Of a stretch of DNA of 64,000 nt, positions 1 through 64,000 are shown in pieces. The position numbers were made by a program, and so were the translations under genes. The stretch comes from Aquisphaera giovannonii (GTDB lineage Bacteria; Planctomycetota; Planctomycetia; Isosphaerales; Isosphaeraceae), in NCBI RefSeq assembly GCF_008087625.1, contig NZ_CP042997.1:3410001-3474000 (forward strand), given 5' to 3'. Each line of letters opens with the position of its first letter. Position 1 is the stretch's first letter. The notes below the pieces were generated by a model. The model was not told where the DNA came from, made no database searches, and was given only the letters and a program-made list of their open reading frames with translations.

Positions 1-92
1 CCGCCGCCCATGCCTCCCATCCCGCCGAGCTGGGCGGACGCCTGCGGCGACGCGAGGATCAGCATCAGTCCGACGAGCGAGAACCGACGCAT
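1..92 (-). CDS. Secreted Gly/Met-rich protein, N-terminus only
   Basis: Thirty codons of a gene that runs off the left edge of the window. It starts with a typical Sec signal peptide (MRR, a hydrophobic core LVGLMLILA, then a cleavage site of the ASA-Q type), followed by a Gly/Met-rich mature start (LGGMGGMGG). A strong Shine-Dalgarno sequence (GAGGAGG, complement of 101-107) sits 8 nt before the ATG, which fixes the start. Many planctomycete secreted proteins begin this way, but what remains is too short to assign a family. It lies on the same strand as the secreted protein at 656-1648. Confidence 0.6.
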   Translation of the reverse strand, partial: MRRFSLVGLMLILASPQASAQLGGMGGMGG

Positions 93-655
93 GGGGTCTA
101 CCTCCTCGGGTGGGCGGGGAATCCTGCCTGAGACGGGCCGGACAGGGAAGGGATCGCCTCGCGCCGATCGTATCAGACGGCCCGCCACCCGGCGAGGCTC
201 CCGTCGGCGGCCCGCCGGATTCCCGAAGGGTTCCGGACCGTGGTTTGGCGACACGGAATCGGCGGACCAGGGCGTCGGCCGCCTCGCCCGGCCGCGGGGG
301 CGGCCCCATCGGCCCGGACTTCCTCAATCTGGACTTGATATGATCATTCGACGGTCGATCCTCGCCTGCGCGGAACTGGCCCGCCCGGTCGGAGGGACGC
401 CCTCGAGACCGAACCCGGCCCCGGCCCCGGTCGACCCGGCCATGTCGGGCGTCATGGAGCACCACGACCGGCCCCGGTGTCGGCGGACGCCGACCGTCCC
501 GCTCGACGGGTCGGGCCGACGGGTCGTCATTCACCACGTCGCCGTGGCCGACGAGCGCGAGGTCCTCGTCAGCCGTTCAGCCCTCGCGCCGTCATCAACG
601 AGGAGCCCCGGACGGCCCTCGTCCGCGACGATCACGACGACGGCATCGGGGAGAT
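93..655. other. 563-bp stretch without a supported gene
   Basis: Open frames here (for example about 10-702 on the plus strand and 324-530 on the minus strand) have Arg/Pro-rich compositions typical of out-of-frame high-GC DNA and no ribosome binding site. It probably carries the promoter of the minus-strand gene at 1-92. No clear terminator, repeat or RNA gene was seen. Confidence 0.4.
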
Positions 656-1648
656 TCACGGCTTCTTCGCCGGTGGCCCGGGAGCCTTCGGGGCCGTCGT
701 GACGAGGGCGCGGAGGTCCACGTCGCGCCACTTGCCCGCGCCGGGGTCGAAGCTCAGGACGTGGTCCCCGGCCAGGGCGATGACGATGCCGGACCGGACC
801 TCGAGGGTCACGTTGTCGCGATTCGGGAGCGTGGCGACCTCCCAGCGGTCGAAGGCTGCGCTGTAGGCGAAGAGGTGATCGCCGACCTGGTACGCGGCCA
901 CCCCGCCCGCGATCGCCGGGGCGAGGTCCCCCGAGAACGGCTCCTTCAGGTCCACCGTCCTCCACTCGCCGCCCCGCGGCCTGGAGGCGGCGAGGCGCGT
1001 GATGTTCGGCCCGCTGGCCGCCACGGCCGCGACCTCCGGGGCGAAGACCGGCCAGACGTTCAGCGGGGGCGGCTCGGCGACCGGGGCGGCGGCCGTCGCC
1101 CCGCCCTCGTTCAGGATCGGCTTCGCGCGGCCCGGCTCCGGCAGCGGCACGAAGGTCATGCTCCGCATCCGGGCCGGGTCGAGCGTGAAGGAGCCGTAGT
1201 CCGTGGTGAACGTCCAGCGCCCGCGCTGAACCCGCCCCTTGATCTCCTGGCCGTTCGACAGGATGACGGTCCCGGGACCGTCGGCCTGGGCCAGCCCAAC
1301 GTCTCCATCGTTCTCGGATTCGACGAATCGGATGATCTTCACGAGGGCGGGCGCGACCTGATGCTGGCCGGAGGTCGCCATGACGCTGACCGGGCCAAAA
1401 ACGATCCGGCCGGAGATCGTCTCGCCGTCGATCATCTCCACGCACACCGTCCTGGTGATGGGCTGCATGTCCGCGCCGCCAGGCTCGGCGAGGGCGATCC
1501 TCGCCGGCCGATTCGCGGCCGCTGCGGCGTCCGGCCGGGGGGGCTGGATGGCGCCCGGGACGACCATCCCGCCGAACTGGGCGAAGGCGTCGCCCGGGGC
1601 GAGGACGAGGGCGACGGCGACGGCCAGGAAGCAGTCACGACGGAACAT
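656..1648 (-). CDS. Secreted protein of unknown function
   Basis: 330 residues. The start chosen (MFRRDCFLAV...) gives a clean signal peptide ending near AFAQ and has GGAGGAG 7 nt upstream; an ATG 45 bases further upstream would bury the signal peptide. After a Pro/Ala-rich segment come stretches that look like beta-strands: VEMIDGETISGRIVFGPVSV near residue 70, then a second similar unit (ILSNGQEIKGRVQRGRWTF). The duplicated 'G-E-x-I-x-G-R-[IV]' pattern is reminiscent of the small beta-barrel repeats in other planctomycete secreted proteins that describe 'sensitivity to a chosen attribute', but I do not recognise a named family. The C-terminal half (AAYQVGDHLFAYSAAFDRWEVATL...) resembles beta-propeller blades (inference). 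It lies 72 bp downstream of the kinase and is probably cotranscribed with it. Confidence 0.7.
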   Translation of the reverse strand: MFRRDCFLAVAVALVLAPGDAFAQFGGMVVPGAIQPPRPDAAAAANRPARIALAEPGGADMQPITRTVCVEMIDGETISGRIVFGPVSVMATSGQHQVAPALVKIIRFVESENDGDVGLAQADGPGTVILSNGQEIKGRVQRGRWTFTTDYGSFTLDPARMRSMTFVPLPEPGRAKPILNEGGATAAAPVAEPPPLNVWPVFAPEVAAVAASGPNITRLAASRPRGGEWRTVDLKEPFSGDLAPAIAGGVAAYQVGDHLFAYSAAFDRWEVATLPNRDNVTLEVRSGIVIALAGDHVLSFDPGAGKWRDVDLRALVTTAPKAPGPPAKKP

Positions 1649-1720
1649 GGCGTGCTCCTCCGAAGGGCGATGATCGACGCGGAGCCGCGCCATCCTACCC
1701 GATCGAAGGGCGCGGACACA

Positions 1721-3109
1721 TCAGCCCCTGAGCGCCACGGCGATGATCAGGATGGCCAGGAGGCCGAGGCCCATGGCGACCAGGCAGAAGTGGAAGAGCC
1801 AGCGGAGGTCGTCCACGGACTCCTGGCGAGGCCGGGCGGCGGGCAGGGGCCGCCTGGCGGCGGCGAGCGGGGGCAGGGGGGCCTTGTGTCGCGGCGCGTT
1901 GGACGGCTCCGGGTCGCCGAGGTCTCGCAGCGAGGCGAAGCCCGACTCCGACTCGTCGGAGAGCGACAGGAGCAGCAGGTCCTCCTCCGCCAGTGCGGGC
2001 GCGGGGGGCCGGAACGAGCGCGCCGCGTCGGCCTCCGCGCCGAGGATCGCGTGGACCCGATCCGGGTCGGTCCAGCGGGCCATGTCGGCCCTCAGCTCCT
2101 CGCAGGTCTGGTAGCGCTCCTCCGGCTTCTTGGACATCAGCTTGCGGACGATCGCCGCGAACGCGGCGGGCACGCCGCGGGCCGCCTTCTCCAGGGGCTC
2201 CGGGTCATCCAGCCGCTGGCGGAAGATCTTGTTGATCATGTCGCCCCCCTCGAAGGGGGGGCGGCCGGAGAGGGCGTAATAGATCGTGCAGCCCAGGCTG
2301 TATAGGTCGCTGCGGACGTCCGCCTTCGTCGCGTCGCTGAGCTGCTCCGGGCTGGCGTAGTCGAGCGTGCCGAGCACCGTGTTGGCCCGGGTGATCCCCT
2401 TCTCCTCGCCGAGGGCCCGGGCCAGCCCCAGGTCCAGGATCTTGGCGTTGCCGTCCGGCGTGATCATGATGTTCGACGGCTTGATGTCCCGGTGCACCAG
2501 CCCCGCCCGGTGGGCGGCGGCCAGGCCGTCGATGACGCGGAGGAACAGCTTCGCCGCGTCGGTGACGCGGAGCGGGCCGTAGCGATCGCTCCGCACCATG
2601 TCGTACAAGCTCATCCCGGGGATGTACTCCAGCACCATGAAGTACACGTCCCCCTCGTTGCCGACGGCCAGCGTGCGGGCGACGTTGGGGTGGACGCAGC
2701 GTTGGGAGAGCTCCATCTCGCGGCGGAACCGCGGCAGGCTGCCGGCCTCCTCCAGCGCCTTCCTGGGAGGCAGGACCTTGATCGCGACCCGCTCCTCATT
2801 CTTGTGGTTCACGGCGAGGTAGACCTTGCCCATGCCCCCCTCGCCCAGGGGCCGGAGGATCCGATAGCCCCCCAGGAAGAAGCCCCGGGTCGCCCCGGCC
2901 AGGAGCTTCCGCGCCTGGTAGCCGGTCAGGAGCCCCTGCCGCACGAGCCGGCGGGCCAGGTCCACGGACGCCTCGCCGCCGACCGACGCCTCGAGCCCGG
3001 CGCGAAACGCGGCCAGGTCCGAGCGGGGCACGAGCCCCGACCGGGAGACGGCGTCCACGAAGTCCTCGAGCGCGAGCATGGTCCGATCCACCTCGTCGTC
3101 TAGCCTCAT
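1721..3109 (-). CDS. Membrane-anchored serine/threonine protein kinase
   Basis: 462 residues. An N-terminal extension of about 80 residues contains the 'L-V-x-x-G-L-L-T-x-Y-Q-A' type segment (residues 56-66) seen in many planctomycete kinases. The kinase domain follows: glycine loop LGEGGMGKV (88-96), VAIK lysine at 111, catalytic loop HRDIKPSN (206-213), activation segment DLG (226-228) where most kinases have DFG, and YASPEQ in place of APE. A Pro/Ala-rich linker leads to one transmembrane helix at about 436-459, so the kinase domain is N-terminal and presumably cytoplasmic. The PP2C phosphatase gene lies 90 bp upstream on the same strand, the classic reversible Ser/Thr phosphorylation pair. 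Hanks-type activity is certain by motifs; the substrate is unknown. Confidence 0.93.
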   Translation of the reverse strand: MRLDDEVDRTMLALEDFVDAVSRSGLVPRSDLAAFRAGLEASVGGEASVDLARRLVRQGLLTGYQARKLLAGATRGFFLGGYRILRPLGEGGMGKVYLAVNHKNEERVAIKVLPPRKALEEAGSLPRFRREMELSQRCVHPNVARTLAVGNEGDVYFMVLEYIPGMSLYDMVRSDRYGPLRVTDAAKLFLRVIDGLAAAHRAGLVHRDIKPSNIMITPDGNAKILDLGLARALGEEKGITRANTVLGTLDYASPEQLSDATKADVRSDLYSLGCTIYYALSGRPPFEGGDMINKIFRQRLDDPEPLEKAARGVPAAFAAIVRKLMSKKPEERYQTCEELRADMARWTDPDRVHAILGAEADAARSFRPPAPALAEEDLLLLSLSDESESGFASLRDLGDPEPSNAPRHKAPLPPLAAARRPLPAARPRQESVDDLRWLFHFCLVAMGLGLLAILIIAVALRG

Positions 3110-3199
3110 ACCCGGCGGCCCGGCGGGGCCGTCGCGACGGCGGGGCCGCCCACCCGAATACGAGGGCGGGCCGGGATCCTCACCGTGCGGCCCGCGCGC

Positions 3200-4234
3200 T
3201 CAGACCGAGGCGGGGACCGAGGACGGCGCGTCGTGGGGGGCCGGGGCGTTCTCGGCGACCACGTGGATGACGAGGCAGGTGACGTTGTCGTGCGAGTCGT
3301 TGTGCAGCGCCAGGTCCTTGAGCATCACGGCCGCCTGCTGGGGGTCGCCCACCGTGCCCAGCATCCGCGTGATCTCCTCGTCCGGGACGACGCTCGTCAG
3401 CCCGTCGCTCGCCAGCAGGAACCGGTCGCCCGGCTTGACGTCCAGGACCTTGAATTCCTCGGGGCCCCCCCGGGCGTCCTTGCTGCCGAGGTAGAGGTAG
3501 AGCACGTTCGTGAACTTGTGATTCGGCAGCTCCGCGGCGGTGATCGTCCCGGCCTTCAGGAGGGCCCGCGCCAGGTTGTGGTCCTCGGTGAGCTGCTCCA
3601 GGCGCCCCTCACGAAGCCGGTAGGCGCGGGAGTCGCCGATGCCCGCCACGTAAACCTTGTCATGGCGGAAGAGGGCGAGGACCACGGTGGTCCCCATGTT
3701 CGAGTATTCGGTAACCAGCCCGGAGCTGCTGAGGATCTCCGAGTTGACCTCGGCGACCGCCTCCCGGATCGATTCCTGGATGGCCTTCGGCTCGCGGTCG
3801 ACCTGCGAGAGCCGCCTCGCGATGGCCGGCGGGATCTGCTCCACCGCCATGAGGCTCGCCTTCTCGCCGGCCTGCTGGCCCCCCATGCCGTCGGCGACGA
3901 TGAACAGATTGGACACGTCGAAGGTCATCGTCGGGCGGTCGTTGCTGGCGTCCGAGAGGTCCGCGCGGACCGGCCGGCGGCCCGGGACGAAGAAGTTGTC
4001 CTCGTTGTGCTCGCGGTAATTCCCCCGCACCGAGACCACCCCGACCTTCAGCTTGAGCTGGCCCGGCAGGAGGTTCAGGGACGAGAGCGTGGCGAACTCG
4101 TCGGTCGCGTCCTGGTCGTTATCGACCGGGGACTGCCCGACGAGCCGATGCCACCAGGACCTGATCTTCGCTAGCAAGCACACGACGACCGCCTTCGGGA
4201 CTGGTGCCCCATACCGGGACCTAATGCATGCCAT
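3200..4234 (-). CDS. PP2C-family protein serine/threonine phosphatase
   Basis: 344 residues. The Mn/Mg-dependent phosphatase motifs are all present in order: NEDN near residue 78, VADGMGG near 117, GDSRAYRL near 199, LLASDGLT near 275 and HDNVTC near 319, with the aspartates that bind the two metals. It resembles the PrpC/Stp type that reverses the action of Hanks kinases. An extra N-terminal segment of about 60 residues precedes the catalytic domain. The ATG used has AAGG directly against it rather than at a normal spacing, so the true start may be a little downstream. It is the first gene of a probable minus-strand operon with the kinase 90 bp downstream, so the two likely act on shared substrates. 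Confidence 0.92.
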   Translation of the reverse strand: MACIRSRYGAPVPKAVVVCLLAKIRSWWHRLVGQSPVDNDQDATDEFATLSSLNLLPGQLKLKVGVVSVRGNYREHNEDNFFVPGRRPVRADLSDASNDRPTMTFDVSNLFIVADGMGGQQAGEKASLMAVEQIPPAIARRLSQVDREPKAIQESIREAVAEVNSEILSSSGLVTEYSNMGTTVVLALFRHDKVYVAGIGDSRAYRLREGRLEQLTEDHNLARALLKAGTITAAELPNHKFTNVLYLYLGSKDARGGPEEFKVLDVKPGDRFLLASDGLTSVVPDEEITRMLGTVGDPQQAAVMLKDLALHNDSHDNVTCLVIHVVAENAPAPHDAPSSVPASV

Positions 4235-4304
4235 CCTTATAAGATTCTATTCGACTCCGCGACCGAGATCAGGACTTTTTCGAACGGTTTCCTCCCGAGT
4301 TTCC

Positions 4305-5051
4305 TCACGTGCGGGTGTGGGCCGGGCTCGCCCAATGCATCAAGTCATCAATCCCCACGGAACGATAGGTCAGGAAGAGCTCGCCCGCTTCGAAGCCCGC
4401 GGTGAGGCCGTGATATCGATTCATCGTCTCGACCGCCCGGAAGATGCCAGCTTTGCTGGGCGGAAACTGGGTGGCGTACACGCGGATGGCCTCGAGCTTG
4501 ACCTCCAGCGTCGGCCCGATGTCCGCCACGATGTAGCCGGACGCCTCGGGCAAGTCTAACCCATGCAAGGCGATCGGGAAACTGAGCTGGTTGCTGATGA
4601 CGTGCGGGGTGAGTCCTTCGAAGTGCTCGTCCCACTTGCTCAACCGGCTGTAGAAGACCGCCGCGTCGGTGATGAGCATCGCCTGGTAATGGTCCGGGGA
4701 GGCGAGGACGGTCTTGCCCCCGAAGCCGATGACGACCTTGGGGCGGTGTCGCCGGAAGACCGTCGCCAGGGCCACGCGATTCTCGAACGAGTCGAAGAGC
4801 CGGCGGTTGGGCAGGTTGAGATTGATCCGCGTCGCGACTCCGAGGATCTCGGCGGCCCTCCGGGCCTCCTCCAAACGGACGTCCGGCCCGGGCGAGCCCG
4901 GGGTCGGCTCGCCGTCGGTCAGGTCGACGATGCCGACCTTGTACCCCTTGCGGACCAGCCTCGCCAGGGTGCCGCCGCAGGCGATCTCGACGTCGTCCGG
5001 GTGTGCCCCGACGGCGATCAGGTCGAGCTCCAGGTTGCCGGTTTCGGTCAT
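4305..5051 (-). CDS. PIG-L / LmbE family N-acetylglucosaminyl deacetylase (BshB1-like)
   Basis: 248 residues. The zinc-binding signature AHPDDVE lies at residues 16-22 within 'LIAVGAHPDDVEIACGGTL', and a later SPDHYQA segment supplies the third metal-binding histidine. The length (about 230-250) and N-terminal sequence match the bacillithiol-type deacetylases (BshB1), which remove acetyl from GlcNAc-malate; related members act on other GlcNAc conjugates. No other bacillithiol gene is nearby, so the specific substrate is inference. A 70-bp gap separates it from the PP2C gene on the same strand. Confidence 0.85.
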   Translation of the reverse strand: MTETGNLELDLIAVGAHPDDVEIACGGTLARLVRKGYKVGIVDLTDGEPTPGSPGPDVRLEEARRAAEILGVATRINLNLPNRRLFDSFENRVALATVFRRHRPKVVIGFGGKTVLASPDHYQAMLITDAAVFYSRLSKWDEHFEGLTPHVISNQLSFPIALHGLDLPEASGYIVADIGPTLEVKLEAIRVYATQFPPSKAGIFRAVETMNRYHGLTAGFEAGELFLTYRSVGIDDLMHWASPAHTRT

Positions 5052-5361
5052 GCGCGGAGGAGTCCTCGATGCGTGCAGGCGGCGCGGATCCGTGTCTTCA
5101 GGGGCTCGATTCTAGCGCCCCGGGCACGGCCGCAACAAGGGCAGGGACGGGGCCGCACGCCTCGAGGTGCGGGCCGGCCCGCCGGCGATCGCCCGAGCCC
5201 GATGCGCCTCGCCCCCACGCCGCGGGCGGCGACCGCCCGAACCGCCCCGAGGCCGCGGGGGCCCCAGGGAGGATCGGAGTCGCAGAGATCGTAATCGGCT
5301 GCGATCCGCCCCGCGACAGAGAAATCATGGTCGTTGCCGGGAAACCGGGGCTTCCCGCGGG
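5052..5361. other. 310-bp gap without a gene
   Basis: GC-rich stretch between two minus-strand genes. It presumably carries the terminator of the alpha/beta hydrolase gene and the promoter of the deacetylase gene. I see no convincing hairpin with a T-run, promoter hexamers or conserved element. Confidence 0.3.
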
Positions 5362-6393
5362 TCACGACCGAGGGCCTTCCGCCGGCCCCGTGGCGGCGTC
5401 GCGGGAGCATTGCCCGCCCTCGTTGCAGGGCACGAGCCACTCGCCGATCAGCCGGGCAAAAACCTCCGCGTGCGTCAGGTGCGGGATGTGGCCGACGGTG
5501 GGCATGACGACGCTCTCCGACCGCGGGAGCAGGCCCTTGAGCTCTTCGAAGTATCGGTACGGCACGATGCGATCCTCGCGGCCCTGGACGAGGAGCAGCT
5601 CGGACGCGACGCGACCCGCGATCGGCCGCAGGTCCAGGCCGGCGACCATCGCGGTCCGATGCGCGAGCGCCCGGATCGGCGTCGCCCCGTTCTGCTCCAG
5701 GTAGAAGGGCCAGCGGTCGGCCAGGACCGCCGGGAAGTCGGGCTTGCTGTTGTAGGTGAGGACCGTCTCGCGGAGGGGGAGCCTCGACGCCGGCCCGGGG
5801 ATGCGCCGGCCCAGGGCGAGCGCCAGCCTCTCCGCCGCCGTGAACCGGCGGCGGGCGAACGCCCCCTGCACGACCGATCGCGGGAACCGCCGCGGCTCCC
5901 GCGCGATCGCCCGGAGCAGGACCGTGGAACCGAACGAGAGCCCGACCAGGAAGGTGCGGCCGAGCCGCAGGTGGTCGATCAGCCCGAAGAGGTCGTCCGC
6001 GAGGTGCTCGTGGGTGATCGCCCCGAGCCGCGCGCCGTCCGCCGGCTCGTCGCCCGGATAGGCGTACTGGATGGTGCGGAACCGCTCCGAAAGCCGGTTC
6101 AGGACCATCGCGTAGACCCGGTACGTCGCCGCGATCCCCGGTATCCAGATCAGCGGCGGGCCCTCGCCGAGGATCCGGTAGGTCATCCGATAGCGGGGGC
6201 CGTCCCAGGTGCCCGCCTCCGCCCGCTCGTCGTAGAGCTCGACCTCGCGGCGGACGTCCGCGGGGGGGCGGCAACCCGTCGCCTCCGCGGCGGGCTCGCC
6301 CGGCATGGAAGCGGCCTCCGGCGCGGCCCCAGGGCCGGCGGCGGGGCGGGGAAACGGCTGGTCGTCAATCGCGGGGGTGGCCATCGTCGGCAT
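5362..6393 (-). CDS. Alpha/beta hydrolase
   Basis: 343 residues. The alpha/beta hydrolase core has an oxyanion segment near PLIWIPGIAATY, nucleophile elbow GLSFGS, acid segment GREDRIVP and catalytic histidine in TVGHIPHLTHAE, in the expected order. A Pro/Ala-rich N-terminal extension of about 45 residues precedes it and has no clear signal peptide. Its first 29 bases overlap the 3' end of the Memo-family gene, so translation of the two is probably coupled; an internal ATG three codons later would also fall within the overlap. Substrate unknown; esterase or peptidase-like roles cannot be separated by sequence. Confidence 0.85.
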   Translation of the reverse strand: MPTMATPAIDDQPFPRPAAGPGAAPEAASMPGEPAAEATGCRPPADVRREVELYDERAEAGTWDGPRYRMTYRILGEGPPLIWIPGIAATYRVYAMVLNRLSERFRTIQYAYPGDEPADGARLGAITHEHLADDLFGLIDHLRLGRTFLVGLSFGSTVLLRAIAREPRRFPRSVVQGAFARRRFTAAERLALALGRRIPGPASRLPLRETVLTYNSKPDFPAVLADRWPFYLEQNGATPIRALAHRTAMVAGLDLRPIAGRVASELLLVQGREDRIVPYRYFEELKGLLPRSESVVMPTVGHIPHLTHAEVFARLIGEWLVPCNEGGQCSRDAATGPAEGPRS

Positions 6394-7729
6394 TCGATGG
6401 GGGGCCGGGGCGGGGCCCCGGATCGGGGGCGTGGAAGCTCATGCTCGCAAAGCTTACACAGCAGCGCCGGCGGGAGTCGAGGGCCTGGTCGTATCGCAGG
6501 AGCGTCCCCTTCACCGGGCCGAGGGCGTGCAGCATCGTGTAGGTCGCGGCCAGCCCGCAGACCCGCCAGCGATTCGAGACCTCCGCCGCGGTGCGGAACC
6601 AGCCCTCCGGATCGCCGTCGGCCGCGCGATCGAGCATCGCGCGGTCGAAGTTCCGGATCGTCTCGAGGAGCCCCTCGTCCACGGGGGAGGGATCGCCGAA
6701 CTCCGGGCCCACGTGGCAGAGGTCGATGCCGCCGATGTAGGCCACGGCCTTGCCGCTGGCGCGCTCCGCCTCGCGGAGGGCCTCCACGAACCGCCGCACC
6801 GAGGGGTCGTCGATCGGCTCGACGCCCCGCTCCATGTGGTCGTGGAACGAGCCGACCAGGATCGGGACGATCCGGAAGTCGCGGTCCTTCGAAAGGATGT
6901 GACGGAGGAAGACGGTCTGGAACTCGACCGAGTGCTCGCCCCGGTGGACGAGCTCGTCGTCGAACAGGTCCTCGCCGGCGACGGCCGCGATCCGGTCCAC
7001 GTACTCGCGGTCGGTCCGGACGATCCCCAGGGGCGTCTCGAAGTCCTTCCGCGTCAGCGCGAACCGCCTGCGGCAATACTGGTGGGCGACGCCCAGGATC
7101 ACGTACACGTCCGCGTCGGCCCGCTCGGCGAGCTCCTTGTAGGCCCACGTATAGACCGGCCCGCCTCGCCCGAAATCGATGTGCGGGCTGAGCACGGCCC
7201 GCAGCCGCTCTCCCTTCGACGCCACGCCGAGCGCCGGCGGGCCCGCCCCGCCCGGCCCCTTGTAGAGGCCGTTGATCTGCGCCCGGAGCGCCGGGCCGTT
7301 GGCGGAGTACGACCGACCCGCCAGGGCCGCGGGCCGCATCTCGGACCGGCGGTACCGCCCGAGGAAGGCGGCGAACTCCGGCCCGTCCAGGACCATCGCC
7401 CGATCGAGCTGCGCGACGAGCCGCGACAGGACCTCCTCCGGCAACGCCTCGCCCGTCTCCTCGAGCACCTTCGCCCGGACGTCGTCGACGGAGTTCTCCC
7501 CGTCGAAATGGCGGCAGACCTTGACGAACGCGTCCAGCGGCACGAGGACCGGGTCGCGGAACGCCCCCTGAGGATCCTCGATCAGGGCATACGACTTCCC
7601 CTCGTGTTCGAACCGGCGTGCCGAGAGCGGGCGGAGCCTGGGACGATCGAGGCTGGACATGGTTGCGGCCCCACCCGGCTGACGGGAGTGCGGATCGGCG
7701 GCCTGCTCGGCGACCGGGGACGTGATCAT
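6365..7729 (-). CDS. Memo-family protein (AmmeMemoRadiSam system protein B-like)
   Basis: About 454 residues. The C-terminal 300 residues are a Memo domain: RSYSANGPALRAQINGLY, then SPHIDFGRGGPVY, GVAHQ, the GEHSVEFQ segment and DLCHVGPEFG, which carry the histidines related to the iron/copper ligands of LigB-type dioxygenases. About 150 N-terminal residues (RPLSARRFEHEGKSYALIEDPQG, then a helical 'V-D-D-V-R-A-K-V' region) form a separate domain often found fused to Memo in planctomycetes. Three starts are possible: 7756, 7729 (used here, preceded by GAGGGGGG) and 7660 (MSSLDRPRL). The AMMECR1 and radical-SAM partners of the named system are not in this window, so the pathway is unknown. Confidence 0.8.
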   Translation of the reverse strand: MITSPVAEQAADPHSRQPGGAATMSSLDRPRLRPLSARRFEHEGKSYALIEDPQGAFRDPVLVPLDAFVKVCRHFDGENSVDDVRAKVLEETGEALPEEVLSRLVAQLDRAMVLDGPEFAAFLGRYRRSEMRPAALAGRSYSANGPALRAQINGLYKGPGGAGPPALGVASKGERLRAVLSPHIDFGRGGPVYTWAYKELAERADADVYVILGVAHQYCRRRFALTRKDFETPLGIVRTDREYVDRIAAVAGEDLFDDELVHRGEHSVEFQTVFLRHILSKDRDFRIVPILVGSFHDHMERGVEPIDDPSVRRFVEALREAERASGKAVAYIGGIDLCHVGPEFGDPSPVDEGLLETIRNFDRAMLDRAADGDPEGWFRTAAEVSNRWRVCGLAATYTMLHALGPVKGTLLRYDQALDSRRRCCVSFASMSFHAPDPGPRPGPPSNADDGHPRD

Positions 7730-7910
7730 TGTCGGTGCCCCCCTCGGCCCGGTCAAGCGGCGTCGCCCGAGCCGGCCTCGCGGCGGGTTTCCCCGACGGG
7801 CGTAGAGTTCCGCAGCAATTCTCCGTTAGAATGCTCGCGGCACGGACAGAACACGATCTTGCAGGCTTCCCGTCCTCTTCCCAGCGGTCCCGTGGCCAGG
7901 AGCGCCCTCG

Positions 7911-9290
7911 ATGTCCGCGGAGTCGAACCCCGTCGATCGACAGAAGGCCAAGACCTTTTTCCAGTACGGCAACGACGCCGTGCAGAAGTCGAACCTCGAC
8001 TACGCCATCGACATGTACAAGCAGGCGTGCAAGCTCGTCCCGGACAGCCTGCCTTACCGCCAGTCGCTCCGCGGCGCCCAGCGGAAGAAGTTCAATAACG
8101 ACCCTACCAAGGTGGGCATGCTGGCGGGGGCGAAGAATCAGACGATCCGGATGCGGGCGCGGTCGGCGAAGTCGAAGGGGCAGCACCTCCAGGCGCTCGA
8201 GGTCTGCGAGGAGGCGTTCACGAACAACCCCTGGGACGTCGCCACCGCGTGGGAGGCGTCGGAGGCGGCGGAGGGGGCCAAGCTCGGGCCGCTCGCGGAA
8301 TGGTACGTGGAGTCGGTCCTGGCGTTCGCCAAGGACGTGGACTTCTTCCGCCATGCCGCCGCGGTCTTCGAACGGAACGAGCACTGGGCCAAGGCGATCG
8401 CGACCTGGGAGCGGGTCAAGCAGCTGGACCCCAACGACGAGAACGCCAACCGCAAGATCAACCAGCTGTCGGCCAGCTCCACGATCCAGCGGGCGGGCCT
8501 GGATCAGTCCCTGGACAGGCGCAACAAGGTTGAGGCCGAGAGCAAGGAGGAGGCCCAGGCCCGGGTGGAACGCCTGAAGATCGAGCAGCTCTCCCCGGAG
8601 GAACGCTGGCTGAAGGAGATCCAGGACAACCCCAACCAGGTCTGGCCCTACATGAACCTGGCGGAGCACCACCGCAACCGGAGCCAGCTCGACCACGCGG
8701 AGAAGATCCTGGCCCAGGGTGTGAAGAACAACCCGCGGGAGCCGATGATCCTCCAGGCCTACGCCGACGTGCAGATCGCCCGGATGAAGCGGGCCATCGA
8801 CTCCTGGACCCAGCGGGTCAGCGAGCGCCCGGACGACGAGGCGGCGAGGGCGAAGCTGGAGCAGATCACCAGGCTCCTGGCCGATTACGAGATCAAGGAG
8901 CATCGCCGCCGCCTGGGGCTCAACCCGGAGGACGCGAACCTCCATTACCAGCTCGGCCTCTGCCTGGCGAAGGCCGGCCAGCACGACGAGGCGATCGCCG
9001 AGTTCCAGCACGCCCGCTCCAGCCCCGCGCTCAAGGTCAAGGCGCTCTACCAGGTCGGCCTCTCCTTCGAGGCCAACCGGGCCCTGAAGCTCGCCGACCG
9101 CGCGTACCGAGACGCGCTGAAGAACCTCGAGGACGAGGACCTGGCGACATCCAACGCCCTGCATTACCGGCTGGGCCGCGTCGCCGAGGAGATGGGCAAC
9201 ATGGAGGCGGCGGAGGAGCATTACAACGAGGTCGCGGCCAATGATTATTCGTACCTCGACGTCGCCCAGCGGCTTCGCAACTTGAACTGA
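7911..9290 (+). CDS. Tetratricopeptide-repeat protein
   Basis: 459 residues, wholly soluble, with no signal peptide. TPR-like helical pairs occur throughout: one at about 14-48 (A-x-x-F-F-Q-Y-G-N-D-A...LDYAIDMYKQACKLVPD), a pair near 155-180 (WAKAIATWERVKQLDPND), another near 250-285 (MNLAEHHRNRSQLDHAEKILAQGVKNNP), one near 345-375 (YQLGLCLAKAGQHDEAIAEFQHA) and a last one near the C-terminus. A charged coiled-coil-like stretch at about 205-235 (KVEAESKEEAQARVERLKIEQL) splits the array. It is likely a scaffold for protein-protein contacts. It lies just upstream of rpsT, but a good internal promoter suggests rpsT is also expressed separately. Confidence 0.85.
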   Translation: MSAESNPVDRQKAKTFFQYGNDAVQKSNLDYAIDMYKQACKLVPDSLPYRQSLRGAQRKKFNNDPTKVGMLAGAKNQTIRMRARSAKSKGQHLQALEVCEEAFTNNPWDVATAWEASEAAEGAKLGPLAEWYVESVLAFAKDVDFFRHAAAVFERNEHWAKAIATWERVKQLDPNDENANRKINQLSASSTIQRAGLDQSLDRRNKVEAESKEEAQARVERLKIEQLSPEERWLKEIQDNPNQVWPYMNLAEHHRNRSQLDHAEKILAQGVKNNPREPMILQAYADVQIARMKRAIDSWTQRVSERPDDEAARAKLEQITRLLADYEIKEHRRRLGLNPEDANLHYQLGLCLAKAGQHDEAIAEFQHARSSPALKVKALYQVGLSFEANRALKLADRAYRDALKNLEDEDLATSNALHYRLGRVAEEMGNMEAAEEHYNEVAANDYSYLDVAQRLRNLN

Positions 9291-9311
9291 GACCCCGTCC
9301 CGTGCTATCAT
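9282..9311 (+). promoter_or_regulatory. Candidate sigma-70-type promoter for rpsT
   Basis: TTGAAC (9282-9287), 18 bp, TATCAT (9306-9311). The -35 element overlaps the last codons of the TPR gene. It fits an independent promoter for rpsT with a 5' leader of about 120 nt. Predicted from sequence alone. Confidence 0.45.
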
Positions 9312-9351
9312 GGGATTTTCGTCCCGATCGTCCGCGACGGGATTGCGCCCG

Positions 9352-9434
9352 CGGTCTCGGATCGTGCTCTCGGTCTCGGATCGTGCGCACTGCGGCCGGA
9401 TTCCCCGAACTGGACCTCGTATAGCTGGACCTCG
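9352..9434 (+). repeat. Two short tandem duplications in the rpsT leader
   Basis: A 16-bp unit (CGGTCTCGGATCGTGC) occurs at 9352-9367 and 9371-9386, and a 10-bp unit (CTGGACCTCG) at 9410-9419 and 9425-9434. The second copy of the 10-bp unit ends directly at the ribosome binding site GAAGGAG of rpsT. Both are perfect duplications. They may be mutational accidents or part of a regulatory leader. Confidence 0.6.
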
Positions 9435-9442
9435 AAGGAGCC

Positions 9443-9748
9443 ATGCCAAATTCAGCCCAAGCGGCCAAGCGGCTGCGCCAGAGCAAGAAGCGGCGGATGC
9501 ACAACCGGATCACCAAGAAGGTGATCAAGACGTCCATGAAGAAGGCCGTCACCTCGGTCACCGAGGGGGACGCGGCGGCCGTCGAGGTGAACGTCCGCGC
9601 GGCCATGGCCAAGATCGACAAGGCCGGCGCCCGCGGCGTCCTCCACAAGAACACCGCCGCCCGCCGCAAGAGCAAGCTCGCCCGCTCCGTCGCCGCGGCG
9701 AAGGCGAAGGCCGAGGCCAAGTCCGCGCCGCCCGCCGCCCAGGCGTGA
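9443..9748 (+). CDS. rpsT: 30S ribosomal protein S20
   Basis: 101 residues, Lys/Arg/Ala-rich, matching the S20 family (usual length 85-95) with its start MPNSAQAAKRLRQSKKRR and the helical core ending HKNTAARRKSKLA, plus a short Ala-rich tail. S20 binds 16S rRNA in the body of the 30S subunit. It is preceded by GAAGGAG 4 nt from the ATG. It stands as a single gene with its own candidate promoter, as is usual for rpsT. Confidence 0.96.
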   Translation: MPNSAQAAKRLRQSKKRRMHNRITKKVIKTSMKKAVTSVTEGDAAAVEVNVRAAMAKIDKAGARGVLHKNTAARRKSKLARSVAAAKAKAEAKSAPPAAQA

Positions 9749-9912
9749 GCGTCCGCCCGGGGAGGCCGGCGAGTCGGATCCCGGCGCCCGTCGGATGCGG
9801 GGGCGATAAGCCATTCCCCCGCTGACGGGGCGAAATCGGATCGGATTCGCCCGCCCGCGGGGACACCCTCCCGGCGGAATGGCCGCCTCGACGGCCGGCA
9901 CGAGGTCCCGCC

Positions 9913-10611
9913 ATGCCTTCGTGGACCGAATCGTACCCGCGGCTGATCGCCCTGCTGAACGAACACTACGGCCCGCCGCCCGTCCACGAGGGCGGCGAGG
10001 ATCGTTCGCCGTTCGAGGCGGGCCTCGCCGCCGCCCTGGGCGTCGACATCGGCGCCTCGCGGCGATCGCCGGTCATCGCCGCCCTGGACCGCGCCGGCCT
10101 CCTGGAGGCGACGACGCTCGCGGCCATGAGCGCGACCGAGGTCCGTGACGCCGTCGTGGCGATCGGATTCGCCCTCACGCCGGCCGATGCGCTCCAGGTC
10201 CACCGGTTCGCGAAGTGGTTCGCGGATCGCCTCCCGGACGAGGCCGACGCGCGCGACGAGGCGGCCGCGCCCACGGCCGACCTCCGCGACGCGCTCCTGG
10301 CCGTGAAGGGGATCGGGCAGGCCACGGCCGATTCGATCCTGCTGGCGATGGGCCGGCCGTCCTACCCGATCGATCGAGCCACCTTCCGGATCCTCGTCCG
10401 GCACGGCTGGGCGGACGGCTCGACCGAGTACGACGAGGCCCGCGCCCCGATCGTGGCCTCGGCCCGGGGGGCGCCCGCCGAGCTCGCCGAGCTCTCCTAC
10501 GGCCTGGCCCGGATCGGCCGCCAGTTCTGCGGGCCGAGGACGCCGAAGTGCGCCCGATGCCCGCTCCAATGCCTCCTCCCGGACGGCGGCCCGCTGGAGC
10601 CCGAAGGCTGA
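9913..10611 (+). CDS. HhH-GPD family DNA glycosylase (endonuclease III/MagIII-like)
   Basis: 232 residues. The helix-hairpin-helix is VKGIGQATADSILLA and the catalytic aspartate is in PIDRATFRIL (D154), followed by a Cys-rich tail C206-x6-C213-x2-C216-x3-C220 that should bind a 4Fe-4S cluster. In E. coli endonuclease III the HhH carries the lyase lysine (GVGRKTA); here that position is Ala (GIGQATA), so the enzyme should be a monofunctional glycosylase rather than a glycosylase/AP-lyase. The spacing before the last Cys is x3, against x5 in endonuclease III. The overall look is closest to the MagIII 3-methyladenine glycosylase branch (inference). Its stop overlaps the next start (TGATG). Confidence 0.85.
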   Translation: MPSWTESYPRLIALLNEHYGPPPVHEGGEDRSPFEAGLAAALGVDIGASRRSPVIAALDRAGLLEATTLAAMSATEVRDAVVAIGFALTPADALQVHRFAKWFADRLPDEADARDEAAAPTADLRDALLAVKGIGQATADSILLAMGRPSYPIDRATFRILVRHGWADGSTEYDEARAPIVASARGAPAELAELSYGLARIGRQFCGPRTPKCARCPLQCLLPDGGPLEPEG

Positions 10612-11150
10612 TGCCCTCCCGCAGGCCGCCTCGCAAACCGGCGCAGGGTCAGGTCGCCTACACGCTCGAGGGCCCCAAGCCCGCGAGGATGTACGAGGTG
10701 ATCCTGCCCAAGAAGCTCGGCTACTTCGGCAAGTTCGAGGAGGTGCTGGAAGACCTCTTCTCCGAGCAGGCCATCCGCGAGATCCCGTTCGTCCGCGACG
10801 CCATCGCCGACCGCCACCGACACGACCCTGCCTTCGACGAGGACGGCTGGATCAAGACCCTCTGCCAGGCCTCTCGCGGTTATTCCATCTACGAGATGGA
10901 CGGCCGCTACCTTTCCTCGACCGGGCCCATCGACGAGCGGGTGCTGGTCATCCGCTTCATCTTCCACAACCCGTCCGACCACACCGACCCCGCCACCGAC
11001 TTCCTCGCCGTCTCCCTGGAAGTCGTCAACCATCTCGTCGCGCACCGCTTCGCCCACGAGCTGGGGGTCGAGGAGGAGATCTGGTTCGTGGAGTACCACA
11101 TGCCCCAGCTCTCCATCTGGAGGAAGACCCGTGAGGAGCAGGGAGGATAG
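10611..11150 (+). CDS. Conserved-looking protein of unknown function
   Basis: 179 residues, soluble, acidic in the C-terminal half. The start codon shares its A with the stop of the glycosylase gene (TGATG), so it is translationally coupled and this start is well supported; longer in-frame extensions would overlap the glycosylase. Features include an Arg/Lys-rich N-terminus, a segment KKLGYFGKFEEVLEDLFSEQ, and an RGYSIYEMDGRYL...ERVLVIRFIFHNPSD part with many aromatic residues. It ends in VEYHMPQLSIWRKTREEQ. I do not recognise a family. It overlaps the next gene by 20 bases. Confidence 0.72.
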   Translation: MPSRRPPRKPAQGQVAYTLEGPKPARMYEVILPKKLGYFGKFEEVLEDLFSEQAIREIPFVRDAIADRHRHDPAFDEDGWIKTLCQASRGYSIYEMDGRYLSSTGPIDERVLVIRFIFHNPSDHTDPATDFLAVSLEVVNHLVAHRFAHELGVEEEIWFVEYHMPQLSIWRKTREEQGG

Positions 11151-11565
11151 GTCGGATCACGAGCCGACGGCCGATGCCCTCCGCCGTGCCTTCGCCGGCC
11201 TACTGTCCCGGGACGTCCCCCTCGCCAACGTCGGCGGATCGGCCATCCCCAGCGTCGAGGTCGCCAACGTCGCGAGCGACGGCTCCTCGCTCGACCTGGT
11301 CCTTACCTTCCGCGTCGGCGAACGGTACTGCTGCTCCCAGTTGGGATGCCACCTGGACCTTCGAAGCCCCGAGGCCTGGGCGAAGATCCGCGGGCGCATG
11401 GACGCCAACGGCCTGACCACGGTTTCGCTCCCGACGGTGCGGAGGGTTCATACCGCCGTCGAACCCGGAGCCCTGTTCGACCCGGGGGGCCTCCGATCCG
11501 GCCCGCTCAGCAGCCCGGGGCAGTTCGCCGAGGATGGTCCGTTCTTCCCCGCCATCGGCCCGTGA
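11131..11565 (+). CDS. Protein of unknown function, coupled to the preceding gene
   Basis: 144 residues with a GTG start inside the previous gene; GGAGG lies 9 nt upstream. It has a Cys-rich core (RYCCSQLGCHLDL near residue 67) and a Pro/Gly-rich C-terminus. No recognised domain. The tight coupling with the 179-residue protein suggests a two-component function, but what that is cannot be said. Confidence 0.6.
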   Translation: MRSREDRSDHEPTADALRRAFAGLLSRDVPLANVGGSAIPSVEVANVASDGSSLDLVLTFRVGERYCCSQLGCHLDLRSPEAWAKIRGRMDANGLTTVSLPTVRRVHTAVEPGALFDPGGLRSGPLSSPGQFAEDGPFFPAIGP

Positions 11566-11687
11566 TCCACCGAAGGCCCGGGAACCTACCTGGTCGATGA
11601 AACCGGGCCGCCTCGCCCCGGGATCGTCTTGGATAGAAGATGCGGAGATTGCGCGCCCCGTTTTTCTCGACGAGGAGGCAGACCACC

Positions 11688-13319
11688 ATGGCGACCGAGG
11701 CCCAGATCCTCGCCAACCGGCGAAATGCCCAGCTCAGCACGGGTCCGAGGACGGCGCAGGGGAAGGCCGCCGTGCGGTTCAATGCGCTCAAGCACGGCGG
11801 CCGGTCGCGGAAGACGACGATGCCGGCCCTGCCCGGGGAGGACCCGCGGGAGCTGGAGCGTCACGTCCGGGACTTCGTCGAGTCCGGGAAGCCGGGCTCC
11901 GACGCGGAGCGGGAGCTCCTCGAACGCGCCGCGAGGCTTTCCTGGACGCTCGAGCGGTTCGACCGGGCGGAATCCGCCCACCTGGCCAGGGCCGTCCGGG
12001 AGAGCCGGAAGGCCGTCCGGCCCCGCGAACCCGCCTCGTCCGCCCGAATCGCCAGGCTCGGGAGGGAGCTCTTCGCCTGGGAGCGGGGCGATGCGGCTCA
12101 CGCCGACGCCCCGGCCGTGCTCCTGGCCGGGCTGGAACAGTCCCCCGAGGGCCGGGCATGGCTGCTCGAGCAGTGGGCCGGCTTCCGGAACCAGGTCGCG
12201 GGCGGGGTCCCGTTCACGGCCTTCGACCGGTATCGGTTCCTCCGCCTGCTGGGCAAGGACCCCATGGACGCCCTGACCTGCCTCCGGGCCAACGCGATCT
12301 TCCGGGCCTGGAACGCCCTCGGCCCCGGGGCCGAGGGGGAGGCCTTCTTCGCCCTCGCCCGCGAGCGGGCCCGCGTCGGAGACCCGATCTTCCTCGAATC
12401 GCTCGCCTGGCGTGCGCTGGGCCCCCTCCCGCCGACGGCCAAGGCCGCCCGCGCCTTCCTGCTGAACGTGATCGAGGAGCAGTCCGGGCGCCTCCGGGCC
12501 TTGCAGGCCGACGACGAGCGCTCGATCGACGCCGACGACTGCGCGGCCTTCGATGCCGGGCCCCAGCTCGCCCAGCATCGGCGCGTCGGCAACGCCCACG
12601 GCCGCGAGCTGCTCCGCATCCTCGATGCCCTTCGCAAGCTCCGAAAGGCCGGCACGGCGGCGGACGAGCCGTCTCGGGCGGACGAAACCGGGAAAATTCG
12701 CGAGATCGCGCCATCCATGCCAACGGATGGGATGACGCTTCCCTCGACGCCGCAGGAACTTATGCCCGCGAGCCGGGAACGGCCCCGCGACGATCAGAGC
12801 CGATCCGACGAGGCACCCGGGACGCGTACCTGCGGCCTCGCGGGGATGGAAGGCGACCGCCCGGGGCCGTCGCGGATCGGGGGCGAGGCGGATCGCGCCA
12901 CGCCCGGCACGGGGGCGTATCGCGAGGCGACCATCCCGGCCAACCCGCCGGGCGATCGAGACGCGGAATCGCGCGAATGCGCACCATCAATGCCGTCGCC
13001 CGCGAGGTTGTTTCCCCCTGCCCATCCCGGAGTTAGGACACCAGGGCGGGGGGCCAGGCGGGACGATCGGAGCCGATGGGAGGCGGGTTCCGGGACGGCG
13101 GCGGCGAGGGGACGGCGGCCCGCAGACTTGCTGGACGACCCCTCGCCATCCCGCGACGGCGGTCCCATCGTCGCCTTCTCGGTCGTGCCGGCCGCGACGG
13201 CCCGCGACCGCATGACGGTCCCGCCGGGACCCGGCCCGGAATCCGGCCGGCCGGGCGGGGAAGCTTGCCGGCCTCGACGACGGCGGGACAATGTACCCGG
13301 GAGGAACCGAAGATCATGA
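11688..13319 (+). CDS. 'NAQLSTGPRT' N-terminal motif protein with a disordered C-terminal tail
   Basis: 543 residues. The start (ATG preceded by GAGGAGG) gives MATEAQILANRRNAQLSTGP, then RTAQGKAAVRFNALKHGGRS: the short basic motif that opens a large, multicopy family of uncharacterised proteins in planctomycetes and acidobacteria. About 330 helical, Arg/Glu-rich residues follow. From about residue 345 the sequence becomes Arg/Pro/Asp-rich and low in complexity, looks disordered, and may be a degenerated read-through. Its stop overlaps the DinB-like start as ATGA. The N-terminal part is clearly coding; the tail is less certain. Function unknown. Confidence 0.65.
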   Translation: MATEAQILANRRNAQLSTGPRTAQGKAAVRFNALKHGGRSRKTTMPALPGEDPRELERHVRDFVESGKPGSDAERELLERAARLSWTLERFDRAESAHLARAVRESRKAVRPREPASSARIARLGRELFAWERGDAAHADAPAVLLAGLEQSPEGRAWLLEQWAGFRNQVAGGVPFTAFDRYRFLRLLGKDPMDALTCLRANAIFRAWNALGPGAEGEAFFALARERARVGDPIFLESLAWRALGPLPPTAKAARAFLLNVIEEQSGRLRALQADDERSIDADDCAAFDAGPQLAQHRRVGNAHGRELLRILDALRKLRKAGTAADEPSRADETGKIREIAPSMPTDGMTLPSTPQELMPASRERPRDDQSRSDEAPGTRTCGLAGMEGDRPGPSRIGGEADRATPGTGAYREATIPANPPGDRDAESRECAPSMPSPARLFPPAHPGVRTPGRGARRDDRSRWEAGSGTAAARGRRPADLLDDPSPSRDGGPIVAFSVVPAATARDRMTVPPGPGPESGRPGGEACRPRRRRDNVPGRNRRS

Positions 13320-13822
13320 CCCCGATCGAATCACTGATCGAACGCTACGCGGCGGGCTCGACCCTGCTGGCCTATGCGGCCGGCGGCATCCACGACGAGA
13401 AGGCACGCGAGCGGCCGGGCCCGGGGAGATGGAGCTGCGCGGAGCTGGTCGCCCACATCGTCGACAGCGACCTCGTCGATTCCGACCGGATGAAGCGGGT
13501 GATCGCGGACGAGGCGGCCACGCTCCTGCCCTATGACGAGAACCGCTGGGTCGCCGGCCTGCATTCCGCGGAGATGCCGATCGACGCCGGGCTCGCCCTC
13601 TTCGCCGCGAACCGGGCGTGGACGGCCCGGATCCTCCGGGCCTGCGACGAGGCCGCCTTCCGGCGGGCGGGCCTGCACGGGGAACGAGGCCGGCTGACGC
13701 TGGCGGAGCTCGTCGCGGCGAATGTCACCCACCTCGATCACCACCTCCGCTTCCTGTATGGTAAGCGGGCCAACCTGGGGATCTCCGTGCAGCCGAGATA
13801 CCTCAACTCCACCATCGACTGA
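13316..13822 (+). CDS. DinB / DUF664-type four-helix protein
   Basis: 168 residues. The fold signature is a helix bearing LVAHIVDSD, then SDRMKRVI, and a C-terminal THLDHHLRF helix whose histidines, with the first one, form the metal site typical of DinB-like and mycothiol-dependent enzymes. The early segment GPGRWSCAELVAHI corresponds to the common 'kWS-x-x-E-x-[IL]-x-H[IL]' motif. The ATG overlaps the upstream stop (ATGA) and has GGAGGA 12 nt before it. Members transfer thiols or act as stress-induced proteins; the substrate is unknown. Confidence 0.85.
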   Translation: MTPIESLIERYAAGSTLLAYAAGGIHDEKARERPGPGRWSCAELVAHIVDSDLVDSDRMKRVIADEAATLLPYDENRWVAGLHSAEMPIDAGLALFAANRAWTARILRACDEAAFRRAGLHGERGRLTLAELVAANVTHLDHHLRFLYGKRANLGISVQPRYLNSTID

Positions 13823-13838
13823 CCGACCGACCGACCGA
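13821..13838 (+). repeat. Short GACC tetranucleotide run
   Basis: Four perfect copies of GACC plus GA directly after the DinB-like stop codon. A simple repeat with no evident role. Confidence 0.6.
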
Positions 13839-13889
13839 GGCCCGAGGCGCCATCCCCGGCGCCGGGCTTGACGACGGGAGCCGACGATC

Positions 13890-14243
13890 GTGACACGCCT
13901 CTTCGCCGGGACGCCCTGGGACCGGCCGCCGACCTGCGACCGTTGCGGCCAGCCGGAGTCGGAGTGCCGGTGCCCGCCCGTCGTGCCGGAGCCCCTCCGG
14001 ATCCCGCCCGAGAAGCAGACCGCCCGGATCGGCGTGGAGAAGCGGCCTAAGGGGAAGGTCGTCACCGTGGTCTCCGGACTCGACCCGGCGGGGAACGACC
14101 TGGAGGGCCTGACGGCACGCCTGAAGACGTCGTGCGGCACGGGCGGGACCCTCAAGGAGGGCCAGATCGAGCTGCAGGGCGACCACGCGAAGAAGGCCGA
14201 GGGGCTGCTCCAGTCCATCGGATACAAGACCAAGCGACGCTAG
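13890..14243 (+). CDS. SUI1/YciH-like translation initiation factor family protein
   Basis: 117 residues, GTG start with GGGAG upstream. The C-terminal 80 residues carry the SUI1 (eIF1-like) core: KVVTVVSGLDPAGNDLEGLTARLKTSCGTGGTLKEGQIELQGDH, including the K-x-x-[CL]-G-x-G-G-T segment of the family. The first 30 residues hold a small Cys cluster (CDRCGQPESECRC) that could bind zinc and is absent from E. coli YciH. Bacterial members associate with the 30S subunit and affect start-codon choice, though their role is poorly defined. It ends 19 bp before cstA. Confidence 0.88.
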   Translation: MTRLFAGTPWDRPPTCDRCGQPESECRCPPVVPEPLRIPPEKQTARIGVEKRPKGKVVTVVSGLDPAGNDLEGLTARLKTSCGTGGTLKEGQIELQGDHAKKAEGLLQSIGYKTKRR

Positions 14244-14262
14244 GGTTGAGGACGACCGGCCG

Positions 14263-16452
<2,190 letters not shown>

Positions 16453-16474
16453 GACCGCGTTGGGAACGGCCTGG

Positions 16475-18070
16475 TCAGGAGAGCCCCGACGCCGAGCCGA
16501 CCTCGGCGAGGGGCTCGGCCGGCCTCCTCGAGCCCAGGACGCTGTGATGGATGCCGTAGACGAAGTAAATCACCAGGCCGATGGCCATCCAGACCACCAA
16601 CCGGATCCAGGTGTCCCCCGGCAGGGTGGCCATCAGCAGGACCGAGGACACCACGCCCATGGGCGCCGTGAAGAAGACGAGCGGGGTGCGGAACGGCCGC
16701 TCCACCTCCGGCTGCATGATCCGGAGCGTAAGCACGCCCGCCGAGACGACGGCGAAGGCGAAGAGTGTCCCGATCGACGTGAGCTCGCCGGCCACGTGGA
16801 TGGGGATCGTCCCGGCGGCCGTCATGACGATCACGCCGGTGATGATCGTCGTGATCCACGGGGTCCGGAACCGCGGGTGGACCTTGGAGACCGCCTTGGG
16901 GAGCAGGCCGTCCTTCGCCATGGCGAAGAAGATGCGGGGCTGGCTCAGGAGCATGACGAGGACGACCGACGTCAGGCCGGCGATGGCGCCGATCTTCACG
17001 AAGTAGGAGAACCACCTGAGGCCCATGGCGTCGATCGCGACGGCGACCGGGTCGGGGACGCTCAGCAGCTTGTAGCTGACGACGCCGGTCATCACGAGCG
17101 CCCCGAGCACGTAGAGCAGCGTGCAGACGACGAGCGAGCCGATGATCCCGATCGGCATGTCGCGCTGCGGGTTCTTGGCCTCCTGGGCCGTGGTGGACAC
17201 CGCGTCGAAGCCGATGTACGCGAAGAAGACCACGCCGGCCCCGCGGAAGATGCCGCTCCAGCCGAAGTCCCCGAAGTTCCCGGTGTTGTCGGGGATGAAC
17301 TTGCCGCCCCAGTTGGCCGTGGAGAAGTAGCGGGCCCCGATGAGGATGAACAGGCTGACGACCAGGACCTTGATGATGACGATGACGTTGTTGACCTTGG
17401 CGGACTCCTGGATGCCGATGACCAACAGCGTGGTGACGAGCGCGACGATCAGCATGGCCGGCAGGTTGATCACGGCCGTGGCCGAGGGGAAGCCCGCGTA
17501 ATCGATGTTGTGCTCGCTCAGGAGCTTGATGACCGAATCGGTCAGCGCCGTCCAACCGTGCCGCATGTGGAGCTGATCGGCGACGGCATCCGGGATCTCG
17601 ATCATCGCCTGGCCCCAGGACGAGGCGAAGCGCGCGGGGATGTCGATGCCCAGGTCGTGAAGGAGGCTCACCACGTAGCCGGACCAGCCGATCGCCACGC
17701 CCGTGGCGCCCACCATGTATTCGAGGATGAGGTCCCAGCCGATGAGCCAGGCGACGAACTCACCCATCGTGGCATAGGCATAGGTGTAGGCGGAGCCGGC
17801 GATCGGGACCGTGGAGGCCATCTCGGCGTAGCAGAGCCCCGCGAAGGCGCAGGCGATCCCGCCCAGGACGAAGGAGAGTGCCACCGCGGGCCCCGCGTGG
17901 TCGGCGGCCGCCGTGCCCGTATAGACGAAGAACCCCGCGCCGATGATCGCGCCGATGCCCAGCATGACGAGGTTCGTGGCATTCAGCGTGCGCTTCAGGC
18001 CGTGCTCATGTGTCTCCATCGCCTCCGACTTGAGGGCGGCGATCGATTTGCGTACCCACAGATTTGGCAT
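16475..18070 (-). CDS. APC-superfamily amino acid permease (cationic amino acid transporter type)
   Basis: 531 residues from the start MPNLWVRKSI; an ATG 54 bases upstream is possible but less likely. The permease core begins LNATNLVMLGIGAIIGAGFFVYTG, the glycine-rich first helix that binds the substrate alpha-amino/carboxyl groups, followed by about 12-14 helices including FFAYIGFDAVSTTAQEAKNPQRDMPIGI, a family hallmark. It resembles the CAT/YfnA branch. A long loop between helices 4 and 5 is partly amphipathic. It converges with cstA (22 bp apart). Confidence 0.92.
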   Translation of the reverse strand: MPNLWVRKSIAALKSEAMETHEHGLKRTLNATNLVMLGIGAIIGAGFFVYTGTAAADHAGPAVALSFVLGGIACAFAGLCYAEMASTVPIAGSAYTYAYATMGEFVAWLIGWDLILEYMVGATGVAIGWSGYVVSLLHDLGIDIPARFASSWGQAMIEIPDAVADQLHMRHGWTALTDSVIKLLSEHNIDYAGFPSATAVINLPAMLIVALVTTLLVIGIQESAKVNNVIVIIKVLVVSLFILIGARYFSTANWGGKFIPDNTGNFGDFGWSGIFRGAGVVFFAYIGFDAVSTTAQEAKNPQRDMPIGIIGSLVVCTLLYVLGALVMTGVVSYKLLSVPDPVAVAIDAMGLRWFSYFVKIGAIAGLTSVVLVMLLSQPRIFFAMAKDGLLPKAVSKVHPRFRTPWITTIITGVIVMTAAGTIPIHVAGELTSIGTLFAFAVVSAGVLTLRIMQPEVERPFRTPLVFFTAPMGVVSSVLLMATLPGDTWIRLVVWMAIGLVIYFVYGIHHSVLGSRRPAEPLAEVGSASGLS

Positions 18071-18224
18071 CGTGCTGTGTCTCTCGAATGGGCCTGGAGG
18101 GGAGGACCGAGCGTCGACTCCCACGCGCCGCGGTTCGGGAGAGGGTGCGGCCTTGCGGCGGGGGTCCGGCCGCCGGGAGGGGGCCCTGCGGCCGGAACAG
18201 GAGACTATAACAAAACCTGCGGCG

Positions 18225-18848
18225 TCAAGGTAACTCCATGACCTCGACCTTCCGGATCTCCACCCGGCTGCCCGGGTCGTGCTGCTGGAAGGCGAAATGC
18301 CCCTCCTTCCAGGCGTCGGTGTGGTCCAGGAACGTGTACAGCTTCTTGCCGTTGATCCAGATCGTGATGTGCGGGATCGTCTTGCCGCGGAACTCCTTGG
18401 TGATGCACTCGATCTCGTAGGTGAACCAGGCGTCGGGCTCCACGAGGCGGTCGAAGATATGAATGAACGTGTAGAGCGAGCCGGTCCGGATCGGGTCGGC
18501 GTGGGTGCTGTCCACCTGGGCCTCGTAGCCCTCTCCGAAGCTGCCGTTGGGGGCGGGGCAGCGGAAGTAGACCCCGGAGTTGCCGTGGTCGTTGATCCTC
18601 AGCTCGGCCCGGTAGCGGAAGTTCTTGTAGGTCTTCGGGCTGTACAGCATCGACGCCTTGCCGGTGCCGACGATGCAGCCGTCCTTGACCACCCAGTGGC
18701 TGTCCTCGGATCCGGCCTTGGTCCAGCCGCCGAGCGTCTGGCCGTCGAAGAGGGGGGTCCAGGTGCCCTCCTGGGCGCAGGCGGACGTCGCCAGGCAGGC
18801 CATGGCCGCGGCCAGGGAGCCGGCGCGGGTGAGGAGCTGTCGCAGCAT
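18225..18848 (-). CDS. Secreted DUF1080 (3-keto-disaccharide hydrolase) family protein
   Basis: 207 residues with a signal peptide (MLRQLLTRAGSLAAAMACLA, cleavage near ACA-QE). The concanavalin-like DUF1080 domain spans almost the whole mature part: TPLFDGQTLGGWTKAG, HWVVKDGCIVGTG, NFRYRAELRINDHGNSGVYFRC, YEAQVDS and VEIRKVEVMEL. The domain is greatly expanded in planctomycetes, where some members hydrolyse 3-ketoglycosides. Its promoter faces the divergent nitroreductase gene across a 185-bp gap. Confidence 0.92.
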   Translation of the reverse strand: MLRQLLTRAGSLAAAMACLATSACAQEGTWTPLFDGQTLGGWTKAGSEDSHWVVKDGCIVGTGKASMLYSPKTYKNFRYRAELRINDHGNSGVYFRCPAPNGSFGEGYEAQVDSTHADPIRTGSLYTFIHIFDRLVEPDAWFTYEIECITKEFRGKTIPHITIWINGKKLYTFLDHTDAWKEGHFAFQQHDPGSRVEIRKVEVMELP

Positions 18849-19033
18849 GGGTCGTCGTTCCTCTCGTTCTCTCGGGTGTGTAGGAGCGGCTCTCGCCGCG
18901 GACGCGGCCGGCAGGGCGGCTCGGGGCGGGCCCGGAGCGGGGATGCCGGCCGGGACGTCCAGGAGTGTAAAGCAACCGCCGGGGCGCGGCCAGGGACTAC
19001 CCCGCCCTCGCGGCGAGGGGGAGGGCCCGGGGC

Positions 19034-19750
19034 ATGAACGAGGCCCGGACCGACCCCCTGGAGGCGCTCGCGGGCCTGCTCCGCCGCGGCACGCCCCGGC
19101 GCTTCGATCCCGCGCGGCCCGTCGACGACGGGCTGCTCCGCCGGGTCCTCGCCGTGGCCTCGCTGACGCCCTCGGAGTTCGACCTCCAGCCCGCGCGATT
19201 CGTCGTCGTCCGCGAGCCCGCGGAGCGGCGGGCCCTCCGGCCGATCGCCTTCGGCAACCCGCTGCCCGGCGACGCCGCGGCCGTCGTCGTCGTCCTCGGC
19301 TACCTCCACCCCCACCGCACGGACCTGGACGCGATCGTCGCCGCGGCCCGGGGCGAGGGGGCCATGACCGCGGCGCGCGAGGCCGAACTCCGCGGCCGGG
19401 TGGCGACGGCGCTGGGGCACCGGGGCGAGGCGGAGCTGGCCGCCCGCGCCGGGCGGGCCGGGTCGATGGCCGCCGCCGCCCTCCTGCTGGCGGCGAGGGC
19501 CGCGGGCCTGGCGGCGGCCTACGTCGACAATCTCGACCGCCCCGCCCTCAGGTCCCGCCTCGGGATCCCGGCCGACCACGCCGTCTGCGGGATCGTCGCG
19601 ATCGGCCACGCGGCGGCCATCGAGCCGTTCGCGGGCCGCCTGCCGCTGGCCGAGGTCTGCTTCGACGGGCACTTCGGCCGGCCCTGGAATGACGCCGCGT
19701 CGCGAGCCGGGGTGCCCGATGGATCCGCCCCCAGCGCCGGATTACGATGA
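19034..19750 (+). CDS. Nitroreductase-family flavoprotein
   Basis: 238 residues. The family's FMN-binding features are present: an early RRGTPRRFDPARPVDD arginine cluster and LTPSEFDLQPARFVVV near residue 45, which replaces the usual 'S-P-S-x-x-N-x-Q-P' motif, then AAALLLAARAAGLAAAYVD and the IVAIGHAA segment near the C-terminus. Such enzymes reduce nitro compounds or quinones using FMN and NAD(P)H. The stop overlaps a possible upstream start of the SGNH hydrolase gene. Confidence 0.8.
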   Translation: MNEARTDPLEALAGLLRRGTPRRFDPARPVDDGLLRRVLAVASLTPSEFDLQPARFVVVREPAERRALRPIAFGNPLPGDAAAVVVVLGYLHPHRTDLDAIVAAARGEGAMTAAREAELRGRVATALGHRGEAELAARAGRAGSMAAAALLLAARAAGLAAAYVDNLDRPALRSRLGIPADHAVCGIVAIGHAAAIEPFAGRLPLAEVCFDGHFGRPWNDAASRAGVPDGSAPSAGLR

Positions 19751-19812
19751 ACCTCATCAGCCCGGCCGCCCGGCGCGGCGGCCCCTCCCCAGTCCTCCTC
19801 ACAGGTGGTCCC

Positions 19813-20571
19813 ATGCTGCGAAACCGGTTCTCTCCACGCCTGGTCCTGGCGGCGGTCGGCGCCGCCGCGACCCTCTGCGCCACCCCCGCGGCAGCCCCGG
19901 CGCAGGAGCCCGCGAAGGCCCTCCGGACGACGACGCCCGCCCCCCGCGAAGGCAACTGGATGAAGATGCACGAGTCCTTCCTGAAGCGGGCGAGGGACAA
20001 GGAGCGGATCGACCTCGTCTTCCTCGGCGACTCGATCACCCAGGGCTGGGGCCACAACGACACCTGGAAGCGGTTCTACGGCCCCCGCCACGCGGCGAAT
20101 TTCGGCATCGGCGGCGACCGGACCGAGCACGTCCTCTGGCGGATCGAGCACGGCGAGTTCGACGTGATCCGCCCCAAGGTCGTCGTCCTGATGATCGGGA
20201 CCAACAACACCGGCGGCGAGTCCGCCGACGACATCGCCGCGGGCGTCACGGCCATCGTCAAGCAACTGCGGAGGAGGCTCCCCGAGGCCAAGATCCTCCT
20301 GCTGGGCGTCTTCCCCAGGTCCGCGAAGCCCACCGATCCCGTCCGCGGCAAGATCGAGGAGATCAACAGCAAGATCAGCAAGCTCGACGACGGCCACTCC
20401 GTGACCTACCTCGACATCGGCAAGTCCTTCCTGGAGCCCGACGGCACGCTCACCCGCGAGGTCATGCCGGACCTCCTCCACCTGAGCGCCCGCGGCTACC
20501 GGATCTGGGCCGACGCCATGGAGCCGACGCTCTGGAGGCTTCTCGACAAGCCCCAGCAGGCGAAGAAGTGA
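19813..20571 (+). CDS. Secreted SGNH/GDSL-family hydrolase
   Basis: 252 residues. The ATG at 19813 has AGGTGG 4 nt upstream and gives a signal peptide (MLRNRFSPRLVLAAVGAAAT..., cleavage near PAQ); an ATG at 19747 would add 22 residues and overlap the preceding gene. The four SGNH blocks are present: FLGDSITQGWG (block I Ser), NFGIGGDRTEHVLWR (block II Gly), VLMIGTNNT (block III Asn) and DLLHLSARGY (block V Asp and His). The sequence is close to platelet-activating-factor acetylhydrolase-type enzymes found in planctomycetes. Secreted esterase; its substrate could be acetylated sugars (inference). Confidence 0.92.
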   Translation: MLRNRFSPRLVLAAVGAAATLCATPAAAPAQEPAKALRTTTPAPREGNWMKMHESFLKRARDKERIDLVFLGDSITQGWGHNDTWKRFYGPRHAANFGIGGDRTEHVLWRIEHGEFDVIRPKVVVLMIGTNNTGGESADDIAAGVTAIVKQLRRRLPEAKILLLGVFPRSAKPTDPVRGKIEEINSKISKLDDGHSVTYLDIGKSFLEPDGTLTREVMPDLLHLSARGYRIWADAMEPTLWRLLDKPQQAKK

Positions 20572-20735
20572 TCATGATTATGAAGTGACGACGCCGCCCG
20601 CCTTCGACCCGGGGGGGCGGGCGGCGAGTCGCCCGCGCGGGGTGTCACGTCCCCCCGTCGCGGGGCCGCCCGGTCCGGCCCCGGCCCCCCGGGGAGCCGG
20701 GCCGGAGACGCCGGGCCCGTGGGGGGCCTCATCCC

Positions 20736-21530
20736 TCACGGCCCGAATAGCCTGTTCGGGTCGATCTTCGGGAGCTCGGCCCACGCCGGCGGCTCGTCCT
20801 CGAAGGGGTGCGGCGACGGGTCGCGGCCGCGGTCACGGCCGGACTGGATCTCGAGGAGCGCGGCGGCGAGCTTCAGGTCCTCCTGGGCCGTGATCTTGAT
20901 GTTATAGGCGGAGCCCGGGACGAGGACGCAGCGGTGCCCGATGGCCTCGACGAGCTGGGCGTCGTCGGTCGCGGCGGGCCCGCCCACGTCGCGACGCGCG
21001 TAGGCCGCCTCCAGCCAGTCGCGGCGGAAGACCTGCGGCGTCTGGGCGAGGTAAAGGCCGTCGCGGGGGACGGTCTCGGTCGTCAGGCCGTCGCCCCCGT
21101 CGCGCTTGATCGTGTCGCGGACGGGGATGGCGAGGAGCGCGGCGCCGTGCTCGCGGCCGGCGGCGATGACGGCGGCGGCGAGCTCGCCGGTCAGGCAGGG
21201 GCGGGCCGCGTCGTGGATGGCCACCAGGTCGCAGGCGGGCGGGATGCGCCCCAGGGCCCTGGCGACGGTGTCGGCCCGCTCCTCGCCGCCCTCGATGACG
21301 TCGAGGTTGAGGAAGGCGGCCTTGTCCCGATACCGTCGATCGAACATCTCGCGGTCCTCCGGCGAGATGGCCACGATGATCTGCTCGACCTCGCCGTGGG
21401 TCAGGAACGGGTCGAGGGCCCTCAGCCAGACGGCGCGTCCGTCGAGCTCCGCGTAGACCTTCTTCTGCGAAGGGTCGCCGAACCGCGTGGAGCGTCCCGC
21501 GGCCGGCAGGATCACGGCAAGTCGGCCCAT
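20736..21530 (-). CDS. ispD: 2-C-methyl-D-erythritol 4-phosphate cytidylyltransferase
   Basis: 264 residues; the start MGRLAVILPAAGRSTRFG is preceded by GAGGAGG. IspD makes CDP-methylerythritol, the third step of the MEP isoprenoid pathway. The family motifs are intact: PAAGRSTRFG with a following KK, VIEGGEERADTVARAL, VAIHDAARPCL, AIPVRDTIK, QTPQVF and TDDAQLVE. The C-terminal 30 residues after NIKITAQEDLKLAAALL are an acidic/Pro-rich extension (PSPHPFEDEPPAWAELPK) not needed for the fold. It converges with the SGNH gene across a 164-bp GC-rich gap that contains short hairpins. Confidence 0.94.
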   Translation of the reverse strand: MGRLAVILPAAGRSTRFGDPSQKKVYAELDGRAVWLRALDPFLTHGEVEQIIVAISPEDREMFDRRYRDKAAFLNLDVIEGGEERADTVARALGRIPPACDLVAIHDAARPCLTGELAAAVIAAGREHGAALLAIPVRDTIKRDGGDGLTTETVPRDGLYLAQTPQVFRRDWLEAAYARRDVGGPAATDDAQLVEAIGHRCVLVPGSAYNIKITAQEDLKLAAALLEIQSGRDRGRDPSPHPFEDEPPAWAELPKIDPNRLFGP

Positions 21531-21702
21531 GGCGTCACCTCCTCGGGACGAGAATGACTGGGCGGTCATGCCCGATTGTGGACCGCGCCGGGGCCGGAGT
21601 CAACGACCCGAACGCCGCCCCGCGAAGGACGGCGCCTTGATCCGCGGGCGCCGGGCCATTAGAGTCCACGCAGGTCCGCCCCCGCGATCGGAGGAGTGCC
21701 GC

Positions 21703-22569
21703 ATGGAGGAGTCGAAGTCCGCCAGCGCCGCGGAATGCCTGGGCCCGCAATGCGCCGCGATGGTCCTGGACTGGCTCCGCGCCCGGGCCGGCGAGGCTGC
21801 CGGTGCGGGGGCGGGGGCCGTAGCCGTGGCGGGGCCGAGGTCCGAGGCCCGCCAGGGCCTCCTCTGGAGGTCGGCCCCGTACAGCGAGGACTCGCCGCGG
21901 ATCGCGTCCACCGCCGAGCTCGCCGGCGCGATCGAGCACCTCCAGTACGCGGTCTTCCGGCGGTTCGAGAACACGCTGACGCGGGCCGAGCGGATCCGCC
22001 TGGACAACTCGATCGAGAACGCGCTGTTCAAGGTGGACCGCTACCTCGCCCGCGCCGACGAGGCGGAGGTCGCCGCGAATGCCCCGGAGGTGGCGACGCT
22101 GCGGGCGGCCATCCGCGAGGGCCGCGAGAAGGCCGAGCGCATGCGGACGCAGGCCCGCCGCGCGGAGTTGAAGCTGGCCCAGCTCACCACGCTGTCGCCG
22201 GAGACGTTCGAGGAGTTCGTCGCCGAGCTGTTCGAATCCCTCGGCTACGAGGTGGAGCAGACCGGCGGCTCCGGCGACGAGGGGGCGGACCTGCGGCTCC
22301 GGCGCAAGGACATGGTGGCCATCGTCCAGTGCAAGTACCACAAGCGCGGCGTGGTCGGCTCGCCGGAGCTCCAGAAGTTCCTGGGGACCGTCCACCACAC
22401 CCGCAGCCACAAGGGGTTCTTCGTGACGACCAGCAGCTTCTCGCTGGCGGCCGAGAGGTTCGTGGCCGAGCACCCGATCGAGCTCATCGACGGCCCCCGC
22501 CTCGTCGAGCTCGTGCAGCACGCGATGGGGCCGGGCGCCCGCCGCGAGCCGCTGCCGGCGTGGTTCTGA
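21703..22569 (+). CDS. Mrr-type restriction endonuclease-like protein
   Basis: 288 residues; GGAGGAG lies just upstream of the ATG. The C-terminal domain (from about residue 168) is Mrr_cat: ETFEEFVAELFESLGYEVEQTGGSGDEGADL, with catalytic D196 and the Q209-x-K211 pair in VQCKY, then KFLGTVHHTRSHKGFFVTTSSFS. Residues 100-165 form charged helices, possibly a coiled coil. There is no methyltransferase or specificity partner nearby, so it may be a solitary modification-dependent nuclease or a DNA-repair nuclease. Divergent from ispD. Confidence 0.85.
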   Translation: MEESKSASAAECLGPQCAAMVLDWLRARAGEAAGAGAGAVAVAGPRSEARQGLLWRSAPYSEDSPRIASTAELAGAIEHLQYAVFRRFENTLTRAERIRLDNSIENALFKVDRYLARADEAEVAANAPEVATLRAAIREGREKAERMRTQARRAELKLAQLTTLSPETFEEFVAELFESLGYEVEQTGGSGDEGADLRLRRKDMVAIVQCKYHKRGVVGSPELQKFLGTVHHTRSHKGFFVTTSSFSLAAERFVAEHPIELIDGPRLVELVQHAMGPGARREPLPAWF

Positions 22570-22917
22570 AGCGACGCCCCGCGACGCCCCCCCGGCGTCG
22601 GCACGATTCGTGCAGCTCCACGGGGCGGGCTCGCGCCGATCGGTGCCCGCGGCCGGGCTGGTTTTTCCAAGTTGTCCAACACGCGACCCTCCGGACGGCG
22701 TAAGATATATCGAAAGCCAGATGCCCCGGATCGTCGCCAGCCGGATGTGCTCCTTCTTCAAGATCCCGCATACGTCATCCGCTTCCGCCCGGCGTCCCGC
22801 CGGGGAGATATCCACGTCATGGCCCCGACCGATGGAACGAGGTTGAATGAGGCCGCGAGGCCCGCGGACTCGACCTCTCCGACCCACGCTTCCGAACCTG
22901 GCCAGGGAGGGTTCCTC

Positions 22918-23157
22918 ATGTCCAGTCGCATCCCGAAGCCGGCGCTCCACGGGCTCGAGTTGCCGCCCGAGTTCGAGGACCTGACGGGGGTCGTCCGCAA
23001 CGACCTGAAGGTCCTCGTGTCGATCCTCGCCGACCGCGCGACCGAGCGGCTGCTGCTCTCCAGGCGGCAGTCCCAGCAGCTCCGGCGTTCGCTCTGGAAC
23101 AGCCTCACGGACACCCTGAACCGGGAGATGGCCCCGCTCACGGCCGACCGCCGCTGA
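22918..23157 (+). CDS. Small protein of unknown function
   Basis: 79 residues from an ATG with AGGGAGG 6 nt upstream; an alternative ATG at 22819 would add 33 residues. It has a Pro-rich N-terminus and two predicted helices (DLTGVVRNDLKVLVSILADRA and SQQLRRSLWNSLTDTLNREM). No family recognised. It ends 69 bp before the CoaC-like gene, on the same strand, so they may be cotranscribed. In many bacteria rpoZ occupies this place, but this sequence does not match the omega subunit. Confidence 0.65.
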   Translation: MSSRIPKPALHGLELPPEFEDLTGVVRNDLKVLVSILADRATERLLLSRRQSQQLRRSLWNSLTDTLNREMAPLTADRR

Positions 23158-23226
23158 GCCCCGCGGGCCGGCCGCCCCGACGGCCGGCCCGCGGGGACGA
23201 CGATCCCGACCCGGAAGGCTCGACGC

Positions 23227-23934
23227 ATGGCTCGCGTGCTGCTCGGCGTGACCGGCTCCGTGGCCGCCATCCTGACCCCGGCCCTCGACGCGGCCCTTCG
23301 CCGGGCCGGCCCCCACGCCGGGGGCAATTCCGTCCGCGTCCTCGCCACCGAGCCGTCGCTGTACTTCTTCGACGCCGCGGGCCTGGATCCCGGCGAGGGC
23401 CCCGACGAAGCACCCGGCCGCCTCTACCGCGACCGCGACGAATGGCCGGGCGTCCGCTACCGCCGCGACGACCCGGTGCTCCACATCGAGCTCCGCAAGT
23501 GGGCGGACGTGCTCGTCGTCGCCCCGCTGGACGCCAACACCCTGGGCAAGTTTGCCCTGGGGCTCTCGGATAACCTCCTCACCTGCGTGTTCCGCGCCTG
23601 GGACTTCAGCCGCCCGGTGATCCTCGCCCCCGCGATGAACACGATGATGTGGCGGAGCCCCGTGACCGCCCGCCACCTGGGACAGATCCTCCTCGACCGG
23701 GCGGGCCTGGCCGCGCTCCCCGACGGGTGGAGCCTCGACTCCGCGCCGGAGCACTTCGCCCGCCTGGCGCCGCGGATCATCCTCATCCCGCCCCGATCCA
23801 AGCGGCTCGCCTGCGGGGACGTCGGGGTCGGCGCCATGGCCGAGGTCCGGGACATCGCCGAGGCCGTCTTCTCCTGGTCCCAGGACGCCCCCCGGCCGGA
23901 GCGCGAAGAAGAGGCAGGGGCGATGCTCTTCTGA
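23227..23934 (+). CDS. CoaC-like flavoprotein (phosphopantothenoylcysteine decarboxylase type)
   Basis: 235 residues. It begins with the FMN-binding MARVLLGVTGSVAA. The active-site features are a histidine in HIELRKWADVLVVAPLDANTLGKFALGLSDNLLT and the PAMNTMMW segment, and the conserved CGDVGVGAMAE segment of the substrate-binding clamp is present. In bacteria CoaC is usually fused to CoaB; here the CoaB half is absent, so this is either a free-standing PPC decarboxylase, working with CoaB encoded elsewhere, or another HFCD-family decarboxylase. An insert at about residues 30-80 is longer than in CoaC and rich in acidic residues. Confidence 0.83.
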   Translation: MARVLLGVTGSVAAILTPALDAALRRAGPHAGGNSVRVLATEPSLYFFDAAGLDPGEGPDEAPGRLYRDRDEWPGVRYRRDDPVLHIELRKWADVLVVAPLDANTLGKFALGLSDNLLTCVFRAWDFSRPVILAPAMNTMMWRSPVTARHLGQILLDRAGLAALPDGWSLDSAPEHFARLAPRIILIPPRSKRLACGDVGVGAMAEVRDIAEAVFSWSQDAPRPEREEEAGAMLF

Positions 23935-24272
23935 GCAGCCTGAAATCGCCCGCCATCCGCGATGACGCGGAATCCGCATCGTGACCGGGGCTGTCGAGTC
24001 CCTCGCACGCGGTGCGATGGAAGTGGGGAGGTCGCCAACGGGATCGGGCGGCGAATCGCATCTACCCCGCAACGGGGCGTCGGCCACCGGCCCGCAGGAT
24101 GGGGACGGAGTTATGAATGAAACGATGCTCGATTGCGTCACATAAAGCTTAGCAGAATCGAGAGGAATCCGGGACTATCGGCTTGACCAACCGCGGGTCC
24201 GCTCGTTTACTATTGAGTTTTCCGATAACTGCCCCGACCTAGTATCGACGAAATGGTGGCCGACGGTTTCCG
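23935..24272 (+). promoter_or_regulatory. Intergenic region upstream of the LysR gene, with a candidate promoter
   Basis: 338 bp, lower in GC towards its 3' end. TTGACC (24183-24188) and TACTAT (24208-24213) are spaced by 19 bp and could be a sigma-70-type promoter for the LysR gene; TTTACT at 17 bp overlaps. No gene is supported here. Confidence 0.35.
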
Positions 24273-25232
24273 ATGCAGTTCGAGTCGTTGAAGATCTTCT
24301 GCGATGTCGTGCGATGGGCGAGCTTCTCGCGGGGCGCGGAGGAGAGCGGGATTTCCCAGTCCTCCGCGAGCCAGGCGGTCCACCAGCTCGAGGTGCGCCT
24401 GGGCATCAAGCTCATCGACCGGTCGAAGCGCCCCCTCGTGCTGACGACGGCGGGGAAGGTCTACTACGAGGGGTGCAAGGAGCTGGTCGGGCGATACCTG
24501 GAGCTCGAGAACCGCGTGAAGTCGGCACTCGGCGGGGAGAAGGTGGTCGGCACCGTGGGCGTCGCCTCGATCTACTCGGTGGGCATGCACCACATGAGCG
24601 AGTACGTGAAGGGCTTCGAGGAGCGATTCCCGGAGGCCAGCGTCCGGCTCGAGTACCTGCATCCGACGCGGGTCATCGAGCGGGTGATCGACGGCGGCGC
24701 GGACCTGGGGCTGATCTCCTACCCGCGGAAGTGGCCGGAGCTGACGGTGATACCCTGGCGCGAGGAGGCGATGATGCTGGCGGTCCACCCGTCGCACCGA
24801 TTCGCCGCGAGGTCCAGGGTGGATGTCCGGGAGCTGGACGGGGAGGCCTTCGTGGCCTTCGACGCCGAGCTCTCGATCCGGCGTGCGATCGACCGGACGC
24901 TCCGCCATCACGACGTCTCGGTCGAGGTCGTGCACGAATTCGACAACATCGAGAACCTCAAGCGGGCGGTGGAGATCCCGGCGGGCATCTCGATCCTGCC
25001 GGAGCCCTCGCTCGCCCGCGAGGTCCGGGCCGGGACTCTCGTCGCGGTGCCCATCTCCGGGCAGGACGCGAAGTACCGGCTGGTCCGGCCGCTGGCGATC
25101 GTGCATCGCCGCAACGAGACGCTGGACGTGACGGCCGCCCGGTTCCTCGAGCTGCTCGCCGGCAAGGCCCCGGGCGGCCCGGGCCCCGAGCCCGCCGGCC
25201 GCGCCAAACGCGTGACGGCCGCCACCGCATGA
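24273..25232 (+). CDS. LysR-family transcriptional regulator
   Basis: 319 residues. An N-terminal winged HTH (MQFESLKIFCDVVRWASFSR then GISQSSASQAVHQLEVRLGIKLIDR) is followed by a linker helix and a periplasmic-binding-protein-like effector domain (about 95-300). It lies immediately upstream of gltBD in the same direction, which parallels the GltC-gltAB arrangement of Bacillus, so it probably senses a nitrogen or carbon signal and controls glutamate synthase (inference). The usual LysR arrangement is divergent; here it is codirectional. Confidence 0.9.
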   Translation: MQFESLKIFCDVVRWASFSRGAEESGISQSSASQAVHQLEVRLGIKLIDRSKRPLVLTTAGKVYYEGCKELVGRYLELENRVKSALGGEKVVGTVGVASIYSVGMHHMSEYVKGFEERFPEASVRLEYLHPTRVIERVIDGGADLGLISYPRKWPELTVIPWREEAMMLAVHPSHRFAARSRVDVRELDGEAFVAFDAELSIRRAIDRTLRHHDVSVEVVHEFDNIENLKRAVEIPAGISILPEPSLAREVRAGTLVAVPISGQDAKYRLVRPLAIVHRRNETLDVTAARFLELLAGKAPGGPGPEPAGRAKRVTAATA

Positions 25233-25239
25233 CGCCGAC

Positions 25240-25268
25240 ATTCGACGCCCGATGACCGGGCGTCGAAT
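25240..25268 (+). terminator. Perfect 12-bp hairpin between the LysR gene and gltB
   Basis: ATTCGACGCCCG, a 5-nt loop, CGGGCGTCGAAT. No T-run follows, so it might be a Rho-assisted terminator for the LysR gene, a protective 3' hairpin or part of the gltB leader. It lies 8 bp after the LysR stop and about 235 bp before gltB. Confidence 0.5.
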
Positions 25269-25502
25269 CCCACCGATGTCCCCCCGTCGCGCACGAGGGG
25301 GCCGCCCGGGCCTCGGCCCCGGACCCCCGCAGTCGGCCTGGTCAGCCGGATGCGAACCGGGAGCCGCAGCCGCGGCATCCGTCCCCGCGATCCATCGAAA
25401 CCAACCGCCCGGCCCGCCGGGCCCGCAAGCCGCACGCGACGCTTCGTGCTCTTGTCCTGGTCTCCACCAGAAGCTGTCAGGCGTCCTCAAAGGGCTAGAT
25501 CC

Positions 25503-28500
25503 ATGGGAACAGGCTTACCGTCGCCCCAGGGGCTTTACGATCCGAGTCGCGAACACGACGGCTGCGGCGTGGGGTTCATCGTCGATCTCAAGGGGCGGAA
25601 ATCCCACGCGCTCGTCCGCGACGGCCTGACGGCCCTGGTGAACCTGGACCACCGCGGCGCCTGCGGCTGCGAGAACAACACCGGCGACGGCGCGGGGGTG
25701 CTCATCCAGATCCCCCACGAGTTCCTGGCGGAGCGGTGCCGACGCCTCGGCATCGCCCTCGGCGAGCCCGGATCCTACGGGATCGGCGCCCTCTTCGCGT
25801 CGCCGGACCCGAAGCAGCAGGCTTACGGCAAGAAGCTCTTCGAGAGGATCGTCGCCGAGGAGGGCCAGACGCTCCTCGGCTGGCGCCCCGTGAAGACGAA
25901 CAACGAGCCCCTGGGCGCCAGCGCCCGGAGCGTCGAGCCGAAGGTCCTGCACGCCGTCGTCGGCCGCTCCGCTTCCATGAAGGACGACGACGCCTTCGAG
26001 CGGAAGCTGTTCGTCATCCGCAAGCGGTTCGAATCGGCCATCGAGGACTCGGGGCTCGACGACCGCAAGTATTTCTACTTCTCCAGCCTGTCCTGCCGCA
26101 CGATCGTCTACAAGGGCATGCTGACGCCCGGCCAGGTCCGGATCTACTACGAGGACGACCTCGCCGATCCGCTCCTCAAGAGCGCGATCTGCATGTTCCA
26201 CTCGCGGTTCTCCACGAACACGTTCCCGAGCTGGGAGCTGGCGCACCCCTACCGGATGATCTCGCACAACGGGGAGATCAACACGCTCCGCGGCAACATC
26301 AACTGGATGCGGGCCCGCGAGGCCCTCTTCGCGTCTGGGTTGTATGAGCCGGGCGACATCGAGAAGATCCGCCCGATCGTCCGCGAGGGGCTCTCGGACA
26401 CGGCCTGCCTGGACAACGCCGTCGAGCTGCTCGTGCGGTCGGGGTACAGCCTGCCGCACGCCATGATGATGCTCATCCCGGAGGCCTGGGACCACCACGA
26501 GTCCATGTCCCAGGTGAAGAAGGATTTCTATCAGTACCACAGCTGCCTGATGGAGCCCTGGGACGGGCCCGCCTCCGTCGGGTTCACCGACGGCAGGAAC
26601 ATCGGCGCGGTGCTCGACCGCAACGGCCTGCGGCCCAGCCGCTACGTCGTCACCAAGGACGGCCGCGTGATCATGGCGTCCGAGGTGGGCGCCATCGAGG
26701 TCGCGCCGTCGAACGTCCTGAAGAAGGGGCGGCTCGAGCCCGGCAAGATGTTCCTCGTGGACCTCGAGGAGGGGCGGATCGTCGGCGACGAGGAGCTGAA
26801 GGAGCAGATCGCCTCGGCGAAGCCGTATGGCCAGTGGCTCCGCGAGCACATGGTCTCGCTCGCCGACCTGCCCCCCGCGCCCGAGGTCCCCGGCCCGGAC
26901 CCCAAGACGCTCCTCCAGCGCCAGCAGGCCTTCGGCTACACGCAGGAGGACCTGAAGTACATCCTCGGCCCGATGGGGTCGAGCGGCGAGGAGGCCATCG
27001 GCTCGATGGGCAACGACGCGCCGCTCGCGGTGCTCTCGGATCGGGCCCAGCCGCTGTTCAACTACTTCAAGCAGCTCTTCGCCCAGGTGACCAACCCGCC
27101 GCTCGACGCGATCCGCGAGGAGCTCGTCACCTCGGTCTTCACCGGGGCCGGAGGCGAGGGGAACCTGCTGGAGCCGAAGCCCGAGTCGTGCCGCCAGATC
27201 GCCCTGGACATGCCGGTCGTGGACAACGACGAGATGGCCAGGCTCAAGCAGCTGGAGGGCTGGCGGGGCTTCACCTCGGTCACGCTGCCGATGCTCTTCG
27301 TCGCGGCCGACGGCGCCGCGGGCATGGAGCGGGCGCTCGATGATCTCTTCGAGAAGGCGAGCCGGGCGATCGACGCCGGGGCCAGCCTGATCATCCTCTC
27401 GGACCGCGGCGTGAGCGCCGAGATGGCCGCGATCCCCTCGCTGCTGGCCTGCTCGGGCCTGCACCACCACCTGGTCCGCCGCGGCCAGCGGTCCCGCGCC
27501 GGCCTCCTGATCGAGTGCGGCGACGTCCGCGAGGTCCACCACGTCGCCCTGCTGCTCGGCTACGGCGCCGGGACGATCAACCCCTACGTCGCCTTCGAGA
27601 CCCTCGACGCGATGATCCGCGAGGGGCTCATGAAGGGCGTGGACCGCGAGGAGGCGATCTACCGCTACCGCAAGGCGATGAAGAAGGGCGTCGTGAAGGT
27701 GATGTCCAAGATGGGCATCAGCACCATCCAGAGCTACCGCGGGGCCCAGATCTTCGAGGCCATCGGCCTGAACGAGGAGTTCGTCGCCCGGTACTTCGAC
27801 AAGACGGCCTCCCGCGTCGGCGGCGTCGGCCTGGAGGAGATCGCCCGCGAGACCCTGGAGCACCACCGCCGGGCCTACGGGCTACGCGACGCCGGCCCGT
27901 CCCTCCTCGACGACGGCGGCCAGTACCAGTGGCGCCGGGACGGCGAATACCACCTGTTCAACCCCGAGACGATCTTCCGGCTCCAGCACGCCACCCAGGC
28001 CGGCCGGTACGACATCTTCAAGAAGTACACGAGCTCGGTCGACGGGCAGAACGAGCGGCTCTGCACCCTCCGCGGGCTGTTCGAGTTCCGCAGGGGCTCG
28101 CGCAAGCCGATCCCGATCGACGAGGTGGAGCCGGTCGAATCGATCGTCCGCCGGTTCGCCACGGGGGCGATGAGCTACGGCTCGATCTCCGCCGAGGCCC
28201 ACGAGACCCTGGCCATCGCCATGAACCGGCTGGGCGGGCGCTCGAACACGGGCGAGGGGGGCGAGGATCCGGAGCGGTTCCGCCCGCTGCCCAACGGGGA
28301 CAGCAAGCGGAGCGCCATCAAGCAGGTGGCGTCCGGCCGGTTCGGCGTCACGAGCGAGTACCTCGTGAACTCCGACGAGCTCCAGATCAAGATGGCGCAG
28401 GGGGCCAAGCCCGGCGAGGGCGGCCAGCTCCCCGGCCACAAGGTCTGGCCGTGGATCGCCAAGGTCCGCCACTCCACGCCGGGCGTGGGCCTCATCAGCC

Positions 28501-30074
28501 CGCCGCCGCACCACGACATCTACTCGATCGAGGACCTCGCCCAGCTCATCTTCGACCTGAAGAACAGCAACCCGAGGGCGCGGATCAGCGTGAAGCTCGT
28601 GGCCGAGGTGGGGGTCGGCACGGTCGCCGCGGGCGTGGCCAAGGCCCACAGCGACGTCGTCCTCATCAGCGGCCACGACGGCGGCACGGGAGCCAGCCCG
28701 CTGACGTCGCTCAAGCACGCCGGCGTCCCCTGGGAGCTCGGCCTGGCGGAGACCCAGCAGACGCTCGTGCTGAACAAGCTCCGCGACCGGATCGTCGTCC
28801 AGGCCGACGGCCAGATGAAGACCGGCCGCGACGTCGTCATCGCCGCCCTGCTGGGCGCCGAGGAGTACGGCTTCGCCACCGCGCCGCTGGTCGTCATGGG
28901 CTGCGTCATGATGCGGGTCTGCCACCTGGACACCTGCCCGGTCGGCATCGCCACGCAGAACCCGAAGCTCCGCGAGAAGTTCCGCGGCCAGGCCGAGCAC
29001 GTCGTCAACTTCTTCCGGTTCGTCGCCGAGGAGGTCCGCGAGCACATGGCCGCGCTGGGCTTCCGGACGATGGACGAGATGATCGGCCGCAGCGACCTGC
29101 TCGACATGCGGAAGGCGATCGACCACTACAAGGCCCGGGGCCTGGACTTCTCCAAGATCTTCTACCGGCCCGAGATGGGCCCCGACGTGGCCGTCCGCAA
29201 GGTCCGCGAGCAGGAGCACGGGCTCGACTCCACGATGGACGTGCAGACGCTCGTGCCCGACTGCGCCCCCGCGATCGACCGCGGCGAGCCGGTGACGCTC
29301 GACCTGAAGATCCGCAACGTCAACCGCACCGTCGGGACCATCCTCGGCAGCGTGGTCACCCGCAAGTACGGGTCGGCGGGCCTCCCGGAGGACACGATCC
29401 AGCTCCGCTTCAAGGGCTCCGCCGGCCAGAGCTTCGGCGCCTTCGTGCCGCGGGGCGTGACGATGACCATCGAGGGGGACTCCAACGACTACGTCGGCAA
29501 GGGGCTCTCCGGCGGCAAGATCGTCGTCGCCCCCCCGCGTGACGCGCCCTTCGTCCCCGAGGAGAACGTGATCATCGGCAACGTGGCCCTCTACGGCGCG
29601 ACCGGCGGCCAGGCCTTCTTCCGGGGCCTCGCCGGCGAGCGGTTCTGCGTCCGCAACAGCGGCGCCCAGACCGTGGTCGAGGGGACCGGCGACCACTGCT
29701 GCGAGTACATGACCGGAGGGGTCGTCGTGATCATCGGCCGGACGGGCCGCAACTTCGCCGCCGGCATGAGCGGCGGCATGGCCTTCGTCCTGGACGAGGC
29801 CGGCGACTTCCCCCGCCGCTGCAACCGCGACATGGTGGACCTCGAGCCGCTCGCCGAGCCCGAGGACATCGAGCTCGTCCGCGACCTGCTCATCCAGCAC
29901 GCCGGCTACACCGGCAGCGCCGTGGCCGCCCGGCTCCTGAAGGGCTGGGACGAGGCCGTCGGCAAGTTCGTCAAGGTGATGCCCCGCGACTATCGCCGGG
30001 CCCTCGAGGAGAGGAAGAAGGCCGAGATGGAGGCAGTCGAGGTGTCCGACCAGGTGGAGGTGACCCGTGGGTAA
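25503..30074 (+). CDS. gltB: Glutamate synthase large subunit
   Basis: 1523 residues, the usual GltB length. Glutamine + 2-oxoglutarate + reductant give two glutamates. The class II amidotransferase domain begins after a 20-residue propeptide: C21 in HDGCGVGF is the catalytic N-terminal cysteine after processing, and the amidotransferase motif [17 protein letters not shown] follows near residue 235. The central domain and the FMN-binding synthase domain ([44 protein letters not shown]) come next, then a 3Fe-4S site at C1134, C1140, C1145. The GXGXG beta-helix with repeating G-x-x-G-x-x-x-G closes the protein. The chosen ATG lies near AAAGGG. It overlaps gltD by 8 bases. Confidence 0.97.
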
Positions 30075-31548
30075 GCCGACCGGATTCATGGAGTACCCGA
30101 GGGAGCTCCCGACCCGCCGCCCCGTGGACGCGCGGCTGCACGACTACCTCGAGGTGTACGAGCCGTTCCCCGAGGACAAGCTCCGCGCCCAGGGGGCCCG
30201 GTGCATGGACTGCGGGATCCCGTTCTGCCACCAGGGCTGCCCGCTGGGCAACCTGATCCCGGACTGGAACGACCTGGTCTACAAGGACCACTGGCGGGCG
30301 GCCATCGACCGGCTGCACGCCACCAACAACTTCCCCGAGTTCACGGGCCGGCTCTGCCCCGCCCCGTGCGAGGCGTCGTGCGTCCTCGGGATCAACAACG
30401 ACCCGGTCGCCATCAAGCAGGTCGAGCTCGCGATCATCGAGCACGCCTGGGAGCAGGGCTGGGTCGCCCCCGAGCCCCCCAAGGTGAAGACCGGCAAGTC
30501 GGTGGCGGTCGTCGGCTCGGGCCCCGCGGGCCTGGCCGCCGCGCAGCAGCTCGCCAGGGCGGGCCACTCCGTCACCGTCTTCGAGCGGGCCGACCGGATC
30601 GGCGGCCTGCTCCGCTACGGGATCCCCGACTTCAAGATGGAGAAGCGGTTCCTCGACCGCCGGCTCCGCCAGATGGAGCTGGAGGGCGTCACGTTCCGCC
30701 CGGGCGTCGACGTCGGCGCGGACGTCACCGCCGGGCAGATCCTGGCGGAGTTCGACGCCGTCTGCCTCTGCGGCGGCGCGACCCAGCCTCGCGACCTGCC
30801 CATCGAGGGCCGCAACCTCGACGGCATCCTCTTCGCCATGGACTTCCTCACCGCCCAGAACCGCCGCGTGGCCGGCCTCGGCGACGGCGACGGCCGCCAC
30901 GAGCACGTGCACACGGCCGAGGGCAAGCACGTGATCATCATCGGCGGCGGCGACACCGGGGCGGACTGCCTGGGCACGTCGCACCGCCACCGCTGCAAGA
31001 GCGTCCACCAGTTCGAGATCGTCCCGCGCCCGCCCGAGAGCCGGACGCCCGCCAACCCCTGGCCGCAGTGGTCGAACGTCTTCCGGGTCTCCTCGGCGCA
31101 CGAGGAGGGCGGGGAGCGGGTCTATTCGATCAACACGCGCCGGTTCGTGGGCGAGGGGGGCCGGGTCAAGGCGCTGGAGGCGATCGAGGTCGAGATGAAG
31201 CTCGAGGACGGCCGGCCTCGGTTCGTCGAGATCCCCGGCACCGAGAAGGTCTACCCGGCGGACCTCGTGCTGCTGGCGATGGGCTTCACCGGCCCGGAGA
31301 GGAACGCGCTGCTGGAGCAGTTCGGCGTCGAGCTGGACCCCATGGGCAACGTGAAGGCCGACGCGACCAAGCGGACGAGCGTGCCGAAGGTCTTCACCGC
31401 GGGCGACATGACCCGCGGCCAGAGCCTGATCGTCTGGGCGATCGCCGAGGGCCGCCACGCCGCCCACTCGATCGACGAGTTCCTGATGGGCAGCACCCTG
31501 CTCCCCGCGCCGCTCGACTTCGGCAACCACGCCCGGCCGTTCTCCTGA
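30067..31548 (+). CDS. gltD: Glutamate synthase small subunit
   Basis: 493 residues, GTG start preceded by GGAGGTG and overlapping the gltB stop by 8 bases, so the two are translationally coupled. It passes electrons from NAD(P)H through FAD and Fe-S clusters to GltB. The N-terminal domain has the two Cys clusters for 4Fe-4S ([19 protein letters not shown] and [10 protein letters not shown]), followed by the FAD Rossmann motif [14 protein letters not shown] and the NAD(P)H motif [13 protein letters not shown], and ends in the typical [21 protein letters not shown] segment. Confidence 0.97.
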
Positions 31549-31565
31549 CCTTCACCGAGGACAAG

Positions 31566-32330
31566 ATGGCCATCGACCCGGAACCTCCCTCCGGTCCGCC
31601 CGAGGCGTCGTCCATCCGCCCCGCGGCCGCTCCCGCGACCGCGGCATCGCCCCGGCTGGTTCTCTTCGTGGCCCTGATCGCCGGCCTGGCCGCGTGGCTG
31701 GCGGGAGAGAGCCCGCCGGTGATCAGGCCGCCGGAAGCGGTGAAGACGGACGTCATGGGCTTCTCGGTCGTCAGCCAGACCGCCGAGTCCGCTCGGGCCG
31801 CGGATCGGATGAACGCGGTACGATACTTCGGGCTCTCCGCCGCGATCGCGGGCCTGGCCATGGCCTGGGTGGGGTCAATTTTGGGCCGCGGCTCGCTCCT
31901 CACGAAGGCCATGGTCGTCCTATTCGGGGCGATCGCCTGCGGGTCGCTCGCCGGGCTCTCCATGCCGCTGTTCGAGTATGGGCATGCGATGGGCCTCTCC
32001 GAGATGGTCGACTCGATGCTGGTCCATCTACTCCTCTGGCTCCCCGTGGGCGGCCTCGTCGGATTGACGCTTGGCCTGTCCGGGGGACGTCCTCGGGAAA
32101 TCCCGGCTCGGATGTTCGCAGGCATGGTCGGGGCCGGGCTCGGCGTCGTGCTCTACGAGATGATCGGAGGGATCGCCCTCCCGACGGGCGGGGCCGGCCT
32201 GCCCCTGCCGAGGGAGGCGGGAGCCCGCCTCGCGGCATTGCTGCTGGTGCTCCCGTCCGCCGCCTTCCTGGCGGCCCGCGCGACATCGGACGCGTCGGCG
32301 TCGAGCGGGGAACAGCGGTCCGGGGGGTGA
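31566..32330 (+). CDS. Polytopic membrane protein of unknown function
   Basis: 254 residues; GAGG lies 6 nt upstream of the ATG and 17 bp separate it from gltD. A Pro/Ala-rich cytoplasmic N-terminus of about 30 residues is followed by about six hydrophobic segments ([105 protein letters not shown]). No family recognised. Position suggests it is in the gltBD transcript, though this may be chance. Confidence 0.75.
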
Positions 32331-32340
32331 GCCGAGCGGT

Positions 32341-33627
32341 TCAATCGCGAGCGGGCCTGGGCATCGGTCCTCCCGGGGGCAGGGCGGACAGGGCCAGCTG
32401 AGCCTCGCCATCGGTCGGGTCCTGGGTGATAGCTCGTCGGAGCCATGCTCGCCCTTCCTCGATACGGCCCAGCTCGGATGTCGCGATGCCGAGGGCGCGT
32501 TCGAGGTCGGCCGGGACCTCGCCGTGGCAGGCCTCGGCCCTGGAGAACAGCGCGAACAGTCGGTCCATGCGACGAGCGACGCCGAGGAGCGGTTCGGCTT
32601 CGCCGCCCCGCCCGGAGAGTTGCAACGCCGAGCCGAGCCCGAAGAGGGAGGCTCGATCGTCGGGGCGGAGGTCGCGAGCGATCGAGAAATGCCGGATCGC
32701 GGCCCGGAGGTCACGCCGGGCCAGCGCCCGCGAGCCGCGGAGCCTGGCCAGGACGGGATGCTTCTCGGGACCATCCGCCAGGAGCCGCTCGAGCTCCTCG
32801 AGGTCACCCCTGGCGTCGGCGACCTCCGCCTTGATCGCGAACGTCTCGGCCTCCTCTTCTCCCAGCCTTGCGGCCTGCATGGCCGCCTCATCGAGGCGGT
32901 TCACCTTGATCAGCGCACGGACGAGCGCGCAGCGGGATCGTAGGTCTTCCGGATCCGCTTCGACGAAATGGCGCAGGCTCGGCAGGTCGTTCTCCGCCAG
33001 CCAGATCGCGTGATGGAGCATGCCCCAGTGGAGGAGGTGCTTGAGGTCGAGCGAGCCCAGAGCCGCCAGGCTCGCGAGGTGCGAGTCGGCCTCGGGGATC
33101 CTCTGCTGCACGCTGTAGATGTAGACGAGCTCGCGGTGGGCCTGCAGGCAGTTCGGGAGGAGCTCTAGGGTCCGCCGGAAGGCCAGCTCCGCCAGGCGGA
33201 CTCGGCCGAGGCGAGCCTGGAGCTGCCCTTCCGTGAGGCGGGCGAGGGCTCCGAGGGCGTCCGAGTCGGGGATGTGGCCCAGCTCGGCGATCGCCTCGTC
33301 GAGGCGGCCGACCGCCGCACCCACCTGGGCCCTGAGGAGCCGATCCCCCGGGGAAGACGTCGGCGGCACGCCCGCGAGTTCCCGATCGGCCTCGGCGAAC
33401 CGGCCGTCCTGGACCAGCGAGCGAGCCCGGCCCAGAGGGTCCGCCCGCCAGGTGCGGGCGGCCGCCGAGAGCACCGCGACGCAGGCGACGACCGAGGCCC
33501 CGACGACGATGATCCGCCCGCGATCGCGCAGGCCACGGGACAGGCCGGTCGCGTTGACGCCGGCCGATCGGAGGGGCCGCGCACGGCCGTGCCGGCCCGA
33601 TGGCGCGGTGTGCATCTTCGATTCCAT
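32341..33627 (-). CDS. Membrane-anchored TPR-like protein
   Basis: 428 residues (start [11 protein letters not shown]; the ribosome binding site is weak). One transmembrane helix lies at about 39-57 ([18 protein letters not shown]), then a helical repeat array: [55 protein letters not shown], and further pairs to [34 protein letters not shown] and [30 protein letters not shown]. Ten bp downstream of the lipoprotein gene and so probably part of the DUF1559-lipoprotein-TPR transcript. Convergent with the membrane protein gene with a 10-bp gap. Confidence 0.78.
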
Positions 33628-33637
33628 CCAGGGCAAC

Positions 33638-33841
33638 CTACTTCTTCTTGGCATTCCCGGGGAATTTCCCCTTCATCTGGGCCTGCATATTCTTCATCAT
33701 GTCGTCCCGCATCTTCTCCATTTCGGGCGTGGCCTGCGAACCCTGATTGTTGACCGGTTTGTTCTCACCATCGGAACAGCCGGGGAAGATCACGAGCCCC
33801 AGACAGAGGCAGGCGGCGACGGCGAACTGACTCGGCCTCAC
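33638..33841 (-). CDS. Small predicted lipoprotein
   Basis: 67 residues with a GTG start preceded by CGGAG (an ATG 69 bases further upstream gives a less sensible N-terminus). The signal peptide [15 protein letters not shown] ends in a lipobox-like PGC, although the -3 residue is Phe rather than Leu. The mature part is Met/Lys-rich ([25 protein letters not shown]). Such small lipoproteins typically follow DUF1559 genes in planctomycetes, as here. Confidence 0.7.
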
Positions 33842-33946
33842 GGGTGCGACTCCGATCTGAAGGGGGCGACGCGAGGGGCCCCGACTTCCGCGGAGGGCCG
33901 CCTCGATCACGCCGCCGTGTACGAGGGGGAGGGGAGTGGGTCGGGC

Positions 33947-35047
33947 TCAGTAGGCATCGGCGCTGACGATCTCGCCGCCGGCGCGACTCGCCAGGGCCCA
34001 CCAGGTCTGGAGCGCGATGGTGTCCTTGACGAACTTGACCGAGCCATCGGCGAAGGCCACGTTGACCCCGCCGGGATGATTGCTCGTCGCGGGCATCGAG
34101 TCGAAAACGTTGCCCCACGCCCCGCTGTTCGGGTCGTTCGACGCGATGCAGACGACCGAATTCGGGGGAGTTATGTGATTGTACGAGGCCCACATCAGGC
34201 AAGAGCTCGGCGTGCCGCCGAGCCAGTAGATCCCGTTGGCGGGATTGAGGCCGCCGAAGGACTGTTGCGACCCCGGCACGGCCTGGCAAGCCTGCGCGAA
34301 GGCGAGGGCCATCGTCCCCCCGTTGATCCCCTGATCCAGGGGATCGGCGACCGACACCTTCCACCCATAACCGCGCTTCACGTCGGCCGAGTTGCGGGCG
34401 ACCGGAGACGCCGGCCCGGAGCCGATCAGCTTCTCGCTGACCATGGCCGTATTCGACAGCCCATCCGTGATCGAGGCAAAACCGTGCGCGCCGAGATTGG
34501 AATTCGCCTGAGAGGCATCCAGCCCGTTCAAACCCGCCGAGTCCTGCGTCAGGGGCGTGATGGCTCCGTTCCATCCCCCGATCGCCGCGGGACCGCCGAA
34601 GCACGCGTGGTAGCTCCTCATGGACGCCCCCTGCGAGGGCTGCGAGACCGCGTCGGACGGGCAGAGCAGCGAGTTGATCCGGGCGTTGAGCACCGTCTGA
34701 TTCGGCGGCGATCCGACCGTATTCCAGTTGAAGTTGATGGCGTTGTACATCGGCATCGCCTCGAGCTGCGGCAGGGTGGAGGCCGACCAATTGAGGGGCC
34801 AGGGGTCCTGGTGGGCCGGATCCCAGAGCCAGACCCCCCCGTTCTGGATCAGCGGCGGCAGCGAGTTGTTCTGGTCGTGGTAGTTGTGCAGCGACAGCCC
34901 GATCTGCTTCAGGTTGTTGATGCACTGGGCGCGGCGGGCGGCCTCGCGGGCCGACTGCACGGCGGGCAACAGCAGGGCGATCAGGACCGCGATGATGGCG
35001 ATCACGACCAGCAATTCGATCAGCGTGAAGGCGCGACGGGACCTCAT
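33947..35047 (-). CDS. DUF1559 domain protein with prepilin-type N-terminus
   Basis: 366 residues. The N-terminus has the type IV pilin-like cleavage and methylation motif [25 protein letters not shown], followed by the DUF1559 start [30 protein letters not shown] and, near the C-terminus, the diagnostic [15 protein letters not shown]. It is one of the most expanded protein families of planctomycetes and probably forms surface fibres or pseudopilins. No pilus assembly genes are near. Upstream 150 bp, shared with a divergent gene, should hold the promoter. Confidence 0.95.
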
Positions 35048-35257
35048 GAGATGACTCCGATAAAGCCTCGCACATACTTGAAGGGGGGGGGCACGATCTT
35101 AAGACACTCGCTGCGGCCGCTCAAGATAGCGGGGAGAAAAAGTCGGCCGTCCCCCCCTCGACCCCGGGGCGGTCAGCCGGCATGATGGCGGCGAGTGAGC
35201 CGTATTACCTGCAAACTAGGCGTCGAACGCGATGCCGGCGTCCCGGGAACCGTATTC

Positions 35258-36511
35258 ATGACAGGGGAACGGTGCTTTTCCGATCGGCGCCTGAGCCCAT
35301 GGCTACTTGCAAGTTTAAGCCTTTTCATGATCGGGGTCGCCCCATCGACCCATGCCCAGGTAGGGCCGACGTATGCCGACCTCTTCCGCGACCCGCCGGT
35401 GACCATCCAGCTCTCGCGGGCCGACCTGGCGAACCTGGGGCGGCTGGTCGTACTGGAGGCGATCTCGATGTTCAACCATGCGCGGCTGGAATTCGCGAAC
35501 AGCCCGGCCGGCCCGCAGCTCCTCGCGGAGATCGAAGGCGTCTGGCGAGCGGCCGACGACTTCACCAACTCGATCGCCTACGGCCCCGACCGGGCGAGCG
35601 GCGTCGAGTCCGGCCGGCTGACCTATCCCGCGATGGAGGAGGCGTTCGCCCGCCTCCGGGCGCGCATGGACGACCTGCCCGGCGGCGGCTCGTCGCGCAC
35701 GCGGCTCGACTTCCTGAGGATGAACCGAATCGTCGCCGTGATCCCGCCGCTGCTCGCCGCCGAGCCCCCGCCCCAGGCCGCCGCCGTCCTTGCCGCCACC
35801 GACCGGGCCCGCGTGGACGAGACGGCGCGGATCCTGGCCGCGCAGGTCCTCAGCCTCAAGGACGCCATCGAAGGGCAGGCCGCAGTCCCGGCGAGGCTCA
35901 GGCGGGATGTCGACCGGCTCAAGGAGCTTGCCGACGGGGTCGCCCGCCTGGCCGTGCCCGGCGTGGAGGACGCGATGATCCTGGCGGCCCTGAGGCCCCT
36001 GAATGCCGTCGCCTCGACGGTCGGCACGGAGCTGACGCGGTCGACGCCCGGCGCCCTGGTCGGGGACCGCTGGGGCCGGGCCAGGCGAACGATCGATTCC
36101 CTCGCCGCGAGGTTCCAGCTCCCCCGCGAGATCACCCTGACGCGGCCCCGAGAGGATGCCTCGCTCGACGGCGCCCTCGTGCCCCTCGACGACGCCCTCC
36201 GCCGCCTCGACCGATGGATCGAGGTCGGTGCCGGCGACTCTCCGGGAAGCGCGGGCCCCGTGCGCGAGGTGCCGGTCGCGCCGGCCCGGCTGCTCCGTTC
36301 CCGGGTCCTCCTGCTCCGCCAGGACGTCATCGCCGGGCGCCCCGCCCCGCAGATCGGGCGGGACCTCGACGACGTGGAGTCCGCCCGGGCCCCGCTCCGG
36401 CCCGACGCCGTGAATCGGGCCCTCCGCCCGGAAGCCGTGGCCCTCGACGAGTCCCTGGGACGGGCCGCCCGGATCGTCGGCGAATCCCTCCGGCGGAATG
36501 CCGGCGACTGA
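35258..36511 (+). CDS. Secreted helical protein of unknown function
   Basis: 417 residues from the ATG at 35258, which places a signal peptide (LSPWLLASLSLFMIGVAPST, ending HAQ) near the N-terminus; a longer start at 35195 is possible. The mature protein is almost entirely helical with heptad-like repeats (DRLKELADGVARL, LDDALRRLDRWIEVG), Arg/Asp/Ala-rich, with no Cys. No recognised domain. It converges with the glycerophosphodiesterase gene with a 7-bp gap. Confidence 0.7.
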   Translation: MTGERCFSDRRLSPWLLASLSLFMIGVAPSTHAQVGPTYADLFRDPPVTIQLSRADLANLGRLVVLEAISMFNHARLEFANSPAGPQLLAEIEGVWRAADDFTNSIAYGPDRASGVESGRLTYPAMEEAFARLRARMDDLPGGGSSRTRLDFLRMNRIVAVIPPLLAAEPPPQAAAVLAATDRARVDETARILAAQVLSLKDAIEGQAAVPARLRRDVDRLKELADGVARLAVPGVEDAMILAALRPLNAVASTVGTELTRSTPGALVGDRWGRARRTIDSLAARFQLPREITLTRPREDASLDGALVPLDDALRRLDRWIEVGAGDSPGSAGPVREVPVAPARLLRSRVLLLRQDVIAGRPAPQIGRDLDDVESARAPLRPDAVNRALRPEAVALDESLGRAARIVGESLRRNAGD

Positions 36512-36518
36512 CCCGGGG

Positions 36519-37481
36519 TCAGTGCAGGCCCCTCCGCCCGATCTCCGCCATCCGGCCCGCCATCGCCGCGGGGTCGTCGGTGATCAGGGCGTCGACGCCC
36601 AGCCCCGCGAGATGCTCGCCCAGCCCGCCGGGGCGGCTGTCATTGACCGTGTAGACGAGGACCGGGATCCCCGCCTCCCTCAGGGCCCGGATGTCGTCTC
36701 CCCGCAGAGACGAGGTTGAGGGCGATCGGCGATACGCGATCGACCCGGACCCGAGGCTCCCCGAGGACGCATGATACGTCTGGGCCCCGACGAGGCGACC
36801 CGTGTACTCGGCGGGTCGGAAGAGCGGGGTCTCCGTCAGGATGCCCCGCGCGGGCGGCTCGTCCTCGCCGACGAGCTCCCCGAGTCGCGCGACGTCCCGA
36901 TGGTCGAAGCTCGAGACCAGGACCCGCCGCCCCGACCCGGTCTCCCGGATCGTCCGGACGACGGCCTCGAGCAATCCCGGCGGGGACTCGGGGAACGACT
37001 TGATCTCGACGTTCACCAGCCAGTCCAGCTCGACGGTGAGCCCGAGCGCCTCGGCGAGGGTCGGGATCCGAACCCCGCCGGACTCGAACAGGGCGCGACG
37101 CTCGGGCGGGATGCGGCCGAGCGTGCCGAAGTCGACGGCCGAGCGGCGGCCGCCCGCCGGGCGGACGAACCAGCTCCCCCCGTCGAGCGTGAGGACCTCG
37201 GCGAGGTCGAAGTCGGACAGCCGGAAACCACCCGCGCCGCGCGGGTCGCCCGCGAAACGGGTGGCGATGTCCGTCGTGCGTCCCAGGAATTCGTCGTGGA
37301 CGACAACCGGCACGCCATCCCGGGTGAGCTGGACGTCCAGCTCCCAGGCGTCGGCCCCGGCCGAGTATGCCAGCCGAGCGGCGTCCAGGGTGTTTTCCGG
37401 CGCATGACAGGAATCTCCGCGATGCGCCACGACCGCCGGACGGCGGCCCGAGGCCAGGAGCTGCAGCAAGAGGTTGCTCAC
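36519..37481 (-). CDS. Glycerophosphodiester phosphodiesterase
   Basis: 320 residues. The GDPD TIM-barrel motifs are present: VAHRGDSCHAPENTLDAARLA (catalytic His and metal-binding Glu), ELDVQLTRDGVPVVVHDEFLGRTTD, IPTLAEAL, VNVEIK and the C-terminal YTVND and VDALITDDP. The enzyme hydrolyses glycerophosphodiesters such as glycerophosphocholine to glycerol-3-phosphate. No signal peptide, so cytoplasmic. An insert at about residues 80-140 is Arg/Gly-rich. Confidence 0.93.
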   Translation of the reverse strand: MSNLLLQLLASGRRPAVVAHRGDSCHAPENTLDAARLAYSAGADAWELDVQLTRDGVPVVVHDEFLGRTTDIATRFAGDPRGAGGFRLSDFDLAEVLTLDGGSWFVRPAGGRRSAVDFGTLGRIPPERRALFESGGVRIPTLAEALGLTVELDWLVNVEIKSFPESPPGLLEAVVRTIRETGSGRRVLVSSFDHRDVARLGELVGEDEPPARGILTETPLFRPAEYTGRLVGAQTYHASSGSLGSGSIAYRRSPSTSSLRGDDIRALREAGIPVLVYTVNDSRPGGLGEHLAGLGVDALITDDPAAMAGRMAEIGRRGLH

Positions 37482-37800
37482 GGCGGGGTCACTCCGGAGG
37501 AGGGGGGCGACGACGACCGACGACCGCCTCGATGATACGACGGCGCAGTCGGCCCGCGATCCGGACCGAGGGGAGCGGCGTGAAATGCACGCGAGGGGGT
37601 GCTGGCATGTGACTTGCCCTAGGCATGTTTTCCGTCGTGCTCTCTCCTCACCGCAATCGTGCGACGACGACCGAAGCAGGTCACAAACCCTTTTGTTGTT
37701 ACCGCTTGAGTCAACCTAAAGGGGTCGCGGTGCGGAGCTCCGTGGGCAAAATCCGAATCGCCAGCCTGGCGTCGTGCCCATTTCTTGAAAGGACGTGCTT
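37482..37800 (+). promoter_or_regulatory. amt1 upstream region with a sigma-54-like promoter
   Basis: 319-bp region. TGGCATG (37603-37609), 4 bp, TTGC (37614-37617) has GG and GC separated by exactly 10 bp, as in sigma-54 promoters (consensus TGGCACG-N4-TTGCW); the deviations are a T for C in the -24 block and C at the last position. Just upstream lies a dyad TGCAC-N8-GTGCT (37586-37603) that resembles an NtrC half-site pair but with 8 rather than 7 bp between the arms. This predicts RpoN-dependent transcription of amt1, about 184 bp before its start. Confidence 0.55.
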
Positions 37801-39204
37801 ATGAAGCGTGCAGTGACTCCGTTTGTCCTCCTGGTGGGGCTAGCAATTCTGGGATTGGTACCCAACCTCTTCGGCGGTGAGCCGCTGCCGGCGGGCGATG
37901 CCCTGAATCCCGGTGACACGGCGTGGATGCTCACGGCTTCCGGGTTGGTGCTGCTGATGACGCCGGGCCTGTCCTTCTTCTACGGCGGCATGGTGGGGTT
38001 CAAGAACGTCGTCTCCACGATGCTCCAGAGCGTCATCGCGCTGGGCGTGATCAGCCTGCTGTGGGTGCTCGTGGGCTTCAGCCTCGCGTTCGGGCCGGAC
38101 GTCGGCGGCTACGGCCTGATCGGCAACCCGCTGACGCACTTCATGCTCAACGGGGTCGGCGACGGGACGGTGACCATGGGCGTTGGGGATGGGGCGATCA
38201 AGTTCACGGTCCCGTTCCTGATCTTCTGCATGTTCCAGCTCAAGTTCGCCATCATCACGCCGGCGCTGATCACGGGCTCGTTCGCGGAGCGCGTGCGGTT
38301 CTCCGCCTATCTGCTGTTCATGGTGCTCTTCAGCCTGGTAATCTACTGCCCGCTGGCGCACTGGACCTGGCACCCCCAGGGCATCTTCTTCAAGTGGGGC
38401 GTGAAGGACTTCGCGGGCGGGACGGTGGTGCACATGTCCGCGGGCTTCGCGGCGCTCGCCGGGGCGATCCTGCTGGGCCGTCGCAAGTCGCACCTCGCGA
38501 ATGAGGCCCACGAGGCCCACAACGTCCCGTACGTGCTCCTCGGCACCGGCATGCTGTGGTTCGGCTGGTTCGGGTTCAACGCCGGCTCGGCCCTGGGCGC
38601 CAACGGCAGCGCCGCCCTGGCCTTCGCCACCACCAACACCGCGTCGGCCTGTGCGATGCTCGCCTGGATGTTCTTCGACTGGGCGAAGGGCCGCAAGCCT
38701 TCGGCGATGGGGGCCTGCATCGGCGCCGTCGTCGGGCTGGTGGCCATCACCCCGGCGGCCGGCTTCGTCACCGTCCCGCAGAGCATCGTGATCGGGCTGG
38801 TCGCGAGCGTCATCAGCAACCTGGCCTGCCATTACAAGAGCAAGTCCACGCTGGACGACACGCTCGACGTCTTCCCTTGCCACGGCCTCGGCGGCATGGT
38901 CGGGATGGTCGCCACCGGCATCTTCGCGAAGGACGTGGGCCTCTGGTACGGCCAGACGACGACGTTCATGTACCACATGCTCGCCCTGGTCGTCGTCGCG
39001 GTCTTCGCCTTCGTCGGCTCGGTCATCCTCTACAAGCTGACGGACGTGATCATCCCGCTCCGGGTCACCGACGAGCAGGAGCACGAGGGGCTCGACCTCA
39101 GCCAGCACGGCGAGACGGCCCTGGCCGTGGGCTCGTTCCTCAACGGCACCAGCAACGGCCACAGCCCGAAGGCCGATTCGATCCCGGTCGAGGCGCTCGC
39201 GTAA
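37801..39204 (+). CDS. amt: Ammonium transporter (amt1)
   Basis: 467 residues, a trimeric Amt/Rh-family ammonium channel. A cleavable-looking signal segment (MKRAVTPFVLLVGLAILGLVPN) precedes about 11 transmembrane helices. The twin pore histidines are H211 (VVHMSAGFAALAGA) and H361 (CHGLGGMVGM). Early helix GMVGFKNVVSTMLQSVIALGVIS and the LKFAIITPALITGSFAERVRF segment are characteristic. The C-terminal tail (TDVIIPLRVTDEQEHEGLDLSQHGE) is the region expected to contact P-II. AAAGGA lies 8 nt before the ATG; a GTG two codons earlier was rejected. A hairpin terminator follows at 39256-39293. Confidence 0.95.
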   Translation: MKRAVTPFVLLVGLAILGLVPNLFGGEPLPAGDALNPGDTAWMLTASGLVLLMTPGLSFFYGGMVGFKNVVSTMLQSVIALGVISLLWVLVGFSLAFGPDVGGYGLIGNPLTHFMLNGVGDGTVTMGVGDGAIKFTVPFLIFCMFQLKFAIITPALITGSFAERVRFSAYLLFMVLFSLVIYCPLAHWTWHPQGIFFKWGVKDFAGGTVVHMSAGFAALAGAILLGRRKSHLANEAHEAHNVPYVLLGTGMLWFGWFGFNAGSALGANGSAALAFATTNTASACAMLAWMFFDWAKGRKPSAMGACIGAVVGLVAITPAAGFVTVPQSIVIGLVASVISNLACHYKSKSTLDDTLDVFPCHGLGGMVGMVATGIFAKDVGLWYGQTTTFMYHMLALVVVAVFAFVGSVILYKLTDVIIPLRVTDEQEHEGLDLSQHGETALAVGSFLNGTSNGHSPKADSIPVEALA

Positions 39205-39255
39205 GCCCGGACCGGCCGCTCGACCCGCCGGTCGCCCACATGTGGTGAATGCCTC

Positions 39256-39293
39256 GGCTCGGGCCGTCCAGACATGGGCGGCCCGAGCCATTT
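39256..39293 (+). terminator. amt1 terminator
   Basis: Perfect 11-bp stem (GGCTCGGGCCG at 39256-39266 with CGGCCCGAGCC at 39279-39289) and then ATTTC. A strong hairpin 52 bp after the amt1 stop codon. Confidence 0.7.
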
Positions 39294-39561
39294 CACGCGC
39301 CTGCCGAATGGTTGGCCCGCGACGGAGCGGGACGCATCCGCTTCCCGCGATTCTTGTCCCCCAAAACGAGCCGGAGCTCACGGGAGCCGAAGGCGATGGG
39401 CATTCGTCGGCCGGGTCGCCGTCGACCGGCCTCGAACCGCATGGCGACGCGGAGCGGGGCGTCACGGGCTGCCGGGCGGGATTAGCCCGAACGGACCGAT
39501 GGCGCCATCCTGGAATCAGGCCGCCGGCTCGGGGCCGCTCCCGGCGCCTCCGCGGGCGGTG

Positions 39562-39648
39562 TCAGGAGAGCGCGAAGACGGTCGCCGCGACCGCCAGGAA
39601 CAGGAGCACTTCCTTGATGACCTCATTGCCCTTGTCTCGCGGATTCAT
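39562..39648 (-). CDS. Candidate 28-residue single-pass membrane peptide
   Basis: 28 codons ending in TGA: a charged N-terminus (MNPRDKGNEVIKE) and one hydrophobic helix (VLLFLAVAATVFALS). Third codon positions are mostly G or C as in the neighbouring genes, and GAGG lies 11-14 nt upstream of the ATG. The gene lies between the two amt genes on the strand of amt2, but beyond that gene's terminator. It may be a regulatory micropeptide of the Amt or P-II complex (inference) or a chance frame. Confidence 0.4.
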   Translation of the reverse strand: MNPRDKGNEVIKEVLLFLAVAATVFALS

Positions 39649-39863
39649 CGTGATGCGTCCTCAAATCTGCGGCGGCCGTGGCGAAGCGATATGGTTGCGA
39701 TCCAATCAGGAACGAACGGCCTGCTATTAAGAAAACCACATGCCGGTGCATGGACGGCAGGAGACCGAAGAGAGATGTCCAACCGAAGAATCTATGCCTT
39801 TTGGACTTGCGGCAGGCGAATCGATCGACATTTTGATCGCTCCGCGGATCTCGCCCCGTGGCT

Positions 39864-39883
39864 TTTCCGCAAAATTGCGGAAA
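39864..39883. repeat. Palindrome TTTCCGCAA-AA-TTGCGGAAA
   Basis: A 9-bp perfect inverted repeat with a 2-bp centre. It has the size and symmetry of an operator for a dimeric regulator; no T-run follows. It stands in the low-GC part of the amt1-amt2 gap, far from any annotated start. Confidence 0.5.
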
Positions 39884-40021
39884 CACTCGGCACGGGTGGC
39901 GAGAAACGATGCACGAGCCGAGCGGCGGGCAATGTGCCCGTGGTGCCGATTCGATCGCCACCGGTGGGTGGTTACCGGGACCGTTGACGCCCCGGAGCAA
40001 CTCGGAACACGAGCAACGCAA

Positions 40022-40057
40022 GAAAGAGGGCGGCCCGCCTGACGACGGGCCGCCCTC
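40022..40057 (-). terminator. amt2 terminator
   Basis: Perfect 12-bp stem (GAGGGCGGCCCG with CGGGCCGCCCTC, loop of 8), followed on the minus strand by TTTCTT. It lies 37 bp after the amt2 stop codon. Confidence 0.85.
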
Positions 40058-40093
40058 GAATTGACTACCAACGATTTCGCGTCCGCGTCGCCG

Positions 40094-41818
40094 TCACGCG
40101 TGATGGACGGGGGCCTTGGTCTCGGCCTTCCCGAGGCTGCTCGGCACGCCCGGGCCGTGGGTCGAGATGTGCTCGGCCCCGGCGTTCTTGACGATGATCG
40201 GATCCTCGTTGACGTAACCGAGCACGCCCATCTCGGGGATGTCGAGGCCCTCAATCTCGTCCTTCGCCGGGACGCGATTGCCGATGGTCTTCTCGATGAC
40301 GAAGAAGCTGATGTAGGCGACGGGGAAGACCCAGAGGACGTTCGCGGCGACGCCGATCGCCTGGGCCGTCAGCTGCCCGACGCCGCCTCCGTAGAAGAGG
40401 CCCAGCGGAGCCTTGTCCGCGACGCCGTTCCACCCGGCGCCATACTTCCCGTCGGCGAAGAGGCCGATCATGAGGCAGCCGAAGGCGCCGCAGACGCCGT
40501 GCACGCTGATCGCACCGACCGGATCGTCCAGCTTGAGCACCCGCTCCACGAAGAGGACGCTCCAGATCACCAGTACGCCCGCGATCCCGCCGATGATCAC
40601 CGCGGTGATCGGGTTGACGAATGCGCAAGGGGCCGTGATCGCCACCAGCCCGGCCAGCAGGCCGTTGCAGGCCATCGTGGGGTCGGGCTTGCCGAAGACC
40701 ATCCACATGTAAGTCTGGGCCGTCATGAACCCGGCCGAGCCGGCGAGCATCGTGCAGACGCAGACGCTCGCAATCCGCCCGTCGGCCAGGGCCAGCGTGC
40801 TGCCGCCGTTGAAACCGAACCAGCCGAAGGCGAGGATCAGGGTCCCCAGCACGACCATGGCGATGTTATGGCCGGGGATCGCGTTGGCCGAGCCGTCCTT
40901 GTTGAACTTGCCGATGCGAGGGCCCAGGATGATGGCGCCGGCCAGGGCGGTCACGCCGCCGGTCATGTGCACGACCGAGGAGCCCGCGAAGTCGATGTGG
41001 CCGTTGCCCAGGCCGAAGTTCACGCCCAGGTCGGCCAGCCAGCCGCCGCCCCAGACCCAGCACCCGTAGACGGGGTAGATCAGCATCGAGAGGACGAAGC
41101 CGTACGCGACGAAGGCGGAGAACTTCCAACGCTCCGCCAGGGCGCCCGTGGGGATCGTGGCGGTGGTGTCCATGAACACCATCTGGAAGAGGAACAGCGT
41201 GAGCACCGACATGTCGTTCGCGTCGCCGGCCAGGAAGAAGCCCGAGTACCCCAGCACCTCGAAGGGCTTCCCGAAGAGCTCGAACTTGACCATGTTGTGC
41301 AGGATGTCCGGGCCGTTCATCACGCCGATCGGGCCGAACCCGCCCATCTGGAGGGCGAACCCGCAGATGAAGTAGCCGAGCATGCCGATGCCGTAGATGG
41401 CGATGTTCATGGCCATCGTGTGGGCCACGTTCTTGGCCCGGCACAGCCCGGTCTCGACGAGTGCGAAGCCGGCCTGCATGAACATGACGAGGAAGCCGGC
41501 GATCAGGGCCCAGAGCATGTTCCCGTTGATCTTCAGCATGGCCACGTCGCGGGTGACCGTGTCCAGGCTCGACTTGCCGTCGGCCAGCGTCAGCGCCCCC
41601 GTCGTGCCGGCGCCCGTGTAGTTGCCGGTCGAGTCGGGCGACGCCGCGGGTTTCGTCACGTCGGGGGCCGCGGGGGCGGCGGGCGCAGGCGTGGTGGCCG
41701 CCGGCGCATCCGGCGCCTGCCCCTTCGCGGCGGGCGCCCCGTTCCAGAGCGTGACCAGGCCGAACCATCCGAACATCGCCAGTCCGAGGACCAGCCGTCG
41801 GGAGAGGGGACGCTTCAT
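40094..41818 (-). CDS. amt: Ammonium transporter with a long Pro/Ala-rich N-terminus (amt2)
   Basis: 574 residues. A signal peptide (MKRPLSRRLVLGLAMFGWFGL) is followed by a Pro/Ala-rich stretch of about 70 residues, then about 11 helices of the Amt fold. Pore histidines are H284 (VVHMTGGVTALAGA) and H440 (VHGVCGAFG). The family segment GAIILGPRIGKFNKDG and the FGWFGFNGGSTLALADGRIA motif are clear. The C-terminal tail NRVPAKDEIEGLDIPEMGVLGY matches the P-II binding region of Amt proteins. It is only moderately similar to amt1, so the two are distinct paralogues with possibly different affinities or sensing roles. It is divergent from the P-II gene. Confidence 0.95.
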   Translation of the reverse strand: MKRPLSRRLVLGLAMFGWFGLVTLWNGAPAAKGQAPDAPAATTPAPAAPAAPDVTKPAASPDSTGNYTGAGTTGALTLADGKSSLDTVTRDVAMLKINGNMLWALIAGFLVMFMQAGFALVETGLCRAKNVAHTMAMNIAIYGIGMLGYFICGFALQMGGFGPIGVMNGPDILHNMVKFELFGKPFEVLGYSGFFLAGDANDMSVLTLFLFQMVFMDTTATIPTGALAERWKFSAFVAYGFVLSMLIYPVYGCWVWGGGWLADLGVNFGLGNGHIDFAGSSVVHMTGGVTALAGAIILGPRIGKFNKDGSANAIPGHNIAMVVLGTLILAFGWFGFNGGSTLALADGRIASVCVCTMLAGSAGFMTAQTYMWMVFGKPDPTMACNGLLAGLVAITAPCAFVNPITAVIIGGIAGVLVIWSVLFVERVLKLDDPVGAISVHGVCGAFGCLMIGLFADGKYGAGWNGVADKAPLGLFYGGGVGQLTAQAIGVAANVLWVFPVAYISFFVIEKTIGNRVPAKDEIEGLDIPEMGVLGYVNEDPIIVKNAGAEHISTHGPGVPSSLGKAETKAPVHHA

Positions 41819-42580
41819 CTGCTGATTTCTCCTCGAGGATGAAATGATCAGGATTGTCGCGACTCTCGAGCGGCTCGAGATGACGACGTCGCACGTGCCG
41901 GCTGCGCCGCGATGTCACGACGGCGGGCTGTGGGATGACGTCGCGGCGCCGTAACCCCGTGCACCCTAGAGGAAACGGCGTGCCAGCCCCGCGCCGGCGG
42001 GCCGGCGGGGGGATCAAATTCCACATAAACCATTGGACAATAGTCGCTTGCGTACAAATCCGTGGGCACGGGAGGGGGCCCACCCGCGATCCGGGCCACG
42101 GGGGCGGGGGGCGATGTGCCCGCCTCTCCGGCACGGGTGTCAAGATTCTGGGCGTTGCGGAGCCCGGGCCAGGTCCCGCGGGGCAGCAATTCATTGAAAA
42201 AACCATCTCTCGATCCGATGTACACACGCTCATGCTTCGCAAGTTTGGATCGGTGTCCGTGGGCCCGTAGCCTCGCGCGGACGGGGCCGTCCGCTCGTTT
42301 CGGAGGGGTTCGTCCGGGGGAGGCGCGGGCACCCCTCGGCGGCGGCCTGCTCGCCGCGCACGCCGCATCGTTTCGCGGCACGGGACCTGCTATGCGAGGT
42401 GGGTCGATGCCCCGTGCCGGCATCGCTCAGCGGCATACCGGGGCGACGAATCGCTCGCCGCACACCGCGACTCGACATCGGCTGAGCTCCGCCCGAGCTT
42501 CCCGCGAGATGCCCCGCGCCGCCCCCGCCGATTCCATCCCGTGCCCTCGCGCGACCGCATCCTGGAGATGATGTACGACC
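41819..42580. promoter_or_regulatory. Divergent regulatory region of amt2 and the P-II gene with two sigma-54-like sites
   Basis: 762 bp, partly AT-rich. On the plus strand CGGCACG (42376-42382), 4 bp, CTGCT (42387-42391): GG and GC are 10 bp apart, two mismatches to TGGCACG-N4-TTGCT, 191 bp before the P-II start. On the minus strand TGGCACG (41985 to 41979), 4 bp, TTCC (41974 to 41971): a perfect -24 block but CC in place of the -12 GC, about 150 bp before amt2. Longer frames here have no support. Confidence 0.5.
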
Positions 42581-42928
42581 ATGAAATTGATCATCGCGAT
42601 CATCCAGCCGGACAAGTTGGAATCGATCCAGAAGGCGTTGACGGACGTCGAGGTCTTCAGGCTAACCGTAATCGATGCGCAGGGTTTCGGCCGGCAACTC
42701 GGCTACACCGAGATCTATCGGGGCCATGAGTACCGCGTGAACCTGCTGAAGAAGATCCAGATCGAGATCGCCGTGAACGAGCACTTCGTCCAGCCGACGA
42801 TCGACGCCATCATCGCCGGCGGACGCACCGAGCCGGACGGCAAGATCGGGGATGGGAAGATCTTCGTGCTGCCCCTCGAGGAATGCATCCGGATCCGCAC
42901 GGGCGAGCGCGGGTCGGACGCCATCTGA
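42581..42928 (+). CDS. glnK: P-II nitrogen regulatory protein
   Basis: 115 residues, the usual P-II size (112 plus a short tail). All three loops are readable: the T-loop GFGRQLGYTEIYRGHEYRVN has the modifiable tyrosine at residue 51, with His at 49 where most P-II proteins have Ala; the B-loop is GRTEPDGKIGDGKIFVLP; the C-loop is IRIRTGERGSDAI. P-II senses 2-oxoglutarate and ATP/ADP and blocks Amt channels by inserting the T-loop. Divergent from amt2 and 112 bp before the antiporter gene; the proximity to two amt genes supports a GlnK role. Confidence 0.95.
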   Translation: MKLIIAIIQPDKLESIQKALTDVEVFRLTVIDAQGFGRQLGYTEIYRGHEYRVNLLKKIQIEIAVNEHFVQPTIDAIIAGGRTEPDGKIGDGKIFVLPLEECIRIRTGERGSDAI

Positions 42929-43040
42929 GGACGGATCCCTTCCCGGTCCCGACGGGCCCGCCGCACCTCGACGGAGGCCGGCCCCTCGCCTCGAGGGCCT
43001 CACGCGGCGGTCAGCACAAACCCGGAGAGTCTCCCCCGTG

Positions 43041-44549
43041 ATGCGACGCGCCCGCAGTCCGTTCCCCGCGGGATGGCTGCTCTCGATCCTGCTGGCCGTG
43101 TTAGCCACCTGGCCGCAGCCGGCCCGGGGCCAATCGGAGGCCGCCGGCCTCACCAAGGAGGCGGCGGTCGCCGAGGAGGCGCGGGGCGGGGGCGGGGTCG
43201 GGCCCGCGGCGGACGCCGGGGCGCACGACGACCCGATCGCTCCCGTGCTGCTCGGCGTCATCGTCATCATCCTGGCCGCGAGGCTGGGCGGCCATGTGTT
43301 CGAGGTGCTGAAGCAGCCTCCGGTCCTGGGCGAGCTCGTGGTCGGAGTCGTCCTTGGGAATCTATCGCTCCTGGGCTACCACGGCCTCGACTTCCTCAAG
43401 GTGGTGGAGGGAGCGGGCCCCGCGACCATAGGCGTCGACGACCACCTCCGGATCGCGGGCATCTCGATCGATCACCTGGCGAGGATCGGCATCATCCTGC
43501 TGCTCTTCCAGGTGGGCCTCGAGGCGAACCTGGCCGACTTCCGACGCGTCGGCCTCTCGGCCTTCCGCGTGGCCGTCCTGGGGGTGGTGGCGCCCATGGT
43601 CCTGGGCTTCGGCGTGGGGGCCGTCCTCCTGCCGGACCGGGGGTGGCCGGTGCACCTGTTCCTCGGCGCCGCGCTCAGCGCGACGAGCGTCGGGATCACG
43701 GCGAGGGTGCTGCGGGACCTCGGGCGTGCGACGAGCCCCGAGTCGCAGATCGTCCTGGGGGCGGCCGTCATCGACGACGTCCTCGGCCTTCTCGTCCTCT
43801 CCGTCGTCCAGGGGATCGTCTTCTCGATGGGGTCGGCGTCCGGAGGCGTCCGCGAGGGGTTCGGGCTCATGAGCCTGGTCCTCATCGTGGCCAAGGCCTG
43901 CGGCTTCCTGGTCGGCGCCCTGGTGCTCGGGCAGTTCGTGAGCCGCACGGTGTTCAAGGCCGCGAGCTACCTCCAGGGGAGCGGGATGCTGACGGTCACG
44001 GCGCTGGCGATCTGCTTCTTCTTCTCCTGGATCGCCTCCCGAATGGGGCTGGCGCCCATCGTGGGCGCCTTCGCCGCCGGCCTGATCCTGGAGAAGGTCC
44101 AGTATCGGGAGCTGGCGGAGCGGCACGAGCGGAAGGAGCTGGAGGAGCTGATCCGCCCCCTCGCGGACCTCCTGGTGCCGATCTTCTTCGTGATGATGGG
44201 CCTCCAGGTGGACCTCCGGAGCCTCTCCGACCCCTCGGTCCTCGGCCTCGCCGCGGTCCTGTTCGTCGCGGCCGTCGTCGGCAAGCAGGTCTGCGCCTAC
44301 GGGGCATTGGAGGGCGGACTCGACCGGCTGAGTATCGGCGTGGGGATGATCCCGAGGGGGGAGGTCGGGCTCATCTTCGCCGCGATCGGCCGGCAGTTGC
44401 AGCTCAACGGGAAGAGCGTGGTGGACGAGGGGACCTATTCCGCGCTCGTCCTGGTCGTCATGGCGACGACCCTGGTGACGCCGCCCTTGCTCAAGTTCAC
44501 GCTGCAGCGATTCGCCGCGAGATCCGGCGCCGTCCCGGCCTCGGGCTGA
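43041..44549 (+). CDS. CPA2-family cation/proton antiporter
   Basis: 502 residues. It starts with a signal-peptide-like segment (PFPAGWLLSILLAVLATWPQ) and a Gly/Glu-rich link, then about 12 helices of the Na+/H+ exchanger domain: LLGVIVIILAARLGGHVFEVLKQPPVLGELVVGVVLGN, IGIILLLFQVGLEANLADF, GAALSATSVGITARVL, GAAVIDDVLGLL (the conserved Asp pair of the transport site), AFAAGLILEKVQY and FFVMMGLQVDL. No C-terminal RCK/TrkA domain, so it is KefB-like only in the transport part. It lies after the P-II gene and may be cotranscribed with it; it could relieve proton or cation stress during ammonium use (inference). Confidence 0.9.
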   Translation: MRRARSPFPAGWLLSILLAVLATWPQPARGQSEAAGLTKEAAVAEEARGGGGVGPAADAGAHDDPIAPVLLGVIVIILAARLGGHVFEVLKQPPVLGELVVGVVLGNLSLLGYHGLDFLKVVEGAGPATIGVDDHLRIAGISIDHLARIGIILLLFQVGLEANLADFRRVGLSAFRVAVLGVVAPMVLGFGVGAVLLPDRGWPVHLFLGAALSATSVGITARVLRDLGRATSPESQIVLGAAVIDDVLGLLVLSVVQGIVFSMGSASGGVREGFGLMSLVLIVAKACGFLVGALVLGQFVSRTVFKAASYLQGSGMLTVTALAICFFFSWIASRMGLAPIVGAFAAGLILEKVQYRELAERHERKELEELIRPLADLLVPIFFVMMGLQVDLRSLSDPSVLGLAAVLFVAAVVGKQVCAYGALEGGLDRLSIGVGMIPRGEVGLIFAAIGRQLQLNGKSVVDEGTYSALVLVVMATTLVTPPLLKFTLQRFAARSGAVPASG

Positions 44550-44574
44550 AGGGGCGACCTTGCCCCTTGGGACG

Positions 44575-44619
44575 AAGAAAGGCCCCGCCTCGCCCCATCG
44601 AAGCGGGGCGGGCGGGGCC
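44575..44619 (-). terminator. Terminator of the beta-barrel porin gene
   Basis: Stem GGCCCCGCC/GGCGGGGCC extended by CGCCCC/GGGGCG with one bulged T, and TTTCTT next on the minus strand. A shorter hairpin (AAGGGGC/GCCCCTT, 44549-44568) directly after the antiporter stop may serve the opposite strand. Confidence 0.7.
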
Positions 44620-44636
44620 GGAAATCGACGCCTAGA

Positions 44637-46295
44637 TCAGAAGATGAAGATCGCGTCCACGGCCAGGGTGAGCTGCGAGAAGCGGGTGTTGTTGCTGTAG
44701 GACGGGTGGAACTGAGACCAGTCGTACCGGGCCTCGGGGCGGATCCAGAGCCAGTCGTGCGGCTTGATCTGGCAGCCGAGGGTCTGCTCGTAGTAGGTGT
44801 CGCCCACGAGCAGGCCGGTGCGGGCCCCGTTCGTGTCCCAGAACACCTCCGACCGCCACACACCCATGAACTTGTCGCTGAACGAGTACAGGAACCAGTT
44901 GCCGAAGCTGTACCAGGTCTCCTGCTTCGCCTTGGCGTTCTGGACGACGCCGTTGACGATCGGTGAGCCGAGGCCGGGGACGTCCCGCTCCCAGCCCTGG
45001 TCGGTCTCCAGGACCTGCGTCAGCTTGTCGTTCCACTTGTGCGTGAGCACGGTGGTGAACAGGGTGCGATCATTCCGCTTGTAGCCCGGGTTGTTCAGGC
45101 CGGCGACGGACGGGATGTTGACGTAACCCGTCGGGTAGATCTGCTGGTTGGCCGGCAGGAAGCTGGGGTACTGGTTCGGCCCCCACACGCAGGTGAACGC
45201 CATGCTGGTCTTGTCGTCCTTGGACGTCCAGGAGAAGCCGCCGATGTACCCCCAGATATAGCGGTCATTGATCCAGCGGTCCCAGCCGTTGATCGTGCCG
45301 TTGTAGAGGTTGATCTTCTCGGTCAGGTGCAGCGTGGAGAGCATACCGACGTGGGTGAACGGCTGGCCGTAGTTGAACATGTACGGCACCGAGAGGAGCG
45401 GCCGACCGACGGCCGGCACGACTTCATATCCCGCGATCGTGTACCAGCGTCCTCCCTTGATGTCGAGGCCGCCCTTGGTGAGGATCGGCAGGTGGACCTC
45501 GCCGTAGAGCTGGGCCATGTCATATCCGGAGAACTGCCCCGGCCGGAAGGCGCCGTTGAACAGCCCCTGCATGTAGTTGAACTGCCAGTCGTTGCCGAAC
45601 AGGTTGTCGATCCGGAAGCCCCAATTGACGTTGTCCTCCTGCTTCAGCGGCTTCTCCAGGATGAGGTAGTACTGATTCCCCATCCATGAATTCGCCTTGA
45701 AGTTCGGGTTGACGCCGAAGTTGAAGCCGTTGCCGAAGCCGTTGGTGTTCCCGGTGTAGCTGTTCTGGATCCAGCCGTAGACCTTCCAGTCGGAATCCTG
45801 GGGCGCGTCCAGGAACTTCATCAGGAGGCCGCGCGTATCCTTCTTCTCCTCCTCCGCCTTGGCCTCCTCGCCCTCGGCCGCGGAGGTCGTCGGCTCGCCG
45901 CCCCCGAAGGCCCGCTCCGCGGCGGGCAGGCTGTAGTCGGTGGTGTTCGAGCCCGGCGTGCCCGGCTCGGCGTTGACCGCGGCGTCCGTCGACGCCGGCG
46001 GCTGCGTGGCCGGGGCGCTCGGCTGGGCCTCGATCACCGGCGGCTGGGGCGCCGACTCCGCCGCGGGGGCCTGGACGGTACGGACCGCACGGTCCATCAG
46101 TCCGTGACTGCCCGGCAGGTATCCCGGCTTCCCGCCGACATTCCCGAATGGAACCTCCCGCCTCGACGATGTCGAGGTGCTTCCATGTGAGCCGTCGGCG
46201 GCGCCACCCTGACCCCGGACGTATCCCGTGCTTACGCAGACCAGGAGGGCGATCGTCGCCCCGCCGGAGAATCCCTTACACCGCGGAGATCTCAT
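44637..46295 (-). CDS. Outer-membrane beta-barrel porin-like protein
   Basis: 552 residues from the ATG at 46295 (GGGGAGGAG just upstream). Signal peptide to about VRGQ, then about 120 residues rich in Pro/Ala/Ser/Glu with low complexity, and a C-terminal 390-residue region of amphipathic beta-strands (DSDWKVYGWIQNSYTGNT..., NQYYLILEKPLKQEDNVNWGFRIDNLFGNDW, WLWIRPEARYDWSQFHPSYS) ending in FIF, the terminal aromatic typical of outer-membrane barrels. It resembles the BBP2/OmpL-like porins of planctomycetes. Placed between the antiporter and glutamine synthetase genes, it may admit ammonium or other small solutes (inference). Confidence 0.8.
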   Translation of the reverse strand: MRSPRCKGFSGGATIALLVCVSTGYVRGQGGAADGSHGSTSTSSRREVPFGNVGGKPGYLPGSHGLMDRAVRTVQAPAAESAPQPPVIEAQPSAPATQPPASTDAAVNAEPGTPGSNTTDYSLPAAERAFGGGEPTTSAAEGEEAKAEEEKKDTRGLLMKFLDAPQDSDWKVYGWIQNSYTGNTNGFGNGFNFGVNPNFKANSWMGNQYYLILEKPLKQEDNVNWGFRIDNLFGNDWQFNYMQGLFNGAFRPGQFSGYDMAQLYGEVHLPILTKGGLDIKGGRWYTIAGYEVVPAVGRPLLSVPYMFNYGQPFTHVGMLSTLHLTEKINLYNGTINGWDRWINDRYIWGYIGGFSWTSKDDKTSMAFTCVWGPNQYPSFLPANQQIYPTGYVNIPSVAGLNNPGYKRNDRTLFTTVLTHKWNDKLTQVLETDQGWERDVPGLGSPIVNGVVQNAKAKQETWYSFGNWFLYSFSDKFMGVWRSEVFWDTNGARTGLLVGDTYYEQTLGCQIKPHDWLWIRPEARYDWSQFHPSYSNNTRFSQLTLAVDAIFIF

Positions 46296-46808
46296 CCTGA
46301 GCTCCTCCCCGTACTTACCTTCGATGATCCATTGAAACATCAGGCGACCTGATACGAGCGATCCCTCTTAGCCGCGCACCGCATTCGGAGCCGGCCCCTT
46401 CGCTGGTCCGGACGGTCTTTTCATTCCGCTGATTCGCCCGACGAGTGGGCACCGCCCTCCGCTTCCATGGACACGCCAACACCCCGCGAGCCGCGGGGTG
46501 GAGCCGGACCTACTTGTCCGACCTCCACCGATTCGGTTCCCGATCGAGCCGCCTTCGGAGAGGACACGGCGCTCGAAATTGTCACGAATGAGATCGGATG
46601 CCGGGCCTTGTCAATTGAAGGGATTCCCCGCAAGAGGATGAAAGGGAAAGCCCTGGCGGTAGGATGGGAAAGCCTTGCGGGTGCGGAGATGCCGAGGATG
46701 CCGGACACGAACGAAAAGGCCCTCCCCCGACGACGGATCTCGGGAGAGGGCCCACTCAATGCCCACGGGCGAGGCCGGCGGATCGGCCTCGGATAGCGGA
46801 CCGGATCT
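46296..46808. other. 513-bp gap between the porin and glutamine synthetase genes
   Basis: Holds the terminator of glutamine synthetase (46714-46752), a short palindrome ATCAGG-CGA-CCTGAT-like element at 46339-46353 about 45 bp upstream of the porin start, and presumably the porin promoter. Open frames here (46467-46796 plus, 46421-46759 minus) are not supported. Confidence 0.45.
46714..46752 (-). terminator. Glutamine synthetase terminator
   Basis: GGCCCTCTCCCG (46752-46741, minus strand) pairs with CGGGGGAGGGCC (46729-46718) with an 11-nt loop; TTTT follows. It lies about 55 bp after the glutamine synthetase stop. Confidence 0.85.
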
Positions 46809-48995
46809 TTACTTGATGAACAGCATCTCCTGGTAGGTCGGCAGCGGCCAGAGGTCGTCGGCCACGATGGTCTCCAGCTTGTCGCCCGCGGCCCGGACGG
46901 CGTTCATCGCGGGGATGACGACGTCGCGGGAGTGCTTGGCGTGCTCGAGCGACCCGCCGGCGGACGTCTCCTCGATGGCGTCGGAGAGCTTGTCGACGGC
47001 CGACTGGAGCTCGTCGATCCCGGCGACGAGCTCGGAGAGGTGCGCCGACTGGCCCTTCGGGACGGTGATGCCGCTGTTCTTCAGGTTGGCGATCGAGCCC
47101 GCGACCTCGGCCTGATAGCGCAGCGCGGCGGGTAGGATCTGCCGCTGGGCGATCTGGAGGGTCAACTGGGTCTCGATGTTGATCGTCTTGTGGTAGCCCT
47201 CGAGGAAGATCTCGTAGCGGGAGTGCAGCTCGCGCTCGGAGAGGACGCCGTACTTCGTGAACAGGCCGATCGACTTCGGCGAGACCAGGTCGGGGAGGCT
47301 GTCGATGGTGCTCTTGCGGTTGGGGAGGCCGCGCTTCTCCGCCTCCTGGTGCCACGCCTCGCTGTAGTTGTCGCCGTTGAAGAGGACCGCCTTGCTGTCC
47401 TTGATGGCCGCCTGGAGCAGCTTCTGGATCTCGGCGTTGAGGTCCTTCTTCTCGGCGACGGCCTTCTCGAGGGTCGTGGCGAACTCGTCGAGGGCCTCGG
47501 CGACGATCGTGTTGAGGACGACGATGGGGCCGGCGATCGACTGGGCGGAGCCGCAGGCGCGGAACTCGAACTTGTTCCCCGTGAAGGCGAACGGGCTGGT
47601 CCGGTTGCGGTCGCCGGCGTCGCGGGGGAGCGTCGGCAGGACGGTGACGCCGATCTTCATCTCGCCGCCGGCCTTGGCGGACTTGGCGCCGCCGGCCTCG
47701 ATCTGGTCGACGATGTCCTGGAGCATGTCGCCCAGGAAGATCGAGATGATGGCCGGCGGGGCCTCGTTGGCGCCGAGCCGGTGGTCGTTGCCGGCGTGGG
47801 CGACGGCGACGCGGAGCAGGTCGGCGTGCTTGTGGACCGCCTTGATGACGGCCACCAGGAAGATCAGGAACTGGGCGTTCTGGTGCGGGGTGTCGCCCGG
47901 CTTGAGGAGGTTGTTGCCCAGGTCGTCGGACATCGACCAGTTCAGGTGCTTGCCCGAGCCGTTGACGCCGGCGAAGGGCTTCTCGTGGAGCAGGAGCTGG
48001 AGGCCGTAGCGGTCGGCCACCCGCTTCATGGTCTCCATGACCAGCATGTTGTGGTCGGTCGCGACGTTCGCGTTCTCGAAGATCGGGGCGATCTCATACT
48101 GGGCCGGGGAGACCTCGTTGTGGCGGGTCTTCACCGGGACGCCCAGCTTGTAGAGCTCGGTCTCGGTCTCGAGCATGCAGGCCAGGACCCGCTCCGGGAT
48201 GGCGCCGAAGTAGTGGTCCTCCATCTCCTGCCCCTTGGGGGGCTTGGCGCCGAAGAGGGTCCGCCCGGCGTTCATCAGGTCGGGGCGGTTGTAGTAGAAG
48301 TTCTTGTCGATGAGGAAGTATTCCTGCTCCGGGCCGGCCGTGGTGAACACGGTGCTGGCGTGGGAGCCGAACAGCCGGAGGATGCGGAGGGCCTGCTTGG
48401 AGAGGACCTCGACGGAGCGGAGCAGGGGGGTCTTCTTGTCCAGGGCCTCGCCGGTCCAGGAGCAGAAGGCCGTCGGGATGCAGAGCGTCGTGCCGTTGGG
48501 GTTCTCGAGGATGAAGGCCGGGCTCGTCGGGTCCCACGCGGTGTAGCCGCGGGCCTCGAAGGTGGCGCGGATGCCCCCGGAGGGGAAGCTCGAGGCGTCG
48601 GGCTCGCCGCGGATGAGCTCCTTGCCGCCGAACTCGGCGATCGCCCCGCCGCCCTCGGTGGGGGTCAGGAACGAGTCGTGCTTCTCGGCCGTCAGGCCGG
48701 TCATCGGCTGGAACCAGTGGGTATAGTGCGTGGCCCCGCGCTCGATGGCCCAGTCCTTCATCGCCGCGGCCACCACGTCGGCCACGGACGCGTCCAGGGC
48801 CACGCCCTTGCGCAGGGTCTCGCGGATCGCCTTGTAGACGTTCTCCGGCAGCCGGGCCCTCATCTGGTCATCCGAGAAGACGTTGCTGCCGAAGAGCTGG
48901 CGGATCGTCGTCGTGGTCTTCGGGGCCCGGCGGCCCGTGGCCGGCCAGTTGGTCACCGATTCGATCGCAGCTTGTCTCGCCCGTGCGTGTTCCAT
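46809..48995 (-). CDS. glnN: Type III glutamine synthetase
   Basis: 728 residues, the length of GSIII and much longer than GSI (about 450-470). The start [14 protein letters not shown] follows CCAGGAG. Family signatures: [23 protein letters not shown] at about 35-57, [52 protein letters not shown] (ammonia-binding and active-site loop), [23 protein letters not shown] and [15 protein letters not shown]. The C-terminal about 250 residues are the GSIII-specific extension. Glutamate + NH3 + ATP give glutamine; it is the entry enzyme for the ammonium imported by the Amt proteins, feeding gltBD. No GlnA (type I) is seen here. Confidence 0.97.
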
Positions 48996-49557
48996 GGAAT
49001 GGCTCCTGGATTCAGGGAATCGTGAGGATCCGCCGCGTCTGTGCCCCGGGGCACCCCGCGCCCTCATCCGGCCCCGCCGGCCGGACCGATCGGCGGCCGC
49101 CGGGACGGACCCGGCACCCGCTCGTCCGCCGGGGGAGGGGAGAGGGCGTTGCGATATCAATATGCACACATGACGCGGTCGCAGGAAGTACCGATCTTGT
49201 CGGAAAGCCTTTCCACTCGGCCCGCATCCCTCGGCGTCCGCGCCGGCCTCGCCGGGTGGCGAGGGGACGCCGGATTGACCGGAGGGACCCGACCGATCGA
49301 GAACCAGGCTCGCGAAAGGAGCGGACACGCCGCGAAAGGGCGTTTCGGCCAGGGCCGGATGCGGCCCACGTCCGTCATGCGCACGCCGCGGATCGTACCG
49401 TCGATTCGTCTCAGCGCGGGAGAGAACGCCGATCCTGGGATCGTGGTCATCGACCGCTCGCGCATCGAGCGGCCTCGAGGTCCCATTCTCGAAGTTTCAG
49501 AGTATATCGTGCGAATCATGGATTCGCCAGACCCCACGGGGGCCCGGATGTCCCGAT
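48996..49557. other. Intergenic region upstream of glutamine synthetase
   Basis: 562 bp, with low-GC spots near 49150-49200 and 49495-49520. It should carry the glutamine synthetase promoter. I looked for a sigma-54 element on the minus strand like those of amt1 and the P-II gene and did not find one. No supported gene. Confidence 0.35.
49549..49557. repeat. Left copy of the 9-bp target duplication
   Basis: TGTCCCGAT directly before the left inverted repeat; identical copy at 51088-51096. Confidence 0.85.
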
Positions 49558-51087
49558 GGGTAAGCGTCTCGAAAGTGGGTGGGAAATTCCGTAGAACAGA
49601 GGTCTTCGATGCGTCGCCTCGGAATCAGTAGCCTTCTGTTCACGGAGGGTCCCCGTCATGTCCTTCGAGCATCTGCCCGAGCGGCAGGCCCGCCTCGCCC
49701 AGGATCTCTACGAGGAGCTCCGGGCGGCCTCGGACGCGGACATCCGGGCCATGGCCGAGCTGCTGGCCACCAAGCCCGACGACGAGCTCTTCGGCGAGGC
49801 CGAGTTCCAGCTCCGCGACATGGTCCATCGGGTCGGCGCCAAGGCCCTCCAGGCCGCTGCCATGCAGCGGAAAAAAGGGGGTATGTAGGGTCCAGCACGA
49901 GCTGCCCCCGCTGCTCCGAGGCCGCCCGCTTCAAGGGCTATCGGCCCAAGGGGCTGGTCTCGGCCCTGGGCCCGCTGCGCATCGAGCGCGGCTACTACCA
50001 CTGCCCGCGATGCCGCGAGGGCCACTGCCCCGCCGACGCCGCCTTCGGCCTCGACGGCGGCGACCTGACCTCCGGCGCCGCCGAGCTGGCCTGCCTGGCG
50101 GCGGCCCGGGAGAGCTTCGCCAAGGCCGCCGATGTCGCCCTGCCGCGGATGTGCGGCCTGGACCTCGCCGAGTCCACCGTGGAGCGGGTCGCCGAGGCCG
50201 TCGGCGCCGAGGTGGGCCGGGCCATCGAGTCCAAGGTCCCCTTCGACGAGGCGGGCCCCTGGGCCTGGCACGTGGACGCCGAGGGGATGACCTGCGCCTA
50301 CGTGTCGATCGACCTGACGGGCGTCCGCAGGCAGGGGCCCGAGGGGGCCGCGGCCGAGGGGGAGATGATCGCCGTGGGCATGGTCTACAACCCCATCCCC
50401 GAGGGCCGCGAGCGATGGGCGACCCAGGGCCGGCGCCGGCCCCCCCGGCAGGCGAGGTACGTCGCCAGCGCCGAGGGCCAGGAGGCGGTGGCCGAGCCGC
50501 TGCGACACATGGCCGCCCGGGCGGGCATGGGCGAGGCCCGGCGCTGGATCGCGGTGTGCGACGGCGGGTCGGGGCTGGAGGACCTGCTGAGGCGGCACTT
50601 CGGGCGGATCGACGCGGTGATCCTGGACTTCTACCACGCCAGCGAGCACCTGGGGGACCTGGCCAAGGCCTGGCACGCCGACGAGGCCCAGGCGGAGGCG
50701 GCGCACGCGGCGTGGTCGCATCGGCTGAAGCACGAGGGGGGCGCCGCGATGCTGGCCTGGCTGGAGGGCCTGGACGTCGCGGCCGCCCCGCGGGCGCGGG
50801 CGACGTGGGAGGCGACGGTGAACTACTTCCGCAACCAGCACCACCGGATGGACTACCCGGCCTACCTGGCCAAGGGGTGGCAGATCGGCTCGGGCCCGAT
50901 GGAGGCCGGCTGCAAGCTGGTGATCAACGAGCGGCTCAACGGCACCGGGATGCGCTGGGGCCATCAGGGGGCCGACGCCATGGCCCACCTCCGGGCCCTC
51001 TACCTCAGCGAGTCCGCCCTCTGGACCGGCTTCTGGGCCAACCGCCGGAAGGCAGCTTGACCTTTACCACTTACAAGACGCTCACCC
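49558..51087 (+). mobile_element. ISKra4-family insertion sequence, 1530 bp
   Basis: Ends are imperfect inverted repeats: GGGTAAGCGTCTCGAAAGTG at 49558-49577 matches the reverse complement of 51087-51068, GGGTGAGCGTCTTGTAAGTG, at 17 of 20 positions. The element is flanked by identical 9-bp direct repeats (TGTCCCGAT), the footprint of its insertion. One transposase gene fills it. The perfect duplication and the open coding frames argue for a recent insertion. It landed between genes, 562 bp upstream of glutamine synthetase. Confidence 0.92.
49658..51060 (+). CDS. ISKra4-family transposase, expressed by -1 frameshifting
   Basis: A 76-residue first frame (49658-49888: MSFEHLPERQARLAQDLYEE...QRKKGGM) ends at TAG. 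A run of six A (49871-49876, codons AAA AAA before GGG) allows a -1 slip into the long frame, which continues RGYVGSSTSCPRCSEAARFKGYRPK and stops at 51060, giving a fusion of about 467 residues. The zinc-ribbon Cys (CPRC, HCPRCREGHC) and DDE-type residues can be seen: HVDAEGM, AVCDGGSG and GSGPMEAGCK, the last a signature of the family. Without the shift only the short protein is made. Frameshift control of transposase is common in IS elements. Confidence 0.88.
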
Positions 51088-51096
51088 TGTCCCGAT
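51088..51096. repeat. Right copy of the 9-bp target duplication
   Basis: TGTCCCGAT directly after the right inverted repeat; identical to 49549-49557. Confidence 0.85.
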
Positions 51097-51130
51097 CCTG
51101 CCCGGTCTCGCAGGCATCGGGCGGGGCACG

Positions 51131-51165
51131 GAGCGGGCCGGGCGACGAGGCGTCCCGGCCCGCTC
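51131..51165. terminator. 12-bp perfect hairpin after the metal-binding lipoprotein gene
   Basis: GAGCGGGCCGGG, an 11-nt loop, CCCGGCCCGCTC. No T-run on the minus strand, so a factor-dependent terminator or 3' protective hairpin for the gene ending at 51186 is likely. Confidence 0.5.
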
Positions 51166-51185
51166 GAAATCGGCCCTCGGGGCCG

Positions 51186-51725
51186 TCACTTCTTCTGGTC
51201 GAGCTTCGCGAAGATCGCGGCGGGATCCTTCTTCGCCTTCTTCTCGCAGCCGTCGCAGCACAGGAAGACGGTGCGGCCCTCGAGGGTGAGCTTGACGGGC
51301 TTGTCCATGGACCCGAGGTTCTCGTCGCTCACGGGGCAGACGGCCTGCTTCAACGCGGCGGCCTGGTCGGCCTCCGGCAGCAGCTTGATGTTGGCGATCT
51401 CCTTGTCCGAGAGCGCCGGGTGCGCGGAGTCCGCGGCGCTCGACTTGGGGGGCTCGAGCGGGGGGAGGTCGCCCTTGCCGGCGTCGCCGGCGGGCTTCGA
51501 CGGGGTCGCCTCGGGCGCGGACGCGGGCTTGGCGTCGGCCGGCTTCTTCTCGTCGGCGGGCTTGGCGGGGGTCACGTCCGGCTTGGCGGCGGGCTTGGAG
51601 TCGACGGGCTTGGCCGGCGCGACGGGGGAGGCGGCCGGCGGGTTCTTGTCGGCGGCCTCGTCCCCGGCACACCCTCCCAGCGCGAGCGCGACCGCGAGGC
51701 CCAGGATGCCATCACGCGTTTTCAT
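51186..51725 (-). CDS. Lipoprotein with a Cys-rich metal-binding-like C-terminal domain
   Basis: 179 residues (start at 51725, AAGGA 8 nt upstream; an ATG two codons earlier has no spacing). Lipobox LALGGC near residue 19, then a Lys/Pro/Ala-rich linker of about 70 residues (APAKPVDSKPAAKPDVTPAKP) typical of a periplasm- or wall-spanning spacer. The C-terminal domain AVCPVSDENLGSMDKPVKLTLEGRTVFLCCDGCEKKAKKDPAAIFAKL has the pattern C-P-V...G-S-x-x-K-P-x-K...V-F-L-C-C-x-x-C-x-x-x-[FY/A]-K of TRASH/YHS-like domains that bind heavy metals. Function: periplasmic metal handling (inference). Confidence 0.82.
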   Translation of the reverse strand: MKTRDGILGLAVALALGGCAGDEAADKNPPAASPVAPAKPVDSKPAAKPDVTPAKPADEKKPADAKPASAPEATPSKPAGDAGKGDLPPLEPPKSSAADSAHPALSDKEIANIKLLPEADQAAALKQAVCPVSDENLGSMDKPVKLTLEGRTVFLCCDGCEKKAKKDPAAIFAKLDQKK

Positions 51726-51911
51726 CAGCATGTCCTTGTTGATCGAGGGGGCCGGTCCGCCGGAGGGCGGACGGGCCAGGTCCGTTGGGGGCCGGCCCGC
51801 GCTGCGCGCGTGTCCTCTCCGGACGCCCCGGGGCCGGGGCCGCCGCGGGGCACGTGAGTCCGGCGGCCGCGGCCATTCTAACCGCCCGCTCGGAGGGCCG
51901 CCAAGCGCCCG

Positions 51912-52958
51912 TCAGGCCGGGGGCGGGCCGGCGTCGACCGACCCCGGCTCGTCGGGGATGCCCTTGTAGATCCGCCGGTTGTCCAGGCCGTAGACCTTGT
52001 CGGTGAACTCGTCGAGCGTGTTCGACTGCATGCGCTGCCGCGCGACGATGTTCATCTTGGCGTCGAGCTCGTCGATGAAGTTGACCAGGAGCGCCTCGGC
52101 CGTCTGCGGCAGGACGGGCGCGCCGTACTCGTGCCGGCCGTGGTGGGCGAGGATCGCGTGCTCGAGGAGCAGCAGCGTCTCCTCGGGGAAGCCGTCGATC
52201 GTCCTCGCGACGTCGCGGACCATGTCCCGGCCGATCAGGATGTGCCCGATCAGCCGCCCCTCCTTCGTGTACCGGGCCTCCACCGGGTTGTATTGCAGCT
52301 CCCGGAGCTTGCCGATGTCGTGGAGGATGACGGCCGCCATCACCACGCCCTTGTCCAGCGGCGGGTTGAGGTCGCTGTAGTACGAGGAATAGTGCTGGAT
52401 CAGGGACTCGGCGACCCGGGACATGCTCCAGACGTGCTCCAGGAGCCCGGCGGTGTACGAGTGGTGCATGGCCTGCGCGGCCTGGATCTTCGTGAACAGC
52501 TTCTCGTGCTCGTCCAGGATCCGGAGCACCAGCTCGCGGAGATGCGGCTGGGTGATGAACCGGTCGATCCGGTTGCGGATCGCCTGCATGAGGGTCTTCG
52601 GCTCGTAGCGGCTGCTCTCGACGAGGTCGAAGAAGTCGTAGCCGTCCGCCTCGTCGTCGTCGGTCGCCGGGCGGATGCCCAGGATCTCGATCTGCATGCC
52701 GTAGCGGAGGTCGTGCTTGCCGCGGACCTCCAGGCGGTAGGCCTGGCCCTCGGTCCACCCCGCGGCCGCCTCGAAGAAGCGATGGTCGTGCCAGAGCATC
52801 GACTCGTACTGCACCCGCCTGTCGCGGAACATGCAGCGGATGAACGGCTGGTTCCGCGCGGTCATCCCCTTGTGCTTCTTGACGAGCGCCGCGTAGCAGA
52901 CCGCCTCCTGGGCATCGACCAGGTCGGAGAGTCGGATTACCACCGAACCGATCGCCAT
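51912..52958 (-). CDS. HD-domain nuclease of the YhaM 3'-5' exoribonuclease type
   Basis: 348 residues from MAIGSVVIRLSDL (GGGAGG upstream). The N-terminal part looks like an OB-fold nucleic-acid-binding domain (residues 1-100: YAALVKKHKGMTARNQPFIRCMFRDRRVQYESMLW). The HD phosphohydrolase domain has MHHSYTAGLLEHVWSM near residue 165, VILHDIGKLREL near 213, and the later IGHILIGRD and ILAHHGRHEYG metal ligands. This architecture is that of YhaM/CBF1, an RNA exonuclease. Divergent from the FAD oxidoreductase gene. Confidence 0.85.
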   Translation of the reverse strand: MAIGSVVIRLSDLVDAQEAVCYAALVKKHKGMTARNQPFIRCMFRDRRVQYESMLWHDHRFFEAAAGWTEGQAYRLEVRGKHDLRYGMQIEILGIRPATDDDEADGYDFFDLVESSRYEPKTLMQAIRNRIDRFITQPHLRELVLRILDEHEKLFTKIQAAQAMHHSYTAGLLEHVWSMSRVAESLIQHYSSYYSDLNPPLDKGVVMAAVILHDIGKLRELQYNPVEARYTKEGRLIGHILIGRDMVRDVARTIDGFPEETLLLLEHAILAHHGRHEYGAPVLPQTAEALLVNFIDELDAKMNIVARQRMQSNTLDEFTDKVYGLDNRRIYKGIPDEPGSVDAGPPPA

Positions 52959-53208
52959 GATCCCTCGCCTCCCGACTCCGACAGGCCGCGTCCGGCCAGC
53001 AGTCATCGCATGTCCAGCACTCCCAGTCTACAACATCCCCGGGAAATGCAATCCGAGACGCGGCGCGGGCGCGGGCCCCGAGGCCGGCGATTCCCCATAT
53101 CCAGCCGGGTCGTCGCGAGGTATTTTCAGCGTAACCGGGACGGTCGACGCGGCCCCGATGAGCCCTCCCTTCATCCCGAACTCCCAATCACCCTGGATCT
53201 TGCAGAAC

Positions 53209-54825
53209 ATGGCGACGACACCTGGCGGGAATCGAGCCACCCTGGACACCCTGGGGGCGATGGAGCATCCGGAGCCGTCCCGGGCGTTCGGGGCCAGGGA
53301 GTGGGACGCGATCATCATCGGCGCCGGGCACAACGGACTGACGTGCGCGGCGTACCTGGCCAGGTCCGGCCAGCAGGTCCTGGTGCTCGAATCCCGCAAG
53401 CGGGTCGGCGGGGCCTGCACGATCGACGAGCCCTGGCCCGGCTACCGGGTGTCCCCTTGCGCCTACCTCCTGGGCCTCCTCCACCCGCTGGTGATCGACG
53501 AGCTGAGGATGGCCGACTACGGCTTCTCGTGGACGCCCGCGGAGGCCGGCCTCTTCGTGCCGTTCGAGGACGGCTCCAGCATCCAGCTCTGGGACGACGA
53601 GGACCGTTGCGAGGCGGAGATCCGCCGCTTCTCGCCCGCGGACCTGGACGGCTGGCGCGACTTCTCCGCGGCCAAGGCCCGGCTGCGGGACGCGCTCCGC
53701 CCGCCCGGTGCCCGTGACCTCTGGATCGGACCCGCGCCGTCGCAGGAGGACCTCGAGGAGCGGATCGGCGGCGACCACGAGGCCCGCCACATCCTCTTCG
53801 AATGGTCCATGGTGGAGTGCGTCGAGAATTACTTCCAGGACGAGCGGCTCCAGATGGCCTACCTGGGTCAGGGCGTCATCGGGACCAATGCCAGCCCGCA
53901 CGACCGCGGCACGGCGTCGATCCACTTCCACCATCAATCGGGCCGGCTCGGCGGGATGCCCGGGATGTGGGGATACGTGAAGGGGGGGATGGGCATGGTC
54001 TCGTTCCTCCTCTGCGACATCGCCCGCGACCTCGGCGTCACGGTGGCGACCGGCGTCCCGGTCGCGCGGATCGTGCCCGGGGAGGGGGTCGAGCTGGCCG
54101 GAGGCGGCCGCGTCCGGGCCCGGCACGTCATCTCCAACGCGGACCCGCGGGCCACGCTGAGGATGCTGGGCGGCGACGCCGATCCCGCATGGAAGGGCCG
54201 CGTCGAGGCCGTCCCCCAGACCGGCTGCACGGTGAAGCTGAACGTGGCCCTGAGTCGATTGCCCAGCTTCAAGTCCCGCCCCGGCGCGTCGATGCCGCAC
54301 CACGCCGGCCAGATCAATACCCCGCTGACCAAGCAGGAATGGGCGGAACACTTCCGCACCGCCCGGTCGGGCGAGCTGCCGCGGCGGCTGTGGACCGAGC
54401 TCTACTTCCAGACCGTGCACGACCCCTCGGTCGCCCCGGCGGGCGTGCACACGATGAGCGTCTTCGGCCAGTACGTCCCGCACACTTTTTCGGGCGGCGA
54501 CTGGGACTCGCGGCGCGACGAGGTCCGCGACGTCGCGCTCGGCTCGATCGCCCGCTTCTGCGAGGGCTTCCCGGAGTCGGTGATCCAGGCCCAGGTGCTC
54601 GGCCCCCCGGACATCGAGGAGGCCGTCGGCCTGACGGGCGGCCAGATCTTCCAGGGGGAATGCCTCCCCCCCTACATGTGGGACCGCCGCCTCTCCCCCA
54701 GGACCCCCATGCCGGGGGTCTTCCTCTGCGGCGCCTGCACCCACCCCGGCGGCAGCGTCATCGGCGTCAACGGCCGGAACGCCGCGATGGAGGTCCTCGG
54801 CCGGAATGACGGGGCGGGCCGTTGA
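53209..54825 (+). CDS. FAD-dependent oxidoreductase (PYROXD2/phytoene-dehydrogenase-like)
   Basis: 538 residues (or 521 from the ATG at 53260). Dinucleotide-binding motif DAIIIGAGHNGLTCAAYLARSG and GG-doublet VLVLESRKRVGGAC near the N-terminus, a domain with the substrate-binding helices, and the terminal FAD motif PGVFLCGACTHPGGSVIGVNGRNAAMEV. This arrangement fits the NAD(P)/FAD-dependent oxidoreductases similar to PYROXD2 and carotenoid desaturases. No carotenoid or other pathway genes are next to it, so the substrate is unknown. Confidence 0.88.
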   Translation: MATTPGGNRATLDTLGAMEHPEPSRAFGAREWDAIIIGAGHNGLTCAAYLARSGQQVLVLESRKRVGGACTIDEPWPGYRVSPCAYLLGLLHPLVIDELRMADYGFSWTPAEAGLFVPFEDGSSIQLWDDEDRCEAEIRRFSPADLDGWRDFSAAKARLRDALRPPGARDLWIGPAPSQEDLEERIGGDHEARHILFEWSMVECVENYFQDERLQMAYLGQGVIGTNASPHDRGTASIHFHHQSGRLGGMPGMWGYVKGGMGMVSFLLCDIARDLGVTVATGVPVARIVPGEGVELAGGGRVRARHVISNADPRATLRMLGGDADPAWKGRVEAVPQTGCTVKLNVALSRLPSFKSRPGASMPHHAGQINTPLTKQEWAEHFRTARSGELPRRLWTELYFQTVHDPSVAPAGVHTMSVFGQYVPHTFSGGDWDSRRDEVRDVALGSIARFCEGFPESVIQAQVLGPPDIEEAVGLTGGQIFQGECLPPYMWDRRLSPRTPMPGVFLCGACTHPGGSVIGVNGRNAAMEVLGRNDGAGR

Positions 54826-54857
54826 CGGTCCCGCGCGGGGGAGCTCGCGCGGCGGCC

Positions 54858-55628
54858 TCACTTCTGGGGCGACGGGGCGGGCCGCCTGAGCTCGACCCCC
54901 TCGGGGATCGCCGGCAGCCACCGCGACGGCGGCGCCCAGCCCTGGTCCTCGAGCCTCAGGTGCTTGTTGAGGTACAGGTTGAAGGAGGTCGGGTAGAAGA
55001 AGTCGGCCGGGTAGGTGGCGGAGGGCCGGGCGGTCTTGCGGTCCATGATGCCGGCGTAGGCGCAGCATTCCGTGACGAGCTCGGAGCAGAACCACCTCGG
55101 CCTGTCGCCGATCGGCTCGCCGACGAACCAGGTCTTGATCGGCCCGCGCGTCCGCAGCGGGGTCAGCTGGCCGAACCAGCGGGCCAGGGCGAAGGGCTTG
55201 CCCTCCTGGGCCGTCGCGAAGTCGGTGAGCCGGGCGGACTGCTCCGGGGTGAGCGGGACCTTGCGGCGGCGGATCCAGACGCGGTCGCCCGCCTGGACAT
55301 GATTCATCATATGCTGGTACGGGTCCATCACCTCGACGTTCGTCTTGTTGAACGGCCCGGCCTCGATCAGCCCGAGCCGCCCGTCGGCGCGGCGGAAGAC
55401 GAGCCCCGAGTGGTGGAAGCCGTTGGCCCCGGCGATCAGGTGCCCCCAGCGGAACCAGAGGCGCTGATCCGTGGCGAGGAAGATGTCGCCGGGCTGCGGC
55501 GAGTACCACTCGAGCGGGCCGCGGGTCTCCCAGTCACGGGAATACGACGGCTGGCAGAGATACGACCCCGTCGCCGGCGCCTGCGTCAGCGCCGACGCGA
55601 CGAGGATTCCCAGGAAACTCGGGCACAT
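54858..55628 (-). CDS. Secreted YiiX-like permuted papain-fold protein
   Basis: 256 residues with a short signal peptide (MCPSFLGILVASALTQA). The NlpC/P60-type permuted papain core shows PQPGDIFLATD, the catalytic histidine in HHSGLVFRRADGRLGLIEAGP, and the nucleophile cysteine in RWFCSELVTECCAYAG, the same H...E...C order as the YaeF/YiiX group. Members are amidases or peptidases acting on the cell wall or on lipid-linked amides; the substrate here is unknown. Convergent with the FAD oxidoreductase gene. Confidence 0.82.
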   Translation of the reverse strand: MCPSFLGILVASALTQAPATGSYLCQPSYSRDWETRGPLEWYSPQPGDIFLATDQRLWFRWGHLIAGANGFHHSGLVFRRADGRLGLIEAGPFNKTNVEVMDPYQHMMNHVQAGDRVWIRRRKVPLTPEQSARLTDFATAQEGKPFALARWFGQLTPLRTRGPIKTWFVGEPIGDRPRWFCSELVTECCAYAGIMDRKTARPSATYPADFFYPTSFNLYLNKHLRLEDQGWAPPSRWLPAIPEGVELRRPAPSPQK

Positions 55629-55796
55629 CCGTGAGCCCCAACGTGTGATGGTGGTGGGTGGGACGAGATTCAGGATCTATCTTCGGACGCGGTCGCAACG
55701 TTCTTGACGCACCGACGGGCTGCCCGGATGGCGCCCGCGGAGGCACGGCACGGTCGGGCGGGTCGTGCGGATTGCAGCGGCCGAGGGGGGCCCCTC

Positions 55797-56714
55797 GTGA
55801 GGATTCGTGCCCTGGATCTCGACGGCAGCCTGGTGGCGCAGAGACGGCTCCTGGGCGATCGCCCCGACCTGCACCGATTCCCGGCTCGCGAATGGGGGCC
55901 GCGGATTCGGCTCGCGTGCACGCCCCGGGAATACGGGCGATTCGCCGCGTGGCTGGAGCGAGCCGTCGGCGGCGAGCCGGCCGCGATCACCCTCTACGGT
56001 TCGGGCGACTTCCACCACGTCACGCTGGCCCTGCTGCGGCGGATCGATGGGCCGTTCAACCTGCTGATCCTGGACAAGCACCCCGACTGGATGCGGGGGA
56101 TCCCTTTCCTGCACTGCGGCACGTGGGTCCGGCACGCCCTCCGGCTGCCGAACCTGCGCCGGGTCTTCCATTGCGGCGGGGAGCTCGATTTCGACAACGC
56201 CTACCGGGTCCTCGCGCCCTGGGCCGACATCGAGGCCCGCCGGATCCAGGTCCTCCCGGCACGCCGACGTTTCTTCGGGGCTCGATGGGGGAGGATCGAT
56301 CACGGCCCGCTGCTCGATCGGGGTGAGCTCGACCTCGACGACCTGGGACGTCGCCTCGAAGCCTGGCGCGACGTGCTCGCGCGGCATGCCCTGTACGTCT
56401 CGATCGACAAGGACGTCCTCCGCGCCGAGGACGCGGCCGTGAACTGGGACTCGGGCTTCCTGAGGCTCGACCAGGCGACGGCCGTCCTCCGCGCCTTCCT
56501 GGACGCGGCCGGTGGCCGGCTCGCCGGCGCCGACCTGCTCGGGGACTGGTCCCCGATCGCCCTGGGGACGCGGCTCAATCGCCTCTGCCATCGCCTCGAC
56601 CACCCCAGCCCGGACCACGACCCCGACGAGGCGGCCCGGAAGAACGAGGCCGCCAACAGGGCCTTCCTCGACGTCCTCGACGAAGGGATCGCGGCTGCGC
56701 CCGATCCCGCCTGA
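55797..56714 (+). CDS. Arginase-fold (ureohydrolase-like) protein
   Basis: 305 residues from a GTG start preceded by GAGGGGGG. The ureohydrolase metal motifs are seen as LLILDKHPDWM (D-x-H-x-D type) and LYVSIDKDVLR (S-x-D-x-D), but the usual 'GGDHS' is replaced by YGSGDFHHVTLALL, which still supplies a histidine. That pattern is found in the divergent arginase-family branch of planctomycetes rather than in true arginases. Real hydrolysis of arginine or agmatine is therefore not assured. Divergent from the YiiX-like gene. Confidence 0.75.
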   Translation: MRIRALDLDGSLVAQRRLLGDRPDLHRFPAREWGPRIRLACTPREYGRFAAWLERAVGGEPAAITLYGSGDFHHVTLALLRRIDGPFNLLILDKHPDWMRGIPFLHCGTWVRHALRLPNLRRVFHCGGELDFDNAYRVLAPWADIEARRIQVLPARRRFFGARWGRIDHGPLLDRGELDLDDLGRRLEAWRDVLARHALYVSIDKDVLRAEDAAVNWDSGFLRLDQATAVLRAFLDAAGGRLAGADLLGDWSPIALGTRLNRLCHRLDHPSPDHDPDEAARKNEAANRAFLDVLDEGIAAAPDPA

Positions 56715-56723
56715 AGCAGGACG

Positions 56724-58052
56724 TCATCGCGACCCGATTCGGATCGTCTCCATCGGGGCGAGCCGCGAGGCGTGCCAGGCCGGGTAGGCCCCGCCGCACC
56801 CGGCCAGGATGACCGAGAGGGCCAGGCACGACGCGAGCTGAGCGGCGGAGGTTTCGACCCGCAGGCTGCCTTCGACCGAGGGGCGGGCGACGGCCAGGGC
56901 CCCCGCGGCGAGCACGCAGCCGAGGATGCCGGAGGCCAGCCCGAGGCCGAGGCTCTCCCCGAGGACCAGGGCCAGGACATTCCCCCGGGTCCAGCCGTTG
57001 GTGCGGAGGATCCCGAACTCGGAGAGCCGCTCGGTGGTGCTCATGAGCATCGTGTTCAGGACGCCCGCGGAGCCGACGGCGAGGGCCAGGCCGACGAGGA
57101 TCAGCAGGAGGCGATCGAGCTTCCCCAGCAACCGGTCGATGCCGATCCGGAAGTCGGCCATCGTCCGGGCGTCCACGCCGCGGATCGCCCGCCGGATCGA
57201 CCTCGCGACCTCGGGCATAGCGGCCGGGACGGCCGGCTCGACGAGGAAGCACGAGACCGTCTCCGCGCTCGTGTTGGACAGCCTCCTCGCGACGGCGATA
57301 TCCATGATGATCGTGCCGTCGAGGATCAGGGAGCCCGTGTCGTAGACGCCGATGATGAGGAACGGCTCCCCGCCGATCCGGAGCGCCTCGCCCACGGCCC
57401 GGGGGCGGCCGTCGGGGCCGGGGTACTCGCGGGCGATCGTCGCGCTGATCACGACGTTCGACTTCCCGCGGTCCTGCTCGCCGAGGAACCGCCCGCCGGC
57501 GTCGCCGTGCAGGAGGTGGTCGCGATAGACCTCGTGCCGGAGCCGGCCGTGGGCCGGGATGTCCTGGCCCTCGATCACGACCGCCTTGAGGAGGTCCATG
57601 AGGGGATTCTTCCAGGCCTTCTCCGCCTTGCCGCCGCGGACGCGGGGGGCGGTCCTCCGGCCTTCAATCGGCGGGGCCAGCTTCCAGACCTGGGGCGCCA
57701 CGGCGCGCACGCCCGGGACCGCCGCGATCGCCGGCCCCATGGCCGCGGGGAGCTCGCTGAAGAGGTCCACCGGGGCATTCTGCCGCAGCACGATGATCCC
57801 CTGGACCTGGCCCAGCGTGTCGTCGATGAGCCCGCGCAGGCCGCTGGAGAGCCCCAGCATGCCGATCGCCCCGACGATCGGCACCGTCAACCCGACCATC
57901 GCCAGCAGCGTCCGCGAGGGCCGCGAGAGCAGGTTGCGGAACGCGAGCCCCGCGATGCCCGTCCCCGGTCGCCCTCCGCGACGGCCGGCGGCCGGTCGGG
58001 CCTCGCCGGCCAGATCCGTGATCGTCCCGCCCGATTCGCTATTCCGGCCCAT
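56724..58052 (-). CDS. ABC transporter permease, FtsX/MacB type
   Basis: 442 residues from an ATG at 58052 (a longer start at 58169 is possible). The start of the permease domain GLAFRNLLSRPSRTLLAMVGLTVPIVGAIGMLGLSSGLR carries TM1; a long extracytoplasmic MacB-PCD domain follows (about 80-300), then three TM helices near the C-terminus (LLLILVGLALAVGSAGVLNTMLMS, LVLGESLGLGLASGILGCVLAAG, QLASCLALSVILAGCGGAYPAW). No ATPase gene is next to it. It follows the RND pump on the same strand, which may point to a shared export role. Confidence 0.83.
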   Translation of the reverse strand: MGRNSESGGTITDLAGEARPAAGRRGGRPGTGIAGLAFRNLLSRPSRTLLAMVGLTVPIVGAIGMLGLSSGLRGLIDDTLGQVQGIIVLRQNAPVDLFSELPAAMGPAIAAVPGVRAVAPQVWKLAPPIEGRRTAPRVRGGKAEKAWKNPLMDLLKAVVIEGQDIPAHGRLRHEVYRDHLLHGDAGGRFLGEQDRGKSNVVISATIAREYPGPDGRPRAVGEALRIGGEPFLIIGVYDTGSLILDGTIIMDIAVARRLSNTSAETVSCFLVEPAVPAAMPEVARSIRRAIRGVDARTMADFRIGIDRLLGKLDRLLLILVGLALAVGSAGVLNTMLMSTTERLSEFGILRTNGWTRGNVLALVLGESLGLGLASGILGCVLAAGALAVARPSVEGSLRVETSAAQLASCLALSVILAGCGGAYPAWHASRLAPMETIRIGSR

Positions 58053-58184
58053 GAACACGTTCTCGCAAGTTCCGACTCGCCCCGGGCACGCCCTGATCGG
58101 CCGTGCGAGGACGATGATGAGGATGTGGGAGGGCGAGGTGATCGCCTCGGCGTCCGAGCGCTTGCCCACTCCGCCGGCGTTCGA

Positions 58185-61100
58185 TCAGCCTATCCCGTCG
58201 AGCGGCGAGGGGGTCGATAGGAACTCGTCGGCGTAGTGCGAACCCTCCACGAGGTGGCCCTGCTGGCCTTCGCCGCGGGGGGCCGGGAAGAAGCTGTAGA
58301 GGACCGGCATCAGATAGCGGGTGAGGAAAAGCGTCACGAGCATCCCGCCGACCACGACGATGGCGAGCGGCTTCTGGGCCTGGGAGCCGATCGACGTGGC
58401 GATCGCCGCGGGGAACAGGCCCACGGCCGCGGTGAGGGAGGTCATCACGACGGGCCGCACCCGCAGCTCCGCCCCCCGGAGCACCGCCTCCCGGACGCCC
58501 CGGCCGGCCGCTCGCATCTGGTTGAAGTACGAGATCAGCAGGACGCCGTCCTGCACGGCGACGCCGAAGATCGAGACGAACCCGACGGCCGCCGAGATGC
58601 TGAACGGCGTCCCCGTGATCCAGAGGGCCCAGACGCTCCCCATGCCCGCCTGGATCACGTTCACCATGACGAGGAGCGCATCCTTGATGTTGCCGAAGGC
58701 CCCGTACAGGAGGATCATGATCAGGCCCACGGAGATGGGCACGATGACCATCAGCCGGGCATTGGCCCGCTCCATCTGGGCGAACTCGCCGGACCAGTCG
58801 ATCTTGTAGCCCTGGGGCTTCTTCACGCCGGTCACCGGATCCTCGACCCTCCGCCGGGCGTCGAGGATCGTCGAGGCGAGGTCCCGGCCGCGCACGCTGA
58901 ATTTGATGGGGATGTAGCGGCGGTTGTTCTCGCGGTAGATGTACGAGGCCCCCGGTCGGTGCGGCGTGATCCGGGCGAGCTGGGACAGCGGGATGCGGAC
59001 CGGCGGCAGGTCGGGGCTGGTGCCCGGGACGGTGACCGGGAGCCGGCTGATCACCTCGGGGTCGTCGCGCATCTCCAGGGGGAGGCGGAGGACGATGTCG
59101 AACAGCTTCTCGCCCTCGACCATCTGCGAGAAGGCCTTGCCCCCGATCGCCACCTCCACGGCCGTCTCCACGTCCGCGATGTTCACCCCGTAGCGGGCGC
59201 AGGCCTCGCGGTCGATCTTGATCTCGAGGTTGGGCTGGCCGACGATGTGGAAAAGGCCCGCGTTCTCCACCCCCGGCACCGTCCTGAGGACCTCCAGCAC
59301 CTTCTTCCCGACGTCCTCCAGCGTCTCGAGGTCGCTGCCGAAGAGCTTGACCGAGTTGGCCCCCTTGACGCCCGAGAGGGCCTCCTCCACGTTGTCCCGG
59401 ATGAGCTGCGAGAAGTTGAAGTTGAGGCCGGGGAACGCCTCGAACTGCCGGGCCAGCTCGTCCTGGATCTGCTCGCGGCCGATCGGCCGCCCCCACCCGT
59501 CCTTGCGCCATTCTTCCATGGGCCGTAGCGGGACGTTGAACTCGATGTTGAAGAACCCGGTGACGTCCGTGCCGTCGTCCGGGCGGCCGATCTGGGACAT
59601 GACCCCTCGCACCTCGGGGACCGCGGCGATGATCTTCCTCAGCCGCGGGGCGATCCGCGCCGCCTGCTCCAGCGAGGTCGTCCGCGGCATCACGGCGCGG
59701 ATCCAGAGGTTCCCCTCCTCGAGCTGCGGCATGAACTCCCCGCCCAGCCTCGGCAGGAGGCTCGCCGTCCAGGCGATCAGCCCGATCATCACCGCGATCG
59801 TGACGGCGCGGTGGCGGAGCACCCGGTCGAGGTTCCGGAGGTACCGCTGCTTCATCATGCGGTCGACGATCGTGTCCTTCTCGCGCATCCCGTCGTGGAA
59901 GAAGAACGAGCAGAGCACCGGCGCCAGCGTGACCGCCAGGAGCAGAGCCCCGCAGATCGCGAAGGCGTACGTCCTCGCCATCGGGCCGAAGAGGGCCCCC
60001 TCCGGCCCGGTCATCGAGAACAGGGGGATGAACGCGCAGATGATGATCGTGGTCGAGAAGAAGAGCGCCCGCTCGATCTCGTGCGAGGCGTCGGCGATCC
60101 GGTCCAGGAAGGGCCTCGAGCGGTCCGCGCCCTCCGTGGCGATGTGCCGGTAGATGTTCTCCACGATGATCACCGAGCTGTCCACGATGATCCCGAAGTC
60201 CACCGCCCCGAGCGAGAGCAGGTTCGCCGACTCGCCCGTGAAGTAGAGCAGGCTCACGGAGAAGAGGAGCGCCAGCGGGATCATCATCGCCACGAGGGCC
60301 GCGCTGGTCAGGTGGCCCAGGAAGACGAACAGCACCCCGATCACGAGCCCCATCCCGAACAGGAGGTTGTGCAGGACGTTGTGCGTCGTGACGTGGATCA
60401 GGTCGGTGCGATTGTTGAACAGCCTCACCTTCATGCCGTCCGGCAGGAGCTTCTCCTCGTCGATCTGGGCGAGCTTCCTGAGCACCTCCTCGGCGGTCGG
60501 GCGGGACTTCTCATACTTCCGCATGAGGACGATGCCCTCGACCACGTCGTCCTCGTCCGACCCCGATTCGTCGCCGGCCGCCGGCGTGGCACGCCCGACC
60601 ATCCCCAGCCTCGGGCGATGGCCGACGACGACGGAGGCGATGTTCCGGACGAAGATTGGCGTCCCGTCGGGCTGCGTCGCGATCAGGACGCGGTTGATGT
60701 CCTCGAGCTTCTTCGCCTCGAGCACCAGCGCCCGGGGCGCGTGGGACGGGTCGAGGGTGTCCTGCCCCTCGCCGATCAGGCCGATGGCGCGGACGTTGTG
60801 GGCCTGGCTGCCGATGGTCAGCACGTTGCCGCCGACGTTGGCATTGGCCCCCTGGATCGCCTGGCTGACCTGGGACAGCGACACGCCGAACTGCTTCATC
60901 AGCCGCCAATCGAGGAGGACCTGGTACTCCTTGACCGTGCCGCCGAACCCGGTGACGTCGATCACGCCCGGGACCTGCTTGAGCTGCCGGGTCAGCACCC
61001 AGTCCTGCACCGCCTTGAGCTGGTTCAGGTTGTAGGCCGGCCCCTCCAGGACGTAGCGGACGATCTCACCCGTGGGGCTCCAGGGCGAGAGGCCGGGCGT

Positions 61101-61472
61101 CACCCCCTGGGGCAGGCCCGAGGTGAACCCCAGCCGGTTGATGACCTCCTGCCGGGCCTGCCAGTAATCCACCCCATACTCGAACACGCACTTGATGTCG
61201 TTGAGCCCGGCCAGCGACGTGCTCCGCATGTACTTCAGCCCGTGCATCCCGTTGAGCGCCGTCTCGATCGGGATGCCGACGAGCCGCTCCATCTCCTCGG
61301 GGCTGGCGCCGGGATTCTGGGTGATGACCTCCACCAGCGGCGGCGTCGGGTCGGGGTACGCCTCGACGTCGAGGTTGCTCGCCGAGTAGAGCCCGAGGGC
61401 CACCAGGGCGGCCACCGCGAGCAGCACCACCATCCGGTTGTGCAGGCTCCAGGTGATCAGGTAGCGGACCAT
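58185..61472 (-). CDS. CusA/CzcA-type heavy-metal RND efflux pump
   Basis: 1095 residues, the size of an RND monomer. Start MVRYLITWSLHNRMVVLL (AGAGGG upstream). The family's acidic relay is intact in GAVDFGIIVDSSVIIVENIYRH (422-443; D425, D431, E438), and SLAGLNDIKCVFEYGVDYWQARQEV is a CusA-like segment of the porter domain. An acidic insert at about residues 298-310 (AAGDESGSDEDDVVEG) is unusual. The membrane-fusion and outer-membrane partners are not adjacent, as would be expected for a Cus/Czc operon. Exports monovalent or divalent metal ions, probably together with partners encoded elsewhere. Confidence 0.93.
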   Translation of the reverse strand: MVRYLITWSLHNRMVVLLAVAALVALGLYSASNLDVEAYPDPTPPLVEVITQNPGASPEEMERLVGIPIETALNGMHGLKYMRSTSLAGLNDIKCVFEYGVDYWQARQEVINRLGFTSGLPQGVTPGLSPWSPTGEIVRYVLEGPAYNLNQLKAVQDWVLTRQLKQVPGVIDVTGFGGTVKEYQVLLDWRLMKQFGVSLSQVSQAIQGANANVGGNVLTIGSQAHNVRAIGLIGEGQDTLDPSHAPRALVLEAKKLEDINRVLIATQPDGTPIFVRNIASVVVGHRPRLGMVGRATPAAGDESGSDEDDVVEGIVLMRKYEKSRPTAEEVLRKLAQIDEEKLLPDGMKVRLFNNRTDLIHVTTHNVLHNLLFGMGLVIGVLFVFLGHLTSAALVAMMIPLALLFSVSLLYFTGESANLLSLGAVDFGIIVDSSVIIVENIYRHIATEGADRSRPFLDRIADASHEIERALFFSTTIIICAFIPLFSMTGPEGALFGPMARTYAFAICGALLLAVTLAPVLCSFFFHDGMREKDTIVDRMMKQRYLRNLDRVLRHRAVTIAVMIGLIAWTASLLPRLGGEFMPQLEEGNLWIRAVMPRTTSLEQAARIAPRLRKIIAAVPEVRGVMSQIGRPDDGTDVTGFFNIEFNVPLRPMEEWRKDGWGRPIGREQIQDELARQFEAFPGLNFNFSQLIRDNVEEALSGVKGANSVKLFGSDLETLEDVGKKVLEVLRTVPGVENAGLFHIVGQPNLEIKIDREACARYGVNIADVETAVEVAIGGKAFSQMVEGEKLFDIVLRLPLEMRDDPEVISRLPVTVPGTSPDLPPVRIPLSQLARITPHRPGASYIYRENNRRYIPIKFSVRGRDLASTILDARRRVEDPVTGVKKPQGYKIDWSGEFAQMERANARLMVIVPISVGLIMILLYGAFGNIKDALLVMVNVIQAGMGSVWALWITGTPFSISAAVGFVSIFGVAVQDGVLLISYFNQMRAAGRGVREAVLRGAELRVRPVVMTSLTAAVGLFPAAIATSIGSQAQKPLAIVVVGGMLVTLFLTRYLMPVLYSFFPAPRGEGQQGHLVEGSHYADEFLSTPSPLDGIG

Positions 61473-61539
61473 GACAGCCCTCTTCGGCCGCACTGGGGCG
61501 GGCTCGTTGGGCCGGGGCCGGGCCGGCGATCATGGCGGC

Positions 61540-62472
61540 TCACAGCACCGTGCGGAAGTACTCGAGGGTGCGACGGAGGCCGTCGGCACGCTCCACGGTC
61601 GGGTTCCAGCCCAGCAGCGTCTGGGCCTTCGTGATGTCCGGCTTGCGGCGCTTCGGGTCGTCCTCCGGCAGGTCCACGTAGACGACCCGGCTCGCCGTGC
61701 CCTCCACCAGGTCGATGATCTCCTGCGCGAGCTGCGCCACGGTAATCTCCGACGGGTTGCCGATGTTGACGGGCAGGGGGTGGTCCGACTGCAGGAGCCG
61801 GTAGATGCCGTCGACCAGGTCGCTCACGTAGCAGAAGCTGCGCGTCTGCTCGCCCTTGCCGTAGATCGTGATCGGCTCGCCCTTGAGGGCCTGACTCATG
61901 AAGTTCGGCAGCACGCGCCCGTCGTTCAGCCGCATCCGCGGGCCGTAGGTGTTGAAGATCCGGACGATGCGCGTCTGCACCCCATGGTAGCGGTGGTAGG
62001 CCATCGTGATGGCCTCGGCGAACCGCTTCGCCTCGTCGTAGCAGCCCCGCGGGCCGATCGGATTGACGTGGCCCCAGTAGTCCTCGCGCTGGGGGTGGAC
62101 GTCGGGGTCGCCGTACACCTCGGACGTGCTCGCCAGGAGGAACCGCGCCCCCTTGGCCTTGGCCAGCCCCAGGGCATTGTGGGTGCCCAGCGACCCGACC
62201 TTGAGGGTCGGGATCGGGTGGGCCAGGTAATCGGCCGGGCTGGCCGGGCTCGCGAAGTGGAGCACCGCATCCACCGGGCCGTCGACCTCGACGGGATCGG
62301 AGATGTTGTGCTCGACGAACCGGAACCGCGGATTGCCCGAGAGGTGCTCGAAGTTCCTGCGGCTGCCCGTCAGCAGGTTGTCCACGCAGAGGACCTCGTG
62401 CCCCTCCGCCAGGAACCGGTCGCAGAGATGAGACCCGACGAAGCCGGCGCCCCCGGTGATCACTGTCCGCAT
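61540..62472 (-). CDS. UDP-glucuronate decarboxylase (UXS-type NAD-dependent epimerase/dehydratase)
   Basis: 310 residues. An extended SDR with [22 protein letters not shown] at the start and the catalytic Tyr-Lys pair in [12 protein letters not shown] near residue 147, with the Ser in STSEVYGDP upstream. The sequence matches UXS, which converts UDP-glucuronate to UDP-xylose: [56 protein letters not shown]. This enzyme is frequent in planctomycetes. The gene stands alone before the RND pump. Confidence 0.93.
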
Positions 62473-62680
62473 GTCATGCTCCTGGATCGCCCGGGGCCGG
62501 CCGCGACGAGAGATCCCGGCCGCCCCCCGGGCCAGGCTGCCATGATACTGACCCGGCTCAGGACCTGGAACCCGAGGAGCGTCTGCGGCCCGGGGCCGCG
62601 GCGATCGTCGCCCGCGGCCCCCGATTCATCCTCCGCGGGCCCGCCGCGCGGGTCTTCCACGATCGTGCCCGGCGCGGGCT

Positions 62681-63328
62681 TCATGCCTCCCGATCGCCGC
62701 CGCCCCGCGCCCGCGACGAGACCTCTCTCGCCCGACGGGCGAGCCGACCGAGGGCACCGGCGAGCCGCGCCCTCCACGAATCCGGCTTGCCGGGCTGACC
62801 GTCCTCGGCAACCTTCAGGTCGGACAGCCATTCCTCCAGGTCCATGCCGAAGGGCTGGTAGACGCACGAAAGCCCGTGCTCGCGGAGGGCCCTGAGCATC
62901 AGGCCCGCGGCCCTCACGTTGTGCGTGTGGACGATGAAGAGCGTGTCCCGGAACGGCGCGGCGGGCTTCGCGATGATGGTCCTCACGACCTCCATGCCGC
63001 AGTCGGCCCGGCAGGAATCCACGTAGACCTCGCCCGCCAGGTCGTGGTCGAGATGCACCTCGTCCCACGGCTCCGCGAGCCGGGCGATGCAATCCTCCGC
63101 CGTCTCCACGAGCGCGGCGGTCGGGTTCCGCAGGCGGAAGGCCGCCGTCCGCTCGGGGTCGTCGTCCAGGAACAGGATCCGGCGGCCCCGGGGCTCGCCT
63201 CCCGGGCCGCGCCCGTCGCCCCCGGCGTCACGCCCCGGGCAACCCGGCTCCCCGCCAGGCCGAGCATCCTCGGCGTCCCGCCGCTCCGCGTGGCCTCCGG
63301 CGGTCGGTCGGGGCGAACCGGTCTCCAC
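62681..63328 (-). CDS. Cyclic-phosphate processing receiver-domain protein
   Basis: 215 residues. A Gly/Arg-rich disordered N-terminus of about 48 residues is followed by a receiver-like fold: RILFLDDDPERTAAFRLRN (acidic cluster), AEDCIARLAEPWDEVHLDHDLAGEVYVDS (the equivalent of the phosphoacceptor loop, D-H-D-L) and FIVHTHNVRAAGLML. It matches the 'cREC' domain that is often next to conflict-system or RNA-repair enzymes and is thought to process cyclic phosphates. A basic, disordered C-terminus (residues 180-215) closes it. Nothing of an obvious RNA-repair operon lies beside it. Confidence 0.78.
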   Translation of the reverse strand: METGSPRPTAGGHAERRDAEDARPGGEPGCPGRDAGGDGRGPGGEPRGRRILFLDDDPERTAAFRLRNPTAALVETAEDCIARLAEPWDEVHLDHDLAGEVYVDSCRADCGMEVVRTIIAKPAAPFRDTLFIVHTHNVRAAGLMLRALREHGLSCVYQPFGMDLEEWLSDLKVAEDGQPGKPDSWRARLAGALGRLARRAREVSSRARGGGDREA

Positions 63329-63362
63329 GGGGATCCTCCTCGACCGGGGGCGGCCCGGGCCC

Positions 63363-63749
63363 TCAGCGGCCCGCCGGGCCGGGCGAGCACTCCGCCGCCT
63401 CGCGGCCCGCCGGCCCCGCCAGGGGGTACTCGACGATCGGCAGGCCGAGCCGGACGACCTCGTCGAGCCGCAGGTAGCCGGCCGTCACCCTCGCCTCCTC
63501 GCGGGCCACGAACTCGGGGTCGAGCTCGTCCCTGGCGAACGGCCCGTCCACCGACACGGCCGGGAAGCCGGGCGCCGCGATGAACTGGGCCAGCACGGGG
63601 TTGCACAGGATGTGCCGCTCGGGGAGCCGATGGAGGGACTCGGGCTCGACCTCGCCCAGCACGTAGCGCAGGTAGAGGTCCGACTCCCGGATGCTCTCGA
63701 CGTCCCGGCCGCACACCTCGCAGCGATAGCCCTCGTCGCACCTCGCCAC
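63363..63749 (-). CDS. Small protein with an N-terminal CxxC zinc-ribbon-like motif
   Basis: 128 residues. Start MARCDEGYRCEVCGRDVESI has two Cys pairs (C4, C10, C13), then helical and beta-prone parts (SDLYLRYVLGEVEPESLHRLPERHILCNPVLAQFI) and an acidic stretch. The conserved look 'CEVCGxDVExIxxSDLYLRYVxGxV' suggests a protein common in planctomycetes, but its role is unknown. 34 bp upstream of the receiver-domain gene, so probably one transcript with it. Confidence 0.7.
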   Translation of the reverse strand: MARCDEGYRCEVCGRDVESIRESDLYLRYVLGEVEPESLHRLPERHILCNPVLAQFIAAPGFPAVSVDGPFARDELDPEFVAREEARVTAGYLRLDEVVRLGLPIVEYPLAGPAGREAAECSPGPAGR

Positions 63750-63795
63750 GTCGTCCCTCCTCCGTCCCCGGCCGTGGGGCCTCGCCCCGGCCCGT

Positions 63796-64000
63796 TCAGG
63801 CCAGGACCTCGGCCATGGTGTAGACCCGCGCGGGCTTGCCGGCCAGGAACTTGGCCGCGTCGATGGCCCCGCGGACGAAGCCGTCGCGATTGAGGGCCCG
63901 ATGGCTGAGTTCCAGCGACTCGCCCATCAGCCCGAAGATCACCGTGTGGTCCCCCGGGGCGTCCCCGGCCCGGACGGCGTGGATGCCGATCTCGTCCCGG
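63796..64000 (-). CDS. dapB: 4-hydroxy-tetrahydrodipicolinate reductase, C-terminal end
   Basis: The last 67 codons of dapB: DEIGIHAVRAGDAPGDHTVIFGLMGESLELSHRALNRDGFVRGAIDAAKFL and a stop. The 'GIHAVRAGD-x-x-G-x-H-x-V-x-F' strand belongs to the DapB dimerisation domain. DapB makes tetrahydrodipicolinate, the branch to lysine and diaminopimelate; the presence of DAP-pathway genes is of note in planctomycetes, which were long thought to lack peptidoglycan. The 5' end lies outside the window. Confidence 0.88.
   Translation of the reverse strand, partial: RDEIGIHAVRAGDAPGDHTVIFGLMGESLELSHRALNRDGFVRGAIDAAKFLAGKPARVYTMAEVLA

Follow-up and report, generated by a model that had tools for sequence, protein, structure and literature searches.

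A BBP2 porin gene near ammonium channel genes suggests a two-membrane ammonium module in Aquisphaera giovannonii

Within about 11 kb, Aquisphaera giovannonii harbors two ammonium channel genes (AmtA and AmtB), a P-II gene, an antiporter gene, an outer-membrane barrel gene, and a gene for type III glutamine synthetase (GSIII), which raises the question of whether all of them belong to one unit that brings ammonium in through both membranes. The locus lies in the 64,000-nucleotide stretch of contig NZ_CP042997.1 that was analyzed here (positions 3,410,001 to 3,474,000; hereafter the window), and coordinates are counted from its first letter. Profile matches confirmed all six genes named by the first-pass annotation, including two Amts of different subtypes, as well as glutamate synthase (GOGAT), which had been placed 6 kb away: gltB (large subunit, 25569..30074, + strand; PF00310, PF01645, PF04898, and PF01493) and gltD (small subunit, 30088..31548, +; PF14691 and PF07992; named from its place behind gltB) are located about 6.2 kb before AmtA. 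The strand changes across four blocks (AmtA, +; AmtB, -; P-II and antiporter, +; barrel and GSIII, -); therefore, the island is not one operon. Clustering is nevertheless beyond chance, because the only two PF00909 matches, the only BBP2 match, and the only GSIII_N match found in the 10.5 Mb genome all sit in the island. The AmtA start (37801) and the given end of GSIII (46809..48995, -; PF12437, PF18318, and PF00120) are both ATG codons; the latter was not kept in Aquisphaera insulae in an alignment read by eye, and the GSIII start is thus uncertain (48956-49328).

Both Amt genes encode ammonium channels of the Amt/Mep/Rh family, for which transport is predicted from the sequence. AmtA (37801..39204, +; E 1.2e-115; best solved match 2b2f) and AmtB (40094..41818, -; with an N-terminal extension; best solved matches 6eu6 and 8qj3) scored 387.3 and 374.6 bits on PF00909 (cut-off 23.2), and 419.5 and 383.7 bits on TIGR00836 (cut-off 343.3). 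AmtB was nearer to the "marine subtype." The expected pore residues, namely the twin His, the conserved Asp, and the Phe gate, were present in both channels (DFAG..VVH, HG, and FGWFGFN motifs; alignments by eye). The two Amts had been described as divergent-type; the orientation of their genes is convergent.

The gene at 42581..42928 (+; 115 aa; PF00543, 89.3 bits against a cut-off of 25, E 2.3e-25), one of three PF00543 matches in the genome, encodes a P-II protein with a 3-residue B-loop insert, as aligned to solved P-II proteins. It was filed as neither GlnK nor GlnB, and the NCBIfam equivalog cut-offs of both were not reached (111.2 against 181 bits and 110.3 against 202 bits, respectively). 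The motifs expected for nucleotide/2-oxoglutarate binding, GRQ, YRG, GKIGDGKIF, and RIRTGE, were kept. A T-loop tyrosine (Tyr51), a putative uridylylation site, was seen by eye in three of 42 alignment rows (this genome, A. insulae, and L037). Ten of the 11 families represented in 99 genomes, all except f2, had matches to this 115-aa class at 60% identity or more; the idea that this P-II is a divergent partner of the antiporter and not an Amt regulator was rejected, since the class is widespread with or without an adjoining Amt.

Sigma-54-like -24/-12 sites were located before AmtA (TGGCATGTGACTTGCC, 37603..37618, +; score 14.0 of 15.2, identical in A. insulae), AmtB (TGGCACGCCGTTTCCT, 41970..41985, -; 13.2, with a near-same sequence in a like place in A. 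insulae), and P-II (CGGCACGGGACCTGCT, 42376..42391, +; 13.2, with an A. insulae counterpart of 13.7). These scores follow our own scheme, built on a general sigma-54 consensus, by which eight sites in the window, including that of AmtA, scored at least 13 on both strands together. The genome contains a sigma-54 gene (PF04552). Across loci, sites of at least 13 preceded 13/24 AmtA, 5/11 AmtB, and 5/44 P-II genes, 1/111 control genes, 1/49 BBP2 genes, and 0/12 GSIII genes, in a table that omits matches starting past query residue 150, upstream regions below 250 bases, and 11 duplicate loci, and in which two of the five antiporter rows represent the close homologue. No such site was found in the window before BBP2, GSIII, the antiporter, or gltB. 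The near-absence of such sites before BBP2 and GSIII gives no sign of regulation shared with the Amts. The stretch 37400-49800 showed no consensus sigma-70 site. A block near 49420-49530, before GSIII, was strongly preserved in A. insulae; the idea of a conserved RNA element ahead of this gene was dropped, as no Rfam match reached the gathering threshold in 24000-56000.

The gene at 44637..46295 (-; PF07642, 177.6 bits against a cut-off of 26.2, E 5.1e-52) is a BBP2 outer-membrane porin with a predicted barrel architecture; the model, of moderate confidence (mean pLDDT 58.6), had 16 predicted strands, and its nearest PDB folds were porins. BBP2 is rare, with zero to four copies per genome in the 48 genomes searched. 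The barrel had been regarded as not a standard partner of the other genes, which is wrong for Isosphaeraceae because 18 of the 23 genomes that harbor both have BBP2 no more than 5 kb from an Amt, against 0.13 expected from random placement with shared ancestry ignored (Amt matches that were split were merged in G049, G055, G076, G077, G092, and G095). The link was missing in G009, G010, G017, G020, and G027; the Amt matches of G017 and G020 lie near contig starts. Gene orders were BBP2-AmtA in Paludisphaera soli (L057, L106), BBP2-AmtB-P-II in Tautonia sociabilis (L021, L083), and BBP2-P-II-AmtA in G013 (L104); this variation indicates that the BBP2-Amt link survives rearrangement. GSIII and GOGAT share a block with BBP2 and Amt in several genomes: gltBD adjoins BBP2-AmtA-GSIII at four loci (L106, L111, L112, and L113), and GSIII_N and an Amt were no more than 7 kb apart in 9/20 Isosphaeraceae genomes with both (hand count). 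Outside Isosphaeraceae, the link was found in 3/19 genomes with both genes and, phylum-wide, at 4/40 hand-picked BBP2 loci (one per genome as a rule, with G096 taken twice and the L195 barrel missed by the queries), and was absent from all 16 loci of family f52. P-II/Amt/BBP2 groups occurred in other families at L197, L201, and L203. The link is thus sporadic beyond Isosphaeraceae, and the partner claim is limited accordingly. Within Isosphaeraceae, the conserved neighborhood suggests a long-standing partnership between the barrel and the ammonium channels.

It could be argued that the barrel is a general porin that just happens to sit in a conserved nitrogen-gene block and plays no part in ammonium entry. 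Its predicted 16-strand fold is that of an ordinary porin, it shares no promoter type with the Amts, and 13 of the 43 Isosphaeraceae BBP2 copies lie near neither an Amt nor a urea transporter (the gene lists of 11 of these were read by eye). Moreover, the block is partly syntenic in Isosphaeraceae; therefore, shared ancestry inflates the BBP2-Amt count. However, we consider this reading unlikely, given that the pair is kept while order and strand vary among genera, that BBP2 is rare, and that a second set of copies lies near urea genes. Independent expression data also stand against it: in the anammox planctomycete Kuenenia, a BBP2 porin gene is strongly induced when ammonium is limiting, and the authors of that study suggest a role in ammonium influx (PMC7438415). 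From the neighborhood and this one published expression result, ammonium may pass through the barrel.

A urea transporter was found near 11 of the 43 Isosphaeraceae copies (split urea-transporter matches were merged in G009, G018, G027, and G040; urease genes were checked at the urea-linked loci L148 and L073), which points to small nitrogen solutes. This would also fit an entry route for urea or amides, with the barrel placed close to Amt because the nitrogen of urea passes through the same enzymes. Such a function is very doubtful for the barrel in the window, since the only urea transporter match in the genome is 6.28 Mb from its BBP2. In the BBP2 tree, a group of 16 Amt-linked Isosphaeraceae copies (95/92) stood apart from a group of three urea-linked copies (100/100), which indicates that the two sets are for the most part distinct paralogues; one more copy with a urea link, the fourth, was nearer the Amt group, in a tree for which the tool warned of long branches. 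Net charge did not separate Amt-linked from urea-linked barrels.

The antiporter (43041..44549, +; best start 43041, not certain) is a NapA-like CPA2 cation:proton antiporter, for which ion exchange is predicted (PF00999, Na_H_Exchanger, 217.2 bits against a cut-off of 26.2, E 4.2e-64). The cut-off of the CPA2 subfamily model TIGR00932 was not reached (167.1 against 238.3 bits). The best solved match was NapA (4bwz), and the expected ion site, VIDD (Asp-Asp) and GK (Lys), was kept in the alignment. The gene is indeed directly behind P-II, on the same strand after a gap of 112 bp; no forward terminator was found in this gap, and the arrangement is similar in A. insulae, which makes co-transcription from the P-II promoter plausible, and the antiporter is possibly transcribed together with P-II. 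The same features favor the proposal of a single unit, made up of the antiporter, the barrel, the Amts, and P-II, whose P-II-controlled antiporter offsets the proton or ion movements brought about by ammonium entry, as do distant exchangers (26-38% identical) 1.5-4.4 kb from P-II at L026, L045, and L049 (raw count, 3/40 P-II regions).

However, a unit of this kind appears improbable, and the idea of proton balance draws its support from adjacency. Of 99 genomes, this one included, two had a close homologue next to P-II, namely this one and A. insulae, and G001, of the same genus, harbors a P-II-AmtB-BBP2 set without the antiporter. Of the 392 Planctomycetota genomes sampled, again with this one included, 20 had close homologues (E <= 1e-75), and none of 20 other loci had P-II or Amt in the examined flanks (mostly 1.5 kb per side). 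In eight genomes of family f2, the homologue regions (L095-L102) had no P-II, Amt, BBP2, or GSIII matches. NapA-type exchange would move protons into the cell. The first-pass annotation was therefore right that the antiporter is not a standard partner, and in relatives it is the antiporter that scatters, not the barrel; the single unit that the annotation proposed for two-membrane ammonium entry is supported for the barrel (18/23, against 7/23 for insertion-class P-II at the same 5 kb distance from an Amt, and a block shared with GSIII and GOGAT), but not for the antiporter. P-II links of weaker classes are counted as at least the number found. In the antiporter tree, the two Aquisphaera copies were sister to G418 of family f2 (support 99/96; the group label f1 also took in f10, f14, and f101 rows, with the topology unaffected). 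The gene is most likely a lineage-specific insertion between P-II and the porin, outside the core module, and was probably gained laterally, with loss in other lineages as the alternative.

Pairs of glnK and amtB genes are known in bacteria and archaea, and the island resembles them in that P-II and Amt are encoded together, with sigma-54-like sites before them. It differs in that two Amts of different subtypes face each other, the P-II has a B-loop insert and in this class seldom lies near an Amt in Isosphaeraceae (the 7/23 above), and the porin, GSIII, and GOGAT are located in the same block. The antiporter shares with the Thermus Na+/H+ antiporter NapA, its best solved match, the Asp-Asp motif and the lysine region, but its N-terminus is signal-like and its gene follows that of P-II. 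TorF-type porins are said to adjoin glnK-amtB in some proteobacteria; these are likewise outer-membrane barrels near Amt and P-II, but of another barrel family. A literature search joining porin, amtB, and TorF gave no match in the papers covered. Another counterpart is the BBP2 porin KSMBR1_3177 of Kuenenia stuttgartiensis, which shares the BBP2 domain, the ammonium link, and the proposed ammonium influx; it is known by expression and the present barrel by neighborhood, and the two are likened by domain and ammonium link (PMC7438415). Beyond that paper, the search recognized no directly relevant work among the papers that could be judged, and the terms "porin" and "outer membrane" were both absent when the main text of a 2023 review on ammonium transporters of prokaryotes was searched for them (PMC10433425).

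With a probability of roughly 60%, the genes of the island form a two-membrane module that scavenges and assimilates ammonium, with the NapA-like antiporter as a lineage-specific extra outside the core. This reading builds on the observed gene content, the Amt-BBP2 neighborhood in Isosphaeraceae, and the sigma-54-like sites before the Amts and P-II. Ammonium would cross the outer membrane through the BBP2 porin, presumably made under nitrogen limitation, and the inner membrane through AmtA and AmtB, both putatively gated by P-II, and would then be fixed by GSIII and GOGAT. More tentatively, Isosphaeraceae BBP2 porins might be dedicated outer-membrane channels for small nitrogen solutes, with an ammonium set and a urea set, which would provide planctomycetes with a route for scavenging ammonium across two membranes, and in Aquisphaera a laterally gained Na+/H+ antiporter might have been put under the P-II promoter. 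Gene neighborhood is not function. The passage of scarce ammonium through the outer membrane is seldom considered, and a rare barrel family that tracks Amt genes in Isosphaeraceae, and of which a second set lies close to genes for urea transporters, makes this question testable by a single gene deletion.

BBP2 and Amt genes were searched in 48 genomes, 24 of them Isosphaeraceae, and the BBP2 barrel follows the ammonium channels through the Isosphaeraceae. A BBP2 gene lay within 5 kb of an Amt gene in 18 of the 23 Isosphaeraceae genomes that contained both (0.13 expected from random placement), with a gene order that varied among genera. In other families, this link was found in three of 19 genomes with both, and BBP2 adjoined P-II in at least three more. 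Amt was present in the examined flank of 16 of 43 BBP2 loci in a scan of named genomes, where many contigs are short. Outside the Isosphaeraceae, Amt occurred near four of 40 hand-picked BBP2 loci (L191, L197, L201, and L203) and near none of the 16 from family f52 included among them. The AlphaFold model of the barrel, of moderate confidence (mean pLDDT 58.6, pTM 0.62; residues 1-155 below 50), had 16 strands, and its nearest PDB folds were porins such as DcaP, OprP, BpsOmp38, and PorB. A BBP2 porin of Kuenenia is reported to be strongly upregulated when ammonium is limited, and its authors propose ammonium influx (PMC7438415); the Kuenenia protein and the present barrel have the BBP2 domain in common. 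BBP2 proteins 54-56% identical to the Isosphaeraceae barrel were encoded on three contigs titled Candidatus Kuenenia stuttgartiensis MAGs (L074, L075, and L079), a title that could reflect misbinning or misnaming.

Within 6 kb of the 43 BBP2 copies in the 24 Isosphaeraceae genomes, an Amt was present for 19 copies and a UT-type urea transporter for 11; the other 13 had neither nearby. In the BBP2 tree, for which the tool warned of long branches, 16 Amt-linked rows formed one group (95/92) and three urea-linked rows a second one (100/100); one further urea-linked row was closer to the Amt group, and unlinked rows were scattered over several places. In Isosphaeraceae, BBP2 edged urease/UT clusters at L148 (5580-12920), L149, L150, and L151 (the same locus as L073). 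A Pfam check of L148 gave the order BBP2, ureD, ureG, ureF, ureC, ureB, ureA, and UT, with a Porin_O_P match (13892-15589) beyond. At L069 (3720-8979), a BBP2 gene with no Amt in the flank was bordered by a Porin_O_P match on one side and by a further Na_H_Exchanger gene on the other.

The first-pass annotation had suggested one unit including the antiporter; the neighborhood comparison supported the barrel part and did not support the antiporter part. The best solved match of the antiporter was NapA, with the Asp-Asp motif and lysine region retained. Among 99 genomes, its own included, this genome and A. insulae were the only two in which the close homologue adjoined P-II. Eight f2 genomes carried it elsewhere (the G081 copy, 49% identical, has a stop), and the surrounding 16-17 kb regions gave no match to P-II, Amt, BBP2, or GSIII. 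Close homologues (E <= 1e-75) occurred in 20 of 392 sampled phylum genomes, this one included, and none of 20 other antiporter loci had P-II or Amt in the examined flank (mostly 1.5 kb each side). The antiporter is lineage-specific. Lateral gain in Aquisphaera fits this distribution, the tree, in which both Aquisphaera rows were sister to G418 of f2 (99/96), and the congeneric genome G001, which has BBP2, P-II, and AmtB without the antiporter. These rows were far from a group that contains the NapA-like paralogues of the Isosphaeraceae; A. insulae retains one of those paralogues as well. However, more distant exchangers 1.5-4.4 kb from insertion-class P-II in three of 40 P-II regions (L026, L045, and L049; a raw count) may speak against lateral gain, and losses in other lineages may account for the distribution. 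A terminator search found no forward terminator between P-II and the antiporter, which may therefore ride the P-II transcript; a proton-balance role has no support beyond adjacency.

The 10.5-Mb genome (three contigs) shares the genus Aquisphaera, Isosphaeraceae, with A. insulae JC669. By profile matches, AmtA, P-II, and the antiporter are on the forward strand and AmtB, the barrel, and GSIII on the reverse, with gltB and gltD also in the window. Profile searches of the genome recovered only AmtA and AmtB for PF00909, and only the window genes for BBP2 and GSIII_N. A block before GSIII (49420-49530) was strongly conserved in A. insulae and gave no Rfam match at the gathering threshold. AmtA resembled E. 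coli AmtB and A. fulgidus Amt-1 (2b2f); AmtB of the window resembled the 'marine subtype' and, among solved structures, chains 6eu6 and 8qj3. In alignments read by eye, both retained the channel's conserved motifs, and each had a tail of EGLD or GLD. The Amt matches of G048, G052, G068, G071, G080, and G092 were each part of an open frame some 1260-1310 codons long, which may encode an Amt-sensor fusion.

Aligned to solved P-II proteins, the 115-residue P-II had a three-residue insert preceding GKIGDGKIF. Family matches occurred in at least 97 of 99 genomes searched, and those of at least 60% identity came from 10 of 11 families among the matches listed. Of 42 aligned rows read by eye, 39 lacked tyrosine at the T-loop position; the three that had it were this P-II and the copies of A. 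insulae and L037. Insertion-class P-II lay within 5 kb of Amt in seven of 23 Isosphaeraceae genomes. A family search found two further genes far from the window (C1:9654283-9654627 and C1:1713973-1714248, on a contig of the same genome): one of the insertion class, with valine at the tyrosine position and no adjoining Amt, the other divergent. A P-II copy of G001 (L015 5799-6128) lacked five residues of the B-loop.

Sigma-54-like sites were scored by our own scheme (threshold >=13), based on a general -24/-12 consensus. Such sites preceded AmtA at 13 of 24, AmtB at five of 11, and P-II at five of 44 loci, and other genes at one of 111; the counts were 1/49 for BBP2, 0/12 for GSIII, 0/5 for the antiporter, and 0/8 for gltB. 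Three of the eight sites on both strands of the window precede AmtA, AmtB, and P-II. Because of these sites and a sigma-54 gene in the genome, both Amts and P-II look nitrogen-controlled. Ammonium entry across both membranes, the function first suggested for the unit, is a proposal supported by the neighborhood and the one published expression result, and the barrel would then serve the outer membrane. The set is mostly an ordinary ammonium-assimilation cluster, with an informative barrel and a distracting antiporter.
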